In this document: piece after piece, positions 1 through 50,150 of the stretch
Layout: every line of letters begins with the position of its first letter
Numbering within the stretch: position 1 is the first letter of the stretch
Assembly (NCBI GenBank): GCA_024641545.1
Contig: JAHECW010000016.1
Location: 1-50,150 of the forward strand
From: Acidobacteriota bacterium
GTDB lineage: Bacteria > Acidobacteriota > Thermoanaerobaculia > Thermoanaerobaculales > Sulfomarinibacteraceae
Reading direction: 5' to 3'
Length of the DNA: 50,150 nucleotides
The notes under the pieces: model-generated
What the model was told of the DNA's origin: nothing
Seen by the model: the letters and a program-made list of their open reading frames with translations, nothing else
Databases searched by the model: none
Program-made: the position numbers and the translations under genes

Positions 1-184
1 CTCGGCGACGGCGGTGGCCGAAATGGTCGCCGCGGATCATTCCGACCTGCTCTCGCCCGGTGACCGGAAAGGTGCGGTCCGCATCGAACTCACCGACGCG
101 TCGGACCGCTTTCTGCGGATCACCCGCTCGATCCTCGGCCGTGACCCCGAGGAGCTCGAGGTCGTCGACATCGATCAGGCGTGA
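1..184 (+). CDS. C-terminal fragment of an unidentified protein
   Basis: An open frame enters from the left edge (codons in phase with base 2) and stops with TGA at 182-184, giving about 60 C-terminal residues. The tail is charged and ends in the motif DPEELEVVDIDQA. I do not recognise the family. The stop lies directly against the stop codon of the convergent minus-strand gene (185), with no intergenic base and no terminator hairpin. Codon use matches the rest of the window, so it is probably a real gene. Confidence 0.6.
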   Translation, partial: SATAVAEMVAADHSDLLSPGDRKGAVRIELTDASDRFLRITRSILGRDPEELEVVDIDQA

Positions 185-757
185 TCAGAACTTGACGAGA
201 TAGTCCTTCGCCTCGAGGCACACCGAGAAGGCCTTCTTGAAGTTCTCGATCTGCTCGGCGGTGGCCGCTTGCGCCTGCTGGCCCTGCTGCTCGACCTGTT
301 GGGTCGCCTGGGCGCTCGCCTGACGTTTCCGGTGCCGGCCGGCGATGAGACCTGCGGCGGCGCCGTAGGCGGCCCCGCGGCCGGGATCGTCACTGGCGAT
401 CTCACCGATGAGCGCGCCCGCGGCCGCGCCGCCGACGGCGCCGCGGGCGCCGGCTCCCGTGCCGGCCTGGGCGGCCTGTTGTTTGGCCTGGGCGGTCTGC
501 TGCGCCTGCTGATTGGCCTGATTGGCGAGGGCGAAGGGATCGCTGCCGGTGTTCTGCACCGCCCAGTTGTAACACCCGGCCTCGTCCTGTGACTGGAGCG
601 AAGCGTCCTGACCCTTGGTCGGGAAGACATAGACGTTGATGGTCGCCGCCAGCGTCTTCGGCTGGGCGGTGGTCCCTGTGGTCTGCTGCGCTGCAGCGCC
701 GCCTGCGAGGGCAATCCCGAAGAAGAAAAAAACGACTCTATTGAAAGCGTTGTTCAT
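185..757 (-). CDS. Glycine-zipper envelope protein (YMGG-type)
   Basis: 190 aa. An N-terminal hydrophobic signal peptide of about 23 residues ends in an Ala-rich cleavage region (GGAAAQ) with no lipobox Cys, so this is an exported, non-lipidated protein. The middle holds Gln/Ala-rich segments around a glycine zipper (AVGGAAAGALIGEIA and GAAYGAAAGLIAG), the G-x3-G spacing used for membrane insertion or oligomerisation. A conserved-looking CYNWAVQNTG segment before it is typical of YMGG-like glycine-zipper proteins. ATG at 757 is chosen because GGGGAGAG lies just upstream and the signal peptide starts there; a longer frame reads back through the neighbouring gene and is a shadow. Only 14 bp separate it from the upstream secreted-protein gene, so the two are probably co-transcribed. 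Function is unknown, most likely structural in the envelope. Confidence 0.75.
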   Translation of the reverse strand: MNNAFNRVVFFFFGIALAGGAAAQQTTGTTAQPKTLAATINVYVFPTKGQDASLQSQDEAGCYNWAVQNTGSDPFALANQANQQAQQTAQAKQQAAQAGTGAGARGAVGGAAAGALIGEIASDDPGRGAAYGAAAGLIAGRHRKRQASAQATQQVEQQGQQAQAATAEQIENFKKAFSVCLEAKDYLVKF

Positions 758-771
758 GGCCGTCTCTCCCC

Positions 772-1191
772 TCATCGACCCGCCTGAACGGGTGTGCAGG
801 CCGCAAAAACCGAGATGGTCAAGCCGTCGGCGGCGATGGCGATGGACGCCACTCCGCTGGCTTCGTCGATGACAAAGCTGAAGGCGCGGGCGTTCTCGAC
901 CCCCTGAAGGTAGATCTCTCCGTTGCCCCGTTCGAGGGTCCTGATCGGCGTTTGCCGGAATCGTTCGACGGCGCGGGTCGTGCTCACGGTCTTCGCCGCG
1001 AAGTCGATTTCGACGAACTCGGGCATGTTCCACTGCCACGGCATGCCGACCTCGCAGTCGCCGCTGGTGTCGCAGTAGGTCGCCTGGACCCCGGCGCAGA
1101 GGATCCTCTCGGCGCCGGTGAGATCTTCAGCCGTTGCCGCCGCCGAGATCAGCACCAGCATCGTGACGCCAAGCAGAATTTTCGTCTTCAT
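772..1191 (-). CDS. Secreted hypothetical protein
   Basis: 139 aa, starting at ATG 1191 behind a strong GGAGGAG ribosome-binding site. Residues 1-21 form a signal peptide (KTKILLGV hydrophobic core, cleavage near ATA/ED). The mature part has four cysteines, one pair close together near the N-terminus (ATYCDTSGDCEVG), plus a C-terminal Cys, which suggests disulfides in the periplasm. No catalytic motif is recognisable. The MPWQWNMPEFVEIDF segment resembles a conserved hypothetical secreted family I have seen in other Gram-negative genomes, but I cannot name it. It lies 45 bp after the beta-barrel gene and 14 bp before the glycine-zipper gene, suggesting a three-gene envelope operon. Confidence 0.7.
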   Translation of the reverse strand: MKTKILLGVTMLVLISAAATAEDLTGAERILCAGVQATYCDTSGDCEVGMPWQWNMPEFVEIDFAAKTVSTTRAVERFRQTPIRTLERGNGEIYLQGVENARAFSFVIDEASGVASIAIAADGLTISVFAACTPVQAGR

Positions 1192-1235
1192 GACTCCTCC
1201 GTTTCGATGTTCCTCGTGCCGCAACCTTAACCCCC

Positions 1236-2180
1236 CTACGGCTTTCCCAACCATGTATAGCCATAGGCGAGACCGAACGAATTGAAATCCCCGCCGATCC
1301 GGGTAAAGGCGCCCCGGCTGATGGCAAACCGCAGGTTGTGCTGCTTCCACACCTGCCACGACACGGTGAATCCGACTCTCGAGTTGTTCTGGAGATCGTC
1401 ACCGCCAACGTCATTGATGGTCGCCTCTCCGCCGTACCAGTAGTTGGCGTCGAGTGCCGCCCACAGACCGCGGCGAAAAAGGTAGCGAAGATGGACCTGG
1501 GAGGAGTAGATGGGGTCCTGCTTGCGCGAAACCCCACCGTAGAAATTCGAGTTCGTGGTGTACAACCAGGCTCCGATGTAGGCGTCGATCGCCCAGCTCC
1601 CCATGACATGAACAAAACCGATCTCCGGCTTGAAACCCCACCGGTTGGTGCCGATGTTGATGAGTCTCGAGGGGTCGTACTGACCGGTCGGTGCCTTGAC
1701 CATCAGACTCACGCCGACCATCGTCTTCGGATTGTAGGCCGCGAACTCCCGTGGGCTCATGGCCCGTCCGCCCAGGAGGTTGACCCCGAGGCGCATCACC
1801 AGGTCCCCGGTTCCCGATCGGTTGACCGCGGCCGGTTCGCCGCGGAAGAGGCCCTGGAGATCGCCGACCAGATACGGCAGAATGACCGTCGCGGTGGCCG
1901 AGCGGTTGAAGAGGTTCAGGGTCCGGGCGTAGGTGAAGCTCGAAGCCACAATATCCGCCTTGGCTTCGTCGATGGGCCCGGTCGGATCGAAGGCGAGATC
2001 TCCCCGGTTGAACAACCCGGACACACTCACGAAGTTGACGCCGTGCGGCGCCGGTGTGTAGGCGGCGGGGATCAGCTCCTGGGCGCCAACCGTCATCACG
2101 CTCACGACGAGCAGCAGGCAAGCCGCCACGCTTCGAACCACCCACAACCGGAGAGCGCCGTTCGATCCAGTGTTGGTCAA
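1236..2180 (-). CDS. Outer-membrane beta-barrel, MetA phenol-degradation/transporter type
   Basis: 314 aa. The signal peptide (RSVAACLLLVVSVMTVGAQ) is followed by alternating hydrophobic/aromatic beta-strands and ends in a hydrophobic, aromatic-rich strand (GLAYGYTWLGKP). The layout resembles the MetA-pathway-of-phenol-degradation family (PF13557) of putative outer-membrane channels. Features include an early PAPHGVNFVSVSG segment, an LFNRSATATVILPY strand and a KAPTGQYD turn; the KxPTGxY-type turn is common in that family. The start is TTG at 2180, with AGGAG six bases upstream; an internal Met would cut the signal peptide. Substrate cannot be told from sequence. First gene of a likely three-gene envelope operon. 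Confidence 0.75.
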   Translation of the reverse strand: MTNTGSNGALRLWVVRSVAACLLLVVSVMTVGAQELIPAAYTPAPHGVNFVSVSGLFNRGDLAFDPTGPIDEAKADIVASSFTYARTLNLFNRSATATVILPYLVGDLQGLFRGEPAAVNRSGTGDLVMRLGVNLLGGRAMSPREFAAYNPKTMVGVSLMVKAPTGQYDPSRLINIGTNRWGFKPEIGFVHVMGSWAIDAYIGAWLYTTNSNFYGGVSRKQDPIYSSQVHLRYLFRRGLWAALDANYWYGGEATINDVGGDDLQNNSRVGFTVSWQVWKQHNLRFAISRGAFTRIGGDFNSFGLAYGYTWLGKP

Positions 2181-2318
2181 GAGGGCTCCTTAGTTCGTCC
2201 GGTTCAACCGGAGGATTCTACCTCGAAAATGTCGGGACACGCATCTGAAACCCGCCCGCGGAGGACCGATTCGGATCTGCAGATGATGCTAAGCTCGCCC
2301 CCCTCGAAAGGAGCGCCC

Positions 2319-3065
2319 ATGCGTCCCGACGGCCGTCAACCCGACGAAATCCGCCCCATCACCATCGAACCCGACTTCATCCGCTACCCCGAGGGCAGTG
2401 TCCTGTGGCGCGCCGGCGACACCGTCGTGCTGTGCAACGTCAGCCTGTCGGACAAGACTGCTCCATTCCTCCGCGGCTCCGGCGAGGGCTGGGTGACCGC
2501 CGAGTACGCGATGCTCCCGAGAGCCACCGACACCCGCTCCGACCGCGAGGTCAAGAAGGGCAAACCGAGCGGCCGCTCGCAGGAGATCCAGCGTCTCATC
2601 GGCCGTTCGTTGCGCGCCGCGGTTCGCCGCGACCTCATGGGTGAGCGCGCCCTGACCGCCGACTGCGACGTCCTCCAGGCCGACGGCTCGACCCGGACCT
2701 CGTCGATTTCCGGTGCCTGGACCGCCATGGCGATCGCCTTCGGCCGGATGTACGAGCAGGGGCTCATCTCCGCATGGCCGCTGGCGGAACAGATCGCCGC
2801 CGTCGCCGTCGGCCTGAGCAACGGCGAGCCCCGGGCCGACCTCGACTACGGCGAGGACTTCGACTGCGATGTCGACCTCAACCTCGTCTTCACCGGTACC
2901 GGACGGCTGGTGGAGGTTCAGGGCACCGCCGAAGGCGCCAATTTCTCACGCGCCGAACTCGATGCAATGCTCGATCTCGGCTGGATCGGCGCCCAGCAGG
3001 TGATGGCCAAGCAGCGCGAGGTGATCGCACCGAGGTTGAAGGCGCTTGGATTGGAGATGCCGTAG
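2319..3065 (+). CDS. rph: Ribonuclease PH
   Basis: 248 aa, normal for the family (about 237-256). This phosphate-dependent 3'-to-5' exoribonuclease trims the 3' ends of tRNA precursors in the cytoplasm. Family signatures are all visible: N-terminal MRPDGRQPDEIRP, the GEGWVTAEYAMLPRAT block, RLIGRSLRAA, ALTADCDVLQADGSTRT and EVQGTAEGANFSR. The start is ATG 2319 behind AAAGGAG; a longer in-frame reading back to about 1338 runs antisense through the beta-barrel gene and is rejected. No rdgB follows, unlike many bacteria. A tRNA array lies 0.9 kb downstream. Confidence 0.95.
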   Translation: MRPDGRQPDEIRPITIEPDFIRYPEGSVLWRAGDTVVLCNVSLSDKTAPFLRGSGEGWVTAEYAMLPRATDTRSDREVKKGKPSGRSQEIQRLIGRSLRAAVRRDLMGERALTADCDVLQADGSTRTSSISGAWTAMAIAFGRMYEQGLISAWPLAEQIAAVAVGLSNGEPRADLDYGEDFDCDVDLNLVFTGTGRLVEVQGTAEGANFSRAELDAMLDLGWIGAQQVMAKQREVIAPRLKALGLEMP

Positions 3066-3130
3066 CCGCGGTCGCGGCCGCTGCGGCTGCCCCGGCCGCT
3101 GTCCCGGACGCTGAACATCTCAATCGGGAT

Positions 3131-3152
3131 CGGACACGGACACGGACACGGA
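3131..3152. repeat. Hexanucleotide tandem repeat
   Basis: Three full copies of CGGACA plus a partial fourth lie in the gap between rph and the nucleotidyltransferase cassette, just upstream of a perfect TATAAT. The repeat covers the place where a -35 element would sit, so copy-number change could alter promoter spacing. Confidence 0.7.
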
Positions 3153-3161
3153 GAATGATGC

Positions 3162-3167
3162 TATAAT
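3162..3167 (+). promoter_or_regulatory. -10 box of the nucleotidyltransferase cassette
   Basis: Perfect TATAAT 20 bases before the ATG of the small first gene. No good -35 hexamer is seen at 16-18 bp, as that stretch is the CGGACA repeat. AAGGA follows at 3172-3176 as ribosome-binding site. Confidence 0.5.
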
Positions 3168-3186
3168 ACTGAAGGAAAAGGGTATT

Positions 3187-3399
3187 ATGAGCACGCTTGA
3201 GGAACGCAGCGCCGAGCGCCGCAAACGATTGGTCGCCAACCTCGCTCACGGCCCCGCCGAGGCCGAAGCGTGGGATCTCGAGTTCTGGCAGGACGCCGGT
3301 CCCGAGGTGAGACTCTCGGCTCTGGTCGCGATTCACGAGGATGTCGCACGGGTCGAGGCGGCGCGTTCCTGTGCCGAGGATTCCGGAGCCGACCGTTGA
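3187..3399 (+). CDS. Small charged protein, possible antitoxin partner
   Basis: 70 aa, rich in Glu, Ala and Arg, with no membrane segment; predicted mostly helical (LEERSAERRKRLVANLA, EVRLSALVAIHEDVARVEAA). It starts at ATG 3187, ten bases after AAGGA, and its stop overlaps the next start as TTGA. A small helical protein translationally coupled to a nucleotidyltransferase-fold protein is the layout of many nucleotidyltransferase-based toxin-antitoxin or abortive-infection pairs. Which partner is toxin cannot be told from sequence. I do not recognise the family itself. Confidence 0.65.
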   Translation: MSTLEERSAERRKRLVANLAHGPAEAEAWDLEFWQDAGPEVRLSALVAIHEDVARVEAARSCAEDSGADR

Positions 3400-3854
3400 A
3401 CACCGTCCCGGATTTCGAAGACATCTTGGCGTTGTTCGCCGAGTTCAGCGTCCGGTATCTGATCGTCGGTGGTCTTGCATTCATCTACCACGCGAAGCCC
3501 CGATACACCAAAGACATCGATCTCTGGATCGATCCCTCGCCGGAAAACGTCGCCAACGTCAACCGCGCACTTTCCGAGTTCGGCAGCCCGAGTTTGATCG
3601 ATGCCGATGATCCCGATCAGATTCTCCAACTGGGATGCGCCCCGAACCGGATCGACATCCTTCGAAGCGTCGTCGATCTCGACTTCGATCGCGCATGGAA
3701 CCGTCGGATCCGAGCTCCATACGGAGCCGCCCCAGCCAGCTGGATTGATATCGACAACCTGATCGCCATCAAGAGCCGAATCGACCACCCGAGGCATCAG
3801 GAGGATGCGCGCGTCCTGATGATGGTCAGGGACCGGAAACGACCAGCCGACTAG
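3396..3854 (+). CDS. Nucleotidyltransferase-fold protein (DUF6036/AbiEii-like)
   Basis: 152 aa from TTG 3396, with GGAG at 3385-3388. The N-terminal half has the polymerase-beta-like nucleotidyltransferase signature: YLIVGGLAFIYH, then RYTKDIDLWID, where GG and the D-x-D pair would bind the nucleotide and metal. The later DILRSVVDLDFDRAW segment may supply the third acidic residue. The C-terminal DNLIAIKSRIDHPRHQEDARVL motif (K, R, D) is also typical of this group. It may transfer nucleotides onto a target RNA or protein, as in AbiEii- or MenT-type toxins, but a housekeeping role is possible. It is translationally coupled to the preceding 70-aa gene and sits beside a tRNA array, a common place for such cassettes. 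Confidence 0.75.
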   Translation: MNTVPDFEDILALFAEFSVRYLIVGGLAFIYHAKPRYTKDIDLWIDPSPENVANVNRALSEFGSPSLIDADDPDQILQLGCAPNRIDILRSVVDLDFDRAWNRRIRAPYGAAPASWIDIDNLIAIKSRIDHPRHQEDARVLMMVRDRKRPAD

Positions 3855-3895
3855 GATGGGTGCCATCGGTGACGGGCGAGGGCACGGGTTAGACA

Positions 3896-3925
3896 TTGAC
3901 ACTTCACCGAACCTAAACCTATACT
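3896..3925 (+). promoter_or_regulatory. Sigma-70-type promoter of the tRNA array
   Basis: Perfect TTGACA at 3896-3901, 18 bp spacer, TATACT at 3920-3925. It lies 55 bp upstream of the first tRNA. A GC-rich run near the expected start (CTCCGCCTCGGGGC) could be a discriminator typical of stable-RNA promoters. Confidence 0.8.
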
Positions 3926-3980
3926 CACTCTCCGCCTCGGGGCGGTGTTCTTTGGCAATCAAACGAGCGGACTCGAGCGT

Positions 3981-4057
<77 letters not shown>

Positions 4058-4084
4058 CTACACTCCGACCGACCGGTTCTTTCT

Positions 4085-4161
4085 CCGCCTGTAGCTCAGC
4101 CGGATAGAGCAACGGATTTCTAATCCGTGGGCCAGAGGTTCGAGTCCTCTCAGGCGGGCCA
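4085..4161 (+). tRNA. tRNA-Arg (TCT)
   Basis: The acceptor CCGCCTG pairs with CAGGCGG (4151-4157). Anticodon stem ACGGA/TCCGT encloses loop TTTCTAA, anticodon TCT, reading AGA/AGG codons. T arm AGAGG-TTCGAGT-CCTCT. Discriminator G, encoded CCA. Confidence 0.95.
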
Positions 4162-4179
4162 TTTCGCATTCAAGATGAT

Positions 4180-4256
4180 GGTGGGCGTAGCTCAGCTGGT
4201 AGAGCACAGGATTGTGGCTCCTGTGGTCGAGGGTTCGAACCCCTTCGCTCACCCCA
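4180..4256 (+). tRNA. tRNA-His (GTG)
   Basis: The acceptor GTGGGCG pairs with CGCTCAC (4246-4252). Anticodon stem CAGGA/TCCTG encloses loop TTGTGGC, anticodon GTG. An encoded G at 4180 faces C73 (4253), the extra G-1:C73 pair that identifies bacterial tRNA-His. Encoded CCA at 4254-4256. Confidence 0.95.
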
Positions 4257-4271
4257 ATTTTCTCTTCGCGT

Positions 4272-4348
4272 GCGCCCGTAGCTCAGCTGGATAGAGCGTT
4301 AGACTCCGGATCTAAAGGCCGTGAGTTCGAATCTCGCCGGGCGCACCA
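4272..4348 (+). tRNA. tRNA-Arg (CCG)
   Basis: The acceptor GCGCCCG pairs with CGGGCGC (4338-4344). Anticodon stem TTAGA/TCTAA encloses loop CTCCGGA, anticodon CCG, reading CGG codons. T arm GTGAG-TTCGAAT-CTCGC. Discriminator A and encoded CCA. Last gene of the array, 12 bp before the terminator. Confidence 0.95.
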
Positions 4349-4360
4349 CAATCGAAGATG

Positions 4361-4398
4361 ACCGAGCCTCCAGAAGAGGGAGGCTCGGTTATTTTTTT
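4361..4398 (+). terminator. Intrinsic terminator of the tRNA array
   Basis: An 11-bp perfect stem ACCGAGCCTCC/GGAGGCTCGGT with a 7-base loop is followed at once by TATTTTTTT. It closes the transcript that begins at the 3896 promoter. Confidence 0.93.
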
Positions 4399-4512
4399 GT
4401 AATGACGAACCGGGAATATTCCTCGCTGCGGGGGTTTGTAAGCGATAGGTGATCCGATCGTGCGGCGGCGGCCGGTCGGCAACGATGGACACAACTCTCG
4501 GAGGACTAGGTC

Positions 4513-4854
4513 ATGAAAATCTCGAAACGCGATGTCGGCAACGTCACGGTCCTGGAACCGAAGGGCAAGGTCACGATCGGATCCGGCGACGTGCTCCTGC
4601 GCGAGACGATCGACGAGGTCTTGAGCGGCGGCGCGAAGAACCTCCTGGTGGATCTCAAGGGTGTTTCCAAGATGGACTCTTCCGGGCTCGGTGAACTCGT
4701 CGCCGCGCACAATACGGTGAGTTCGAACCAGGGAACGATCAAGTTGGTCAACATCCCGAGCAAGCTCTACAGCATCTTCGGCGTCGCCCAGATCATCTCG
4801 GTGATGGATGTCTTCGACAACATGGACGAGGCTTTGGGGTCGTTCGACAGCTAG
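4513..4854 (+). CDS. STAS-domain anti-sigma factor antagonist
   Basis: 113 aa, a single STAS domain of the SpoIIAA/RsbV type. These proteins bind an anti-sigma kinase and release a sigma factor; phosphorylation of a conserved Ser turns them off, and SpoIIE/RsbU-type PP2C phosphatases turn them back on. The phospho-site motif is present as KMDSSGLGELV (D55, S56, S57), after the expected beta strand LLVDLKGV. ATG 4513 is preceded by GGAGG. No anti-sigma kinase or sigma factor adjoins it; a SpoIIE-type phosphatase lies about 24 kb away at 29134. A 7-bp hairpin (GGCCTCG/CGAGGCC, 4864-4880) without a T-run sits after the stop, between this gene and the convergent ketoacyl synthase. Confidence 0.9.
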   Translation: MKISKRDVGNVTVLEPKGKVTIGSGDVLLRETIDEVLSGGAKNLLVDLKGVSKMDSSGLGELVAAHNTVSSNQGTIKLVNIPSKLYSIFGVAQIISVMDVFDNMDEALGSFDS

Positions 4855-4905
4855 CCCGGACGAGGCCTCGGTACGAGGCCGTCGGCGCCGCACCTGACCT
4901 GATCT

Positions 4906-6492
4906 TCACCACTTCCTGCAGACCACGCAGGCGTTGATGCCGCCCACCCCCATATTGATCTTGCCGGCGACGTCGCCGCTCGTCGTGCGGGCCTCATTCC
5001 CCACGAGGCCGTTGGTGGAGGAGCGGATCTGACTGTGGATCTCACCATCCGTGAGATTGACGGGGTGGAGTTCGCCTTTGGCGAAACCGAGGTGCTGCGC
5101 CGTGAGTTCCCACCCGCCGCACACCGACATGCCGTGGCCGAACGAGCCCTTTCGAGCCGTCAAGGTCGTCGATTCCGGGAGGACTTTGAGAATATTCTGG
5201 AGCTCGCTCCAGTCACCCGGAGTGGCGGTGGCGTGCATGTCCCAGGTGGAGACGTCCTTCGGCACGACCCCGGCCTCGGTCAGCGCCTGATCGATGGCGC
5301 GGCGAGGACCCTCGCTCGAGGGAGTGATGATGTGGTCCGCATCGGAGGAAACCGCGACCCCCAAGATCTCGAGGCCGAGCGCCTCAAACCCAAGTCGAGC
5401 GAGGTATTCCGCGTCGCCCACGATCCAGATGCAGGCGCCGCCGGCGACGTGGGTTCCCCGAAATCCGGTGAAGGGTTTGGACACCTGACCGTCATGGGAT
5501 AGGACTCGTGCGCCGAAAAAGGTCCCCACCGACATGGCGTGCGGCTCGGGATCGGTCATGCCGATGACCGCGACCTTCGCCTGGTCGGAGCGGATCGCGT
5601 CGACGGCCATCTTCAGGGAAACACTGAAACCCGAGCACGCGGCGATCGGGGCGATCGCGGGCCCCGTGATGTGGGCGAGCATCGAGATCTGGGCCGCCGG
5701 GATGTTGGGGATGTTCCACAGCAGATTGGGGTCGACCGCGTTCCAGGGTTCGGTGGGGCAGCCGAATTCGGCGTTGAGTTTTTTCCGCGTCGACACCTTG
5801 TGGCGGATGATGTTCTTCTTGCCGTTCTCGATATCGCCGGTGATGCCTTCGGCTTCGATCTCGCTCAGTCGCTCGAGATACCCGCGCAGCCCTTCGGAGC
5901 GTGCGACCCAGAAGGTCTCCCATCTCTCGCTGATCTCGTCGTGGTCTTCGGCCAGGGGATCAACCGTCGCCGGGTCCGTCGGCGCGTTCGCGGTTTCGCG
6001 GATCCGTGCCTTACCGGCGTCGTCGGCGTGGCGATAGTCCCGGAGACCGGTGTGGTGCTCGTCCCGACACCAGAAACGATTCCACCTTCGCTGCGCGCGG
6101 TGATAGCGGATCGCATGCTCGAAATGGAGCGGAAAATCCCCCAGGGCGGTGCCGACGTAGACATGGGCCTGAGGACCCAGGTCCGTCAACAGCGACTCGA
6201 TCCCCGGGTTCTGGCCGAGGGCCTGGATGAAGGCGCCGATGGCGTATTTGACCGTGTTGCCCATCTTGGCGCTGAGCTGGGAAAACCGTCGTGGTTCAAA
6301 GCGCTCATCGATCCACGGCCGGTAGGTCTCGAAGTCGAACTCCGGCCGGCCGACGAGGAAGTTGCTCGGGCCGAAGCCGTCAAAGGGCTCGAGCCAGCTT
6401 GTCGCGCGCGAGAGATTGCGCTCGAAAGTGGCGATGTCCGGCGATTTGGGGGCAACGACACCCCACCCAAAGACACCGATTCGTTTGTGCAT
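4906..6492 (-). CDS. Beta-ketoacyl-ACP synthase-like enzyme with a large insertion
   Basis: 528 aa, well above the roughly 410 aa of FabF/FabB. The thiolase-fold condensing triad is intact: Cys286 in AACSGFS, His420 in DMHATATPGD and His453 in SFGHGMSVCGGWE, plus the C-terminal GGINACVV strand. It should condense an acyl thioester with malonyl-ACP or a similar extender, in the cytoplasm. About 95 extra charged and aromatic residues lie between GTALGDFP (113-121) and NIPAAQIS (263-270), where FabF proteins have only a short stretch; this may form a cap or partner surface, as in long FabY-type synthases. ATG 6492 follows GGAGGGAG. No other fatty-acid genes adjoin it. Substrate is unknown; it might serve the acyl-lipid cluster at 14760-23393, but that is speculation. 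Confidence 0.85.
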   Translation of the reverse strand: MHKRIGVFGWGVVAPKSPDIATFERNLSRATSWLEPFDGFGPSNFLVGRPEFDFETYRPWIDERFEPRRFSQLSAKMGNTVKYAIGAFIQALGQNPGIESLLTDLGPQAHVYVGTALGDFPLHFEHAIRYHRAQRRWNRFWCRDEHHTGLRDYRHADDAGKARIRETANAPTDPATVDPLAEDHDEISERWETFWVARSEGLRGYLERLSEIEAEGITGDIENGKKNIIRHKVSTRKKLNAEFGCPTEPWNAVDPNLLWNIPNIPAAQISMLAHITGPAIAPIAACSGFSVSLKMAVDAIRSDQAKVAVIGMTDPEPHAMSVGTFFGARVLSHDGQVSKPFTGFRGTHVAGGACIWIVGDAEYLARLGFEALGLEILGVAVSSDADHIITPSSEGPRRAIDQALTEAGVVPKDVSTWDMHATATPGDWSELQNILKVLPESTTLTARKGSFGHGMSVCGGWELTAQHLGFAKGELHPVNLTDGEIHSQIRSSTNGLVGNEARTTSGDVAGKINMGVGGINACVVCRKW

Positions 6493-6741
6493 GATCCGGG
6501 CTCCCTCCAGCCCCGGTATAGCAGCGAAGACCCGAGCTTGAAAGACGCGATGCGGCAGGGCGGACGGCGTCGATTTCCTGCGATCCGTCGCCGCCTTGCG
6601 AAACGCCAATCCCGCCCTCGATCGATATCGTCGACCGGGGGCACAGTGGTCTTCCGCGCTGTCCGAGAAGAGCGGGGTCAAGCCGAGGACGGACCGGTCG
6701 GAGCCCTGCTCGCCTGCTATCCTCGGCCGACGGAGGCACGC

Positions 6742-7563
6742 ATGTGCAGATGGCTCGCCTATACCGGCTCTCCGGTCTTTGTCGATGAATTGATCCTCAA
6801 ACCCGATCACTCGCTCATCGAGCAGAGCCAGTCGGCGACCTCGGGCGCGACGCCGACCAACGGCGACGGCTTCGGGATCGGCTGGTACGGGACGAAAGCG
6901 ACCCCCGGGCTCTACCGCAGTGTCCAGCCGGCATGGAACGATCGCAATCTGCGCGATCTCGCCGAGCAGATCGAGTCCGGGCATTTCATCGCCCACATCC
7001 GCGCCGCCACCGGGACCGCGGTGCAGCACACCAACTGCCACCCATTTCGCTTCGGCAAGTGGCTGTTTGTCCACAATGGCCGGATCCGCGAGTTCGGCGA
7101 GCTCAAACGCGATCTCGTTTTCGAGATCAGCCCCGAGCTCTTCCCGGAAATCGAGGGCACCACCGACTCCGAGGTGATGTTCTTCCTCGCCCTCACGTTG
7201 GGACTCGACGACGACCCCGTCGGCGCGTGCGAACGGATGGCTCATCTCGTCGAGAGGGTGGCCGAAAGCCACCGGATCGAGGCCCCTCTGACCATGACTC
7301 TCGGGGTCAGCGATGGCAGTAGGCTCTCCGCGATCCGCTACGCCTCGGACGGGCGGCTCAGAACGCTTTTCCTGAGCCGGGAGATCCGAGCGCTCAAGGA
7401 GCTCGGTCTCGAGGTCGACAGCGTCTCCGAGGACACCCGGGTCGTGGTCTCGGAACCGTTCGGCAGGCTGTCGGGAGCCTGGAGTGAAATCCCACCATCG
7501 ACGGCGGTCACCATCGCCGGCGGAAAGCTCGAAACCCGGGCCTTCAGCCCCCGCGATCGCTGA
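6742..7563 (+). CDS. Class II glutamine amidotransferase (YafJ/EgtC-like)
   Basis: 273 aa. Cys2 directly after the initiator Met (MCRWLAYTG) is the N-terminal nucleophile of Ntn hydrolases, so Met must be removed for activity; this fixes the start at ATG 6742, with GGAGG five bases upstream. Other family elements are NGDGFGIGWYG, HIRAATG, HTNCHPF and FVHNGRI, which form the glutamine or gamma-glutamyl pocket. The synthetase domain of larger family members is absent, so it acts alone or with an unlinked partner, probably cleaving gamma-glutamyl amides (EgtC-like) or donating ammonia. No ergothioneine genes are near. An extended -10 (TGCTATCCT, ending 6723) is a possible promoter in the gap from the divergent ketoacyl synthase gene. 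Confidence 0.9.
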   Translation: MCRWLAYTGSPVFVDELILKPDHSLIEQSQSATSGATPTNGDGFGIGWYGTKATPGLYRSVQPAWNDRNLRDLAEQIESGHFIAHIRAATGTAVQHTNCHPFRFGKWLFVHNGRIREFGELKRDLVFEISPELFPEIEGTTDSEVMFFLALTLGLDDDPVGACERMAHLVERVAESHRIEAPLTMTLGVSDGSRLSAIRYASDGRLRTLFLSREIRALKELGLEVDSVSEDTRVVVSEPFGRLSGAWSEIPPSTAVTIAGGKLETRAFSPRDR

Positions 7564-7594
7564 CAGCGGTCGTTCCGGTCGAACGAGTCGCCGG

Positions 7595-8464
7595 TCAGCC
7601 CTGGAGAAACCTCACCACCAGATCGTTGAAACGGTCGGGCTCGTCGAAGTTGGGCAGGTGGCTCGAGCGGTCGAAGACCTCGAATCTCGAGCCGGGGAGT
7701 CTTCCGTGCATGGCCCAGCCCGCCTCGATGGGCACGGCTCGGTCGTGCCGTCCCCACATCAGCGTGGTGGGTATCCCGAGCTCGCCGAGGGCATCGATCT
7801 CGTCATCCAGGGTGTTGAAGAAGTCCCGTCGGAGCATGGAGAGCGTCGCCCGGGTGGTCCCTTCGATCTTCTGAAATCCCGTGAGCGCCGTGAAGACCTC
7901 ATCGGTCAGCAACTCGGGGTCGTGAATCCAGAAATCGAGGAGGTTCTTTCTCCGGATGAGGTCGGTCGGCAGGCTGTGGAGAAACTCCGGCAGCCAGGGC
8001 AGTTGGAAGACCCTTTCCCGCAGGGTGGGCTGGCGCGGGACACCCACGGAGTCGACAAGCACGAGCCGGTCGACGCGGTCGGGATGGGCGACGCTGAAGG
8101 CTATTGCGGTCCCACCGCCCATGGAATGACCGACGAGATGCGCCCCGGCCAACTTCAGATGATCCATGAGTTGGTGAATCTGTTCGGCAAAGAGCGGGAA
8201 ACCGTAGTCGAGGGGCTCGCGGGTGGAGAAGCCCGAACCCCAGAGATCCACCGCATAGACCGTGAAGTAGCGCGCGAGCACATCGATGTTGGCCGACCAG
8301 GTGTTGTGGTCGAGGTTGAAGCCGTGGATCAACAGGACCGCCGGACCCTCGCCCTTTCTGACGAAGTGGGTCCGGCGGCCGCCGAGCTTGACCATATAGC
8401 CCGGCGGGTGCACCGGGGCCCAGTCCTCGAGGGGCCGGCTGTCCCAGGGAACGAACGAGGCCAT
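7595..8464 (-). CDS. Alpha/beta-fold hydrolase
   Basis: 289 aa, canonical alpha/beta hydrolase. Oxyanion region LLIHGFNLDHNTW (44-56), nucleophile elbow VGHSMGGG with Ser114, acid Asp241 in GRHDRAVP and base His269 in SSHLPNFDEP complete the triad. A lid of about 80 residues follows the nucleophile region. The substrate is not predictable: esterase, lipase-like or C-C hydrolase are all possible. No signal peptide, so cytoplasmic. ATG 8464 lies 13 bp after the stop of the BI-1 gene with only a weak Shine-Dalgarno, so it is probably translated from the same message. Convergent with the amidotransferase gene (31 bp gap, no clear terminator). Confidence 0.88.
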   Translation of the reverse strand: MASFVPWDSRPLEDWAPVHPPGYMVKLGGRRTHFVRKGEGPAVLLIHGFNLDHNTWSANIDVLARYFTVYAVDLWGSGFSTREPLDYGFPLFAEQIHQLMDHLKLAGAHLVGHSMGGGTAIAFSVAHPDRVDRLVLVDSVGVPRQPTLRERVFQLPWLPEFLHSLPTDLIRRKNLLDFWIHDPELLTDEVFTALTGFQKIEGTTRATLSMLRRDFFNTLDDEIDALGELGIPTTLMWGRHDRAVPIEAGWAMHGRLPGSRFEVFDRSSHLPNFDEPDRFNDLVVRFLQG

Positions 8465-8477
8465 CGGCGCCCCGGCG

Positions 8478-9182
8478 TCAGCGCCGCGACAGGAAGAGGT
8501 TCAACACATACCAGAACATCAGGGCGACCGACGAGAAGAGCTGGAGTGCCGCTCCGACATGGCGATCTTCGGGGAAGTTGCGGAGGATGTTGGAGGTGTC
8601 GTAGAGGATGGCGGCGCCCGCGAGACCCACCATCCCGACCGAGAACCAAGTCCCGAGGTTGAAGCCGAAGAGAACGCCCCCGACGATGGCCACCAGCGCC
8701 AGCACCATGCCCCACTTGAGCAGCCCGCCGAGGAAGGAGAAGTCCTTTCGGCTCAGGAAGGCGACCGCGGTGAGCCCGGCGAAGCCGATGAGAGTGACGG
8801 TGGCGGCGCTCTCGATGGCGCCCGGCGCGTAGTGGTTCGCGATGTAGAGCAGCGGGACGAAGATCAGCGCCTCGGCGAAGACAAATGCCCCCAGAGCCGC
8901 ATACTGGGCCGCCATGGAGGTGGCGGAAAACGCCGCTCGGCTGGCGATCCAGCTGACCACCATGAATCCGCCGAGGACGAGCAGCCAACTGACGCCCAGC
9001 ATGGCGCGGGCGATGGTCTCGGCCAGGCCGCTGGAGAAAAGCGCAACCTCGATCGCCACGAAGGCGATGATGGCGCCGAAGAGATGGACGTAGGTCCGGG
9101 TCAGAAAGGCCGCGCGGGTGTCCTCGCCGATGCGAATGCCCGGGGCGTTCAGATTGCGGGAATCGGATGGTTCGAAGCTCAT
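8478..9182 (-). CDS. BAX inhibitor-1 (TMBIM/YbhL-YccA) family membrane protein
   Basis: 234 aa with seven hydrophobic segments, the first at about residues 33-50. The family hallmark near the C-terminus, AILYDTSNILRNFPEDRHVGAALQLFSS, carries the conserved aspartate associated with the cation/pH-sensing site, and LFLSRR ends the last helix. It is an inner-membrane protein; bacterial homologues are proton-sensitive calcium leak channels or FtsH-linked YccA-like factors. ATG 9182 follows AAAGGAAG. It precedes the alpha/beta hydrolase by 13 bp and follows the arsG-like gene by 67 bp. Confidence 0.88.
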   Translation of the reverse strand: MSFEPSDSRNLNAPGIRIGEDTRAAFLTRTYVHLFGAIIAFVAIEVALFSSGLAETIARAMLGVSWLLVLGGFMVVSWIASRAAFSATSMAAQYAALGAFVFAEALIFVPLLYIANHYAPGAIESAATVTLIGFAGLTAVAFLSRKDFSFLGGLLKWGMVLALVAIVGGVLFGFNLGTWFSVGMVGLAGAAILYDTSNILRNFPEDRHVGAALQLFSSVALMFWYVLNLFLSRR

Positions 9183-9249
9183 GGCTGCTTCCTTTCACTT
9201 CGGTTGAAGTCCGGTCGTCGGTGATGGGACTGGTTTGGAGAAACCGCTC

Positions 9250-9939
9250 TCAGAGAAGATACAACGTCGAGCGCAGAGTTTCGAAGATTCCCACCCCGAC
9301 AAATACCAGACCGGTCGCGAAACGCGCCCACTTCTCAAAGGCCTGGAGCCGCTGGAGTGCGGAGCCCATCCAGCCGATCCCCAGGGCGATCAGCACCGCA
9401 AAGACCACCACCGGAAGACCGGTTCCGACGCCGTAGACGGCCGGCAGGAGGATGGGTGACCGATTCTGGGTTGCAAGCGGCACCAGCGATCCGAAGAAGA
9501 GCGCCGCCGACACCGGGCAGAAGGCCAGGGCGAGCACGGCGCCGAGCGGCAGCGCGCCCCACATCCCTGCGCGATCGATCTTCTCCCGCATGGCATCGCT
9601 CACCCCGGCGCCCCTGAAACTGAAGCTGAAGAAACCGAGGAGGAAGAGACCGACGACGATGAGCATGGGACCGATGAGCCGGCTGAAGCTGCTTTGAAGG
9701 AAATTCGAGGCGCCGACCACGGACATGAGACTCCACACCGCCGCCGAACCGAGCACGAGGTAGGCGACCGTCCGCCCGGCGGTGTAAAGGGCGCCCGCCA
9801 GCAGCACCCGACGCGGGCTGCCCACGTGCCGGCCGACATACGACACCGCCGCGATATTGGCGGCCAGCGGGCACGGGCTGATGGAGGTCAGGATTCCGAG
9901 CCAGAGCGCCGACACCACCGCGAGCGAGTCGGACTCCAT
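9250..9939 (-). CDS. arsG: ArsG-family membrane protein (CcdA/DsbD-like)
   Basis: 229 aa, about six transmembrane helices. Two helices carry cysteines in the arrangement of CcdA/DsbD redox transporters: SISPCPLAAN near the N-terminus and LAFCPVSAALFFGS in the fourth helix. This family is annotated as ArsG, an efflux permease for aromatic arsenicals in arsEFG operons. The Cys layout also fits transfer of thiol reducing power across the membrane to the periplasmic thioredoxin-like partner encoded next to it. Start ATG 9939, shared as TGATG with the arsF-like stop; GGAGGG upstream. Last gene of a four-gene operon divergent from arsR-acr3. Family assignment is firm; efflux versus electron transfer is open. 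Confidence 0.82.
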   Translation of the reverse strand: MESDSLAVVSALWLGILTSISPCPLAANIAAVSYVGRHVGSPRRVLLAGALYTAGRTVAYLVLGSAAVWSLMSVVGASNFLQSSFSRLIGPMLIVVGLFLLGFFSFSFRGAGVSDAMREKIDRAGMWGALPLGAVLALAFCPVSAALFFGSLVPLATQNRSPILLPAVYGVGTGLPVVVFAVLIALGIGWMGSALQRLQAFEKWARFATGLVFVGVGIFETLRSTLYLL

Positions 9940-10394
9940 CAACCCTCCGCGAGAAAGTCTCTGGTTTCGTCCCGGACGTACCTGACGAATCCGTCCTCGT
10001 CCCCGACCAGCTGCCAGACCAGCTTGAGGTTCTTGAACCGGACGATGTCGCCGCCGCGATACTCGACGAGGACGACCGACTTGGTCACGAGCTCGAAATC
10101 GGTGATGAAGTGCGCGTTGGCCTCCTCATCGATGTTGACCACCCGCCACTCGAGCTCACCTGAATCGAGCTCGGCGGCGAAGCCGCCGGTGATCGCCTCC
10201 GCAGAGTAGGCCTCGAGCTTGCGGCAGGTCGAGCACCGTTTGTTGCCGTGGAAGTAGTAGGCGACGACACCATTGTCGGCGTCCGTCGCGGTGGTTTCCG
10301 TCTCGCCGGCGGTGACCGCCGGCGGGCTGAGGGTTGTTGCGGCCAGAACCGCAAACGCCAGGAGAGCTGCACGACAAATCAACGGGTGACGCAT
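9939..10394 (-). CDS. arsF: ArsF-family exported thioredoxin-like protein
   Basis: 151 aa with an N-terminal signal sequence (ALLAFAVLAATTLSPPAVTA), so the mature part is periplasmic. The motif YYFHGNKRCSTCRKLEAY gives a thioredoxin-like C-x-x-C, followed by ELEWRVVNIDEEANAHF and LVWQLVGDEDGF, typical of proteins named ArsF (nitroaryl-arsenical reductase subunit). It probably takes reducing equivalents from the ArsG-like membrane protein. ATG 10394 is preferred to GTG 10397 because AAAGGAGG then sits at a proper distance; it overlaps the upstream TGA as TGATG. Tight coupling on both sides argues for a stoichiometric complex. Confidence 0.82.
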   Translation of the reverse strand: MRHPLICRAALLAFAVLAATTLSPPAVTAGETETTATDADNGVVAYYFHGNKRCSTCRKLEAYSAEAITGGFAAELDSGELEWRVVNIDEEANAHFITDFELVTKSVVLVEYRGGDIVRFKNLKLVWQLVGDEDGFVRYVRDETRDFLAEG

Positions 10395-10636
10395 CACGCC
10401 TCCTTTTCGAACAGGACCCGGATCTCATCCACCGTCGGGACCTTGCCCTGGACGATGAGCTGGCCGTCCAAGACCAGACCCGGCGTCAGCATCAGGCCAT
10501 ACGACGGAAACTCGCTGATGTCCTTGATCTTGATGAGCTGGTAATCGAGGCCGAGTTGGTCGGCGGCCTGTTTGGCGGCGGCCGCCAGCTGATCGCAGCG
10601 CGGGCACCCGGTGCCGAGAATCTTGATTTCTTTCAT
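10394..10636 (-). CDS. Mini-thioredoxin (MTH895-type, ArsE-like)
   Basis: 80 aa, a minimal thioredoxin fold without signal peptide, so cytoplasmic. The redox motif GTGCPRCDQL lies at the end of strand 1 and the cis-Pro region is LTPGLVLDG, as in MTH895-like small thioredoxins. It would be the cytoplasmic electron donor of the operon (ArsE position in arsEFG). ATG 10636 follows a strong GGGAGGAAGG. Thirteen bases separate it from the permease stop. Confidence 0.88.
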   Translation of the reverse strand: MKEIKILGTGCPRCDQLAAAAKQAADQLGLDYQLIKIKDISEFPSYGLMLTPGLVLDGQLIVQGKVPTVDEIRVLFEKEA

Positions 10637-10649
10637 GCCTTCCTCCCAA

Positions 10650-11951
10650 TCACCCGAAAAACGAACCGAAGACCACCCCGGCGATGGTCGACATGACGAC
10701 CACCAGGGAGACGAAGACCGTGGTCTTTTTCCAACCGATCACGCTGGCGATGACCAGCATGTTCGGCAACGACAGCGCCGGACCGGCAAGCAGCAGGGCC
10801 AACGCCGGTCCCTTGCCCATCCCGTTGCCGACGAGCCCCTGGAGAATGGGCACCTCGGTGAGGGTGGCGAAGTACATGAAGGCGCCGGCCACCGCAGCGA
10901 AGAGATTTGCCCACAACGAGTTGCCGCCGACCGCCCCGCTCACCCACTCGGACGGGATCAGGCCCTCGTTACCGGGCCGGCCGAGCAACAGGCCGGCCAC
11001 CGCGACCCCCGCCAGGAGCAGCGGAAGAATCTGCTTGGCGAAACCCCACGAGGCGTCGAGCCAATCCTCGAGCTCGCCGGGGGTGCGGCCGATCACCCAG
11101 GAAAGACCCACGACCGCGACGGTCACGGCGATTTCCGGGTGGCCCGGGAGGACCGCCGCTGCGGCCCCGGTGGGGACGGCGACCAACGCCACGAGCCACC
11201 ACCGCAGACCGAACCACGCCACCAGAGTCAACCCCAGCGCGAGACCGAAAAACGCGGTGAGCTGCCACTTCGCGCTCCAGATGGCGAACCAGGCGCCGGA
11301 TTCGACCGTCGGTCGTCCCCAGTTTGCGAAGACCAGGATCGCCACCATGGCGGCAAAGAAAACCGCGTTCTGCCACAGGGGCCGACGGACCTCGGGCTCG
11401 GGAAGCGCCGCCTGCGCGGCGGCCTTTTCGAGCTCTTCTCGACGAAAGATCAGGTGCATGAGCAGACCGATCACAACGGCGAAGATCACCGCGCCCAGCG
11501 CGCGGGCGATCCCGAGTTCGGGTCCCAGCACTCTGGCGGTCAGGACGATGGCGAGGACGTTGACCGCCGGTCCGGCGTAGAGAAAGGTCGTCGCCGGGCC
11601 CAGCCCCGCCCCCATCCGCGAGATCCCGGCGAAGAGCGGCAGGACCGTGCACGAGCACACCGCCAGGATTCCGCCGCTGACCGACGCCACACCGTAGGCG
11701 AGGGCCTTGTTGGCGCGAGCGCCGAGGTACTTCATCACCGACGCCTGGCTGACGAAGACCGCAATCGCGCCGGCGATGAAGAACGCCGGCACGAGACAGA
11801 GCAGGACGTGCTCCCGCGCGTACCACTTGACGAGTTGAAGCGCCTCCATGACGGCGCCGTCGAACCGGTGCGCGCCCACCGGCAGCCAGAAACAAGCGGC
11901 AAAGACAACCACGATCCAGAGCAGCGGTCTGCGCTGTGATTTCCAATCCAA
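10650..11951 (-). CDS. UPF0718/ArsP-like permease
   Basis: 433 aa with about ten transmembrane helices in two homologous halves and a central cytoplasmic linker (FRREELEKAAAQAAL). The family cysteine motif AVCSCTVLPLFAGI lies in the first half, followed by GPATTFLYAGPAVN; the second half has TEVPILQGLVGNGMGKGPALALLLAGPALSLP in the equivalent place. The family (PF03773, YraQ/ArsP) exports trivalent organoarsenicals in ArsP, or Cu/Zn in other members. The start is TTG 11951 with GGAGG 8 bases upstream. First gene of the minus-strand ars operon, sharing a short regulatory region with arsR. Confidence 0.87.
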   Translation of the reverse strand: MDWKSQRRPLLWIVVVFAACFWLPVGAHRFDGAVMEALQLVKWYAREHVLLCLVPAFFIAGAIAVFVSQASVMKYLGARANKALAYGVASVSGGILAVCSCTVLPLFAGISRMGAGLGPATTFLYAGPAVNVLAIVLTARVLGPELGIARALGAVIFAVVIGLLMHLIFRREELEKAAAQAALPEPEVRRPLWQNAVFFAAMVAILVFANWGRPTVESGAWFAIWSAKWQLTAFFGLALGLTLVAWFGLRWWLVALVAVPTGAAAAVLPGHPEIAVTVAVVGLSWVIGRTPGELEDWLDASWGFAKQILPLLLAGVAVAGLLLGRPGNEGLIPSEWVSGAVGGNSLWANLFAAVAGAFMYFATLTEVPILQGLVGNGMGKGPALALLLAGPALSLPNMLVIASVIGWKKTTVFVSLVVVMSTIAGVVFGSFFG

Positions 11952-11970
11952 GGCCGGCCTCCGCGGGACC

Positions 11971-12009
11971 TTGACAATCCCACTTTGAGAATACTACATT
12001 TCGCAATGT
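11971..12009. promoter_or_regulatory. Divergent ars promoter and probable ArsR operator
   Basis: On the plus strand TTGACA (11971-11976) is followed by a -10 candidate within 11992-12000 (TACTAC or TACATT). A perfect inverted repeat ACATT-tcgc-AATGT (11996-12009) overlaps it and ends six bases before the arsR ATG. On the minus strand a weaker TTGTAA/TATTCT pair for the permease operon overlaps the same repeat. One ArsR dimer bound here could silence both directions. Confidence 0.65.
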
Positions 12010-12015
12010 TACAAA

Positions 12016-12414
12016 ATGGAGATCTCGAACCTCGACGCCGCCATCGCCGCCACCCGCGCCCTCGGTCACCCGGCGAGGATGCGCACCGCGGCCATGCTGC
12101 GATCGGGAGAGCTCTGCCTGTGCCAGATCACCGAGGTGCTCTCACTCGCACCGTCGACGGTGTCACTGCACATCAAGGAGCTCAAACGGGCCGGGCTGGT
12201 GAACGAGCGCAAGGACGGCCGGTGGGTCTATTTCTCGCTCGCCGATGATGAGCACGCCCGGCGTTGGATCGAGCCCGCCATGGCGGCCGTGGAGGGAGAC
12301 CCGCAGCTCGCCGACGATCTCAGCAGGATTGCCGAGCTCCGCCGGCTGGCACTCGTCGATCTCTGCAGCCTCGGCTACGAGGCCGCCAAGGCCAAGCTCG
12401 AACAACAAGGCTGA
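12016..12414 (+). CDS. arsR: ArsR-family metalloid-responsive repressor
   Basis: 132 aa winged-helix repressor. The metalloid site in helix 3 is GELCLCQIT (Cys34 and Cys36, the C-x-C of the classic ELCVCDL site); a C-terminal Cys in LVDLCSLG may be a third ligand. The recognition helix is [21 protein letters not shown] and the wing is [12 protein letters not shown]. It should release DNA on binding As(III) or Sb(III). ATG 12016 has no Shine-Dalgarno and lies within about ten bases of the predicted transcription start, so translation may be leaderless. Divergent from the permease operon and 23 bp before acr3. Confidence 0.93.
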
Positions 12415-12437
12415 GGACCGACGACGAAGGGAACGCC

Positions 12438-13517
<1,080 letters not shown>

Positions 13518-13545
13518 AGGCTCCCCCAGCCTGGTCACCGCCGAT

Positions 13546-13573
13546 TTGACATTTGCCGATCGCGGTTTATCTT
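13546..13573 (+). promoter_or_regulatory. Orphan sigma-70-like promoter
   Basis: TTGACA (13546-13551), 16 bp, TATCTT (13568-13573), directly upstream of the decayed beta-helix gene fragment. The surrounding 60 bp are more AT-rich than the neighbouring genes. Probably the original promoter of the lost gene. Confidence 0.5.
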
Positions 13574-13607
13574 TAGTACCAATCGCACAAATCGGAGCCT
13601 TTATTGA

Positions 13608-13826
13608 TTGGCCTGTCTCGAGTTCGAGACCGAATCGTCATCGTCCGTCGGTCGTCGACCGATCGTCAACTACAGCATCGTCCAGGGCGGCTGGACGCAC
13701 GGCGGCACCCACATCGTCGACGTCGACATGGGCGCCTACGAGGCCTGGGACCCGGCGCTCCTCTTCCGGGACGGCTTCGAAACCGGCGGCACCTGGAACT
13801 GGGACCACGTCGTCGGGGAACCGTAG
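13608..13826 (+). pseudogene. Remnant of a secreted right-handed beta-helix protein
   Basis: A 72-codon frame from TTG 13608 to TAG 13826. Residues PIVNYSIVQGGW are a beta-helix coil as in choice-of-anchor Q proteins. HIVDVDMGAYEAWD joins the start of one repeat (VDVDP...) directly to the usual DMGAYE end, as if the part between had been deleted. It closes with LFRDGFETGGTWNWDHVV, an F-x-D-G-F-E C-terminal tail that is found on many exported proteins of some phyla. There is no signal peptide and the frame is far too short for the family (hundreds of residues). Best read as a broken remnant; a short expressed peptide is not excluded because a promoter-like sequence precedes it. Confidence 0.65.
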
Positions 13827-14250
13827 AGCTGCGGGTCGAGGAATGAGGCGTCGGGAGTGAGGAGTCAGGCGGAGAGAATTCCTCGCCGCCGATGATCTCT
13901 TCACTCCTGACCCGTGACTCGCGACCCGGTCATCCATCAATCGACGGTTCGAGGTTCCTACCGCGCCATCGGCACCGTGGTCGGATCGTTGGTCCGGTTG
14001 TCGAGCTCGAGGCCGGCCATGACCTTGCGGGTGTTGATGAACGCGGCCTGGGCGATCCCGAGGCTCGCGGCGATGACGCCGTCCCTGAACGGCGAGGGAC
14101 AGCGCCGCACCGGGAACCGCCCAGGTCTCCATCCAGTCCCGCGCACCGTCACCGACTGGACTCCACGAGGGAACGCACGGCCTCGGAGGAAGCGAGAACG
14201 AGACGCGGATGAAATCCGCGTCGAGAACGAGGTGAAACCCCCTCATTATC
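13827..14250. other. Gene-free stretch
   Basis: No convincing gene. Frames on both strands are short and lack ribosome-binding sites. A 64-codon minus-strand frame (13958-14152) contains AQAAFINTRKVMAGLELDN, which looks protein-like, and could be a decayed gene end, but I cannot place it. Purine-rich near-repeats (GAGGAATGAGGCGTCGGGAGTGAGG) lie at 13838-13862. Confidence 0.5.
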
Positions 14251-14295
14251 AGCAGTTCTCGGCCCCGGGCTGAAAACCGGGGGCCGAGAACTGCT
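14251..14295. repeat. 16-bp perfect inverted repeat overlapping a stop codon
   Basis: AGCAGTTCTCGGCCCC (14251-14266) and its exact complement (14280-14295), separated by 13 bases. It begins inside the stop codon of the minus-strand gene ending at 14294. No T-run follows on either strand, so it is not a classical terminator; it may stabilise the mRNA end or be an old mobile-element trace. Confidence 0.8.
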
Positions 14296-14650
14296 AGCTG
14301 ATGTCCTGCTTGTACTTTCTGATCTCGTTGAGGAGCTTCTCCGCCTCGGTTTTCACCTCGGCGTCTTCGGCGCGCTTGGCCAGGGATGCAACCTGTCCTT
14401 CGACCCGTTCGACGGCCGCCAGCGCCGCCCCGGCCGCATCGGTGGTGTCCATGCCGCTGAGTCCAGCGCTGCGCCCGGCCTGGCGGAACTCGCGCGCCGC
14501 CGCTCGAAACTCGCCCCGCAGCCGATTGAGCTCTCGCCCGTCGTCGCTCGAGCCCCCGGCGGGCATCAGGCTCAGTTCACCCGTCGTGAAGTAGTTGAAG
14601 GCCAGCAGGCCGAGGACGATGATGACGACAATCAGGATGATTTTCTGCAT
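14294..14650 (-). CDS. Small membrane-anchored coiled-coil protein
   Basis: 118 aa. Residues 3-22 (KIILIVVIIVLGLLAFNYF) form one transmembrane helix with a very short cytoplasmic start; the rest is a soluble domain rich in Glu, Ala, Arg and Lys with heptad-like spacing (NRLRGEFRAAAREFRQA, VEGQVASLAKRAEDAEVKTEAEKLLNEIRKY), probably an extracytoplasmic coiled coil. ATG 14650 follows GGAGGAGG. Divergent from the condensation-domain gene by 109 bp. Function unknown; no family recognised. Confidence 0.8.
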   Translation of the reverse strand: MQKIILIVVIIVLGLLAFNYFTTGELSLMPAGGSSDDGRELNRLRGEFRAAAREFRQAGRSAGLSGMDTTDAAGAALAAVERVEGQVASLAKRAEDAEVKTEAEKLLNEIRKYKQDIS

Positions 14651-14759
14651 GGGTGCCTCCTCCGGATCAGCGGCTTTCGTGCATCTGACCATTGTGCCAC
14701 GATCTTGCGCCGATACCCGGTGAGGGAAGCGTGCTAGCCTGGATTCCGACACGAGAATC

Positions 14760-16061
14760 ATGGAACGACCACTCGGAATCTTCGAGACCGCTGAAACGCT
14801 CACCGACGCCGCGGCTCCGTTCAACGTGGTCGGCGTGATCGAGCTTGACACCGGTATCAGCCCGGGCGGGCTCAGCGCCGCCCTCGAACGGGCACAGCGC
14901 CGGCACCCGCTGCTTCGCGCCCGAATCGTCGATCCGGGCGACGGGTGGCGCTACGATCTCGCCGGCACACCTCGGATTCCTCTCGAGATCATCAAGCGAC
15001 GGGACGCCTCCCACTGGCGGGAGATCGTCGAAGCCGAACTCAACCGAGCGTTCGACCTCGAGACCGGCCCGCTCATGCGCTGCATCCTTCTCGTCGGCAA
15101 ATCAGGGACAACCGCATCGGAGCTGGTGGTCAGCTTTCTTCACACCATCATCGACGGCACATCGGCCGTCAACCTGGTGCGCGAGATCCTCGAGGCGTGG
15201 AACGCCTCCGCGTCCGGCCACCGCTTGAAGGAACCGGAAATTCTCGAACTGCAACCGCCGGTGGAAGAGTTCTTCCCGCCCGAGTACCGCGGGCTGCGGG
15301 GCAAGCTGCGCATTGCACGGTTCATGGCCCGTCAACTGGCCGACGAGATCGGCTACCGCCGCCACGCCCGCGGCACCCGGCGCATGAAGGTCCATCCGGC
15401 CGGGAGGTGCCGGTCACTCAGTCGCGATCTCGGCGGAGACGACGTGGTGGCACTCGTTCGCGCAACCCGGCGGCACCGGGTGACCCTCAACAGCGCCCTC
15501 AACGCCGCCATGCTCCTGGTCGTCCAGGATCGTCTGTACGACGGCGCCGCGGTCCCACTGAGGAACTTCAACTTCGCCATGATGCGCCCCTATCTTCGAC
15601 CGCCGATCAACGACCACCACCTCGGCAGCTTTCACGTCATGCTGCGCTCGACCGTGGATATCGAGGCACGACACGACTTCTGGCAACTGGCTTCGACGAT
15701 CAACTCGCAGCTTGCCGCCAACGCCCGGCGCGGAGACAAATACCTGTCTCTGCTCACCGTCGCCGATGTCATGCGCTTCATCCTCGGACAACGAAAAATG
15801 CGGATGGCAGCCACCGCCCTGGCCTACACCGGGCCGCTCAAGATGCCCCAACATGTCGGCGCCATCCGAATTCGCGGAGTTCGCACCATGGTGTCCAACC
15901 TCATGCTCGGGCCGGAGTACACCGTCCACGCGCGGCTCTTCGGCGGCCGGTTGTGCTGGGACCAGGTCTATCTCGATTGCGACATGGACGAAACCACGGC
16001 CGGAGGAATCACCGACGCGATTTTCGACCTGCTCCGCAGGATGGCGAGGGAACCCGCATGA
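14760..16061 (+). CDS. Condensation-domain acyltransferase (PapA5/WS-DGAT-like)
   Basis: 433 aa, a stand-alone chloramphenicol-acetyltransferase-fold condensation protein. The N-terminus (APFNVVGVIELD, LERAQRRHPLLRARI) matches PapA5 and related enzymes that move an acyl group from a carrier protein to an alcohol or amine. The HHxxxDG motif is present as LHTIIDG (127-133): catalytic His128 and Asp132 are kept but the first His is Leu, which occurs in some active members. Residues MPQHVGAIRIRG and YTVHARLFGGRLCWDQVY supply the later structural strands. It overlaps the acyl carrier protein gene by ATGA, so that carrier is the likely donor. Its own start at ATG 14760 has only a weak GAG Shine-Dalgarno. 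Confidence 0.85.
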   Translation: MERPLGIFETAETLTDAAAPFNVVGVIELDTGISPGGLSAALERAQRRHPLLRARIVDPGDGWRYDLAGTPRIPLEIIKRRDASHWREIVEAELNRAFDLETGPLMRCILLVGKSGTTASELVVSFLHTIIDGTSAVNLVREILEAWNASASGHRLKEPEILELQPPVEEFFPPEYRGLRGKLRIARFMARQLADEIGYRRHARGTRRMKVHPAGRCRSLSRDLGGDDVVALVRATRRHRVTLNSALNAAMLLVVQDRLYDGAAVPLRNFNFAMMRPYLRPPINDHHLGSFHVMLRSTVDIEARHDFWQLASTINSQLAANARRGDKYLSLLTVADVMRFILGQRKMRMAATALAYTGPLKMPQHVGAIRIRGVRTMVSNLMLGPEYTVHARLFGGRLCWDQVYLDCDMDETTAGGITDAIFDLLRRMAREPA

Positions 16062-16294
16062 AGATTGACAGCGATGAGATCGTCGAGTTGGTCCGGATTC
16101 AACTCGGCGCCGGCGATGTCCAACGGGAGGACCGATTCCAGGAAGATCTCGACGCCGAGTCGGCCGATCTGCTCAACATCGTCGCCGCCGCCGAGGATCG
16201 ATGGGGGATCATCATCGGTGAGGAGGAACTGGTCGAGCTGACCACCGTCAACGACCTTCTCCAACTGGTGCGGCGACGAGCCGGCAACCCTTGA
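16058..16294 (+). CDS. Acyl carrier protein
   Basis: 78 aa, one PP-binding domain. The phosphopantetheine Ser35 lies in LDAESADLLNIV, equivalent to the D-S-L of AcpP (here E-S-A), preceded by RFQEDL and followed by WGIIIGEEEL, the acidic helix II/III face recognised by partners. It probably carries the acyl chain from the downstream AMP ligase to the condensation protein. Start and stop overlap both neighbours (ATGA and TTGA), so the three are translationally coupled. Confidence 0.92.
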   Translation: MKIDSDEIVELVRIQLGAGDVQREDRFQEDLDAESADLLNIVAAAEDRWGIIIGEEELVELTTVNDLLQLVRRRAGNP

Positions 16295-17892
16295 CCGAGC
16301 CATCCTCCGCCACGACTCTCCTCGAGAGTCTGGAGGCTCGGGCGCGCACCGCCCCGGCCATGGAGGCCATTCGCTTCGAGGGACGGTCCATGACCTTCGG
16401 TCGGCTGTGGCGCGATATCGACGGGGTCGCGTCCACCCTCATCGAACGGGGGCTGGAACCCGGGGACCGGGTCGTCCTGGTCTTTCCCAACGGCCTGGAC
16501 TTCTTTGCCGCCTTCTTCGGCGTTCAACGCGCCGGGGGGGTGGCGGTGCCGATCTTCCCCGACTCGGGATTCGAGCGGGTCACCGACATCGCCTCGCACT
16601 GCGGCGCCGCGGCGGTGATGACCTCAGCTCTCCTGCCGGAGGACAAGCGGAACCGGATCGCTGGTCTCGGCGCCGCCACCGGCCTCACCGTCCTGTCACC
16701 GGCCGACTGTTCCGCAACCCCGACGACTGCCGACCTCCCGGTGCCGGATCCCAGGCAACTGGCCTATCTCCAGTACACCTCGGGCTCGACCGGCAACCCC
16801 AAGGGCGTCGAGCTCACCCACGGCGATCTCGTGACCAACATCCACCAGATGATCTCGGGTTTCGAGATCACCGATGACGACGTCTTCGTCAGTTGGTTGC
16901 CGGTGTCGCACGACATGGGTTTGATTCTGATGACCTTGACACCGCTGCTGCTTGCCGCCCGGATGGTGCTCATGCCGACCTCGGTCGGGAGCATCCGGCG
17001 ATGGATGACGGCCATTGCCGAGCACCGGGGGACGTTTACCGCAGCGCCCGATTTCGCGTACCGCATCGCCCTGCGCACCGCACCGAAGACCGGCGCCCTC
17101 GACCTGGGCTGTCTCCGGGTCGCCCTCAACGCGGCGGAGCCGGTTCGGGCCGGAACCGTCACCGCCTTCGAATCGCGCTTCGGACTCGACCCCACCATCG
17201 TTCCCGCGTACGGCCTCGCCGAAGCGACGGTGGGGGTGGCCGGACGACGACCCGGCGCTCCGATCAAGATCGACGGCCGTGGGCTGGTATCGGTGGGAAA
17301 ACCGTTCCCCGGGGTGGAGCTCGAGATCCACGGCGACGGCGGCCTGGTCGAGCGCGGCGGGATCGGCGAAATCGTGGTCCGCAGCCCGGCCGCGACCAGC
17401 GGCTACTTCCGCAACCCGGAAGCGACCGCGGAGCTGCTCGACGCCGAGGGCGGCATCCGCACCGGAGACATGGGTTATCTCGACGACGACGGCGAACTCA
17501 CCATCGTTGGGCGCAAGAAGAGCATCATCATCCAGGCCGGTCGGACCATCGCCCCGCAGGAGATCGAAGAGACGGTGGACGAGCTCGACTTCGTCCGGAG
17601 ATCAGCGGCCGTCGGAATCGACCGCGGCGGTCCTGAGGGGGAGCAGGCGTGGGTCTTCGTCGAGCTCAGACCAGCCGACGAGGCCAGACCCGAACGCCAC
17701 CCCGAGATGGTGGTCGAGGTGGTTCGAGCGATCCGCAACCGGCTCGGCCGGCGCCCCGGACGGGTCTATCTCCTGGGTGCGCGGACCATCCCGACGACCC
17801 ACAACGGCAAGGTCCGGCACCTGAACCTCCGTGATGAGTACCTCGCGGGTACTCTCCGGGCCGACGGCCGGATCGTCTACCCTGAGCACTGA
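16291..17892 (+). CDS. Fatty acyl-AMP ligase (ANL superfamily)
   Basis: 533 aa. Adenylate-forming motifs in order: P-loop YTSGSTGNPKG (162-172), SWLPVSHDMGLI (201-212), a motif typical of fatty acyl-AMP ligases, PAYGLAEATVGV, RTGDMGYLDDDGEL and GRKKSIIIQAGRTI, then the C-terminal THNGKVRH with the catalytic Lys. FAALs activate fatty acids with ATP and load them on an ACP rather than CoA, and the preceding ACP gene supports this. Start is TTG 16291 within the TTGA overlap. A classical FAAL-specific insertion is not obvious by eye, so an acyl-CoA ligase cannot be fully excluded. Confidence 0.87.
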   Translation: MTEPSSATTLLESLEARARTAPAMEAIRFEGRSMTFGRLWRDIDGVASTLIERGLEPGDRVVLVFPNGLDFFAAFFGVQRAGGVAVPIFPDSGFERVTDIASHCGAAAVMTSALLPEDKRNRIAGLGAATGLTVLSPADCSATPTTADLPVPDPRQLAYLQYTSGSTGNPKGVELTHGDLVTNIHQMISGFEITDDDVFVSWLPVSHDMGLILMTLTPLLLAARMVLMPTSVGSIRRWMTAIAEHRGTFTAAPDFAYRIALRTAPKTGALDLGCLRVALNAAEPVRAGTVTAFESRFGLDPTIVPAYGLAEATVGVAGRRPGAPIKIDGRGLVSVGKPFPGVELEIHGDGGLVERGGIGEIVVRSPAATSGYFRNPEATAELLDAEGGIRTGDMGYLDDDGELTIVGRKKSIIIQAGRTIAPQEIEETVDELDFVRRSAAVGIDRGGPEGEQAWVFVELRPADEARPERHPEMVVEVVRAIRNRLGRRPGRVYLLGARTIPTTHNGKVRHLNLRDEYLAGTLRADGRIVYPEH

Positions 17893-17897
17893 CGCTC

Positions 17898-19496
17898 ATG
17901 AGGATCTTCTTTCGTTTGTTCGGCCTTTTCGCCGTCCTCGTTCGGCACGGCGTCGGCCACGTCTTCCGCCGGCCTCGGGGGACCGACGGCCCGACCCGTC
18001 TTCGGATGATCCTGGAGGACGCCGGCGGCACCTGGCTCAAGTTCGGACAGGTGCTCTCCCTGCAACCCGATGTCCTGCCGCGCGAATACTGCAGCGCCCT
18101 CTTCGATCTGCTCGATCGGGTGCCTCCCTTCGAGCTCGCCGAGGTGGAGAGGGTGTTTCGCGAAGAGTTGGGCCGCCGACCGAACGAGATCTTCGACGAC
18201 TTCGACCCGGTCCCGCTGGCTTCGGCCTCCATCGGCCAGGTCCACGTCGCCGGCCTCGGTGGCCGCCGGTTCGCCGTCAAGGTGCAGCGGCCGGACGTCG
18301 ATCGGAGCTTCGAGGCCGACCTGAGACTCATGCTGTCCCTCAAGAACCTGATCACCCGGCTGCGGCTCGGTCGGTTCTACTGGCTGGGCCGGGCGATCGG
18401 CGAGTTTGTCGATTGGACCCGCGAAGAGCTCGACTACCGAACCGAGGCCCGGTTCATGGTCGCCCTCGGCCACAACGCGAGGAACAACCCGCGCGAGGCG
18501 ATCCCCGGCCTCCACCGCGAACTCTCGACATCCCGGGTCCTGGTCGCCGATCTCCTCGACGGACCCGTCCTCGTCGACTATCTACGGGCCATCGAAGCCG
18601 GTCGCCGCGAGGCTTTCGAGACCGAGCATCTCGACGCCACCTTCGACCGCGAGGAACTGGCGCGGAACATCGTCCGCAACTTCGTCCGCGATGCCTTCCA
18701 CTTCGGCCTCTTCCACGCCGACCTCCACCCCGCCAATCTCCTGATCCTCGGCAACAGCGTCGTCGGCTATGTCGATTTCGGCATCACCGGTTCACTCTCC
18801 GCCTTCGCCCGCCGCGCCATCGTGGCCCTCACCCTCGCGCTTGCCCGCGCCGATCTCGACGCCATGATGCGGCACTATTTCCACCTGACCACGGTAACCG
18901 AGGAGTCCGACGTCGCCGCCTTCCGGCGTGGTTTGGCCGACCTCCTCTCCTCGTGGTTCGACCTCGACCGCGACCACCCGGTGCAGCGCGAGAGCTTCAC
19001 CCGAATCATGTTGGATATCCTCGCCCTCGGTCGACGAACCGAACTCGTCCCGGCGCCGGACACCATCCGCTATCTCCGCTCGGTGATCACCGTCGAGGGC
19101 CTCATCACCCAGTTTGAACCCGACTTCGACGTCGGCGGCTACCTCGAGCGGGTGTGCGAGGAGGAGCTCCGGTCGCAGGAGTGGAGTGATTGGCTGTCGC
19201 CGGCAACCCTGGCCGAATTGGCGGCCGGCGGGATGAGAGCGCTCGGTGGGGCGCCGGCCATCATCGCGGACAGCCTGCGCCGCAACGACCGGGCCGAAAG
19301 CTCGGACGAAAAACCGGAAGCCGACGGCGAGGCTCGGCAGGTCCTGCAATGGGGCCTGGTCTCGCTCGCCAGCGCGGCGGTCGCGGTTCTCGGCGGCGGC
19401 GAGGCGGCGTTGGGAATCAACCTGTTCACCGCCGGAACGGCGGCCAGCCTCGCCGCTGCTACAATGTTCGTACGCACCGTTCGCCACATACGGTGA
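17898..19496 (+). CDS. UbiB/ABC1/AarF-family atypical kinase
   Basis: 532 aa with all family motifs: KxGQ as LKFGQ (47-51), Ala-rich loop ASASIGQVH (108-116), Lys128 in FAVKVQRP, the E-x-D motif in EELDYRTEA, catalytic HADLHPAN (273-280) and DFG in YVDFG (293-295). Two hydrophobic helices at the C-terminus (LVSLASAAVAVLGGG, AGTAASLAAATMF) anchor it in the membrane, as in UbiB. The family uses ATPase activity to help isoprenoid or other lipid handling, classically ubiquinone. Here no quinone genes adjoin; it sits 5 bp after the acyl-AMP ligase and before a phasin-like gene, suggesting service to the encoded lipid. Start ATG 17898 with a weak ribosome-binding site, consistent with coupling. Confidence 0.92.
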   Translation: MRIFFRLFGLFAVLVRHGVGHVFRRPRGTDGPTRLRMILEDAGGTWLKFGQVLSLQPDVLPREYCSALFDLLDRVPPFELAEVERVFREELGRRPNEIFDDFDPVPLASASIGQVHVAGLGGRRFAVKVQRPDVDRSFEADLRLMLSLKNLITRLRLGRFYWLGRAIGEFVDWTREELDYRTEARFMVALGHNARNNPREAIPGLHRELSTSRVLVADLLDGPVLVDYLRAIEAGRREAFETEHLDATFDREELARNIVRNFVRDAFHFGLFHADLHPANLLILGNSVVGYVDFGITGSLSAFARRAIVALTLALARADLDAMMRHYFHLTTVTEESDVAAFRRGLADLLSSWFDLDRDHPVQRESFTRIMLDILALGRRTELVPAPDTIRYLRSVITVEGLITQFEPDFDVGGYLERVCEEELRSQEWSDWLSPATLAELAAGGMRALGGAPAIIADSLRRNDRAESSDEKPEADGEARQVLQWGLVSLASAAVAVLGGGEAALGINLFTAGTAASLAAATMFVRTVRHIR

Positions 19497-19506
19497 GGAG
19501 GTGAGA

Positions 19507-19899
19507 ATGCGCGACCTGACCAAGAGCTTTGCTTCGTTTTCGTGGGCCATGACCCTGTTCGGCCTCGATCAGCTCCGGCACCTCGTCGCCGACGACGACT
19601 CGGGCGAGCGCCGGGTCCGGATCGGTCGCGATCTCGATGCGGTGACCACCGCCGCCAAGGGACGCCTCAGCGAGCGCAACGCGTCGATGTTCGACGCCGG
19701 TCAAACGCTGCAGAACGACATGGTCGACCTCACCTTCGACATCTTCCGCGGTGAGGAGCTCAAGCCGCGCAAGATCCTCGACCGGGCGGCCGACTTCGTC
19801 GAAGAATCGGCGGACACCCTGCGCGATCTGGCCGGCGAGAAGAAGAAGCCGGCCCGCGCCAAGAAGAAGCCGACCCGTGCGGCCTCGGCCACGGCCTGA
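19507..19899 (+). CDS. Small phasin-like protein with Lys/Ala tail
   Basis: 130 aa. The N-terminus FASFSWAMTLFGLDQLRHL is amphipathic and could lie on a lipid surface; the middle is helical; the C-terminus (EKKKPARAKKKPTRAASA) is a basic AKKP-type tail like that of PhaF or histone-H1-like proteins, able to bind nucleic acid or an acidic partner. It could coat a lipid body or membrane patch made by this cluster. ATG 19507 follows the strongest Shine-Dalgarno in the block (GAGGAGGTGA), implying high expression, as expected of a structural protein. Phasin homology is only by general resemblance. Confidence 0.6.
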   Translation: MRDLTKSFASFSWAMTLFGLDQLRHLVADDDSGERRVRIGRDLDAVTTAAKGRLSERNASMFDAGQTLQNDMVDLTFDIFRGEELKPRKILDRAADFVEESADTLRDLAGEKKKPARAKKKPTRAASATA

Positions 19900-19915
19900 C
19901 CGGGTCTGACCGGGG

Positions 19916-21487
19916 ATGTCGCGGCACGGTCGGCTCGAGCGGGTTCGAACCGAGCTCGCGACCAGGAACCTGATCCGCAGCAGACAGCGAAAACCCAACG
20001 AAGGCCTCCGCCTCGCCGGCGTCGGCGAACGAATGGCCGGAGCCCTGCCCGCCATCGGTCCTCTCTTCGCGCTCTTCGGGCGTTACCTCGCGGACCGGAC
20101 CGACTGCCTGCCGCTGCGGGACTGTCGCGACCTCGATCGAATCCGGATCGCGGTCGATCCCACGCCCATGCCCAGGGTCGGTTGGTTGCTTTCGACGCAT
20201 CTCGGCGGCCCGCTCGCCGACCATTTCAGCGCCTTCGACGGGCCGGGACGCACCACGGTACTGCACCAATGGCACGACGCCCGGCTCTGCGACGGCACCG
20301 AGGTGACGGTGAAGCTCGTTCGACCCGAGGCCCGGGCCCTCGTCGACACCGAGCTCGATCTCCTCCCGGTTCTCGAGGAACTCGACATCGCCGGCGAAAC
20401 CCCTCGATCACTGATCGAGGATTTTGTCGTCTGGCTCGACCGACAGCTCGACCTGGGTCAGGAAATTGTCGGCCTCGACCGCTTGGCGGCAGAGGTCGGC
20501 GCCTTCGATGCGTTCGAGGTCCCGACCGTACTGCACGAGCTCTGCGGCCGCGATGTCGCCGTCACCCACCGCGCCGGCGGCTCGCCGCTCGGCGAGTTGG
20601 CCGCCGCCCCCGGCAATCCCCGACCGACGCTCGCCCGCCGCATGTGCCAGGCCTGGTTGCAGCAGTCGCTCCTCGAGGGCAGCTGCCCCGAGGGCCCCCT
20701 TGCGGATCATCTCCGGCCCGTGACCGACGAGCGATTCGCGATCACCGGCGGGCTCGTCACGACCCTCGATCCACGCTGGCGCCGTCACCTCATCGACGCC
20801 ATCATCGCCACCGCGCGAGACGATCCGGATCGCGCATGCGACGCGCTTCTGGCCGAATGCACCGAGCTCGACGGCGCCGCCGATGCACTCCGGGTCCGGT
20901 CCGAACTCCGGCAGGCCGAGACCTTCCGCTCGGGCGGCTGGACCGACGACTATGCCGGCCGTCGGATCGCCGACAGTCTTTTTGTCTACTGGCGCACGCT
21001 GAGAGAGATGGGTTACCGACCCAAGGGCCACGCAGTCGCGTTTATCCGCGGTTTCTCCGAACTCGAGGCGGCGGCACGGTCCCTGGCGCCCGGCACCGAT
21101 GCCCTGGCCGGCGCCATCGACGACTTCAGGCTGGTCGCGGCCGCGGTCTCGGTTCGGGAGCACCTCGGTTCAGCGGCCCTGATCCGCGCCGTCGAAGAGC
21201 TGACGCCGGTCATCGGCGAGGTTCTCGAAGATCCGGACCGCCTGACCCGCCGTTTCCTGACCTCAACCGAGGATCGCGGGGCCGCCCCCTCGGCACGGGC
21301 GAAACGCGCCGCTTCGTGGCAGATCTTCACCGGCGCGATGGCGGTGCTCGCGGCGGCCACGATCCTCGGTGTCACCGCCGTTCGGTCCCACCCCGGACAG
21401 AGCTGGATCGAGTGGACCGTGGCGCTCGGATTCGTCGCGGCCGCAGCGGGGATCTTCAGGCTCGTCGGTGGCGGCACCGCCAGGTAA
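19916..21487 (+). CDS. UbiB-fold pseudokinase with C-terminal membrane helices
   Basis: 523 aa. It aligns by eye with the UbiB kinase encoded two genes upstream: GPLFALFGRYLADRTDCLP matches the KxGQ helix, DGTEVTVKLVRPEARALVDTELDLL the Lys strand, and the following LIEDFVVWLDRQLDLGQE and VPTVLHELCGRDV segments also fit. The catalytic parts are lost: KFGQ is LFGR (53-56), the Ala-rich loop is absent, HADLHPAN is replaced around 253-264 (LLEGSCPEGPLA), and DFG is missing near 280-285 (LVTTLD). Only Lys133 remains. Two C-terminal transmembrane helices are kept. It probably pairs with or regulates the active kinase, or binds lipid without phosphotransfer. Start ATG 19916 has a poor Shine-Dalgarno. 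Confidence 0.78.
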   Translation: MSRHGRLERVRTELATRNLIRSRQRKPNEGLRLAGVGERMAGALPAIGPLFALFGRYLADRTDCLPLRDCRDLDRIRIAVDPTPMPRVGWLLSTHLGGPLADHFSAFDGPGRTTVLHQWHDARLCDGTEVTVKLVRPEARALVDTELDLLPVLEELDIAGETPRSLIEDFVVWLDRQLDLGQEIVGLDRLAAEVGAFDAFEVPTVLHELCGRDVAVTHRAGGSPLGELAAAPGNPRPTLARRMCQAWLQQSLLEGSCPEGPLADHLRPVTDERFAITGGLVTTLDPRWRRHLIDAIIATARDDPDRACDALLAECTELDGAADALRVRSELRQAETFRSGGWTDDYAGRRIADSLFVYWRTLREMGYRPKGHAVAFIRGFSELEAAARSLAPGTDALAGAIDDFRLVAAAVSVREHLGSAALIRAVEELTPVIGEVLEDPDRLTRRFLTSTEDRGAAPSARAKRAASWQIFTGAMAVLAAATILGVTAVRSHPGQSWIEWTVALGFVAAAAGIFRLVGGGTAR

Positions 21488-21499
21488 GATGTGGTGACG

Positions 21500-22315
21500 A
21501 TGACCGACACCGACCCGAACCTCGACCCGGAAGATTTCCTCGCCCGGGCGCCGCTCTTCGCCCGCCTCGAGCGCCGGAGCCTGCGCAAGCTCGCCGCGCT
21601 GTGCGTCCCCCGTGATTTCGAACCCGGCGCGGTGGTGATCTCCGAGGGCGACAACGGCCTCGGACTCTTCGTCATCGTCTCCGGGACCGTGGAAATCACC
21701 AAACGGTCCGGGGACGACATTCTCCGGCTCGCGATGATGAAGCGCGGCGATCTGCTCGGCGAGATGGCCCTGATCGACGATCAGCCGCGGTCGGCCAGCG
21801 CCGTCGCGCTGGAGCCCACCCGGTGCCTGCTGATCACCCGCAACAGCTTTCAGACCCTGACCCGTAAGGACCCCGAGATCGCCTGGTGCCTGCTGCCCAC
21901 CCTCGCCGAGCGGATTCGCGATCTCCAGCAGCGGATGATTGCGACCGGCGCCATCGCCTCGCAATCCGTGGATGCATCCGAACCGATCCCCGATTCACCA
22001 CCGTCGTCCGGCGACTTTTCGATGACCGACGAGGACGACCGGGATCCCCTCCTCAGTCTGGCCCGCGGTCAGTACGCACTCGCGATCGCTGCGGCGGCCG
22101 GTCTGCGCGGGGTCGCGACGGCGTTCGAACGCTTTCTGACCAAGCTCGGCGATTCATCGAAGGTCGATGAGGCGGAGAACGTTCAGGCGGTTGTGCGCGA
22201 ACTGCCGACGAGCCTGTTCGCGGCCGCCGCCGCCGGATTCGAAACCACCGAACGACTCCCCGAGCAGCTCCTCGAACGCTACCGGCGATACCGCGACAGC
22301 GGGGAGGAGCGGTGA
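21500..22315 (+). CDS. Cyclic nucleotide-binding domain protein without DNA-binding domain
   Basis: 271 aa. Residues of about 15-135 form a cNMP-binding beta-barrel: FARLERRSLRKLAALC, FEPGAVVISEGDNGLGLFVIVSG and the phosphate-binding cassette GDLLGEMALIDDQPRSASAVA, with the Gly-Glu and Arg positions that contact the cyclic phosphate. No helix-turn-helix follows; instead there is an acidic linker and an Ala-rich helical C-terminus (QYALAIAAAAGLRGVATAFERFL). It is therefore a soluble sensor rather than a CRP-type regulator, and may gate the lipid machinery. ATG 21500 is chosen over GTG 21491; neither has a strong Shine-Dalgarno. Overlaps the next gene as GTGA. Confidence 0.82.
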   Translation: MTDTDPNLDPEDFLARAPLFARLERRSLRKLAALCVPRDFEPGAVVISEGDNGLGLFVIVSGTVEITKRSGDDILRLAMMKRGDLLGEMALIDDQPRSASAVALEPTRCLLITRNSFQTLTRKDPEIAWCLLPTLAERIRDLQQRMIATGAIASQSVDASEPIPDSPPSSGDFSMTDEDDRDPLLSLARGQYALAIAAAAGLRGVATAFERFLTKLGDSSKVDEAENVQAVVRELPTSLFAAAAAGFETTERLPEQLLERYRRYRDSGEER

Positions 22316-22842
22316 TCCGCCGCGCCGCCGTTTCGGTCCCCATCACCGCCACCCGGGCGGCGGCGTGGTCCCTGCTGACCGACCACGAACAGTCGGCCTC
22401 CTGGCTGCCCCGGGTGACCGCGGTCCGGGTGCTGACGACGGAGGGCGATGTCTCGGTCATCGAGCTGATCGCGAACGGCGAGCCGCTGGTGCTCGAGGTG
22501 GTGGCATCACCACCCAACGGTGCGCGATTCGAGCAGGTGGACAGGAGCGACGCGGACGGCATTTCCGGCGGCTGGAACCTCCGCGACGATGCCGGCGAAG
22601 GCCTCGTGCTCGACGCCGAAATCAGGGTTCCGACGCCGCTGTTCGCGTTCGCCGCCGGCCGGCGGCTCCGCACCGCCCTCGAAGACGCGGCCGCGATCAT
22701 CGCGTCCCAACTCAGGCGTCCGCCGACGGCCCAGCTCGCGACCTACCGCCGCGTCCTCGCGGTGATTCGTCGCGGCAATGTCATCGAGGCGCACATCGGC
22801 GACGACATCGTTGAGCTGCTCCGCATCGGGGGTGAGGAGTGA
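22312..22842 (+). CDS. SRPBCC/START-like protein A
   Basis: 176 aa. The beginning (AAVSVPITATRAAAWSLLTDHEQSASWLPRV) is the typical first strand and helix pair of the START/Bet v1 helix-grip fold, followed by antiparallel strands. Such proteins hold hydrophobic ligands in an internal cavity. The C-terminal extension (QLATYRRVLAVIRRGNVIEAHIGDDIVELLRIG) is outside the usual fold. Start GTG 22312 within a GTGA overlap, behind GGGGAGGAG. Likely to carry or present a lipid intermediate together with the following homologue. Confidence 0.75.
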   Translation: MIRRAAVSVPITATRAAAWSLLTDHEQSASWLPRVTAVRVLTTEGDVSVIELIANGEPLVLEVVASPPNGARFEQVDRSDADGISGGWNLRDDAGEGLVLDAEIRVPTPLFAFAAGRRLRTALEDAAAIIASQLRRPPTAQLATYRRVLAVIRRGNVIEAHIGDDIVELLRIGGEE

Positions 22843-23393
22843 TCCGCAAGTTCGGCCGCCTCGATGCCCCGCCGGAGCTGGTGCGATCGATCTTCATCGA
22901 CGCCGAGGCCTGGCCCGCCTGGCAGGCGGGGGTGGCACGTTCGACCGTCCTCAACCGTGCCGAAACAGCGCTCGAAGTGGAGGTCGACGGTCGTTTCATG
23001 GGCCAGCGGATGCACGGGGTCTTCGACTGCCGAATCGAAGCCGACGGCTTTGTCCAACACCAGCGCACCGGTTGGCTCAAACGGTGGGACACCCACTGGC
23101 GATTCATGACCCCGCCCGACGGCCGCGGCACGACCCTGGTCTGCGAGCTCGAGATCGACGCCGGTCTCGTCGGTTCCTTCGTCCCGAAGGGCTTCCTGCG
23201 GCGATTCGTCGACCGGGCCTTTTCGGAGACCCTCGACAACCTCAATGCGCGCGCCGTCGAGATCACCGCGCCGGCGATACCCGCTCCGGCCCCCGCCGGC
23301 GACGCCGTCACCCTGCTCGAGGTCTTCGAGACCCCGATCGGCTACGAACTCCTCGCCGGCGGCCGCCGCATCAGCCTCGAATCCAAGGACTGA
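22839..23393 (+). CDS. SRPBCC/START-like protein B
   Basis: 184 aa, again a helix-grip start: FGRLDAPPELVRSIFIDAEAWPAWQAGV, then strands including LEVEVDGRFMGQRMHGVFD and a long C-terminal helix (FLRRFVDRAFSETLDNLNARAVE) as in polyketide cyclase/CoxG-like proteins. An extra C-terminal strand region (VTLLEVFETPIGYELLAGGRRISLES) follows. Coupled to protein A by a GTGA overlap. Last gene of the plus-strand block; it runs toward the convergent tolC gene with a 33-bp gap and no obvious terminator. Confidence 0.75.
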   Translation: MIRKFGRLDAPPELVRSIFIDAEAWPAWQAGVARSTVLNRAETALEVEVDGRFMGQRMHGVFDCRIEADGFVQHQRTGWLKRWDTHWRFMTPPDGRGTTLVCELEIDAGLVGSFVPKGFLRRFVDRAFSETLDNLNARAVEITAPAIPAPAPAGDAVTLLEVFETPIGYELLAGGRRISLESKD

Positions 23394-23426
23394 AACGCCG
23401 GAGCGCAGCGAGTTCGGTTCCCCGTC

Positions 23427-24731
23427 TCAATCCCCCACCAACCGGAGGATCTCGGCCTCGGCCATTCGAGCCTCGAACTGGGCGCCGAAGAGATCGAGCT
23501 CGGCCTTGGATAGTGCGTCATGGCGATCGAGAAGCTCGCTGAAGGTGACCAGTTGCTCGCGGAAGGCGCTCTGGGTCACCCGGTAGTTCTCGGCCTGGAA
23601 CTCGAGGTTCAGACGGGCGACCTCGATCGCCGCCAGCGCCACCTCGAGTTGCCCGAACCGGGTTTCGACCTCCAGCCCGACGCGGTCGACCGCCCCACGC
23701 CGCAGCTCGGCGGCCTGCCGGCTTCGGGCTTCGGCGACGCGCTTCGACGCCCGGCCCGCTTTGATGTCCTGGAGGAACGGGATCGCCAGGTTGATCGACG
23801 CTGCGGCGTAGTCGCCCTTGAAAAACAGGTCGTTGTCGATCCACGAGTAGAGACCCACCAGCTCGAGCTTGGGACGGCCCAGCGCTCGCGCCACGCCGAC
23901 GGCGGCCTCGGCATGATCCGTCATCAGCTTCGCCTGCTCGACGGCCGGACCGGTCGCAACCGCCCGGCTCAGGGCCTCGGTTTCGGGAAGCAGATCGAGG
24001 GGCGGATCGAGGTCGGTCGTGAGCCGGAACTCCTCCCCGCTCGGCGACCCGATCAGCACTCCAAGCTTCCGGTGCGCGAGACCGAGTGCCTTCCCGGCCT
24101 CGAGCAGGGCGAGCTCGTCGGCGGCGAGCTTGCCCCGGGCACCGAGCAGTTCGACCGCGAGCGCCTCCTGCTCGGCATGCCGCGCGCGGACGGTCTCGAG
24201 ACCGTCTCGTGACCTCTCGACGCTGCGACCGGCGACCTCCAGCCGGTGCTCGGCGAGCACTGCCTCGTAGTAGGTCCGCGTCACCTGGGATTCGATCTCG
24301 AGCCGGTGCTCGCGCAGGGTCTGCCCGGCGACCTGGCGCTCGACCTTGCGGAGGCGCTTCTCGGCGCCGATGGCGCCGCCTGCATAGAGCACCTGTTTGA
24401 GTTCGAGGTTGGCCATCTTGTTGGTGTCGTATTCGCCCACCGGAACCACCCCGTCGCCCGGTGCGCCGGGGATGAAGCGGCCGTAGAGCACGTCGCCGCT
24501 GAAGGTGCCGTAACTGCCCGCGGCGGAAAGCGTCGGCCAGAAACGCGCCGAAGCGAGCTTGACCCCTGCCTCGGCCGCCTCGACCTCCGCGGTTGCCGCA
24601 CCGATGACCGGGTTGCTTTCGACCGCCAGCTGCAACGCTTCCTCGAGGGAGAGGTCCTCGGCCCCCGAACCCCCCGCCGATGCAAGCGCCACGCCGATCG
24701 ACAGGATCATCACCAATGGAACTCGACGCAT
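23427..24731 (-). CDS. TolC-family outer-membrane efflux protein
   Basis: 434 aa with a signal peptide (RRVPLVMILSIGVALASAGGSGA) and the two repeated OEP domains: LSLEEALQLAVESNPVIGAATAEVEAAEAGVKLA opening the first, and long coiled-coil helices later (VGVARALGRPKLEL, AIEVARLNLEFQAENYRVTQSAFREQLVTFSELLDRHDAL). Trimers form the outer-membrane channel and periplasmic tunnel of tripartite pumps. ATG 24731 is taken because GAAAGGAG lies nine bases upstream and the signal peptide begins there; an in-frame upstream start adds 14 charged residues. Divergent from the RND pump gene by 122 bp, sharing its regulatory region. Confidence 0.9.
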   Translation of the reverse strand: MRRVPLVMILSIGVALASAGGSGAEDLSLEEALQLAVESNPVIGAATAEVEAAEAGVKLASARFWPTLSAAGSYGTFSGDVLYGRFIPGAPGDGVVPVGEYDTNKMANLELKQVLYAGGAIGAEKRLRKVERQVAGQTLREHRLEIESQVTRTYYEAVLAEHRLEVAGRSVERSRDGLETVRARHAEQEALAVELLGARGKLAADELALLEAGKALGLAHRKLGVLIGSPSGEEFRLTTDLDPPLDLLPETEALSRAVATGPAVEQAKLMTDHAEAAVGVARALGRPKLELVGLYSWIDNDLFFKGDYAAASINLAIPFLQDIKAGRASKRVAEARSRQAAELRRGAVDRVGLEVETRFGQLEVALAAIEVARLNLEFQAENYRVTQSAFREQLVTFSELLDRHDALSKAELDLFGAQFEARMAEAEILRLVGD

Positions 24732-24762
24732 GACCACACACTCCTTTCGGAAAAGCGACCCC

Positions 24763-24793
24763 TTGTCATCCATAGTATTCTCTAGGCTGACAA
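24763..24793. promoter_or_regulatory. Inverted repeat between divergent tolC and RND genes
   Basis: TTGTCA (24763-24768) and its complement TGACAA (24788-24793), 19 bases apart, centred in the most AT-rich part of the 122-bp gap. It could be a repressor half-site pair controlling both pump genes. Each arm also resembles a -35 box, but no matching -10 at good spacing is seen. Weak evidence. Confidence 0.3.
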
Positions 24794-24853
24794 CATGATG
24801 CCAGATTCACCCGAGCAACGGATGCGCCGCGACGGCAGACGGCGGAGAAGCTG

Positions 24854-27800
24854 ATGCTCCCCCCTGAAAGCCAGGGAGGTCGGCGCGACTCGGTGCTCAT
24901 GTCCGGGGTGCTGCGCTACTACCGCGTCAGCATCCTTGTCGTCGCCGCCCTGCTGGTCTCCGGTCTGTGGTCCTTGCTCACCCTGCCCCGGAGCGAGGAC
25001 CCCGAGTTCGACGTCTTCGACGCCCGGGTCGTCGTCACCTTTCCGGGCGCCGATCCGGAAACCGTCGAGGCCCTGGTCACGCGGCCCATCGAAGAAGCGG
25101 TGCTCGAGCTCGACGAGGTCGAAACCGTGCAGTCGAGCTCGATCGCCGGGCTCGTCATGCTGGCGATCACCCTGCGTCCGGACGTCACCCCCGCGGACGC
25201 GGTTCAGACCATCCGTGAAACGGTGGATGAGGTTCGACCCGATCTTCCGGACTCGATCAACGAACCCGTCGTCGAGGGTTTCACTACCGCCGAGATCCCC
25301 ACCGTGCTCCTGGCGGTGTCCGGATTCGACGATCTGCAGGTCCTCGATGGTTGGGCGGCGAAGATTCGGGACGCACTCGAGGAGGTCGGCGGGGTCGCCC
25401 GGGTCGACACGGACGGCCTCCCCGAACGACGCATCATGGTGGACGTGGACAATGCCCGACTGGCGCAGCTCAGGATCCCGCTGGCCAGGATCGTCGAGAC
25501 CCTCCGACTCGAGAACGCCGCCATACCCGGCGGGACCCTCGATGTCGGTACGACCCGTTATCTCCTCGACAACGGCAACGAGTTCCGCGATCTCGAACAG
25601 ATCCGCGACACCGTGATCGGTCGCTTCGGTGACTCGCTGGTCACGATCCGTGACATCGCCGCGGTGCGGAACACGACGGAGGACCCCTATTACCTGGTCC
25701 GGCACGACGCCCATCCGGCCCTCCTGCTGTCGGTGGTCAAGCGCCCGGGAAGCAACACCGTCACCGTCGCGAGGCGGGTCGCGCGGGCGATCGAAGACCT
25801 CCGGCCGACCCTGCCCGACACCCTCGAGCTCGCCGTGCTCAACGACCGTGGAGAGAGCGTATCGGAGCTCCTCGGCGGTCTCGGCTGGAACGCCGTCGGC
25901 GGCGGCGTCATCGTCATCCTGATGGTGGGGTTTTTCCTCGGCCGGCGCCAGGGTCTGGTGGTGTCGGTCTCGATCCCGCTCTCGGTCCTGCTCGCGCTCA
26001 CCGTCATGCGCCTGACCGGAGTCGACCTCAACCAGGTGTCGATCTTCGGGCTGGTGCTCGCGCTCGGGATGCTCGTCGACTCGAGTCTTGTGGTCGTCGA
26101 AAACATCGGCCGCCACCTCGACGCCGGCGACGAACTCCGCCGGGCGGTCATCATCGGGGTCGACGAGGTCAAGACCCCGGTTGTCGCTTCGACCCTGACG
26201 ACTGTGGCGGCCTTTGTCCCCATGCTGCTGCTCGAGGGCAACATGGGCGCCTTCATCGCGGGCCTACCTCTGAGTGTGATCTACGCACTGGTCGGTTCGC
26301 TGCTGGTCGCCCTCACGGTCATCCCCCTGCTCTGCTACACCCTTTGGCGGAGCTTCCCGCCGCCCGCAGCGACCGCGACCGAGTCGTCGAGGGCGATCGA
26401 CTTCTACAGCGAAGTCGTCAAGTGGGCGCTCCGCCACCGGCCGACGACCCTTGCCCTGGCGGCCACCGTCTTCGGTCTCAGCCTCGCCATCATTCCCATT
26501 CTCGGTTTTCAACTCTTTCCCAAAGCCGAAAAGAGCTTCTTCTTCGTCAACATCCGCCTCCCGGGAGGAGCGAGCCTCGAAACCACCGACGGCGTCGCCG
26601 CCCAGGTCGAGGCCGTGCTCGCGGAGCAACCCGAGGTTCAGTCCTTCACCACCAACATCGGCATGGGCAACCCGCTGATCTACTACAACGTGACCCGCGA
26701 GCGGCGCAAGACCAATTTCGCCCAGATCCTGGTCAACCTGCGTCATGAGAATGCCGAAGCATACGTCGCACGGTTGGAGTCCGAGCTCGCCACCATCGCC
26801 GGCGCGTCGGTCGATGCCAAGATCTTCGAGCAGGGGTTCATGGGCGCGGCGCCGATCCAACTCAGGATTCTCGGTCCCGATCTGGCCACTCTTGCCGAGC
26901 TCGGGCGGACGGTCCGGGGCCTCATCACCGGAGTTCCCGGGTTGGCCGACATTCGCGACAGCCTCGGCGACACGACGCCCCGGCTGATCTTGGAGCTCGA
27001 CAGGCGCAAGGCGGCGCTCCTCGACGTCGACGGGTTCACCTTCTCGCAGACGGTGCTCGCATCCCTCAACGGTGTCGAGGCCACCCGCTATCGAACCGCC
27101 GGCGAGGAGGTCCCGGTCGTGGTCCGTCTCGACCGCGCCTCTCTGGGTGAGGTCTCGTCGCTCGAACGGCTCTACCTGCCGACCCGGGACGGCGCGGTCG
27201 TTCCGTTTTCCGAGATCGCACAGGTTCATCAGAACGTCGGCTGGGCCGAGATCACCCGCCTCGGCGGTCACCGGGTGGTCGTCATCTCAGCCGAAGTTGC
27301 GGGCCGACTCCCGAGCGAGGCCCTCGCCGAGATCCGAGATCTGATCGCCGACCTCGCTCTCCCCGACGGATACACCCTCGAGTACGGCGGCGAGCAGGAG
27401 GAGCGACAGAAGGCTTTCGCCGGTCTCTGGCAGGCCATGCTGCTCGCGGTGCTCGCGATCTACGCGCTGCTGGCCGTTCAGTTCAACTCCTTTGTCCAGC
27501 CGCTGGTCATCCTGCTCACCGTACCCCTCGGTCTGACCGGAGCCATGATCGGGCTCCTCATCACCGGCAGCCCGTTCGGCCTGATGGCGTTCATCGGCGT
27601 CATCTCGCTGACCGGGATCATCATCAACGACTCGATTGTCCTCGCCGATGTCACCAACTACCTGCAGCGCGTCGAGGGTAAGCGGCGGCTCGAGGCGCTG
27701 ATCGAAGCCGGCCGGCTCCGGTTCCGTCCGGTGGTCGTCACGTCGATCACCACCATCGGCGGTCTCGCCCCCCTCGCCATCTGGGGCGGCACCCTGTGGT

Positions 27801-27958
27801 CGCCGCTCGCATTCGCGGTGATCTTCGGCCTCCTCGGCTCGACGATCCTGATCCTCATCGTTCTGCCGGTGATCTACTCCGTCCTCGTCGGCGCCGCCGA
27901 GGGCCAACGGGCCTTCCACGCCTGGGAAGTCATCCACCGGAGACTGCTGGGCAAGTGA
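24854..27958 (+). CDS. RND-family efflux transporter
   Basis: 1034 aa, normal for an RND pump: TM1 at 26-45, a large periplasmic porter/docking domain, TM2-6, a second periplasmic domain, TM7-12. Signatures are LPRSEDPEFDVFDARVVV after TM1, LVTRPIEEAVLELDEVETVQS and, in TM4, ALGMLVDSSLVVVENI. The proton-relay pair Asp407-Asp408 of AcrB is Asp409-Ser410 here, so only the first Asp is kept. The C-terminal half has VQFNSFVQPLVILLTVPLGLTGA and FIGVISLTGIIINDSIVL. Substrate unknown (drugs, lipids or metals). ATG 24854 follows GGAGAAG. No conventional adaptor gene adjoins; the FHA-bearing adaptor at 30889 is the likely partner. Confidence 0.93.
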   Translation: MLPPESQGGRRDSVLMSGVLRYYRVSILVVAALLVSGLWSLLTLPRSEDPEFDVFDARVVVTFPGADPETVEALVTRPIEEAVLELDEVETVQSSSIAGLVMLAITLRPDVTPADAVQTIRETVDEVRPDLPDSINEPVVEGFTTAEIPTVLLAVSGFDDLQVLDGWAAKIRDALEEVGGVARVDTDGLPERRIMVDVDNARLAQLRIPLARIVETLRLENAAIPGGTLDVGTTRYLLDNGNEFRDLEQIRDTVIGRFGDSLVTIRDIAAVRNTTEDPYYLVRHDAHPALLLSVVKRPGSNTVTVARRVARAIEDLRPTLPDTLELAVLNDRGESVSELLGGLGWNAVGGGVIVILMVGFFLGRRQGLVVSVSIPLSVLLALTVMRLTGVDLNQVSIFGLVLALGMLVDSSLVVVENIGRHLDAGDELRRAVIIGVDEVKTPVVASTLTTVAAFVPMLLLEGNMGAFIAGLPLSVIYALVGSLLVALTVIPLLCYTLWRSFPPPAATATESSRAIDFYSEVVKWALRHRPTTLALAATVFGLSLAIIPILGFQLFPKAEKSFFFVNIRLPGGASLETTDGVAAQVEAVLAEQPEVQSFTTNIGMGNPLIYYNVTRERRKTNFAQILVNLRHENAEAYVARLESELATIAGASVDAKIFEQGFMGAAPIQLRILGPDLATLAELGRTVRGLITGVPGLADIRDSLGDTTPRLILELDRRKAALLDVDGFTFSQTVLASLNGVEATRYRTAGEEVPVVVRLDRASLGEVSSLERLYLPTRDGAVVPFSEIAQVHQNVGWAEITRLGGHRVVVISAEVAGRLPSEALAEIRDLIADLALPDGYTLEYGGEQEERQKAFAGLWQAMLLAVLAIYALLAVQFNSFVQPLVILLTVPLGLTGAMIGLLITGSPFGLMAFIGVISLTGIIINDSIVLADVTNYLQRVEGKRRLEALIEAGRLRFRPVVVTSITTIGGLAPLAIWGGTLWSPLAFAVIFGLLGSTILILIVLPVIYSVLVGAAEGQRAFHAWEVIHRRLLGK

Positions 27959-27967
27959 GAGTTCGGG

Positions 27968-29074
27968 CTACTGCTCGGCTTCGCCGAGTTCCACCCGGAG
28001 ATCGACCTGCCGGCCTTCTCGGTCGACGGTCACCGTGACGGTTTCGCCGGCGGCCCTTCTCTCCAGGGCCAACCCGAGCTCGCCGCCGGAGCGCACGGGC
28101 GTTCCGTCGACGGCCACGATGAGATCCCCGAGCACCCACTGTCCGCCCCGGTTGCGATAGGTCGGCCGCATTCCCGCCTCGTCGGCGCCGCTGCCGCGAT
28201 ACACGGCAGCCACGAGAGCGCCTTCGAGCCCGAGCCGCCGCGTCGCGTGGTCACTCACCAGGTCGACGCCCAGGACCGGTCGTCGAATCCGACCATAGGT
28301 GATGAGCTCCGGCACCACCCAGTTGACCGTGTCCACCGGGATGGCGAAACCGAGTCCGGCATAGCCGCCCGACGGGCTGACGATGGCGGTGTTGACCCCG
28401 ATGAGCCGGCCGGCGCTGTCGAGCAGCGGGCCGCCGGAGTTGCCGGGGTTGATGGCGGCATCGGTCTGGATCACATCACGGATGGGAACCCCGGCCATCG
28501 AGTCGATTTCGCGACCGAGGGCGGAGATGATCCCGGTGGTGAGGGTCTGATCGAAGCCGAAGGGGTTGCCGATGGCGAGCACGCTCTGGCCGACCAGGAG
28601 ATCTGCCGATTCACCGATTCGCAGCGGCCGGAGACTCCCCCTCGGCGCATCGATCCGGAGCACCGCGAGGTCCTTCTCCGGAGCCACTCCGACCACGGTC
28701 GCCGGCCAATTCGTCTGATCGGCGAGGGTCACCTCGGCACGATTGCCGTCGCGGATGACATGGTAGTTGGTCACGACGTGGCCCCGGTCATCCCAGATGA
28801 AACCCGATCCGGTGCCGCTCGGAATCTCCATGACGTTGAGCCGGAAGAAATCCCGGCGAAGCGAGATCGAAGTGATATAGACCACCGACGGACCGGCTTC
28901 CTGGAAGAGCGAGGTCACCGATCGTTCCTCGGCGGTGAGCTCGGCACGCGGCGTGACGGCTCTCGACTCGACGACGACGCCGGTTCGCTGGGCCGTGGCC
29001 AACGCCGTCAGGCCGATACCGCCGAGGAGACCGAGGACGAACACCGGAACCCAGCGAAAACGATATCCAGACAT
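27968..29074 (-). CDS. HtrA/DegP-family trypsin-like protease with PDZ domain
   Basis: 368 aa. An uncleaved signal-anchor (VPVFVLGLLGGIGLTALATA) is followed by a trypsin fold with triad His105 (TNYHVI), Asp135 (EKDLAVL) and Ser213 (GNSGGPL), then one PDZ domain from about residue 265 (PVLGVDLVS... GDLIVAVDGTPVRSGGEL). This is the DegS/single-PDZ layout: a periplasmic protease anchored in the inner membrane, acting in envelope stress or regulated proteolysis. ATG 29074 follows AAGGAG. Convergent with the RND gene (9 bp apart) and divergent from the phosphatase gene (59 bp), so it shares a promoter region with the latter. Confidence 0.92.
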   Translation of the reverse strand: MSGYRFRWVPVFVLGLLGGIGLTALATAQRTGVVVESRAVTPRAELTAEERSVTSLFQEAGPSVVYITSISLRRDFFRLNVMEIPSGTGSGFIWDDRGHVVTNYHVIRDGNRAEVTLADQTNWPATVVGVAPEKDLAVLRIDAPRGSLRPLRIGESADLLVGQSVLAIGNPFGFDQTLTTGIISALGREIDSMAGVPIRDVIQTDAAINPGNSGGPLLDSAGRLIGVNTAIVSPSGGYAGLGFAIPVDTVNWVVPELITYGRIRRPVLGVDLVSDHATRRLGLEGALVAAVYRGSGADEAGMRPTYRNRGGQWVLGDLIVAVDGTPVRSGGELGLALERRAAGETVTVTVDREGRQVDLRVELGEAEQ

Positions 29075-29096
29075 ACCCACTCCTTCTGACCCGGCG

Positions 29097-29102
29097 ATTA
29101 TA
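29097..29102 (-). promoter_or_regulatory. -10 box of the HtrA gene
   Basis: Perfect TATAAT on the minus strand in the 59-bp gap between the divergent htrA-like and phosphatase genes, 23 bases before the ATG. The -35 position (CGAAGG) is poor, suggesting an activator or another sigma factor. Confidence 0.45.
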
Positions 29103-29133
29103 GCCAAGAACGCCTCGAACCTTCGGTGTCATA

Positions 29134-30804
29134 ATGGCAACAGTCATGTTCCTGCTCTCAGTCACCCCGGCCGAAGGCGAGCCCTTCGATCACCAGATCG
29201 ACGGCGAGACGCTCTTTGTCGGAAGGTCGACCCTCTGTGACGTCACCATCGCGGATCGCTTTCTGTCGCGTCGTCACGCCCGCATCTTCAACTCCGGCGA
29301 GGAATGGCGGATCGAGGATCTCGGTTCCCGCAACGGAACCTTCGTCAACGGCCGCCGGGTTGAACAACCGACGACGATCCAGGCGGGAGATGTGATCGCG
29401 CTCTCCGCCAGCCTGATCAAGGTCCGGGCCAGGCCCGAGGCCGGCACGCCCTCCGATGTGACCACCGATGTGTCATCTTCGGACCGTCTCTTCCGATCCG
29501 CGGCCGAGGTCCTTCGCCGAACCGCCACCCCGCCACCCGATACCGAAGAGACCGATGGGTCCGCGCTGCGAAGCTATGCGACCCGCCTGGCGCTGCTCAA
29601 CAGGGTCCACCAGGCCATGGCGAGATCCATCGGTCTCGAAGACCTGCTCGAGTTGATCCTCGACCACATCTTCGCCCACCTCCAGCCCGAGCGCGCCGAA
29701 GTCTTCATGCGCTGCGAAGACGGCAGCTACACCTGCGTCGCCAACCGATCGGGGCCGCGCTCCTCGCTCGGTTCGCTGTACTCGGAGAACCTGTTCACCG
29801 AGGTCGGAGACAAGGCCATGGCGGCCCTGGTCACCGACGCCCGATCGGATCACCGCTTCGCCCAGGCCGAGAGTCTGGTCGCAGCCGGTGTGCGTTCGCT
29901 GCTGGCGGCCCCGCTCTACGCCCCGGACCGCGCCCTCGGCCTCATCGTGCTCGGCTCGAATGCGGCGGTCCGACAGTACAGTGAAGAGGATCTCGAACTG
30001 CTCGTGACCCTCTCCTCGGTGGCCGCGCTCCGAATCCACAACCTGGCCCTCACCCAGGAGGCGGTGGAGCGACAACGGCTCGAACGCGAACTCAACATCG
30101 CTCGAAGGCTCCAGGTGGCCCTGATCCCCGAAAGACTCCCGGAGGTCGCAGGCTATCGGCTGTACGGCGCCGCAAAACCCTCGCGCGGTGTCTCTGGGGA
30201 CTACTATCAGCTCGTCGAACGGGCCGGGGGCGACGAGTTCGTCCTCGCCCTCGCCGATGTCTCGGGCAAGGGCATCTCGGCGGCCATGGTCACGGGATAT
30301 CTCGAGGCGATGGTCTCGGTGCCCATCGAAGACGGCCTGCCTCCGCACCAGATCTTCAACCGGGTGTCCCCGAAACTTCTCGACCGAACCCCGTCGAATC
30401 GATTCGCGACCATGTTTCTCGGCGTCCTCGAACCGACCAACGGCCGTTTTCGATTTGCCAACGCCGGCCACGCGCCGGCCTGCCTGGTGCGCGCGTCGGG
30501 CGCCGTCGAGTGGCTCAGCTCCACCGGTCCGCCCCTGGGGCTCGTCGCACCCGCCGAGTATCAACTGCGCGAGGTCGTGCTCGAAACCGCCGATACGCTG
30601 GTGGTCTATTCCGACGGCTACACCGAGGCCGAGAACCCCACCGCGGAGGAGTTCGGTCAGGATCGGCTGGCCGAGGTCTGCGTCCGGAACAAGCTGCAAG
30701 AACCCGCCGAGCTCGCGGAAGCGGTGGACAGGGCTCTCGAGGACTACACTGCCGGCCAACCCTTCGCCGACGACCGCACCATCGTCGTCGTCCGTCGGGT
30801 TTAG
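29134..30804 (+). CDS. FHA-GAF-PP2C (SpoIIE/RsbU-type) Ser/Thr phosphatase
   Basis: 556 aa, cytoplasmic, three domains. The FHA domain (about 5-98) has Gly30-Arg31, SRRH 45-48 and SRNGTFVNG (65-73), the phosphothreonine-binding set. The GAF domain (about 150-305) could sense a small ligand. A coiled linker (VERQRLERELNIARRLQVAL) leads to the SpoIIE-type PP2C domain (about 335-556) with metal-binding Asp356 (SGDYY), Asp375 (ADVSGKG), Asp494 (YSDG) and DDRT (546-549), so it looks active. It would dephosphorylate Ser/Thr targets such as STAS proteins or FHA ligands. Start ATG 29134 lacks a clear Shine-Dalgarno; Met5 is an alternative. The FHA-adaptor gene follows after 84 bp on the same strand. 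Confidence 0.92.
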   Translation: MATVMFLLSVTPAEGEPFDHQIDGETLFVGRSTLCDVTIADRFLSRRHARIFNSGEEWRIEDLGSRNGTFVNGRRVEQPTTIQAGDVIALSASLIKVRARPEAGTPSDVTTDVSSSDRLFRSAAEVLRRTATPPPDTEETDGSALRSYATRLALLNRVHQAMARSIGLEDLLELILDHIFAHLQPERAEVFMRCEDGSYTCVANRSGPRSSLGSLYSENLFTEVGDKAMAALVTDARSDHRFAQAESLVAAGVRSLLAAPLYAPDRALGLIVLGSNAAVRQYSEEDLELLVTLSSVAALRIHNLALTQEAVERQRLERELNIARRLQVALIPERLPEVAGYRLYGAAKPSRGVSGDYYQLVERAGGDEFVLALADVSGKGISAAMVTGYLEAMVSVPIEDGLPPHQIFNRVSPKLLDRTPSNRFATMFLGVLEPTNGRFRFANAGHAPACLVRASGAVEWLSSTGPPLGLVAPAEYQLREVVLETADTLVVYSDGYTEAENPTAEEFGQDRLAEVCVRNKLQEPAELAEAVDRALEDYTAGQPFADDRTIVVVRRV

Positions 30805-30888
30805 CCCCGACATTCGGGACGGCGGCGGACTGATGAGAGGTCGTCGCATCCTCGTGATACCATCAACCGGGAGAACCGGTCACGCACC

Positions 30889-32763
30889 ATGATCATCATC
30901 ACGACATCTCGTCCCGGGGAACCTGAAACCAGCCATCGGTTCGAAGGTGGGAGGGTGCGAATCGGCCGCGAGGACGACAACGATCTCGTTCTCGATTCCG
31001 CCGCCTGTTCCCGCCACCACGCAGAGATCGTCGACCAGGGCGGACTCTTCAAGATCACCGACCTGGGCAGCACCAACGGCATCGTCATCGGCGACCGGCG
31101 GGTGCCCGACTATCTTCTGTCGGAAGGACTCAGGCTCACCCTGGGTGATTTCGAACTCGCGTTCTCGTTCCCGGCGGGTCAGAGCGCAAAGACCGTCGCG
31201 ATCCCGATCGGCGGCGGCGCCGTCGCCGCCGCACCGTCGACCAAGGTGCTCTACCTCCACATTCAGGCTCGCGACGGCGTTCGTGCAGTCAAGATCGTCG
31301 CCGGCGCGGATTACATCATCGGTCGCTCGCAAGGCTCGGATGTGGTTCTGGACGACTCCGGCTGCTCCGGTCGCCACGCGGTGATCTTCTGGCAGGACGG
31401 CCGGGTGATGATTCGCGACCTCGAGAGCGCCAACGGCACCCAGGTCAACTCCGAAGCCGTCCTCGAGGCCGAGATCCGGACCGGCGATCATCTCACCTTG
31501 GGTCGCACCGAAGTCCTGGTCAGCGATCAACCTCCCGACACCGCCGATGATGACATTCTGCTCAGACGGACCCAGCTCGGTCTGCAGTTGCCGGCCGCTC
31601 CGGCCCGGGCGGCGCACCGGGAGGAAGCGCACGGACACGACGCCGCGCCGATTCCCCGCTGGGTCATGGCGCTGGCCGCCGTTGCCGTCGTGGTGCTGGT
31701 TGCGGTTTTCGCCGGCTCCCGTTTGCTGAATCGGGTCGCCCCCCAGAGTGGCCGGGATGGCGGGCCGACGGCCGCCGCGGAGGAGATGATCGTCGAGGTC
31801 CGCCCGGTCATCCGCAAGGAACTGAGCTTCACGGTTTCGGCGGCCGGCACGGTCAAACCGCAACGCCAGGTCACGGTGAGCGCCGAAATCCCCGGCCGGG
31901 TGGTTTCTGCCCCCGCCGAGCGCGGATCGACGGTGCGGGCCGGCGACGAACTGATCCGGCTCGACGACCGTGAAATCCGGCTCCAGATCACCGAAGCGTC
32001 GTCGTCGATCACCACCGCACAGGTGGAGCTCGCCCGCGAGGACTACGAACGCAAGCAACGGCTCTTTGCGGATGGCGCGGTGACCCGGTCGGCCCTCGAC
32101 CAGAGCAAGAACCAGTACCTCGGACTCGACTCGGCCTATCGCTCGACTCAGGCTCGAATCGCCCAGCTCAAGGAAAGGGCCGCCAAGACCCGCATCCACG
32201 CGCCGTTGACCGGCACCGTGGCCCGACTCGAGGTGGAACCGGGCGAGTTCGTTGCGCCGGGCATGCCGATCGCGGTGATCGAGGACATGGAGGACGTCCT
32301 CGTGGTGGTCGAGGTCGCCGACCGTGACGTGGTCCGTCTTCGGTCGTTGCAGGTGGTCGAGGCGACCTCGGACGCATTTCCGGGGAAGATCTTCTCCGGA
32401 GTCGTGGAGCGGGTCGGCGGCGCCGCGAACCCGGTGACCCGGGCATTCGAGGTCGAGGCCCGAATCGCCAATCCCGACGGCGAGTTGCGGAGCGGCATGA
32501 TCATCTCGCTGCGAATCCTGCTCGAAAAGCGAAACGCTCTCGTGGTGCCGGCGGCGGCGTTGCTCGGTGAGGGCGCGGAAACCGCACGAGTCGTCGTGGT
32601 GTCGAACGGCGTCGCACGAAGCGCGGAGGTCACCGTCGGCCGACGCTCCGACCGGGATGTGGAGCTGCTCTCGGGGCTCGCCGAGGGAGACGAGGTTGTC
32701 GTCTCCGGACACGATCGACTGCACGACGGGCAGCCGGTCAAGACCTATCGAGAAAACCCCTGA
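30889..32763 (+). CDS. Tandem-FHA / transmembrane / RND periplasmic adaptor fusion
   Basis: 624 aa. FHA1 (about 5-95): RIGRE (24-28), SRHH 41-44, STNG 61-64. FHA2 (about 120-212): YIIGRS (142-147), SGRH 160-163, ANGTQVN (181-187). A linker leads to one transmembrane helix (258-280, RWVMALAAVAVVVLVAVFAGSRLL begins it). Then comes a complete membrane-fusion protein: lipoyl halves PQRQVTVSAEIPGRVVSAPAERGSTVRAGD first part (324-353) and APLTGTVARLEVEPGEFVAPG second part (438-458), a helical hairpin between, then beta-barrel and membrane-proximal domains to the end. So FHA domains face the cytoplasm and the adaptor faces the periplasm, where it would bridge the RND pump and TolC. The architecture is continuous in one frame with no sign of frameshift. 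Start ATG 30889, GGGAGAA about 13 bases upstream. Confidence 0.9.
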   Translation: MIIITTSRPGEPETSHRFEGGRVRIGREDDNDLVLDSAACSRHHAEIVDQGGLFKITDLGSTNGIVIGDRRVPDYLLSEGLRLTLGDFELAFSFPAGQSAKTVAIPIGGGAVAAAPSTKVLYLHIQARDGVRAVKIVAGADYIIGRSQGSDVVLDDSGCSGRHAVIFWQDGRVMIRDLESANGTQVNSEAVLEAEIRTGDHLTLGRTEVLVSDQPPDTADDDILLRRTQLGLQLPAAPARAAHREEAHGHDAAPIPRWVMALAAVAVVVLVAVFAGSRLLNRVAPQSGRDGGPTAAAEEMIVEVRPVIRKELSFTVSAAGTVKPQRQVTVSAEIPGRVVSAPAERGSTVRAGDELIRLDDREIRLQITEASSSITTAQVELAREDYERKQRLFADGAVTRSALDQSKNQYLGLDSAYRSTQARIAQLKERAAKTRIHAPLTGTVARLEVEPGEFVAPGMPIAVIEDMEDVLVVVEVADRDVVRLRSLQVVEATSDAFPGKIFSGVVERVGGAANPVTRAFEVEARIANPDGELRSGMIISLRILLEKRNALVVPAAALLGEGAETARVVVVSNGVARSAEVTVGRRSDRDVELLSGLAEGDEVVVSGHDRLHDGQPVKTYRENP

Positions 32764-33586
32764 CCTCCGGCGCCACCCGCTCGGGGTGGGTCAGGTGCAC
32801 ATGATGACCACCCTCGACCTCGACCCTGGTCACGTCGGGGATGGCGTTCAAGCGCGTATTCATCTGTTCTTCCGGAACCGGCCAGCCCGAGGCCGCCCGG
32901 ATGGCGAGGACCGGACAGTCGATGGCGGCGAGAAACGCGAGCACCTGTTCCTCGGTGAAGCGCCATCTCGACCTGGTCTTCAACCTCGGGTCGAAGGTGA
33001 ATCGAAGACCGCCGTCGACAGCTTCCACCGAACGCTCGACGAGAACCCGGGCTGAAACCGGGTCGAGATCGGTGCCCTGGCACCGGGCGGCGACCGCGCT
33101 GCCCAGATCCGGGTGGATCCTCGCCGACCCCGCGGCGACCCGACGCTCGTCCTCGAGCGCCCGCCGCAGCAGGGAGGGGGCGTCTTCGGGCGGCGTCGTC
33201 AACGGACCCGCACCCTCGAGGAGGACCAGCTTGGCAATCCGCCCGGGAACTGCCGCCGGCACCAGCGACGCGATTCCCGCCCCCATCGAATGCCCCACCA
33301 GGGCACAGCGTTCGAACCCGAGGAAGTCCGCGGCATCGATGATTTCCGGCACCCAGTCGACAAAGTAGTGGCTGTGGGCCTCCGGCCGGTGCTCCGAACG
33401 GCCGTGGCCGGAAAGATCGAGGGCGACGATCCGCAGGCCGTCGAGCATCGGCGCCAAACCCGAAAAGCTCGCGGCGTTGTCGAGCCAACCGTGGACGGCG
33501 AGCACCGGCGCGCCATCGGACGGTCCCCACTCGAGGGCCGCCACGCGCCGGCGCCCGAGATCGAGGGTGATCTCCCGCGCCGTCAT
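32738..33586 (-). CDS. Alpha/beta-fold hydrolase
   Basis: 282 aa. Nucleophile elbow VGHSMGAG with Ser100, oxyanion region VHGWLDNAASF (31-41) and base His in GGHHVHLTHPERV close to the C-terminus. The usual G-x-x-D acid is not in its place (IRAASGWPVPEE), so the acid residue may come from elsewhere. Similar to serine hydrolases of the MEST/epoxide-hydrolase-like group; substrate unknown. ATG 33586 overlaps the preceding glutathione-transferase-like stop as ATGA. Its 3' end overlaps the convergent FHA-adaptor gene by 26 bp. Confidence 0.87.
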   Translation of the reverse strand: MTAREITLDLGRRRVAALEWGPSDGAPVLAVHGWLDNAASFSGLAPMLDGLRIVALDLSGHGRSEHRPEAHSHYFVDWVPEIIDAADFLGFERCALVGHSMGAGIASLVPAAVPGRIAKLVLLEGAGPLTTPPEDAPSLLRRALEDERRVAAGSARIHPDLGSAVAARCQGTDLDPVSARVLVERSVEAVDGGLRFTFDPRLKTRSRWRFTEEQVLAFLAAIDCPVLAIRAASGWPVPEEQMNTRLNAIPDVTRVEVEGGHHVHLTHPERVAPEVRGFLDRS

Positions 33587-34335
33587 CGGTGATCCCGGTA
33601 GAGGCGGAGACCGAAGTCCCCCGCCGCGCTGCCGCGAAGCTCCGAGATGAGGTCGACCACGGCCTCGGGAAGCGCCTCCAGCGACGGGAGCGCCGCGCCG
33701 TACTGCGGCGGCAGAAGCACCGGCGCCGCCAGGGCGGCGAAACTGAGATCGGCGGCGCTGAAGGCGCCACCAACGAGGAATCCGCGGCCGTCGGCGAGCC
33801 GATCGCCCACAGTTGCAAAGGCCTGCCGCACGAAGCCGACCGATCGTTCGACCGATGCCGGATTGATGTTCATCCCCCTGCGCATGAGCCAACGGAAGAC
33901 CGGGAAACCGAGGCTGAAGACCATCCTCTGGCCGGCGCCGACACCGGGTGAAACGGCCGCGAGGGTCAGCGACCGGTGCGGCAGGAGGTGAAAATAGGCA
34001 ATCCTCCTGGTGTGCGGGCCGAGCCGAGCGTCGAAGAGCTCCTCGAGCTCGTCGACCTCGGTGCGGAGTTCGGGGTCCGTCGGGTAGAGCCGGCGTTCAC
34101 CGCCGTATTGCTCGTCGAGAAAACGCAGGATCGCGGTGGAATCATCGAGCACCCGCGCGCCGACAACCAGAACCGGCACGGTTCGACCGCCCCCCGACGA
34201 CAGGCTCCAGGCCCAGTGGAGCAGCGGCGGGTGGGGCTCCTCGGAGTATGGGACAGCAAAGAAATCGAGAGCCCACCGGGCCTTCTCACAGTAGTGACTC
34301 GGTCCGATGGTGATGAGTCTGTACGGGAGTGCCAT
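33583..34335 (-). CDS. Glutathione S-transferase-like protein
   Basis: 250 aa. The N-terminal thioredoxin-like domain begins PYRLITIGPSHYCEKARWALDF, with Ser13/Cys16 in the position of the catalytic Ser/Cys, and has TVPVLVVGARVLDDSTAILRFLDEQYG, including the cis-Pro and the D-S gamma-glutamyl contact. The C-terminal helical domain ends with FLVGGAFSAADLSFAALAAPVLLPPQYG, the N-capping-box region of GSTs. Cytoplasmic; substrate unknown. ATG 34335 follows GGTGGAG. Coupled to the hydrolase gene. Confidence 0.85.
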   Translation of the reverse strand: MALPYRLITIGPSHYCEKARWALDFFAVPYSEEPHPPLLHWAWSLSSGGGRTVPVLVVGARVLDDSTAILRFLDEQYGGERRLYPTDPELRTEVDELEELFDARLGPHTRRIAYFHLLPHRSLTLAAVSPGVGAGQRMVFSLGFPVFRWLMRRGMNINPASVERSVGFVRQAFATVGDRLADGRGFLVGGAFSAADLSFAALAAPVLLPPQYGAALPSLEALPEAVVDLISELRGSAAGDFGLRLYRDHR

Positions 34336-34351
34336 GTCTCCACCCTACTCT

Positions 34352-34394
34352 ATCTTTTTCAGGCGGCCGCCGTCGGCGGCCGCCTGAAAAAGAT
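34352..34394. repeat. Perfect 20-bp palindrome with 3-base loop
   Basis: Left arm 34352-34371 and right arm 34375-34394 are exact complements around GTC. Core AGGCGGCCGCC, flanked by CTTTTT outside on the left and AAAAAG on the right. T-run precedes and A-run follows the stem on both strands, opposite to an intrinsic terminator. The right arm also supplies the T-run of the ftsZ terminator. Confidence 0.9.
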
Positions 34395-34431
34395 GGCCCC
34401 TCCCGCCGGGAGGTGAGTGAGCGGGAGGGGC
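34387..34431 (-). terminator. Intrinsic terminator after ftsZ
   Basis: On the minus strand GCCCCTCCCGC pairs with GCGGGAGGGGC (11 bp, 14-base loop) and is followed by CATCTTTTTC. It lies 54 bp after the ftsZ stop and should end the dcw transcript before the GST-like gene. Confidence 0.75.
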
Positions 34432-34484
34432 GAAATACGCCCCCGAAGCAAGCCTCGGGAACGAAATAATCAGTGACAGTTGGC

Positions 34485-35705
34485 TCAGTCCATCTGTTTA
34501 CGCAGGATGGCCGGAATCTCGTAATCGTCGGTCTGGTTGATGCCGTACTCCGAGTTGGGCCCGCCGGGTACGAAAAAGCGGCTCGCCCGCGCCTTCGGGG
34601 CGTCTTCCACCACCGGATCGGTGAGCGGTCGCAGCTCCTTCACCGGCATCCGCACCGAGTCCTGCTCGCAGCGAAATCCGGTGGCGATCACCGTCACCTG
34701 CAGGCAGTCCTCGAGCTTGGGATCGACCACCGCGCCGAAGAGGATCTGGGCGTCGGGATCGGCGCCTTCGGTGATGATCTCCGCCGCTTCGTTGATCTCG
34801 TTCAAGGTCACATCGGTGCCGCCGGAGATGTTGATGAGAAGCCCGCGCGCACCTTCGATGGAGGTCTCCTCGAGCAACGGTGAGGCGATGGCCTGTTGTG
34901 CGGCCTCGACCGCGCGGTGCTCACCGAATGCGAGACCGATACCCATGAGAGCGTGGCCCATTCCCTTCATCACCGTGCGCACATCGGCAAAATCGCGGTT
35001 GATCAGCCCGGGAACGGTGATGATGTCCGCGATGCCCTGAACCGCCTGACGCAGCACGTCGTCGGCAATCCGCATGGCATCGGTGAAATTGGTGTTGCGC
35101 TCGACAAACTTGAGCAGTCGGTCGTTGGGGATGGTGATGAGGGTGTCCACGTGCTCGGCGAGCTGGGCGATCCCCTCCTCAGCGACCTTCCGCCGCCGCG
35201 ACCCCTCGAAGGAGAACGGCTTGGTCACCACCGCCACCGTGAGAGCGCCGACGTCCTGCGCCATCTGGGCGATGACGGGCGTCGCTCCGGTGCCGGTGCC
35301 GCCCCCCATTCCGCTGGTGATGAAGACCATGTCGGCGCCCTCGAGCAGATCGAAGATCTTCTTGTCGGCCTCGAGTGCGGCATTGCGGCCGATCTCCGGG
35401 TTGGCGCCGGCGCCGAGACCCCGCGTCAGCTCGGAGCCGAGCTGGAGCTTGACCGGCGCCATGCTGGCCATGAGCGCCTGGGCATCGGTGTTGGCGGCGA
35501 TGAACTCGACACCGGTGAGCCCGGCCGAGATCATGCGGTTCACCGAGTTGCAGCCGCCGCCGCCGACCCCGATCACCCGGATCCGGGCCGGCGCCGTCCC
35601 TTCGTCGAGGAAGATGCCCGATTCGGGCTCCTCGTCGAACAGGGATGGATCGTTGTCGTCCAAATCCTCGATATCGTCAATCAAATCGCTGTCAAACTCG
35701 ATCAT
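34485..35705 (-). CDS. ftsZ: Cell division protein FtsZ
   Basis: 406 aa tubulin-like GTPase that forms the Z ring. GTP-binding elements: [22 protein letters not shown] and the tubulin signature GGGTGTG (134-140). The C-terminal conserved peptide [12 protein letters not shown], which binds FtsA, is at the end. An unusual acidic extension of about 40 residues ([22 protein letters not shown]) precedes the GTPase core. ATG 35705 follows GGGAGGTGGG; TTG 35723 is less likely. It overlaps the end of ftsA by 14 bp and is the last gene of the dcw operon. Confidence 0.98.
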
Positions 35706-36942
35706 GCCCACCTCCCATTTCAAAAAAATCGCCGAGGGCGCCGCGGAGCCGGGCCAACAAGCCGCCGCTTCGCCCCTGAGTCGCCAGATGTCCGTTGCGT
35801 CGTTTGCACTGCATTCGGATCAGACCGCAGGCCACGGCCCACTCCGGCCCGGACACCGGCTCGGTGAGACCGGCCAGGTTCAGGGGCCGGCCGACCCGGG
35901 CGCGGTGCCCGAATATCTTTTCCGCCACTTCTTCGAGCCCGTCGAGGGCGGCGCCGCCGCCCGTCAGTACGACTCCCGCCCGCGGCAGCCGATCGAGCTT
36001 GTGCTCGACGAGGACCCGGTGGACCCCGATGAAGAGGTCGCGGGCGCGCTCGTGGAGAATTTCGGCCGCAAATCGGGCCGGATGAACACTGTTGCCGTCG
36101 CCGCCGAGGCTCGGCACCTCGATGGCGTCGATATCGAGACCCTCGCGCTCGAGGGAGGCGCCGACGCGGCGCTTGGTCTGCTCGGCAGCCGCGGTGGTCG
36201 TCTTGAGCAGGGCCGCGAGATCGGCCGTGAAATGACGTCCGCCGACCGGAAGCGCGCCCGATGACACCACCACTCCTTCGGAAAAAACCACCCACTCGGT
36301 GGTTGCGTAGCCGAGATCGAGGAGCAGGCAGCCGAGCTCGCGTTCGTCGGGCGTGAGCACCGCTTCGGCAGCGGCCAGGGGTTCGTAGACCAGCTGTCTC
36401 ACCGCCACCGCCGCGCGGTTGACGGTCTGCTCGACGGTATCGGCGTGGGTCTTGTTGGTGTAGACCACGAAGGCCGAGGCGTCGAGGCGGCTGCCCGGCA
36501 TCCCCACCGGGTGGTCCATCCCGGATTGACCGTCCAGCGCATACCCGCAGGCGATGATGTCGAGCACGCGATAATCGGGCGGGATGCTGACCTGCGCGCA
36601 GGCGGTGAGCGCGCGCCGCAGATCATCTTCCGACACGGTCATGTTGCGACCGGTCACCGGCACCGATGCGGTGGCGGGAAGACCCTGGATGGGGAGACCG
36701 CCGAGACCGACCGCGGCGAACTCCACCGGGACCGAGGCCATGGCCTCGGCCTCCTCCGCAGCCACCCGAACCGCACCCGCGACTTCGTCGAGATTGGCGA
36801 TCACTCCTTTACGGGCGCCGTCGTGGCCGGCCTGCCCGCAACCGCGAATCACCAGACGGCCGTCTTCGACGGTCCCGACGACGACCGACACCCGGGTCGA
36901 GCCGACATCGATGCCCACCAGCGGCCCGGTATCGTTCATCAT
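35692..36942 (-). CDS. ftsA: Cell division protein FtsA
   Basis: 416 aa actin-fold ATPase that tethers FtsZ to the membrane. Phosphate-1 loop [14 protein letters not shown] (10-23), phosphate-2 [12 protein letters not shown] and adenosine motif [17 protein letters not shown]. The C-terminus [16 protein letters not shown] is an amphipathic membrane-targeting helix. Start ATG 36942 overlaps the ftsQ stop as ATGA, with GGGGAGG upstream; a second ATG follows directly. Confidence 0.97.
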
Positions 36943-37703
36943 GCGGCCTCCCCGCCGGCGCGCCCGAGGCGGGGTTGATTGAGTTCATTCGATGCGCCGG
37001 CCCTCAGCACCATTCGGTACGGCCACCGCAGGTCGGCCCATTCAACCATCACTCCCCCGTTCATCACCTGCGCACACCACGCTTGCTCCGCGACAGTGCC
37101 CTCCGGAGTGACGTGGATCGTCGTCAATTGATCCGGTTCGGCGAACCGGAGATCGACGACATAGTCCGCCGGGGTCACCTGGTGGACCGCCATCACCTCT
37201 CCGCCACTGGCGATTGCGATCCGCCGGGCCACCGAAAAGGCGAGCCGTCGATCGGACGGGTGTCGGAAACCGATGAGTTCGGGCACGCGTGGTTCGCCGA
37301 GCGGACCGACCAACCGACCATCCATCGCCACCGCGTGCCAACCACCCCCCACCGGGACCGATCCGCGGGGAATTTCGGGGAAGATCTCGACGACGATGGT
37401 CCCCGGGAGTTCGAGATGGACTCTGACCTCCGAGGCGGCCGGCCAGGTTGCCGCAATCTGGCGCAACCAGTCGAGCTGCAGGATCGGCACCATGTGACCG
37501 ACCAGCCCCTCGAGGGAGGCGGTCACCGAGGGGGGGACCACGCCGCCGCCGTGGATCTCCACCGACTGGACCCGCCAGAGCGGTGCGAGGAGCAAACCGG
37601 CGGTCAACCCGACCAGCGGCAGCAGGGTCCGCCGCCGGGAGCGACGCCGGGGCGTTCGCGGCCGGAATCGATCGGGGAGGAACCGACGTTGGACGGATGT
37701 CAT
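36939..37703 (-). CDS. ftsQ: Cell division protein FtsQ
   Basis: 254 aa bitopic protein of the divisome: a very basic cytoplasmic start (RRFLPDRFRPRTPRRRSRRR), one transmembrane helix (LLPLVGLTAGLLLAPL), a POTRA domain (WRVQSVEIHGGGVV onwards) and the beta domain. It links FtsB/FtsL to early division proteins. Assigned mainly by this architecture and its place between murC and ftsA. Start ATG 37703 overlaps the murC stop as ATGA. No murB or ddl lies between murC and ftsQ. Confidence 0.92.
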   Translation of the reverse strand: MTSVQRRFLPDRFRPRTPRRRSRRRTLLPLVGLTAGLLLAPLWRVQSVEIHGGGVVPPSVTASLEGLVGHMVPILQLDWLRQIAATWPAASEVRVHLELPGTIVVEIFPEIPRGSVPVGGGWHAVAMDGRLVGPLGEPRVPELIGFRHPSDRRLAFSVARRIAIASGGEVMAVHQVTPADYVVDLRFAEPDQLTTIHVTPEGTVAEQAWCAQVMNGGVMVEWADLRWPYRMVLRAGASNELNQPRLGRAGGEAA

Positions 37704-39064
37704 GCGGCACCTCGCAGCCAGTTTTCGGCCACGCGGTGGACATCACCCGCGCCAAGGGTGACGAGAACATCACCCGCTGAAAGCAGGCGGTCGACAAAGA
37801 CCGGGGCCTCGGCCACGGCGGGACCGGCCACGATCGCCGGGTGCCCGAGGCGGGTTGCCGCCGCGACCACCAGCGCTTCATCGACGCCGTCGATGGGACG
37901 CTCCCGAGCCGGGTAGATCGGCAGCACCACGACGACATCGGCGCCGAGCAGCGCTCGTCCGAAGCCGTCGGCAAAATCCCGCGTCCGGCTGAAGAGATGG
38001 GGCTGGAAGACCACGACGAGACGCCGCCCCGGAAAAGCCTGTCGCGCCGCCCCGAGGACCGCCTCGATCTCGGTGGGATGGTGGGCGTAATCATCGACGA
38101 CCGTGATCTCGCTCCTCGCACCGAGGACGTCGAAGCGTCGCGCGACCCCGCTGAAGGATGCGCATCCCGATGCCAGTTCCGCAAAGGGAAGATCGAGCTC
38201 GAGACCGACGGCAAGCGCTGCCAACGCATTGAGGATGTTGAATCGACCGGGCCGTGAAATCACCGCTTCACCCAGGGTCTCGCGACTCCGAATCACGGTG
38301 AAACGGCTGCAACCGGGCTCGCTGCGCACATCGATCGCGCGGAGATCCGCCTTTTCTGAGAATCCGTAGCTGGTGATCGGGCGCCGAACGGCTCCGGCCA
38401 GGGCCCACGATCCGGCGTCGTCGCGACACAGGATCACACGGCCGGTGTCCGATGTCTGATTGCAGAAGGCGGCGAACGCCGCATCGAGCGCGGCCGCGGA
38501 TCCGTAGCAGTCGAGGTGCTCGGGCTCGACATTGGTGACCACCGCCACCGTGGCGTGGAGCTCGAGGAAGGACCGGTCGTACTCGTCGGCCTCACAGACC
38601 ATGAGCTCTCCGGCGCCGACGCGGGCGTTGGAGTCGGCAAACCGGGCATGGCCGCCGACCAGCACGGTCGGGTCGAGTCCGGCCTCGGTCAGCAGGTGGC
38701 CGATGAGCGCCGTGGTGGTGGTCTTGCCGTGGGTGCCGGCGATGGCGATCCCGCGCCGGCCGGTCATGAGTTCTCCCAGCATCACCGCCCGCCGGACCAG
38801 CGGGATCCGCCGCTGCCCGGCGGCCAGAAACTCGTCCTCGTCGCGGGCGACCGCGGCCGTATAGACCACGGTGTCGACGCCTTCGAGGTGGCCGGGATCG
38901 TGGCCGAGGAAGATCTCGATTCCAAGCGCCGAAAGCCTCTCGGTTCGGTTCGACGCGGCGACGTCGCAGCCGCTCACCACGGCGCCGCCGGCATGCGCCA
39001 CCTCGGCCAGGCCGCACATCCCGACCCCGCCGATGCCCATGAAGTGGAGATGGCGCCGGTTCAC
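37700..39064 (-). CDS. murC: UDP-N-acetylmuramate--L-alanine ligase
   Basis: 454 aa Mur ligase adding L-Ala to UDP-MurNAc in the cytoplasm. N-terminal Rossmann motif MGIGGVGMCGLAEV, ATP loop GTHGKTTT (110-117), EADEYDRSFLEL, and the MurC signature VVDDYAHHPTEI. Start GTG 39064 overlaps the murG stop as GTGA, with GGGGGTGG upstream. Confidence 0.98.
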   Translation of the reverse strand: MNRRHLHFMGIGGVGMCGLAEVAHAGGAVVSGCDVAASNRTERLSALGIEIFLGHDPGHLEGVDTVVYTAAVARDEDEFLAAGQRRIPLVRRAVMLGELMTGRRGIAIAGTHGKTTTTALIGHLLTEAGLDPTVLVGGHARFADSNARVGAGELMVCEADEYDRSFLELHATVAVVTNVEPEHLDCYGSAAALDAAFAAFCNQTSDTGRVILCRDDAGSWALAGAVRRPITSYGFSEKADLRAIDVRSEPGCSRFTVIRSRETLGEAVISRPGRFNILNALAALAVGLELDLPFAELASGCASFSGVARRFDVLGARSEITVVDDYAHHPTEIEAVLGAARQAFPGRRLVVVFQPHLFSRTRDFADGFGRALLGADVVVVLPIYPARERPIDGVDEALVVAAATRLGHPAIVAGPAVAEAPVFVDRLLSAGDVLVTLGAGDVHRVAENWLRGAA

Positions 39065-40137
39065 AGGCCACCCCCGATGGCGAGCACCCGATCGGCGATC
39101 TTTCGCGCGGCGTCGGTCCTCGCCACGGCCGAGGCCGCCGCTCCCATGCAGACCATGGTCTGGGAATCGCTCAGAATCTCACCGAGGACCGCGGCCATCG
39201 TCGTCGGGTTGGCTTCGTCCTCGGTCAGCACCACCGCACCACCGGCCCTCTCGAGCGAGCGGGCGTTGAACTCCTGGTGGTTGCCCGCTGCCGAGGCGAA
39301 GGGCACCAGCACCGCACCACGTCCCGCGGCCGCGAGCTCGGAGACCGTCAGCGCACCGGATCTCGCCACCACCAGGTCGGCCTGGCGCAGCGAACGCCAC
39401 GGCTCGGCGAGGAAGGCCGAGACATCGGCCTCGATCCCGAGATCGGAGTAGCTGGTCATGACCACCTCGGACCAGCGCCCACCGGTCTGGTGCTGGACTT
39501 TGAGGACCATCCCCTCGGTTTGCAGGATCGCCAGCGCCCTCGGCAGGATGCGGTTGAGGAACAGCGATCCCTGGCTTCCTCCGAGGACCAGGAGGCGGGG
39601 CGGATCGTGGGGTTCCAACGCATCGACTTCGAAGAAATGGGAACGGACCGGGTTGCCGGTCCACTCGGCCGGGAGCGACGGGAAATGGGCGACCGCATCG
39701 GCGAAACCGCAGCAGATGAGATCCGCCCACGGCGCGAGGAATCGATTGGTCATGCCCGGGATCGAGTTCTGTTCCTGGAGGATCATCGGGATCCCGAGAA
39801 GACCGGCCGCTGCGAGACCTGCGGCCGAGGCATAGCCGCCGACGCCGACCACCGCCAGGGGATCGAGCTCGAGCAGGGTCCGCACCGCCTTGATCACCGC
39901 CCGCGGCAGCAGCGCAACCGCGCGCGCTGCCTCGGCCGGGCTTCGGGCCTGGATCCCCTCGAGATCAACCAGGGTCAAGGGCAGGTTGCGCTCGGGGATC
40001 AACTCGGCCTCGAGCCCGCGTCGGGCGCCGAGCCAGTGGACCTCGACACCGAGGGACTGCAGTTCGGCCGCCACGGCGAGTCCGGGGAAGACGTGGCCCC
40101 CGGTGCCGCCACCCGCAATCACCACCCGCCGGCTCAT
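39061..40137 (-). CDS. murG: UDP-GlcNAc:undecaprenyl-PP-MurNAc-pentapeptide GlcNAc transferase
   Basis: 358 aa GT-B glycosyltransferase making lipid II at the inner face of the membrane. G-loop 1 IAGGGTGGHVFPGLAVA, GVGGYASAAGLAAAG, QEQNSIPGMTNRFL, G-loop 3 LVLGGSQGSLFLN and VPFASAAGNHQEFNA (donor site). Start ATG 40137 overlaps the ftsW stop as ATGA, with GGGAGG seven bases upstream. Confidence 0.98.
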   Translation of the reverse strand: MSRRVVIAGGGTGGHVFPGLAVAAELQSLGVEVHWLGARRGLEAELIPERNLPLTLVDLEGIQARSPAEAARAVALLPRAVIKAVRTLLELDPLAVVGVGGYASAAGLAAAGLLGIPMILQEQNSIPGMTNRFLAPWADLICCGFADAVAHFPSLPAEWTGNPVRSHFFEVDALEPHDPPRLLVLGGSQGSLFLNRILPRALAILQTEGMVLKVQHQTGGRWSEVVMTSYSDLGIEADVSAFLAEPWRSLRQADLVVARSGALTVSELAAAGRGAVLVPFASAAGNHQEFNARSLERAGGAVVLTEDEANPTTMAAVLGEILSDSQTMVCMGAAASAVARTDAARKIADRVLAIGGGL

Positions 40138-41225
40138 AGGCTTGCCTCCCGCGACAGGTTGAGCAGCAGGCCCACCGACGCCAGGGTGACCACGAGGTCG
40201 GTCTTGCCGTAGCTCACGAGCGGCAGCGGAATGCCCTTGGGGGGGAGGAGATCGAGGCAGACGATCATGTGGATCAAGCTCTGAACTGCGAAGGCGAAGG
40301 TCAGGCCGAAGGCGAGGAGCGCCCGGTCCGGAGAGGCCAGACGGGATGCGATCCGCAGGCCCCGCCAGGTAATGAGTGAGATCAGACCGAGCAGACCGAG
40401 CAGACCGAGCAGACCGAGCTCCTCGCCGGCGATGGAGAAGATGAAGTCGGTGTGGGGCTCGGGCAGGAAGAAGAGCTTCTGAAGTCCTGCCCCATAACCG
40501 CGTCCGGTGATCCCGCCGCTGCCGATGGCGACCAGGCTCTGGTAGCTCTGCCATCCGGCGGCGGTGGCGGCGTCGGGATCGACGAACGCCCGCACACGCG
40601 CCAGGCGGTAGGGTGACGTGACCACCGCGACCGCCAACGCCAGCACTCCGACCACGGCCGGGGCGGCGATCATCCGGACCGGGGTCCCCGCGACGAAAGC
40701 CATGGCGGTGAGGACCACCAGCAGAAGGGCTCCGGAACCGAGATCGGGCTCGATGATGATGAGCACCGCGGTGAAGGAACAGACCGCCGTCAAGCTCCAC
40801 ATCCGGCGACCCGGCCAGCCCTCGCGCCGGGCGCGGTCGAGCTCCACCGCGGCAAAGATCATCAAGGCCACCCGGGCGAGAACCGAAGGCTGCAAGGACA
40901 AACCACCGATGGACAACCAACGGTGGGTCGCGGCCACCGGCGGCTGGAGAAAGACCACCACGAGCAGCAGCCAGGTCAGACCGACGCCGACCCGGGCCAG
41001 CCGGGGCTCGGTGAGGAGATCCGACCGCACGTGCATGCACACCATCAGAACTCCGAGACCGACCACCGCGGTGGCGGCCTGCCAGGTGAAGAAGTACGAT
41101 CCCGGGCGACCGTAGCGCTCGGTGGCGATGAGCCACGACGCCGAAGCCATGAGGGCGAGGCCGACCCCGACCTGGAGAATGGCGGCGCCGAGAAGGAGGC
41201 GGTCGAAGCGCTGCTTTATCGGCAT
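40134..41225 (-). CDS. ftsW: Lipid II polymerase FtsW (SEDS family)
   Basis: 363 aa, ten transmembrane helices, septal peptidoglycan glycosyltransferase working with FtsI. Conserved VAATHRWLSIGGLSLQPS, IIIEPDLGSGALL, YQSLVAIGSGGITGRGYGAG, and LPEPHTDFIFSIAGEELG with the extracytoplasmic Asp. The usual C-terminal PxxSYGGSS is here PLVSYGKTDLVV, a variation in a normally well-kept motif. One helix contains a DNA tandem repeat (40383-40418). ATG 41225 follows GGAGGAGG; the gene overlaps murD by 10 bp. Confidence 0.95.
   Translation of the reverse strand: MPIKQRFDRLLLGAAILQVGVGLALMASASWLIATERYGRPGSYFFTWQAATAVVGLGVLMVCMHVRSDLLTEPRLARVGVGLTWLLLVVVFLQPPVAATHRWLSIGGLSLQPSVLARVALMIFAAVELDRARREGWPGRRMWSLTAVCSFTAVLIIIEPDLGSGALLLVVLTAMAFVAGTPVRMIAAPAVVGVLALAVAVVTSPYRLARVRAFVDPDAATAAGWQSYQSLVAIGSGGITGRGYGAGLQKLFFLPEPHTDFIFSIAGEELGLLGLLGLLGLISLITWRGLRIASRLASPDRALLAFGLTFAFAVQSLIHMIVCLDLLPPKGIPLPLVSYGKTDLVVTLASVGLLLNLSREASL
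40383..40418. repeat. Four tandem copies of a 9-base unit inside ftsW
   Basis: CAGACCGAG repeated four times without change, encoding alternating Leu and Gly residues (LGLLGLLGLLG) at the start of a transmembrane helix just after EE. The unit is in frame, so gain or loss of copies would lengthen or shorten the helix by three residues without a frameshift. Confidence 0.95.
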
Positions 41226-42547
41226 GTCGCCGCCTCCTCCCGCGCGAGGGCGGTGAAGACATCGCCGCGCTGGTCATAGCCCGTGAACTGGTCGAACGAG
41301 GCGCAGGCCGGCGCCAGCAGCACCGTTTGCCCGGGTGTTGCCGCCGCACGCGCGCGGCCCACCGCCTGGTGAAGCGTTCCACAGCTTTCGACCACCGCGG
41401 CGCCGGCCAGGGCACGGGCGATCTCGGGCCCGTCGACCCCGATCAAATAGAGCCGGGAGACGGCCCGCCGCACCTCATGGGCGAGCACGCTGAAGTCCTG
41501 GCCCTTGGCCTGGCCGCCGAGGATCAGATGGAGCGAGCCCGCGGGGTAGCCGTGCAGCGCGGCCAGGGTGGCGCCGATGTTGGTCGCTTTGGAATCGTCG
41601 ACCCACCGCACCCCGGCAGCCTCGTGGACCGTGCGATGGCGGTGGGCGAGGCCGTCGAAGGTCGCCGCCGCGCGGGCCGCGGCCTCGGGAGAGGCCCCCA
41701 CGGCCGTGGCCGCAAGGGCGGCGGCGAGGATGTTGGCGAGATTGTGCGAGCCGCTGAGCCGGACCTGATCAACCGCGAGAAACTCCGAACCGTTGACCAG
41801 CAAACGGCCGTCGTCGAGCCAGGCGTCGGCCCGGTTCTCGAGAGAGAAGAACCGCCGTGCGGCCGCGGTCTCGGTGGCCGCCGAGGCCGGGTCGTCGGCG
41901 TTGAGAACGGCGGTGTCGCCGGCGTCTTGGAAGGCGAAGAGCCGTCTCTTTGCGGCGAGATATTCGTCGAGATCGGCGTGGCGTTCGAGGTGGTCCTGGC
42001 TCAGATTGAGGAACACGGCCACCGTGGGATCCATGATCGTCAGCAGCTCGGACTGGAAGCTCGAGATCTCGAGGACCCAATGATCCCAGCCGCCGGCCAG
42101 AACCAGATCCGATGCGGCGATCCCGAGATTGCCCCCGGCCACGGCGTCCAAACCGGAGGCTCGGAGCATCTCCGCCACCAGGGTGGTCACGGTGCTCTTG
42201 CCGTTGGAACCGGTGACCGCCACTAACGGTGCGTCTCGCCGGTGACGCCAGGCGAACTCGACCTCGGTGACCACCTCGAGCCCTCGCTGCCTCGCGCTGA
42301 CCAGCAATTCGGCGGTCGGCGGGACGCCGGGAGAGACGACCACCAGATCGACGCCGTCGAGACAGGCTTCCGGGTGGCTCCCGAGAAAGCTCCGGGTCTT
42401 GACCGGAAGTCTCTCGAGCACCTCGGCCAACACCGCTTCCGAGCGCCGGTCGGTGACCACGACCTCGGCGCCGTCCGCAGCAGCGAGACGCGCGGTGGCG
42501 ACACCGGAGCGTCCCAGCCCGACCACCAGCACCCGCGAGAAATCCAT
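41216..42547 (-). CDS. murD: UDP-N-acetylmuramoyl-L-alanine--D-glutamate ligase
   Basis: 443 aa. N-terminal VLVVGLGRSGVATARLAA, ATP loop GSNGKST (113-119), LEISSFQSELL, LSQDHLERHADLDEY, HNLANILAA and WVDDSKATNIGAT, the MurD set. Adds D-Glu to UDP-MurNAc-L-Ala. ATG 42547 follows GAGGTGAAGGTGA; 11 bp after mraY. Confidence 0.98.
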   Translation of the reverse strand: MDFSRVLVVGLGRSGVATARLAAADGAEVVVTDRRSEAVLAEVLERLPVKTRSFLGSHPEACLDGVDLVVVSPGVPPTAELLVSARQRGLEVVTEVEFAWRHRRDAPLVAVTGSNGKSTVTTLVAEMLRASGLDAVAGGNLGIAASDLVLAGGWDHWVLEISSFQSELLTIMDPTVAVFLNLSQDHLERHADLDEYLAAKRRLFAFQDAGDTAVLNADDPASAATETAAARRFFSLENRADAWLDDGRLLVNGSEFLAVDQVRLSGSHNLANILAAALAATAVGASPEAAARAAATFDGLAHRHRTVHEAAGVRWVDDSKATNIGATLAALHGYPAGSLHLILGGQAKGQDFSVLAHEVRRAVSRLYLIGVDGPEIARALAGAAVVESCGTLHQAVGRARAAATPGQTVLLAPACASFDQFTGYDQRGDVFTALAREEAATCR

Positions 42548-42558
42548 CGTCGTCACCT

Positions 42559-43644
42559 TCACCTCAGCTTCAGCGTCGACAGGCCGGCAAGGGCGAAGAC
42601 GACTGCGATGATCCAGAAACGGGTCACCACCTGGGTCTCCGTCCAGCCCAGAAGTTCGAAGTGATGGTGGAGCGGCGCCATACGGAAGACCCGTTTGCCG
42701 CGCAACCTGAACGAGAGCACCTGGATCATCACCGACAGCGCCTCGAGGACGAAGAGCCCGCCGACAAGGACGAGCAGGAGCTCCTGTTTGGCGACCACGG
42801 CGACGATGCCGATCCCGCCGCCGAGGGCAAGCGAGCCGACATCGCCCATGAAGACCTCGGCCGGGTGGCAGTTGAACCAGAGAAAGCCGAGCGCCGCACC
42901 GACCATCGCACCGGTGAAGACCGCGACCTCGCCGGCGCCCGGCACCGGGACGATCTGAAGGTAGTTGGCGATCCGCGCGTGATCCGCGACGTAGACGAAA
43001 ATGGTGTAGGTTGCGGCCGCGATCGCCATGGCGCCGATGGCCAGCCCGTCGAGACCGTCGGTGAGATTCACCGCGTTGGAAGCGCCGAGCAGGACGATGA
43101 CCACGAACGGGAAATAGAGCACGCCCATGGGGATCAGCACGCCCTTGAAGAACGGCACGGAGAGGGCGCCCGCGTGGGCGGCGCCCCCGGCCACGGCCCG
43201 GACCGCGAACCCGGCCGCCAGCCCGACGAGAATCTGGAGGGCGAACTTCTGGCGCGCGGTGAGGCCGAGGTTGCGATGCTTGCGGACCTTGATCCAGTCG
43301 TCGGCGAAACCGATGGCGGCAAAGGCCACCGTGACCAGGAGGACGGTCCAGACGTATCGATTTCGCAGATCCGCCCAGAGCAGCGTCGTCAGGACGAAGC
43401 TGCCGACGATGAGGACCCCGCCCATGGTCGGCGTTCCGGACTTGACCTGGTGGTGTTGGGGCCCTTCCTCTCGAATCGACTGGCGGATCTGCAACGACCG
43501 CATCCGTTCGATGAGCCACGGACCGACGATCAGGCTGATGAAGAAGGCGGTCGAGATCGCGAGACCGGTTCGGAATGTGATGTAGCGGAAAACATTGAAC
43601 CCGAACCAGGTGTCCGAGAGCGAAGTCAGGAGGGCAAAAAGCAT
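42559..43644 (-). CDS. mraY: Phospho-MurNAc-pentapeptide translocase
   Basis: 361 aa, ten transmembrane helices, makes lipid I on undecaprenyl phosphate. Signatures GTPTMGGVLI, GFADDWIKVRKHRNLGL with the Asp pair, NAVNLTDGLDGLA, GDVGSLALGGGIG and the MAPLHHHFEL histidine motif. Start ATG 43644 shares a base with the murF stop (TGATG), GGGAGG upstream. Confidence 0.98.
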   Translation of the reverse strand: MLFALLTSLSDTWFGFNVFRYITFRTGLAISTAFFISLIVGPWLIERMRSLQIRQSIREEGPQHHQVKSGTPTMGGVLIVGSFVLTTLLWADLRNRYVWTVLLVTVAFAAIGFADDWIKVRKHRNLGLTARQKFALQILVGLAAGFAVRAVAGGAAHAGALSVPFFKGVLIPMGVLYFPFVVIVLLGASNAVNLTDGLDGLAIGAMAIAAATYTIFVYVADHARIANYLQIVPVPGAGEVAVFTGAMVGAALGFLWFNCHPAEVFMGDVGSLALGGGIGIVAVVAKQELLLVLVGGLFVLEALSVMIQVLSFRLRGKRVFRMAPLHHHFELLGWTETQVVTRFWIIAVVFALAGLSTLKLR

Positions 43645-45023
43645 CAGGCCGCCTCCCACCTGAGCAACGCATCGACGGTTCTCTCGAGACCGACCCCGCG
43701 CGAGCCCTTGATCAGCACGATGTCGCCGGGCTGGAGGATGGTCATCAAGAGCTTCGCCGCAGCTTCGGCGCTGCCCACGTGATGCACCGCTCCTTGATCC
43801 CGGCCGGCGGCCCTGGCCGCCCCGGCGAGCTCGCCCGCGGCCTCCCCTCCGGTAGCGATCATCAGATCGCACGAGACCGCGGCCACCCGGCCGACCTGTC
43901 GGTGGGCCTCGGCCGCCCCGCCACCCAGTTCGTACATTTCGCCGAGCACCGCCACTCGCCGTCCGGGCGCCGTCGCCAGCATCTCGAGCAGCCGGCGCAT
44001 GGCCAGCGGTGATGCGTTGTAGCTGTCGTCGACGAGGGTGATTCCGGCCGCCAGCCGGTAGATCCGGCCGCGGTGCGGCGCCGGCTCCAGGGTCGGCGCA
44101 ACAGCCGCGACAGCGGCGGCATCGATCCCGAACGCATCCGCCGCCGTGGCGGCGGCGAGCAGATTCTCCGCCTGATGGCGACCGGCGAGGCCGAGTTCCA
44201 CGTCTGCGTCTCCGGACGGGAGGTGGAGTCTGAATCGAGTTCCGAGGAGGCCCCGGTCCTCGAGATCGCTGAGCCATGCGTCGGCGTCGGGCCTCCCGAA
44301 GCGGAGCACCGACGCCGAGGTCGCATCCGGAAACGCGCGCTGGCTCGGATCATCGGCATTGATGACCAGGGTGCCGGCGGGATCGAGATGCGGCAGCAGC
44401 TCGGCCTTGGCGTTGACGATGCCTTCGAAGTCGGCAAAGAACTCGGCATGAACCCCGGCGATGCGGGTGTAGAGCAGGACCTGCGGCCTGAGAATCGACC
44501 CGATGAGGTCGAGCTCGCCCGCGCGGCTCATCCCGGCCTCGGCGACAAAGACGTCGATGTCCTCCGGCTGCGACAGCACCTCCGCCGGCAGACCGAGGGT
44601 GGAGTTTCGATTTCCCGCCGTGGCGCCGACCGAAAACGTCGGCTCGAGAAGCGCAGCAAGCATGTCCTTGGTCGTGGTCTTGCCCACCGATCCGGTGACC
44701 GCGGCGACCCGCCAGTCGCGGCGTTCACGCACGAGCCGCGCGAGTCGGTGGTACGCGGCGAGCGGATCCTCGACCCGAATCAGGGCTCGATTCGAGGGAA
44801 TCGCATCGAACTCTGCGTCGTACCGGACCAACGCGGCGGCAGCCACGGCAAGCGCGTCGGTGACAAAGGCGTGGCCGTCACAACGAGCGCCCCGGAGCGC
44901 GACAAAGAGATCGCCGGGTCGGACCTGACGCGAGTCGACCTCGGCCCCGGTGAGTTGGACACCGGCCGAGCCCGCGACCGAGCCGGATACCAGCCGGGCG
45001 ACTTCGGCGACAGTCAGCTGCAC
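43644..45023 (-). CDS. murF: UDP-MurNAc-tripeptide--D-Ala-D-Ala ligase
   Basis: 459 aa. N-terminal substrate domain with TGAEVDSRQVRPGDLFVAL, ATP loop GSVGKTTTKD (111-120), VAEAGMSRAGELD, NADDPSQRAF, LVDDSYNASPLAMRRLL and VLIKGSRGVGLE. Adds D-Ala-D-Ala. Start GTG 45023, overlapping murE by 10 bp. Confidence 0.98.
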   Translation of the reverse strand: MQLTVAEVARLVSGSVAGSAGVQLTGAEVDSRQVRPGDLFVALRGARCDGHAFVTDALAVAAAALVRYDAEFDAIPSNRALIRVEDPLAAYHRLARLVRERRDWRVAAVTGSVGKTTTKDMLAALLEPTFSVGATAGNRNSTLGLPAEVLSQPEDIDVFVAEAGMSRAGELDLIGSILRPQVLLYTRIAGVHAEFFADFEGIVNAKAELLPHLDPAGTLVINADDPSQRAFPDATSASVLRFGRPDADAWLSDLEDRGLLGTRFRLHLPSGDADVELGLAGRHQAENLLAAATAADAFGIDAAAVAAVAPTLEPAPHRGRIYRLAAGITLVDDSYNASPLAMRRLLEMLATAPGRRVAVLGEMYELGGGAAEAHRQVGRVAAVSCDLMIATGGEAAGELAGAARAAGRDQGAVHHVGSAEAAAKLLMTILQPGDIVLIKGSRGVGLERTVDALLRWEAA

Positions 45024-46480
45024 GGCGCCCTCGCGGCCTCTTCACGAATGACGATCTGATCGGAGAACGGGATCCGACGCGCGCCGATGGTCTGGGTCGA
45101 CTCGTGACCCTTGCCGGCGACCAGGACGAGTGCTCGATCGTCGGCGAGCTCGAGGGCGCGGCAGATGGCGGCGCGGCGATCGAGCTCGATCACGGGCTCG
45201 CCGCCCGCTGCCGAGACCCCGGCGGCCACGGCCTCGGCGATGACAACCGGATCTTCGGAGCGCGGGTTGTCGGAGGTGACGATCGCGACATCGGCGAGCT
45301 GACCGACCGCGAATCCCATGGGACCCCGTTTGCCCCGGTCGCGATCACCACCGGCGCCGAAGACGACGATGAGGCGGCGGTCGGTGATTCTCGCGAGCGA
45401 CTGGAGGACGGCGCGGAGACCCTCCGGGGTGTGGGCGTAGTCGACGAAGATGGGAAACCCGAGGTCGGTTACCACCGGTTCGAGTCGTCCGGTGAGCGGA
45501 CGCGCGGCAGCCATTCCTTCTGCGATGGCGCCGGCGCCGACGCCGCAGGCGTGGGCCACTGCGGCTGCAGCGAGGGCGTTTCTCAGGTTGTGGATTCCCA
45601 CCAACGGCAGTTGAATCTGGACCGCGTCGTCGGGAAGCCGGAGTTCGAAGGTCGAACCCTCGAGATTCGAAATCAGATTCCGGGCGCAGACATCGCCCCG
45701 ATCGAGCCCCCACGAAAGATCGCCGGCGACGGGCTCGTCGAGGAGCCGCGCGCCCCAGGGGTCATCCACGGGCAGGACTCGTCGTCCGCCGACCGCCAGG
45801 TGCTCGTCGAAGAGCCGCCGCTTCGCAGCGAAGTAGCTGTCCATGTCCAGGTGGTAGTCGAGGTGGTCGCGGGTGAGGTTGGTCCACACCGCGACCTCGA
45901 ACTCGAGATCGGCCACCCGATCCTGCATCAAGGCGTGCGACGAGACCTCCATGGCGACGACCCGGGCGCCGCCGTCGGCCGCCAACCGGAAGATCCGCGC
46001 CAGGTCGGTGCTCTCGGGGGTGGTGCGCTCGTTGGCGGCGATCTGCCGGCCACCGAGTTGCGCCCCGAGCGTCCCGACGACCGCGGTCTTCAGACCACCG
46101 GCGTCGAGAAGCTGGGCGACGAGAGAGGCGGTCGTGCTCTTGCCGTTGGTCCCGGTGATTCCGATGAGGCGAAGATCGCGCTGCGGATCACCGGCGAGGG
46201 CCCAGGCCATGACCGACATGTCACGCCGCGGACGCTCGGAACGGACCCACGGCAGATCGAGACCGGACCGGGGATCCGCATCGCTGAGAACCGCAGCGGC
46301 GCCGGCCGCCACCGCCGCATCGAGAAAATCGAGGCCGTGACAATTGCAACCGGGCAACGCCGCGAACACGTCGCCGGGTCTCACCAGGCGCGAATCATGG
46401 GTGATGCCGCCGACATCCCGTCCGCCATCGCCATCGAGGTGAGCGTCGGGACAACGAGTGAGGAGGTCGTCGAGCTTCAC
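45014..46480 (-). CDS. murE: UDP-MurNAc-dipeptide--meso-diaminopimelate ligase
   Basis: 488 aa. GITHDSRLVRPGDVFAAL, ATP loop GTNGKST (110-116), TTPESTDLARIF, TNLTRDHLDYHLDMDSYF, VDYAHTPEGLRAVL, and near the end DNPRSEDP, the DNPR motif that selects meso-diaminopimelate over lysine. Start GTG 46480 with GGAGGGGG upstream, overlapping the ftsI stop as GTGA. Confidence 0.98.
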   Translation of the reverse strand: MKLDDLLTRCPDAHLDGDGGRDVGGITHDSRLVRPGDVFAALPGCNCHGLDFLDAAVAAGAAAVLSDADPRSGLDLPWVRSERPRRDMSVMAWALAGDPQRDLRLIGITGTNGKSTTASLVAQLLDAGGLKTAVVGTLGAQLGGRQIAANERTTPESTDLARIFRLAADGGARVVAMEVSSHALMQDRVADLEFEVAVWTNLTRDHLDYHLDMDSYFAAKRRLFDEHLAVGGRRVLPVDDPWGARLLDEPVAGDLSWGLDRGDVCARNLISNLEGSTFELRLPDDAVQIQLPLVGIHNLRNALAAAAVAHACGVGAGAIAEGMAAARPLTGRLEPVVTDLGFPIFVDYAHTPEGLRAVLQSLARITDRRLIVVFGAGGDRDRGKRGPMGFAVGQLADVAIVTSDNPRSEDPVVIAEAVAAGVSAAGGEPVIELDRRAAICRALELADDRALVLVAGKGHESTQTIGARRIPFSDQIVIREEAARAPCS

Positions 46481-48216
46481 ACGCCCCCTCCGTGACTGCG
46501 CGAATCGGTGGCGTTTCGGGCCAGGCGAACGGCGTCGGTTTGAGGCTCTCGAGGCTCGTGGAGGGGCACGTCGAGATGGCCGGCGGCAGCCAGGGCGATG
46601 CGGGCGAAGACCGGCGCCGCCGCGGTCGAGGCCCAGAAATCGACCCTCGGATTCTCCACCGCGACCACGATCACCACCCGCGGGTCAGGCAGCGGCAGGA
46701 AACCGGCGAACCACGCCACATGGTGCTCGTCGTCAAAGGCCCCGTTGATCGCCCGCTGTGCGGTTCCGGTCTTGCCGGCAACCCTCAGACCCGGAATCTG
46801 CGCCTCTTTTCCGGTGCCCTCGTCGACCACCGCCTCGAGCATCGAGGTCAGCCGGGCCGCGAGCGCCTCATCGAGGACCCGCACCAGGCGCGGATCCTTG
46901 TCCGACACCAACCCATTCTCGGCAAAAACGCTGTTGACGAGACACGGTTCCGGCAACCAACCGCGGTTGGCGATGGCGGCATACGCCAACGCCACCTGGA
47001 GCGGGGTCACGGTGAGCTCCTGACCGAGGGCGAAACCGGCCCGGCTGAGCTTGGACCAGGTCCGGACCTCGGGCATGAGACCGCGAGCTTCGGCCGGAAA
47101 GGCGATCTCACTCCGGCGGCCGAACCCAAAGGCGGCAAAGGTCCGATAAAGGGCATCCTCCGGGATCCGCTCGACGACTTCGATGATGCCGGTGTTGGCC
47201 GAGTAGGCCACCACCTCGTCGAGGGTGTAGCGGCCGGGCGCGACGTGGTCACGGATCCAGAAACCGGCGAGGCGGACCCCATGGCCGAGACAACTGAAGC
47301 GCTCACCCGGTCGAATCGAATCGGCGGCGAGCGCCGCGGCGGCGACGATGGGTTTGACCGTCGAGCCGGGCTCGAGAGCGTCCTGCACCGGTCGCAGGCG
47401 CCACTGTTCGGGAGGGACCAGGCCCGGGGCGGCGGGGTCGAAGGACGGGACCGAAGCGAGGGCGAAGACGGCGCCGGTGCGGGGATCGAGAATCACCGCC
47501 GATGCGGCGTCGGCCCGCAGCTCCCTGATCGCTCGCTGAAGCTCGGTCTCGCACACGGCCTGGAGCCGCGCGTGCAGCGACAGCTCGAGATCATAACCTT
47601 CACGACCGCGCTCCAGCCGTTCGAGCCTGACCTTGCGTTGGATCGCGTCGTTGATCGCCAGGTAGGTCTGGGGATCGCCTGCGAGCATCTCGTCGAAGTG
47701 GTGTTCGAGACCCGCCCGGCCCACCATGCGGAGCTCTTCCCGGCCGACAAAACCGACGACCGGCGCCGCCACCTCTCCCAGCGGGTAGACGCGCTCGAAG
47801 TCGGGAACCAGGACCACCGCGGTCGGCGCGAGCTCGCGGACGGCCTCACCGGTTTCGACCGCAACCTGTTTCGCCAGCCACACCGTCCGCGGACCGCTGG
47901 TCAGCCGCCCGACGAGCTCGTCGGCATCGATCCCGATGAGCGGCGCCGCCGCCTTGGCGAAGAGCTCCCGGTCATTCAGCAGGTGGGTGTCGGCCTGGAT
48001 GGCGACCCGCTCCAACGAGGCGGCGAGCACGTAACCGTCGGCGGTTCGAATGGTCCCGCGCGGGCCCGGTACCTGGATGATCTGTTGGTGTTGGCGCCGG
48101 GCGCGTTCCTGCCACTCGTCTCCGTCAACCACGGTCACCTGGACCGCCCGCGCCACCACCGTCATTCCGCCGACGACGAGCATCAGCGCGACCACCCAGA
48201 GCCGCCGGCCGCTCAC
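46477..48216 (-). CDS. ftsI: Septal peptidoglycan transpeptidase FtsI (PBP3)
   Basis: 579 aa: short cytoplasmic start, one transmembrane helix (LWVVALMLVVGGMTVVA), pedestal domain with GPRGTIRTADGYVLA, and the transpeptidase domain with Ser285 in EPGSTVK, SAN (339-341) and KTGTA (482-486). No PASTA domains. Class B PBP, partner of FtsW. Start GTG 48216 follows GGAGG and overlaps the ftsL stop as GTGA. The C-terminal tail after PVFARIAL is charged and probably disordered. Confidence 0.97.
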   Translation of the reverse strand: MSGRRLWVVALMLVVGGMTVVARAVQVTVVDGDEWQERARRQHQQIIQVPGPRGTIRTADGYVLAASLERVAIQADTHLLNDRELFAKAAAPLIGIDADELVGRLTSGPRTVWLAKQVAVETGEAVRELAPTAVVLVPDFERVYPLGEVAAPVVGFVGREELRMVGRAGLEHHFDEMLAGDPQTYLAINDAIQRKVRLERLERGREGYDLELSLHARLQAVCETELQRAIRELRADAASAVILDPRTGAVFALASVPSFDPAAPGLVPPEQWRLRPVQDALEPGSTVKPIVAAAALAADSIRPGERFSCLGHGVRLAGFWIRDHVAPGRYTLDEVVAYSANTGIIEVVERIPEDALYRTFAAFGFGRRSEIAFPAEARGLMPEVRTWSKLSRAGFALGQELTVTPLQVALAYAAIANRGWLPEPCLVNSVFAENGLVSDKDPRLVRVLDEALAARLTSMLEAVVDEGTGKEAQIPGLRVAGKTGTAQRAINGAFDDEHHVAWFAGFLPLPDPRVVIVVAVENPRVDFWASTAAAPVFARIALAAAGHLDVPLHEPREPQTDAVRLARNATDSRSHGGGV

Positions 48217-48560
48217 GACACGCCTCCGTCGACAGGGCCCGCCTCTTGACTGTCACTCGCGTCCTCGGACGGCACCAGACCGAGCTCGGCGGCCCGCGCC
48301 GCGAGGGCCCGGGGGCTGCGGAGATACTCGAGATCCAGCCGCAAGGCACGTTCGCGCGACTCGAGCTGATCGACCTCGGCGCGCAGGCGGATGAGGTCGT
48401 AGTAGATGGATGTGATCTTGAGCCGCGGCCACCCGACCAGTCCGAGGACCCCGACCACGAGCACCGAGAGCAGGAGAAAAGTGCTCAGCACGTGCGGCCA
48501 GCGTCGATCGCGCTGGGGGACCAGAAACCGGTTGGACGGACCGATGACGGGGAGTTCCAT
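48213..48560 (-). CDS. ftsL: Cell division protein FtsL
   Basis: 115 aa bitopic protein: cytoplasmic start, transmembrane helix (VLSTFLLLSVLVVGVLGLV) and a leucine-zipper-like periplasmic coiled coil (YYDLIRLRAEVDQLESRERALRLDLEYL begins there), ending in an acidic tail. Assigned by architecture and position between rsmH and ftsI; sequence of this protein is always poorly conserved. ATG 48560, two bases after the rsmH stop, with GGGGGGAG upstream. Confidence 0.88.
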   Translation of the reverse strand: MELPVIGPSNRFLVPQRDRRWPHVLSTFLLLSVLVVGVLGLVGWPRLKITSIYYDLIRLRAEVDQLESRERALRLDLEYLRSPRALAARAAELGLVPSEDASDSQEAGPVDGGVS

Positions 48561-48562
48561 CT

Positions 48563-49489
48563 TCAGCTCCCCCCGCTCCGCTCGACGACCCGCAACCGGG
48601 CCGACCGAGAACGCGGGTTGTCGCGAATCTCATCATCGGTGGGTCGAATCGGGCTCCGGGTCAGCACCCGGATCAGCGTTTCGGGCTCGCAGCGGCACTC
48701 GGGGAAGTCGGGCGGACAGGTGCATTTGCCCTGCAGCCTCGCAAAGCTGTGCTTGACGATCCGGTCCTCGAGCGAGTGAAACGAAATGATCGCCATCCGC
48801 CCGCCCGGCCGCAGGGACCGGACGGCGGGTTCGATGAATCGTTCGAGCTGGCCGAGTTCATCGTTGACCGCGATCCGCAGCGCCTGAAAAACCCGGGTTG
48901 CGGGATGGATCTTCTGGCTCCCGCCCCGGGGCACAACCCGCTCGATCAAGCGACGAAGGTCATCGGTGGAGTCCAGCGGACGCTGGCGGACGATGGCGCG
49001 CCCAACCGCCCGTGACCGCCGCTCTTCGCCATAGCGCCAGAAGAGACTCACCAGATCCTCCTCGTCGGCTGTGTTGACCAGCTCGGCCGCGGTCGGGCCG
49101 TCGGATCCCATCCGCATGTCGAGGGGACCGTCGGCCGAAAAGGAGAATCCCCGTTCGGGGGTGTCGAGCTGGAGCGACGAACAACCGAGATCCGCGAGAA
49201 TCGCCGCCGGCGGGGGCAGATCCCGCTCGAGGAGGATCTCCGGCAACCGATCAAAACTCTGGTTGACAAGGGTGACCCGCCGGCCGTACGGCTCCAGCCG
49301 TCGCCTCGCCTCGGCGACGGCTTCCGGGTCACGGTCGACACCCAGGAGCTGGAAGCCCGGCGCCGCCTCGAGCAGAGCCCGGGCGTGACCACCGAGCCCG
49401 AGCGTGGCATCGACGAGCAGCCCCGGCGCCGTGGGCGCCAGCCACTTCACCACCGGGTCGGCGAGGACGGGAATGTGGACGGAGGGCAC
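48563..49489 (-). CDS. rsmH: 16S rRNA (cytosine1402-N4)-methyltransferase
   Basis: 308 aa, normal length. HIPVLADPVVKWL opening, SAM site DATLGLGGHARALLE, GVDRDPEAVAEAR, LADLGCSSLQLDTPERGFSF, GPLDMRM, HPATRVFQALRIAVNDELGQLERF and ISFHSLEDRIVKHSF. Methylates N4 of C1402 in 16S rRNA. Start GTG 49489 follows GGAGGA; 12 bp after mraZ. Confidence 0.98.
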   Translation of the reverse strand: MPSVHIPVLADPVVKWLAPTAPGLLVDATLGLGGHARALLEAAPGFQLLGVDRDPEAVAEARRRLEPYGRRVTLVNQSFDRLPEILLERDLPPPAAILADLGCSSLQLDTPERGFSFSADGPLDMRMGSDGPTAAELVNTADEEDLVSLFWRYGEERRSRAVGRAIVRQRPLDSTDDLRRLIERVVPRGGSQKIHPATRVFQALRIAVNDELGQLERFIEPAVRSLRPGGRMAIISFHSLEDRIVKHSFARLQGKCTCPPDFPECRCEPETLIRVLTRSPIRPTDDEIRDNPRSRSARLRVVERSGGS

Positions 49490-49501
49490 CTGGGTCCTCC
49501 A

Positions 49502-49945
49502 TCAAAGCTCCAGATCGGCGAGCTCGTTCTGCTCGTCTTCACTGAGCAGTTGATCGGTCAGGAAGGATGCGGCCCGTGAACGGTTGGTGACGGCGAGGTG
49601 GTTGATTCGACCCGACACCACGACTTCACCCTCGACCTCGACCATTTCCCTGAGCAGGACGGGCACCAGCAGCCGGCCGTGATCGTCCATCTCCTGGAGC
49701 TGGCCGTAGTTGACCCGTTCGATGAGCTTTCGAACCGCCGGTTTCATGGTCGGTTTGGAGAGCATGCGCTCTTCAACGCCCTGCCACACGGGCAGAGGAT
49801 AGATCCTCAATTCGTGAGGGAAGAAAGAACAGATGTAGACTTCACGTCCGAAGGAGACCTCGAGCTGCTCGCGCAGCCTCGCCGGCAACTTCACCCGACC
49901 CTTGGCGTCGATGGTTGCCGGGAATCCCCCGCGAAAACGTTCCAC
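49502..49945 (-). CDS. mraZ: Transcriptional regulator MraZ
   Basis: 147 aa, two AbrB-like swapped-hairpin domains: RFRGGFPATIDAKGRVKLPARLRE (first, opening of it at 4-27) and MDDHGRLLVPVLLREM (second), the DxKGR and D-xx-GR core motifs. It binds repeats upstream of its own operon and usually represses it. GTG 49945 is chosen because AAAGGAG lies five bases upstream and the length then matches the family; a longer frame to 50122 would place the operator inside the coding region. First gene of the dcw operon. Confidence 0.95.
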   Translation of the reverse strand: MERFRGGFPATIDAKGRVKLPARLREQLEVSFGREVYICSFFPHELRIYPLPVWQGVEERMLSKPTMKPAVRKLIERVNYGQLQEMDDHGRLLVPVLLREMVEVEGEVVVSGRINHLAVTNRSRAASFLTDQLLSEDEQNELADLEL

Positions 49946-49990
49946 TCTCGCTCCTTTCGACGTGTCGAACGGCCCGCTGGTAATAACGAG

Positions 49991-50026
49991 CCACTTCTTA
50001 CCATTTGCGACCACTTCAGACCACCC
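49991..50026 (-). promoter_or_regulatory. MraZ box: four direct repeats with 10-bp period
   Basis: On the minus strand TGG(T) recurs every ten bases: GGGTGGTCTG, AAGTGGTCGC, AAATGGTAAG, AAGTGG. This matches the A/T-rich then GTGG repeats bound by MraZ rings in other bacteria. The array begins right at the predicted transcription start and ends 45 bp before the GTG, so binding would block the promoter. Confidence 0.85.
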
Positions 50027-50027
50027 A

Positions 50028-50056
50028 ATGATGAAGGCCCCATCCAGCGCTGTCAA
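50028..50056 (-). promoter_or_regulatory. dcw operon promoter
   Basis: On the minus strand a perfect TTGACA (50056-50051), 17-bp spacer and CATCAT (50033-50028, 4 of 6 matches). The MraZ repeats start two bases downstream. It should drive mraZ through ftsZ. Confidence 0.7.
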
Positions 50057-50150
50057 GGGTTTGGATAGGAGTAATTTAGGGGTTTCTGCGCCGACCGACG
50101 GAGATCGACTCAACGGGCGCACGGAACCACAACATCTTGTGCATCTCGGT

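Follow-up and report, generated by a model that had tools for sequence, protein, structure and literature searches.

Two FHA domains fused to the periplasmic adaptor of an RND efflux pump in Thermoanaerobaculia

Background

RND pumps are major efflux machines, and their adaptors assemble as hexamers. A locus of an Acidobacteriota bacterium (class Thermoanaerobaculia) raises the question of what such an adaptor might do with two FHA domains of its own, FHA being a type of domain that recognises phosphorylated proteins. The window, which is the whole stretch of DNA that was analysed, measures 50,150 nucleotides (contig JAHECW010000016.1 of assembly GCA_024641545.1). An earlier note on it had proposed that an adaptor fused to two FHA domains is encoded here, and that this lets a cytoplasmic phosphorylation signal recruit, cluster or gate the pump.

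FHA-bearing exporters are not new. Rv1747 of Mycobacterium tuberculosis also combines an exporter with a tandem FHA module and a disordered linker; its kinase is PknF. Its N-terminal FHA-linker-FHA module is described as forming condensates, which PknF promotes and PstP reverses, and the protein is described as making nanoclusters in the membrane (both PMC9312465). FHA I binds a phosphothreonine partner (PMC5549992), and the kinase gene sits in the exporter's operon (PMC3908365). The fusion described below is an FHA-bearing exporter component of the kind already known for Rv1747; what is new is that it occurs in an RND pump.

The post-translational regulators that one review lists for RND pumps are small proteins, AcrZ and WatS1 among them, and it describes phosphorylation as a scarce means of control in bacterial transporters (PMC10710835). 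If the reading given here is true, a built-in phosphothreonine reader would be a route from kinase signalling to efflux without new gene expression. It would also mean that the way in which Rv1747 joins FHA domains to an exporter has a counterpart outside the ABC class and in a second phylum.

The fusion gene

The gene is a single uninterrupted open reading frame with an ATG start, and its extent and its 624 codons are as the earlier note had given them (Table 1). From N- to C-terminus it encodes two FHA domains, one transmembrane helix and a complete RND-type periplasmic adaptor. In Pfam the protein matches FHA in two stretches (124 bits, E 3e-36), HlyD_D23 (E 1e-27) and HlyD_3 (E 3e-21). The NCBIfam model RND_mfp (TIGR01730) scores 235 bits, above its curated cut-off of 94.9 bits. 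Neither collection finds an ABC transporter domain on the protein, which has adaptor domains instead. A scan for promoters and terminators gave no signal above chance.

Table 1 Coordinates of the fusion gene, its parts and its neighbours in the window.
Feature	Position	Strand	Remarks
TolC-like outer-membrane factor	23427..24773	-	Pfam; divergent from permease
RND (HAE-1 type) permease, cognate	24854..27958	+	1034 aa; 54% identical to permease beside G091 fusion
HtrA/DegP-type PDZ protease	27968..29107	-	resident gene
FHA-GAF-SpoIIE (PP2C-type) phosphatase	29134..30804	+	84 bp upstream of fusion, same strand; resident gene
FHA-FHA-TM-RND adaptor fusion gene	30889..32763	+	624 aa; profiles, G091 orthologue, models, structural alignment
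FHA1 (aa 15-96)	30931..31176	+	closest solved: EmbR FHA, Rv1747 FHA-1
Inter-FHA linker (aa 97-119)	31177..31245	+	mostly low model confidence; KT102 common to G091
FHA2 (aa 120-213)	31246..31527	+	closest solved: FhaA (TB39.8), GarA
Juxtamembrane linker (aa 214-257)	31528..31659	+	mostly disordered; DQxxDxxDDxxLLxxTxLG (T228) common to G091
Single transmembrane helix (aa 258-280)	31660..31728	+	hydrophobic segment, both models
RND periplasmic adaptor domains (aa 300-621)	31786..32751	+	Pfam, NCBIfam, models; helical hairpin aa 361-432

The AlphaFold2 model has a pLDDT of about 95 for FHA1, 93 for FHA2 and 97 for the adaptor. A second model was built on another alignment, in which the FHA half is covered by two sequences only; it shows the same secondary structure and fold. 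Profiles, both models and structural alignment (VIA-align) agree, and we consider it nearly certain that the FHA-FHA-TM-adaptor architecture is present in one protein. The fusion that the earlier note had claimed thus stands, and structure prediction, which it had suggested as a check, does find the N-terminal half to be FHA-like.

FHA domains, linkers and topology

Every canonical residue of the phosphothreonine site is present in both FHA domains: GR27, S41-RH-H44 and N63-G64 in FHA1, and GR146, S160-GR-H163 and N182-G183 in FHA2. These are the GR, S-x-x-H and NG motifs that had been noticed before. The relatives in Table 1 are the nearest in the PDB by sequence; for FHA1 against Rv1747 FHA-1 (6cah) the E value is 4e-12. 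By structure, residues 118-214 align to GarA with Z 17.6 and an rmsd of 1.4 A, and to GarA and FhaA together at Z about 17 and 1.4-1.9 A, while residues 1-97 align to the FHA domains of MDC1 (Z 15.6) and Slr1951 (Z about 15). Judging from the residues of the site, the FHA pair most likely binds phosphothreonine.

Two stretches of the AlphaFold2 model, 99-117 and 219-253, have pLDDT below 50 and are probably disordered. A helix follows at 257-280. The protein has no lipobox and only one hydrophobic segment, at about 258-280, which is where the earlier note had placed the transmembrane helix. Because an RND adaptor reaches permease and TolC only from the periplasm, the FHA pair ahead of the helix should lie on the cytoplasmic side, as that note also had it. 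The charges flanking the helix agree with this in the orthologue described below, whereas those of the window protein give an ambiguous picture.

The adaptor and its pump

The adaptor fold is complete, with hairpin, lipoyl, barrel and membrane-proximal domains, the first three of which the earlier note had also described. Residues 297-624 align to AcrA at Z 23. AcrA, MexA, MexJ and TriA, as well as MacA of an ABC pump, share the full fold with the fusion (Z up to 23), but no solved chain listed joins an adaptor to FHA domains. The hairpin keeps the tip motif R388-x3-L392-x6-T399, and we take this R-L-S/T motif to be consistent with TolC docking.

The best relative of the permease among 18 genomes directly adjoins the only other fusion seen, that of genome G091, and scores 1128 bits (Table 1). 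The next best match has 485 bits and 34% identity, which is under half of that score. Permease and FHA-adaptor therefore form a co-inherited pair, given that the only strong relative of the permease lies beside the G091 fusion and that the two fusions are sisters on the adaptor tree (support 0.995). The nearest permeases in the PDB are MexK and the 6vej transporter. TM4 of the permease reads VDSS (VDCG in G091) and TM10 reads IIINDSIVL, with one Asp retained in each; the positions equivalent to AcrB D408 and K940 are thus replaced.

We rejected the idea that the TolC-like protein belongs to the conserved pair, because the search of G091 yielded no close relative; G001 and G002 yielded none either. 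Together with the nearby permease and a TolC-type channel, the fusion is predicted from its sequence to be the adaptor of a tripartite RND pump.

Conservation and rarity

G091 belongs to another family of the class. Its contig CALZJC010000088.1 encodes a 634-residue protein with the same set of Pfam domains; it is 46% identical to the window fusion, and the alignment is collinear over residues 1 to 622. Identity by region is 52% for FHA1, 36% for FHA2, 41% for the transmembrane helix, 30% for the juxtamembrane linker and 52% for the adaptor. Between the two genomes, FHA1 has diverged no further than the adaptor half, which indicates that FHA1 is under constraint. The canonical Arg, Ser, His and Asn-Gly are also conserved in the G091 FHA domains. 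Within the juxtamembrane linker, the motif around T228 is identical at 10 of its 19 positions, against 4 of 26 in the remainder.

The architecture is very rare. Among the best matches listed, two of the 149 genomes of the class have it; no further full-length fusion was seen among those listed in 60 relatives, and none in the sampled 396 Acidobacteriota and 398 Pseudomonadota, or in plasmids or viral contigs. A wider survey used two short peptide patterns only, on one genome per species for about 85,000 species. With only best matches listed, fusions with very divergent FHA domains may escape. The spread of the fusion, which the earlier note had wanted checked, is in any case not that of a widespread pump family, an idea we dropped on these counts.

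Neighbouring genes

We also considered the phosphatase directly upstream as a conserved partner and rejected it. It is present in genomes of the same genus that lack the fusion, and in G091 it does not adjoin the fusion. In three genomes of the genus, the DegP-type protease and this phosphatase form a conserved divergent pair near ftsZ. Two same-genus genomes keep the order MurG-MurC-FtsQ-FtsA-FtsZ-hydrolase-phosphatase-DegP at about 66-94% identity, and fusion, permease and TolC are all absent at this position. Distribution and gene order are most simply explained if this lineage gained the pump genes on both sides of the resident pair. The alternative is that they were lost in the other genomes of the genus. 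Base composition gives no sign of recent transfer, as GC3 of the fusion is like that of its neighbours.

Comparison with known systems

Rv1747 differs from the fusion in two ways. It is ABC-type and has its two FHA domains in the transporter protein, whereas here the pump is RND and the pair is on the adaptor. Its kinase gene is in the operon, while no Hanks kinase is found among the scanned genes of the window or of the G091 locus.

In the parts drawn on here, a review of tripartite efflux names no FHA-bearing adaptor (PMC8277102). It does describe adaptors of the EmrA, HlyD and MacA kind (ABC, MFS and T1SS systems) that, like the fusion, have an N-terminal transmembrane helix and a cytoplasmic part; in the same parts these are not reported as FHA, and the fusion is an RND-type adaptor. 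Going by titles and abstracts (FHA with adaptor, HlyD, efflux or kinase), the open-licence literature describes no FHA-adaptor fusion, so the statement that no pump of this architecture is described holds to that extent.

The order cytoplasmic FHA, transmembrane helix, periplasmic part is also that of YscD/CdsD-type proteins of type III secretion systems and of myxobacterial GltG. Profiles of both match the FHA part of the fusion (Pfam, NCBIfam). Their periplasmic half is unrelated, however, and the FHA domains of the fusion retain the phosphothreonine site.

What the FHA pair may do

The genome has about 50 Hanks-type kinases, counted from about 55 Pkinase matches of which some are pieces of the same gene; FHA matches number 19. 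Near the fusion, the only kinase genes in the window are of the atypical ABC1 type, and no Pkinase match lies on contig C4 among the genome matches listed.

In the mechanism we propose, Hanks-type kinases would phosphorylate a threonine either of a partner protein or of the fusion's own linkers (T102 or T228). The cytoplasmic FHA pair would bind it, and binding would bring the pump to a site of signalling or gather several pumps into a cluster. A hexameric adaptor would place 12 FHA domains beneath each pump. That the pump is controlled by phosphothreonine in some way seems rather probable to us, and each particular mode less so; recruitment or clustering under Hanks-type kinases, by analogy with Rv1747, still strikes us as somewhat probable. 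That the adaptor reads cytoplasmic phosphothreonine and relays or localises this signal to the pump on the other side of the membrane, making this an RND pump directly controlled by Ser/Thr kinases, is a tentative reading, to which we give not quite even weight. The architecture suggests, without proving, such direct control of this pump.

Recruiting and clustering, as originally suggested, are made plausible by the Rv1747 precedent. Gating is less likely: about 35 residues of the juxtamembrane linker are predicted to be disordered, and such flexibility would favour recruitment or clustering over a rigid mechanical link.

The FHA pair could instead be a structural scaffold, a cytoplasmic ring or platform that aids adaptor oligomerisation without reading phosphorylation. 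YscD-family ring proteins of type III secretion, with a cytoplasmic FHA-like domain, one transmembrane helix and periplasmic ring domains, are oligomers of the same order, and Pfam Yop-YscD_cpl matches the fusion too, at 93 bits. The FHA model scores higher, and a pure scaffold would not need the phosphothreonine-site residues, all of which are present in both domains here and in those of G091; we find a scaffold unlikely. We judge an autoinhibitory switch like that of GarA or OdhI to be similarly improbable. A kinase would phosphorylate T102 or T228, and the protein's own FHA domain would then bind this residue and so turn off pump assembly or the binding of a partner. In each of the two disordered linkers a threonine is common to G091, one of them in DDxxLLxxTxLG, which makes T228 a candidate phospho-acceptor; but only two sequences are known, so conservation of a linker threonine is weak evidence.

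That the FHA half is a neutral passenger on an ordinary RND pump would fit the rarity of the architecture. It fits poorly with 46% identity in a protein that is collinear over its whole length and whose FHA1 has diverged no more than its adaptor, and we hold it to be very unlikely. The two genomes are drafts in many pieces (310 and about 550 contigs, G091 being a MAG), which could raise the suspicion that separate genes were joined by a sequencing or assembly error. An independent, divergent and collinear orthologue on a contig of another genome leaves this practically no chance, and we rejected it.

Other observations

Many FHA proteins of the class, including FHA-GAF-SpoIIE phosphatases, have a conserved T-x-[FLY]-R-x-[AL]-x-E-[LF] motif 10-30 residues past the FHA domain, which we take to resemble the GarA phospho-motif. 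In the genus of the window its Thr is replaced.

Beside the pump, positions 12264-23390 hold an ACR3 arsenite exporter, followed by a PapA5/condensation-like acyltransferase and an acyl-AMP/CoA ligase. Two ABC1 kinases, a cNMP-binding protein and two polyketide-cyclase-like proteins are also found there, and the group is possibly a lipid-type biosynthetic cluster.
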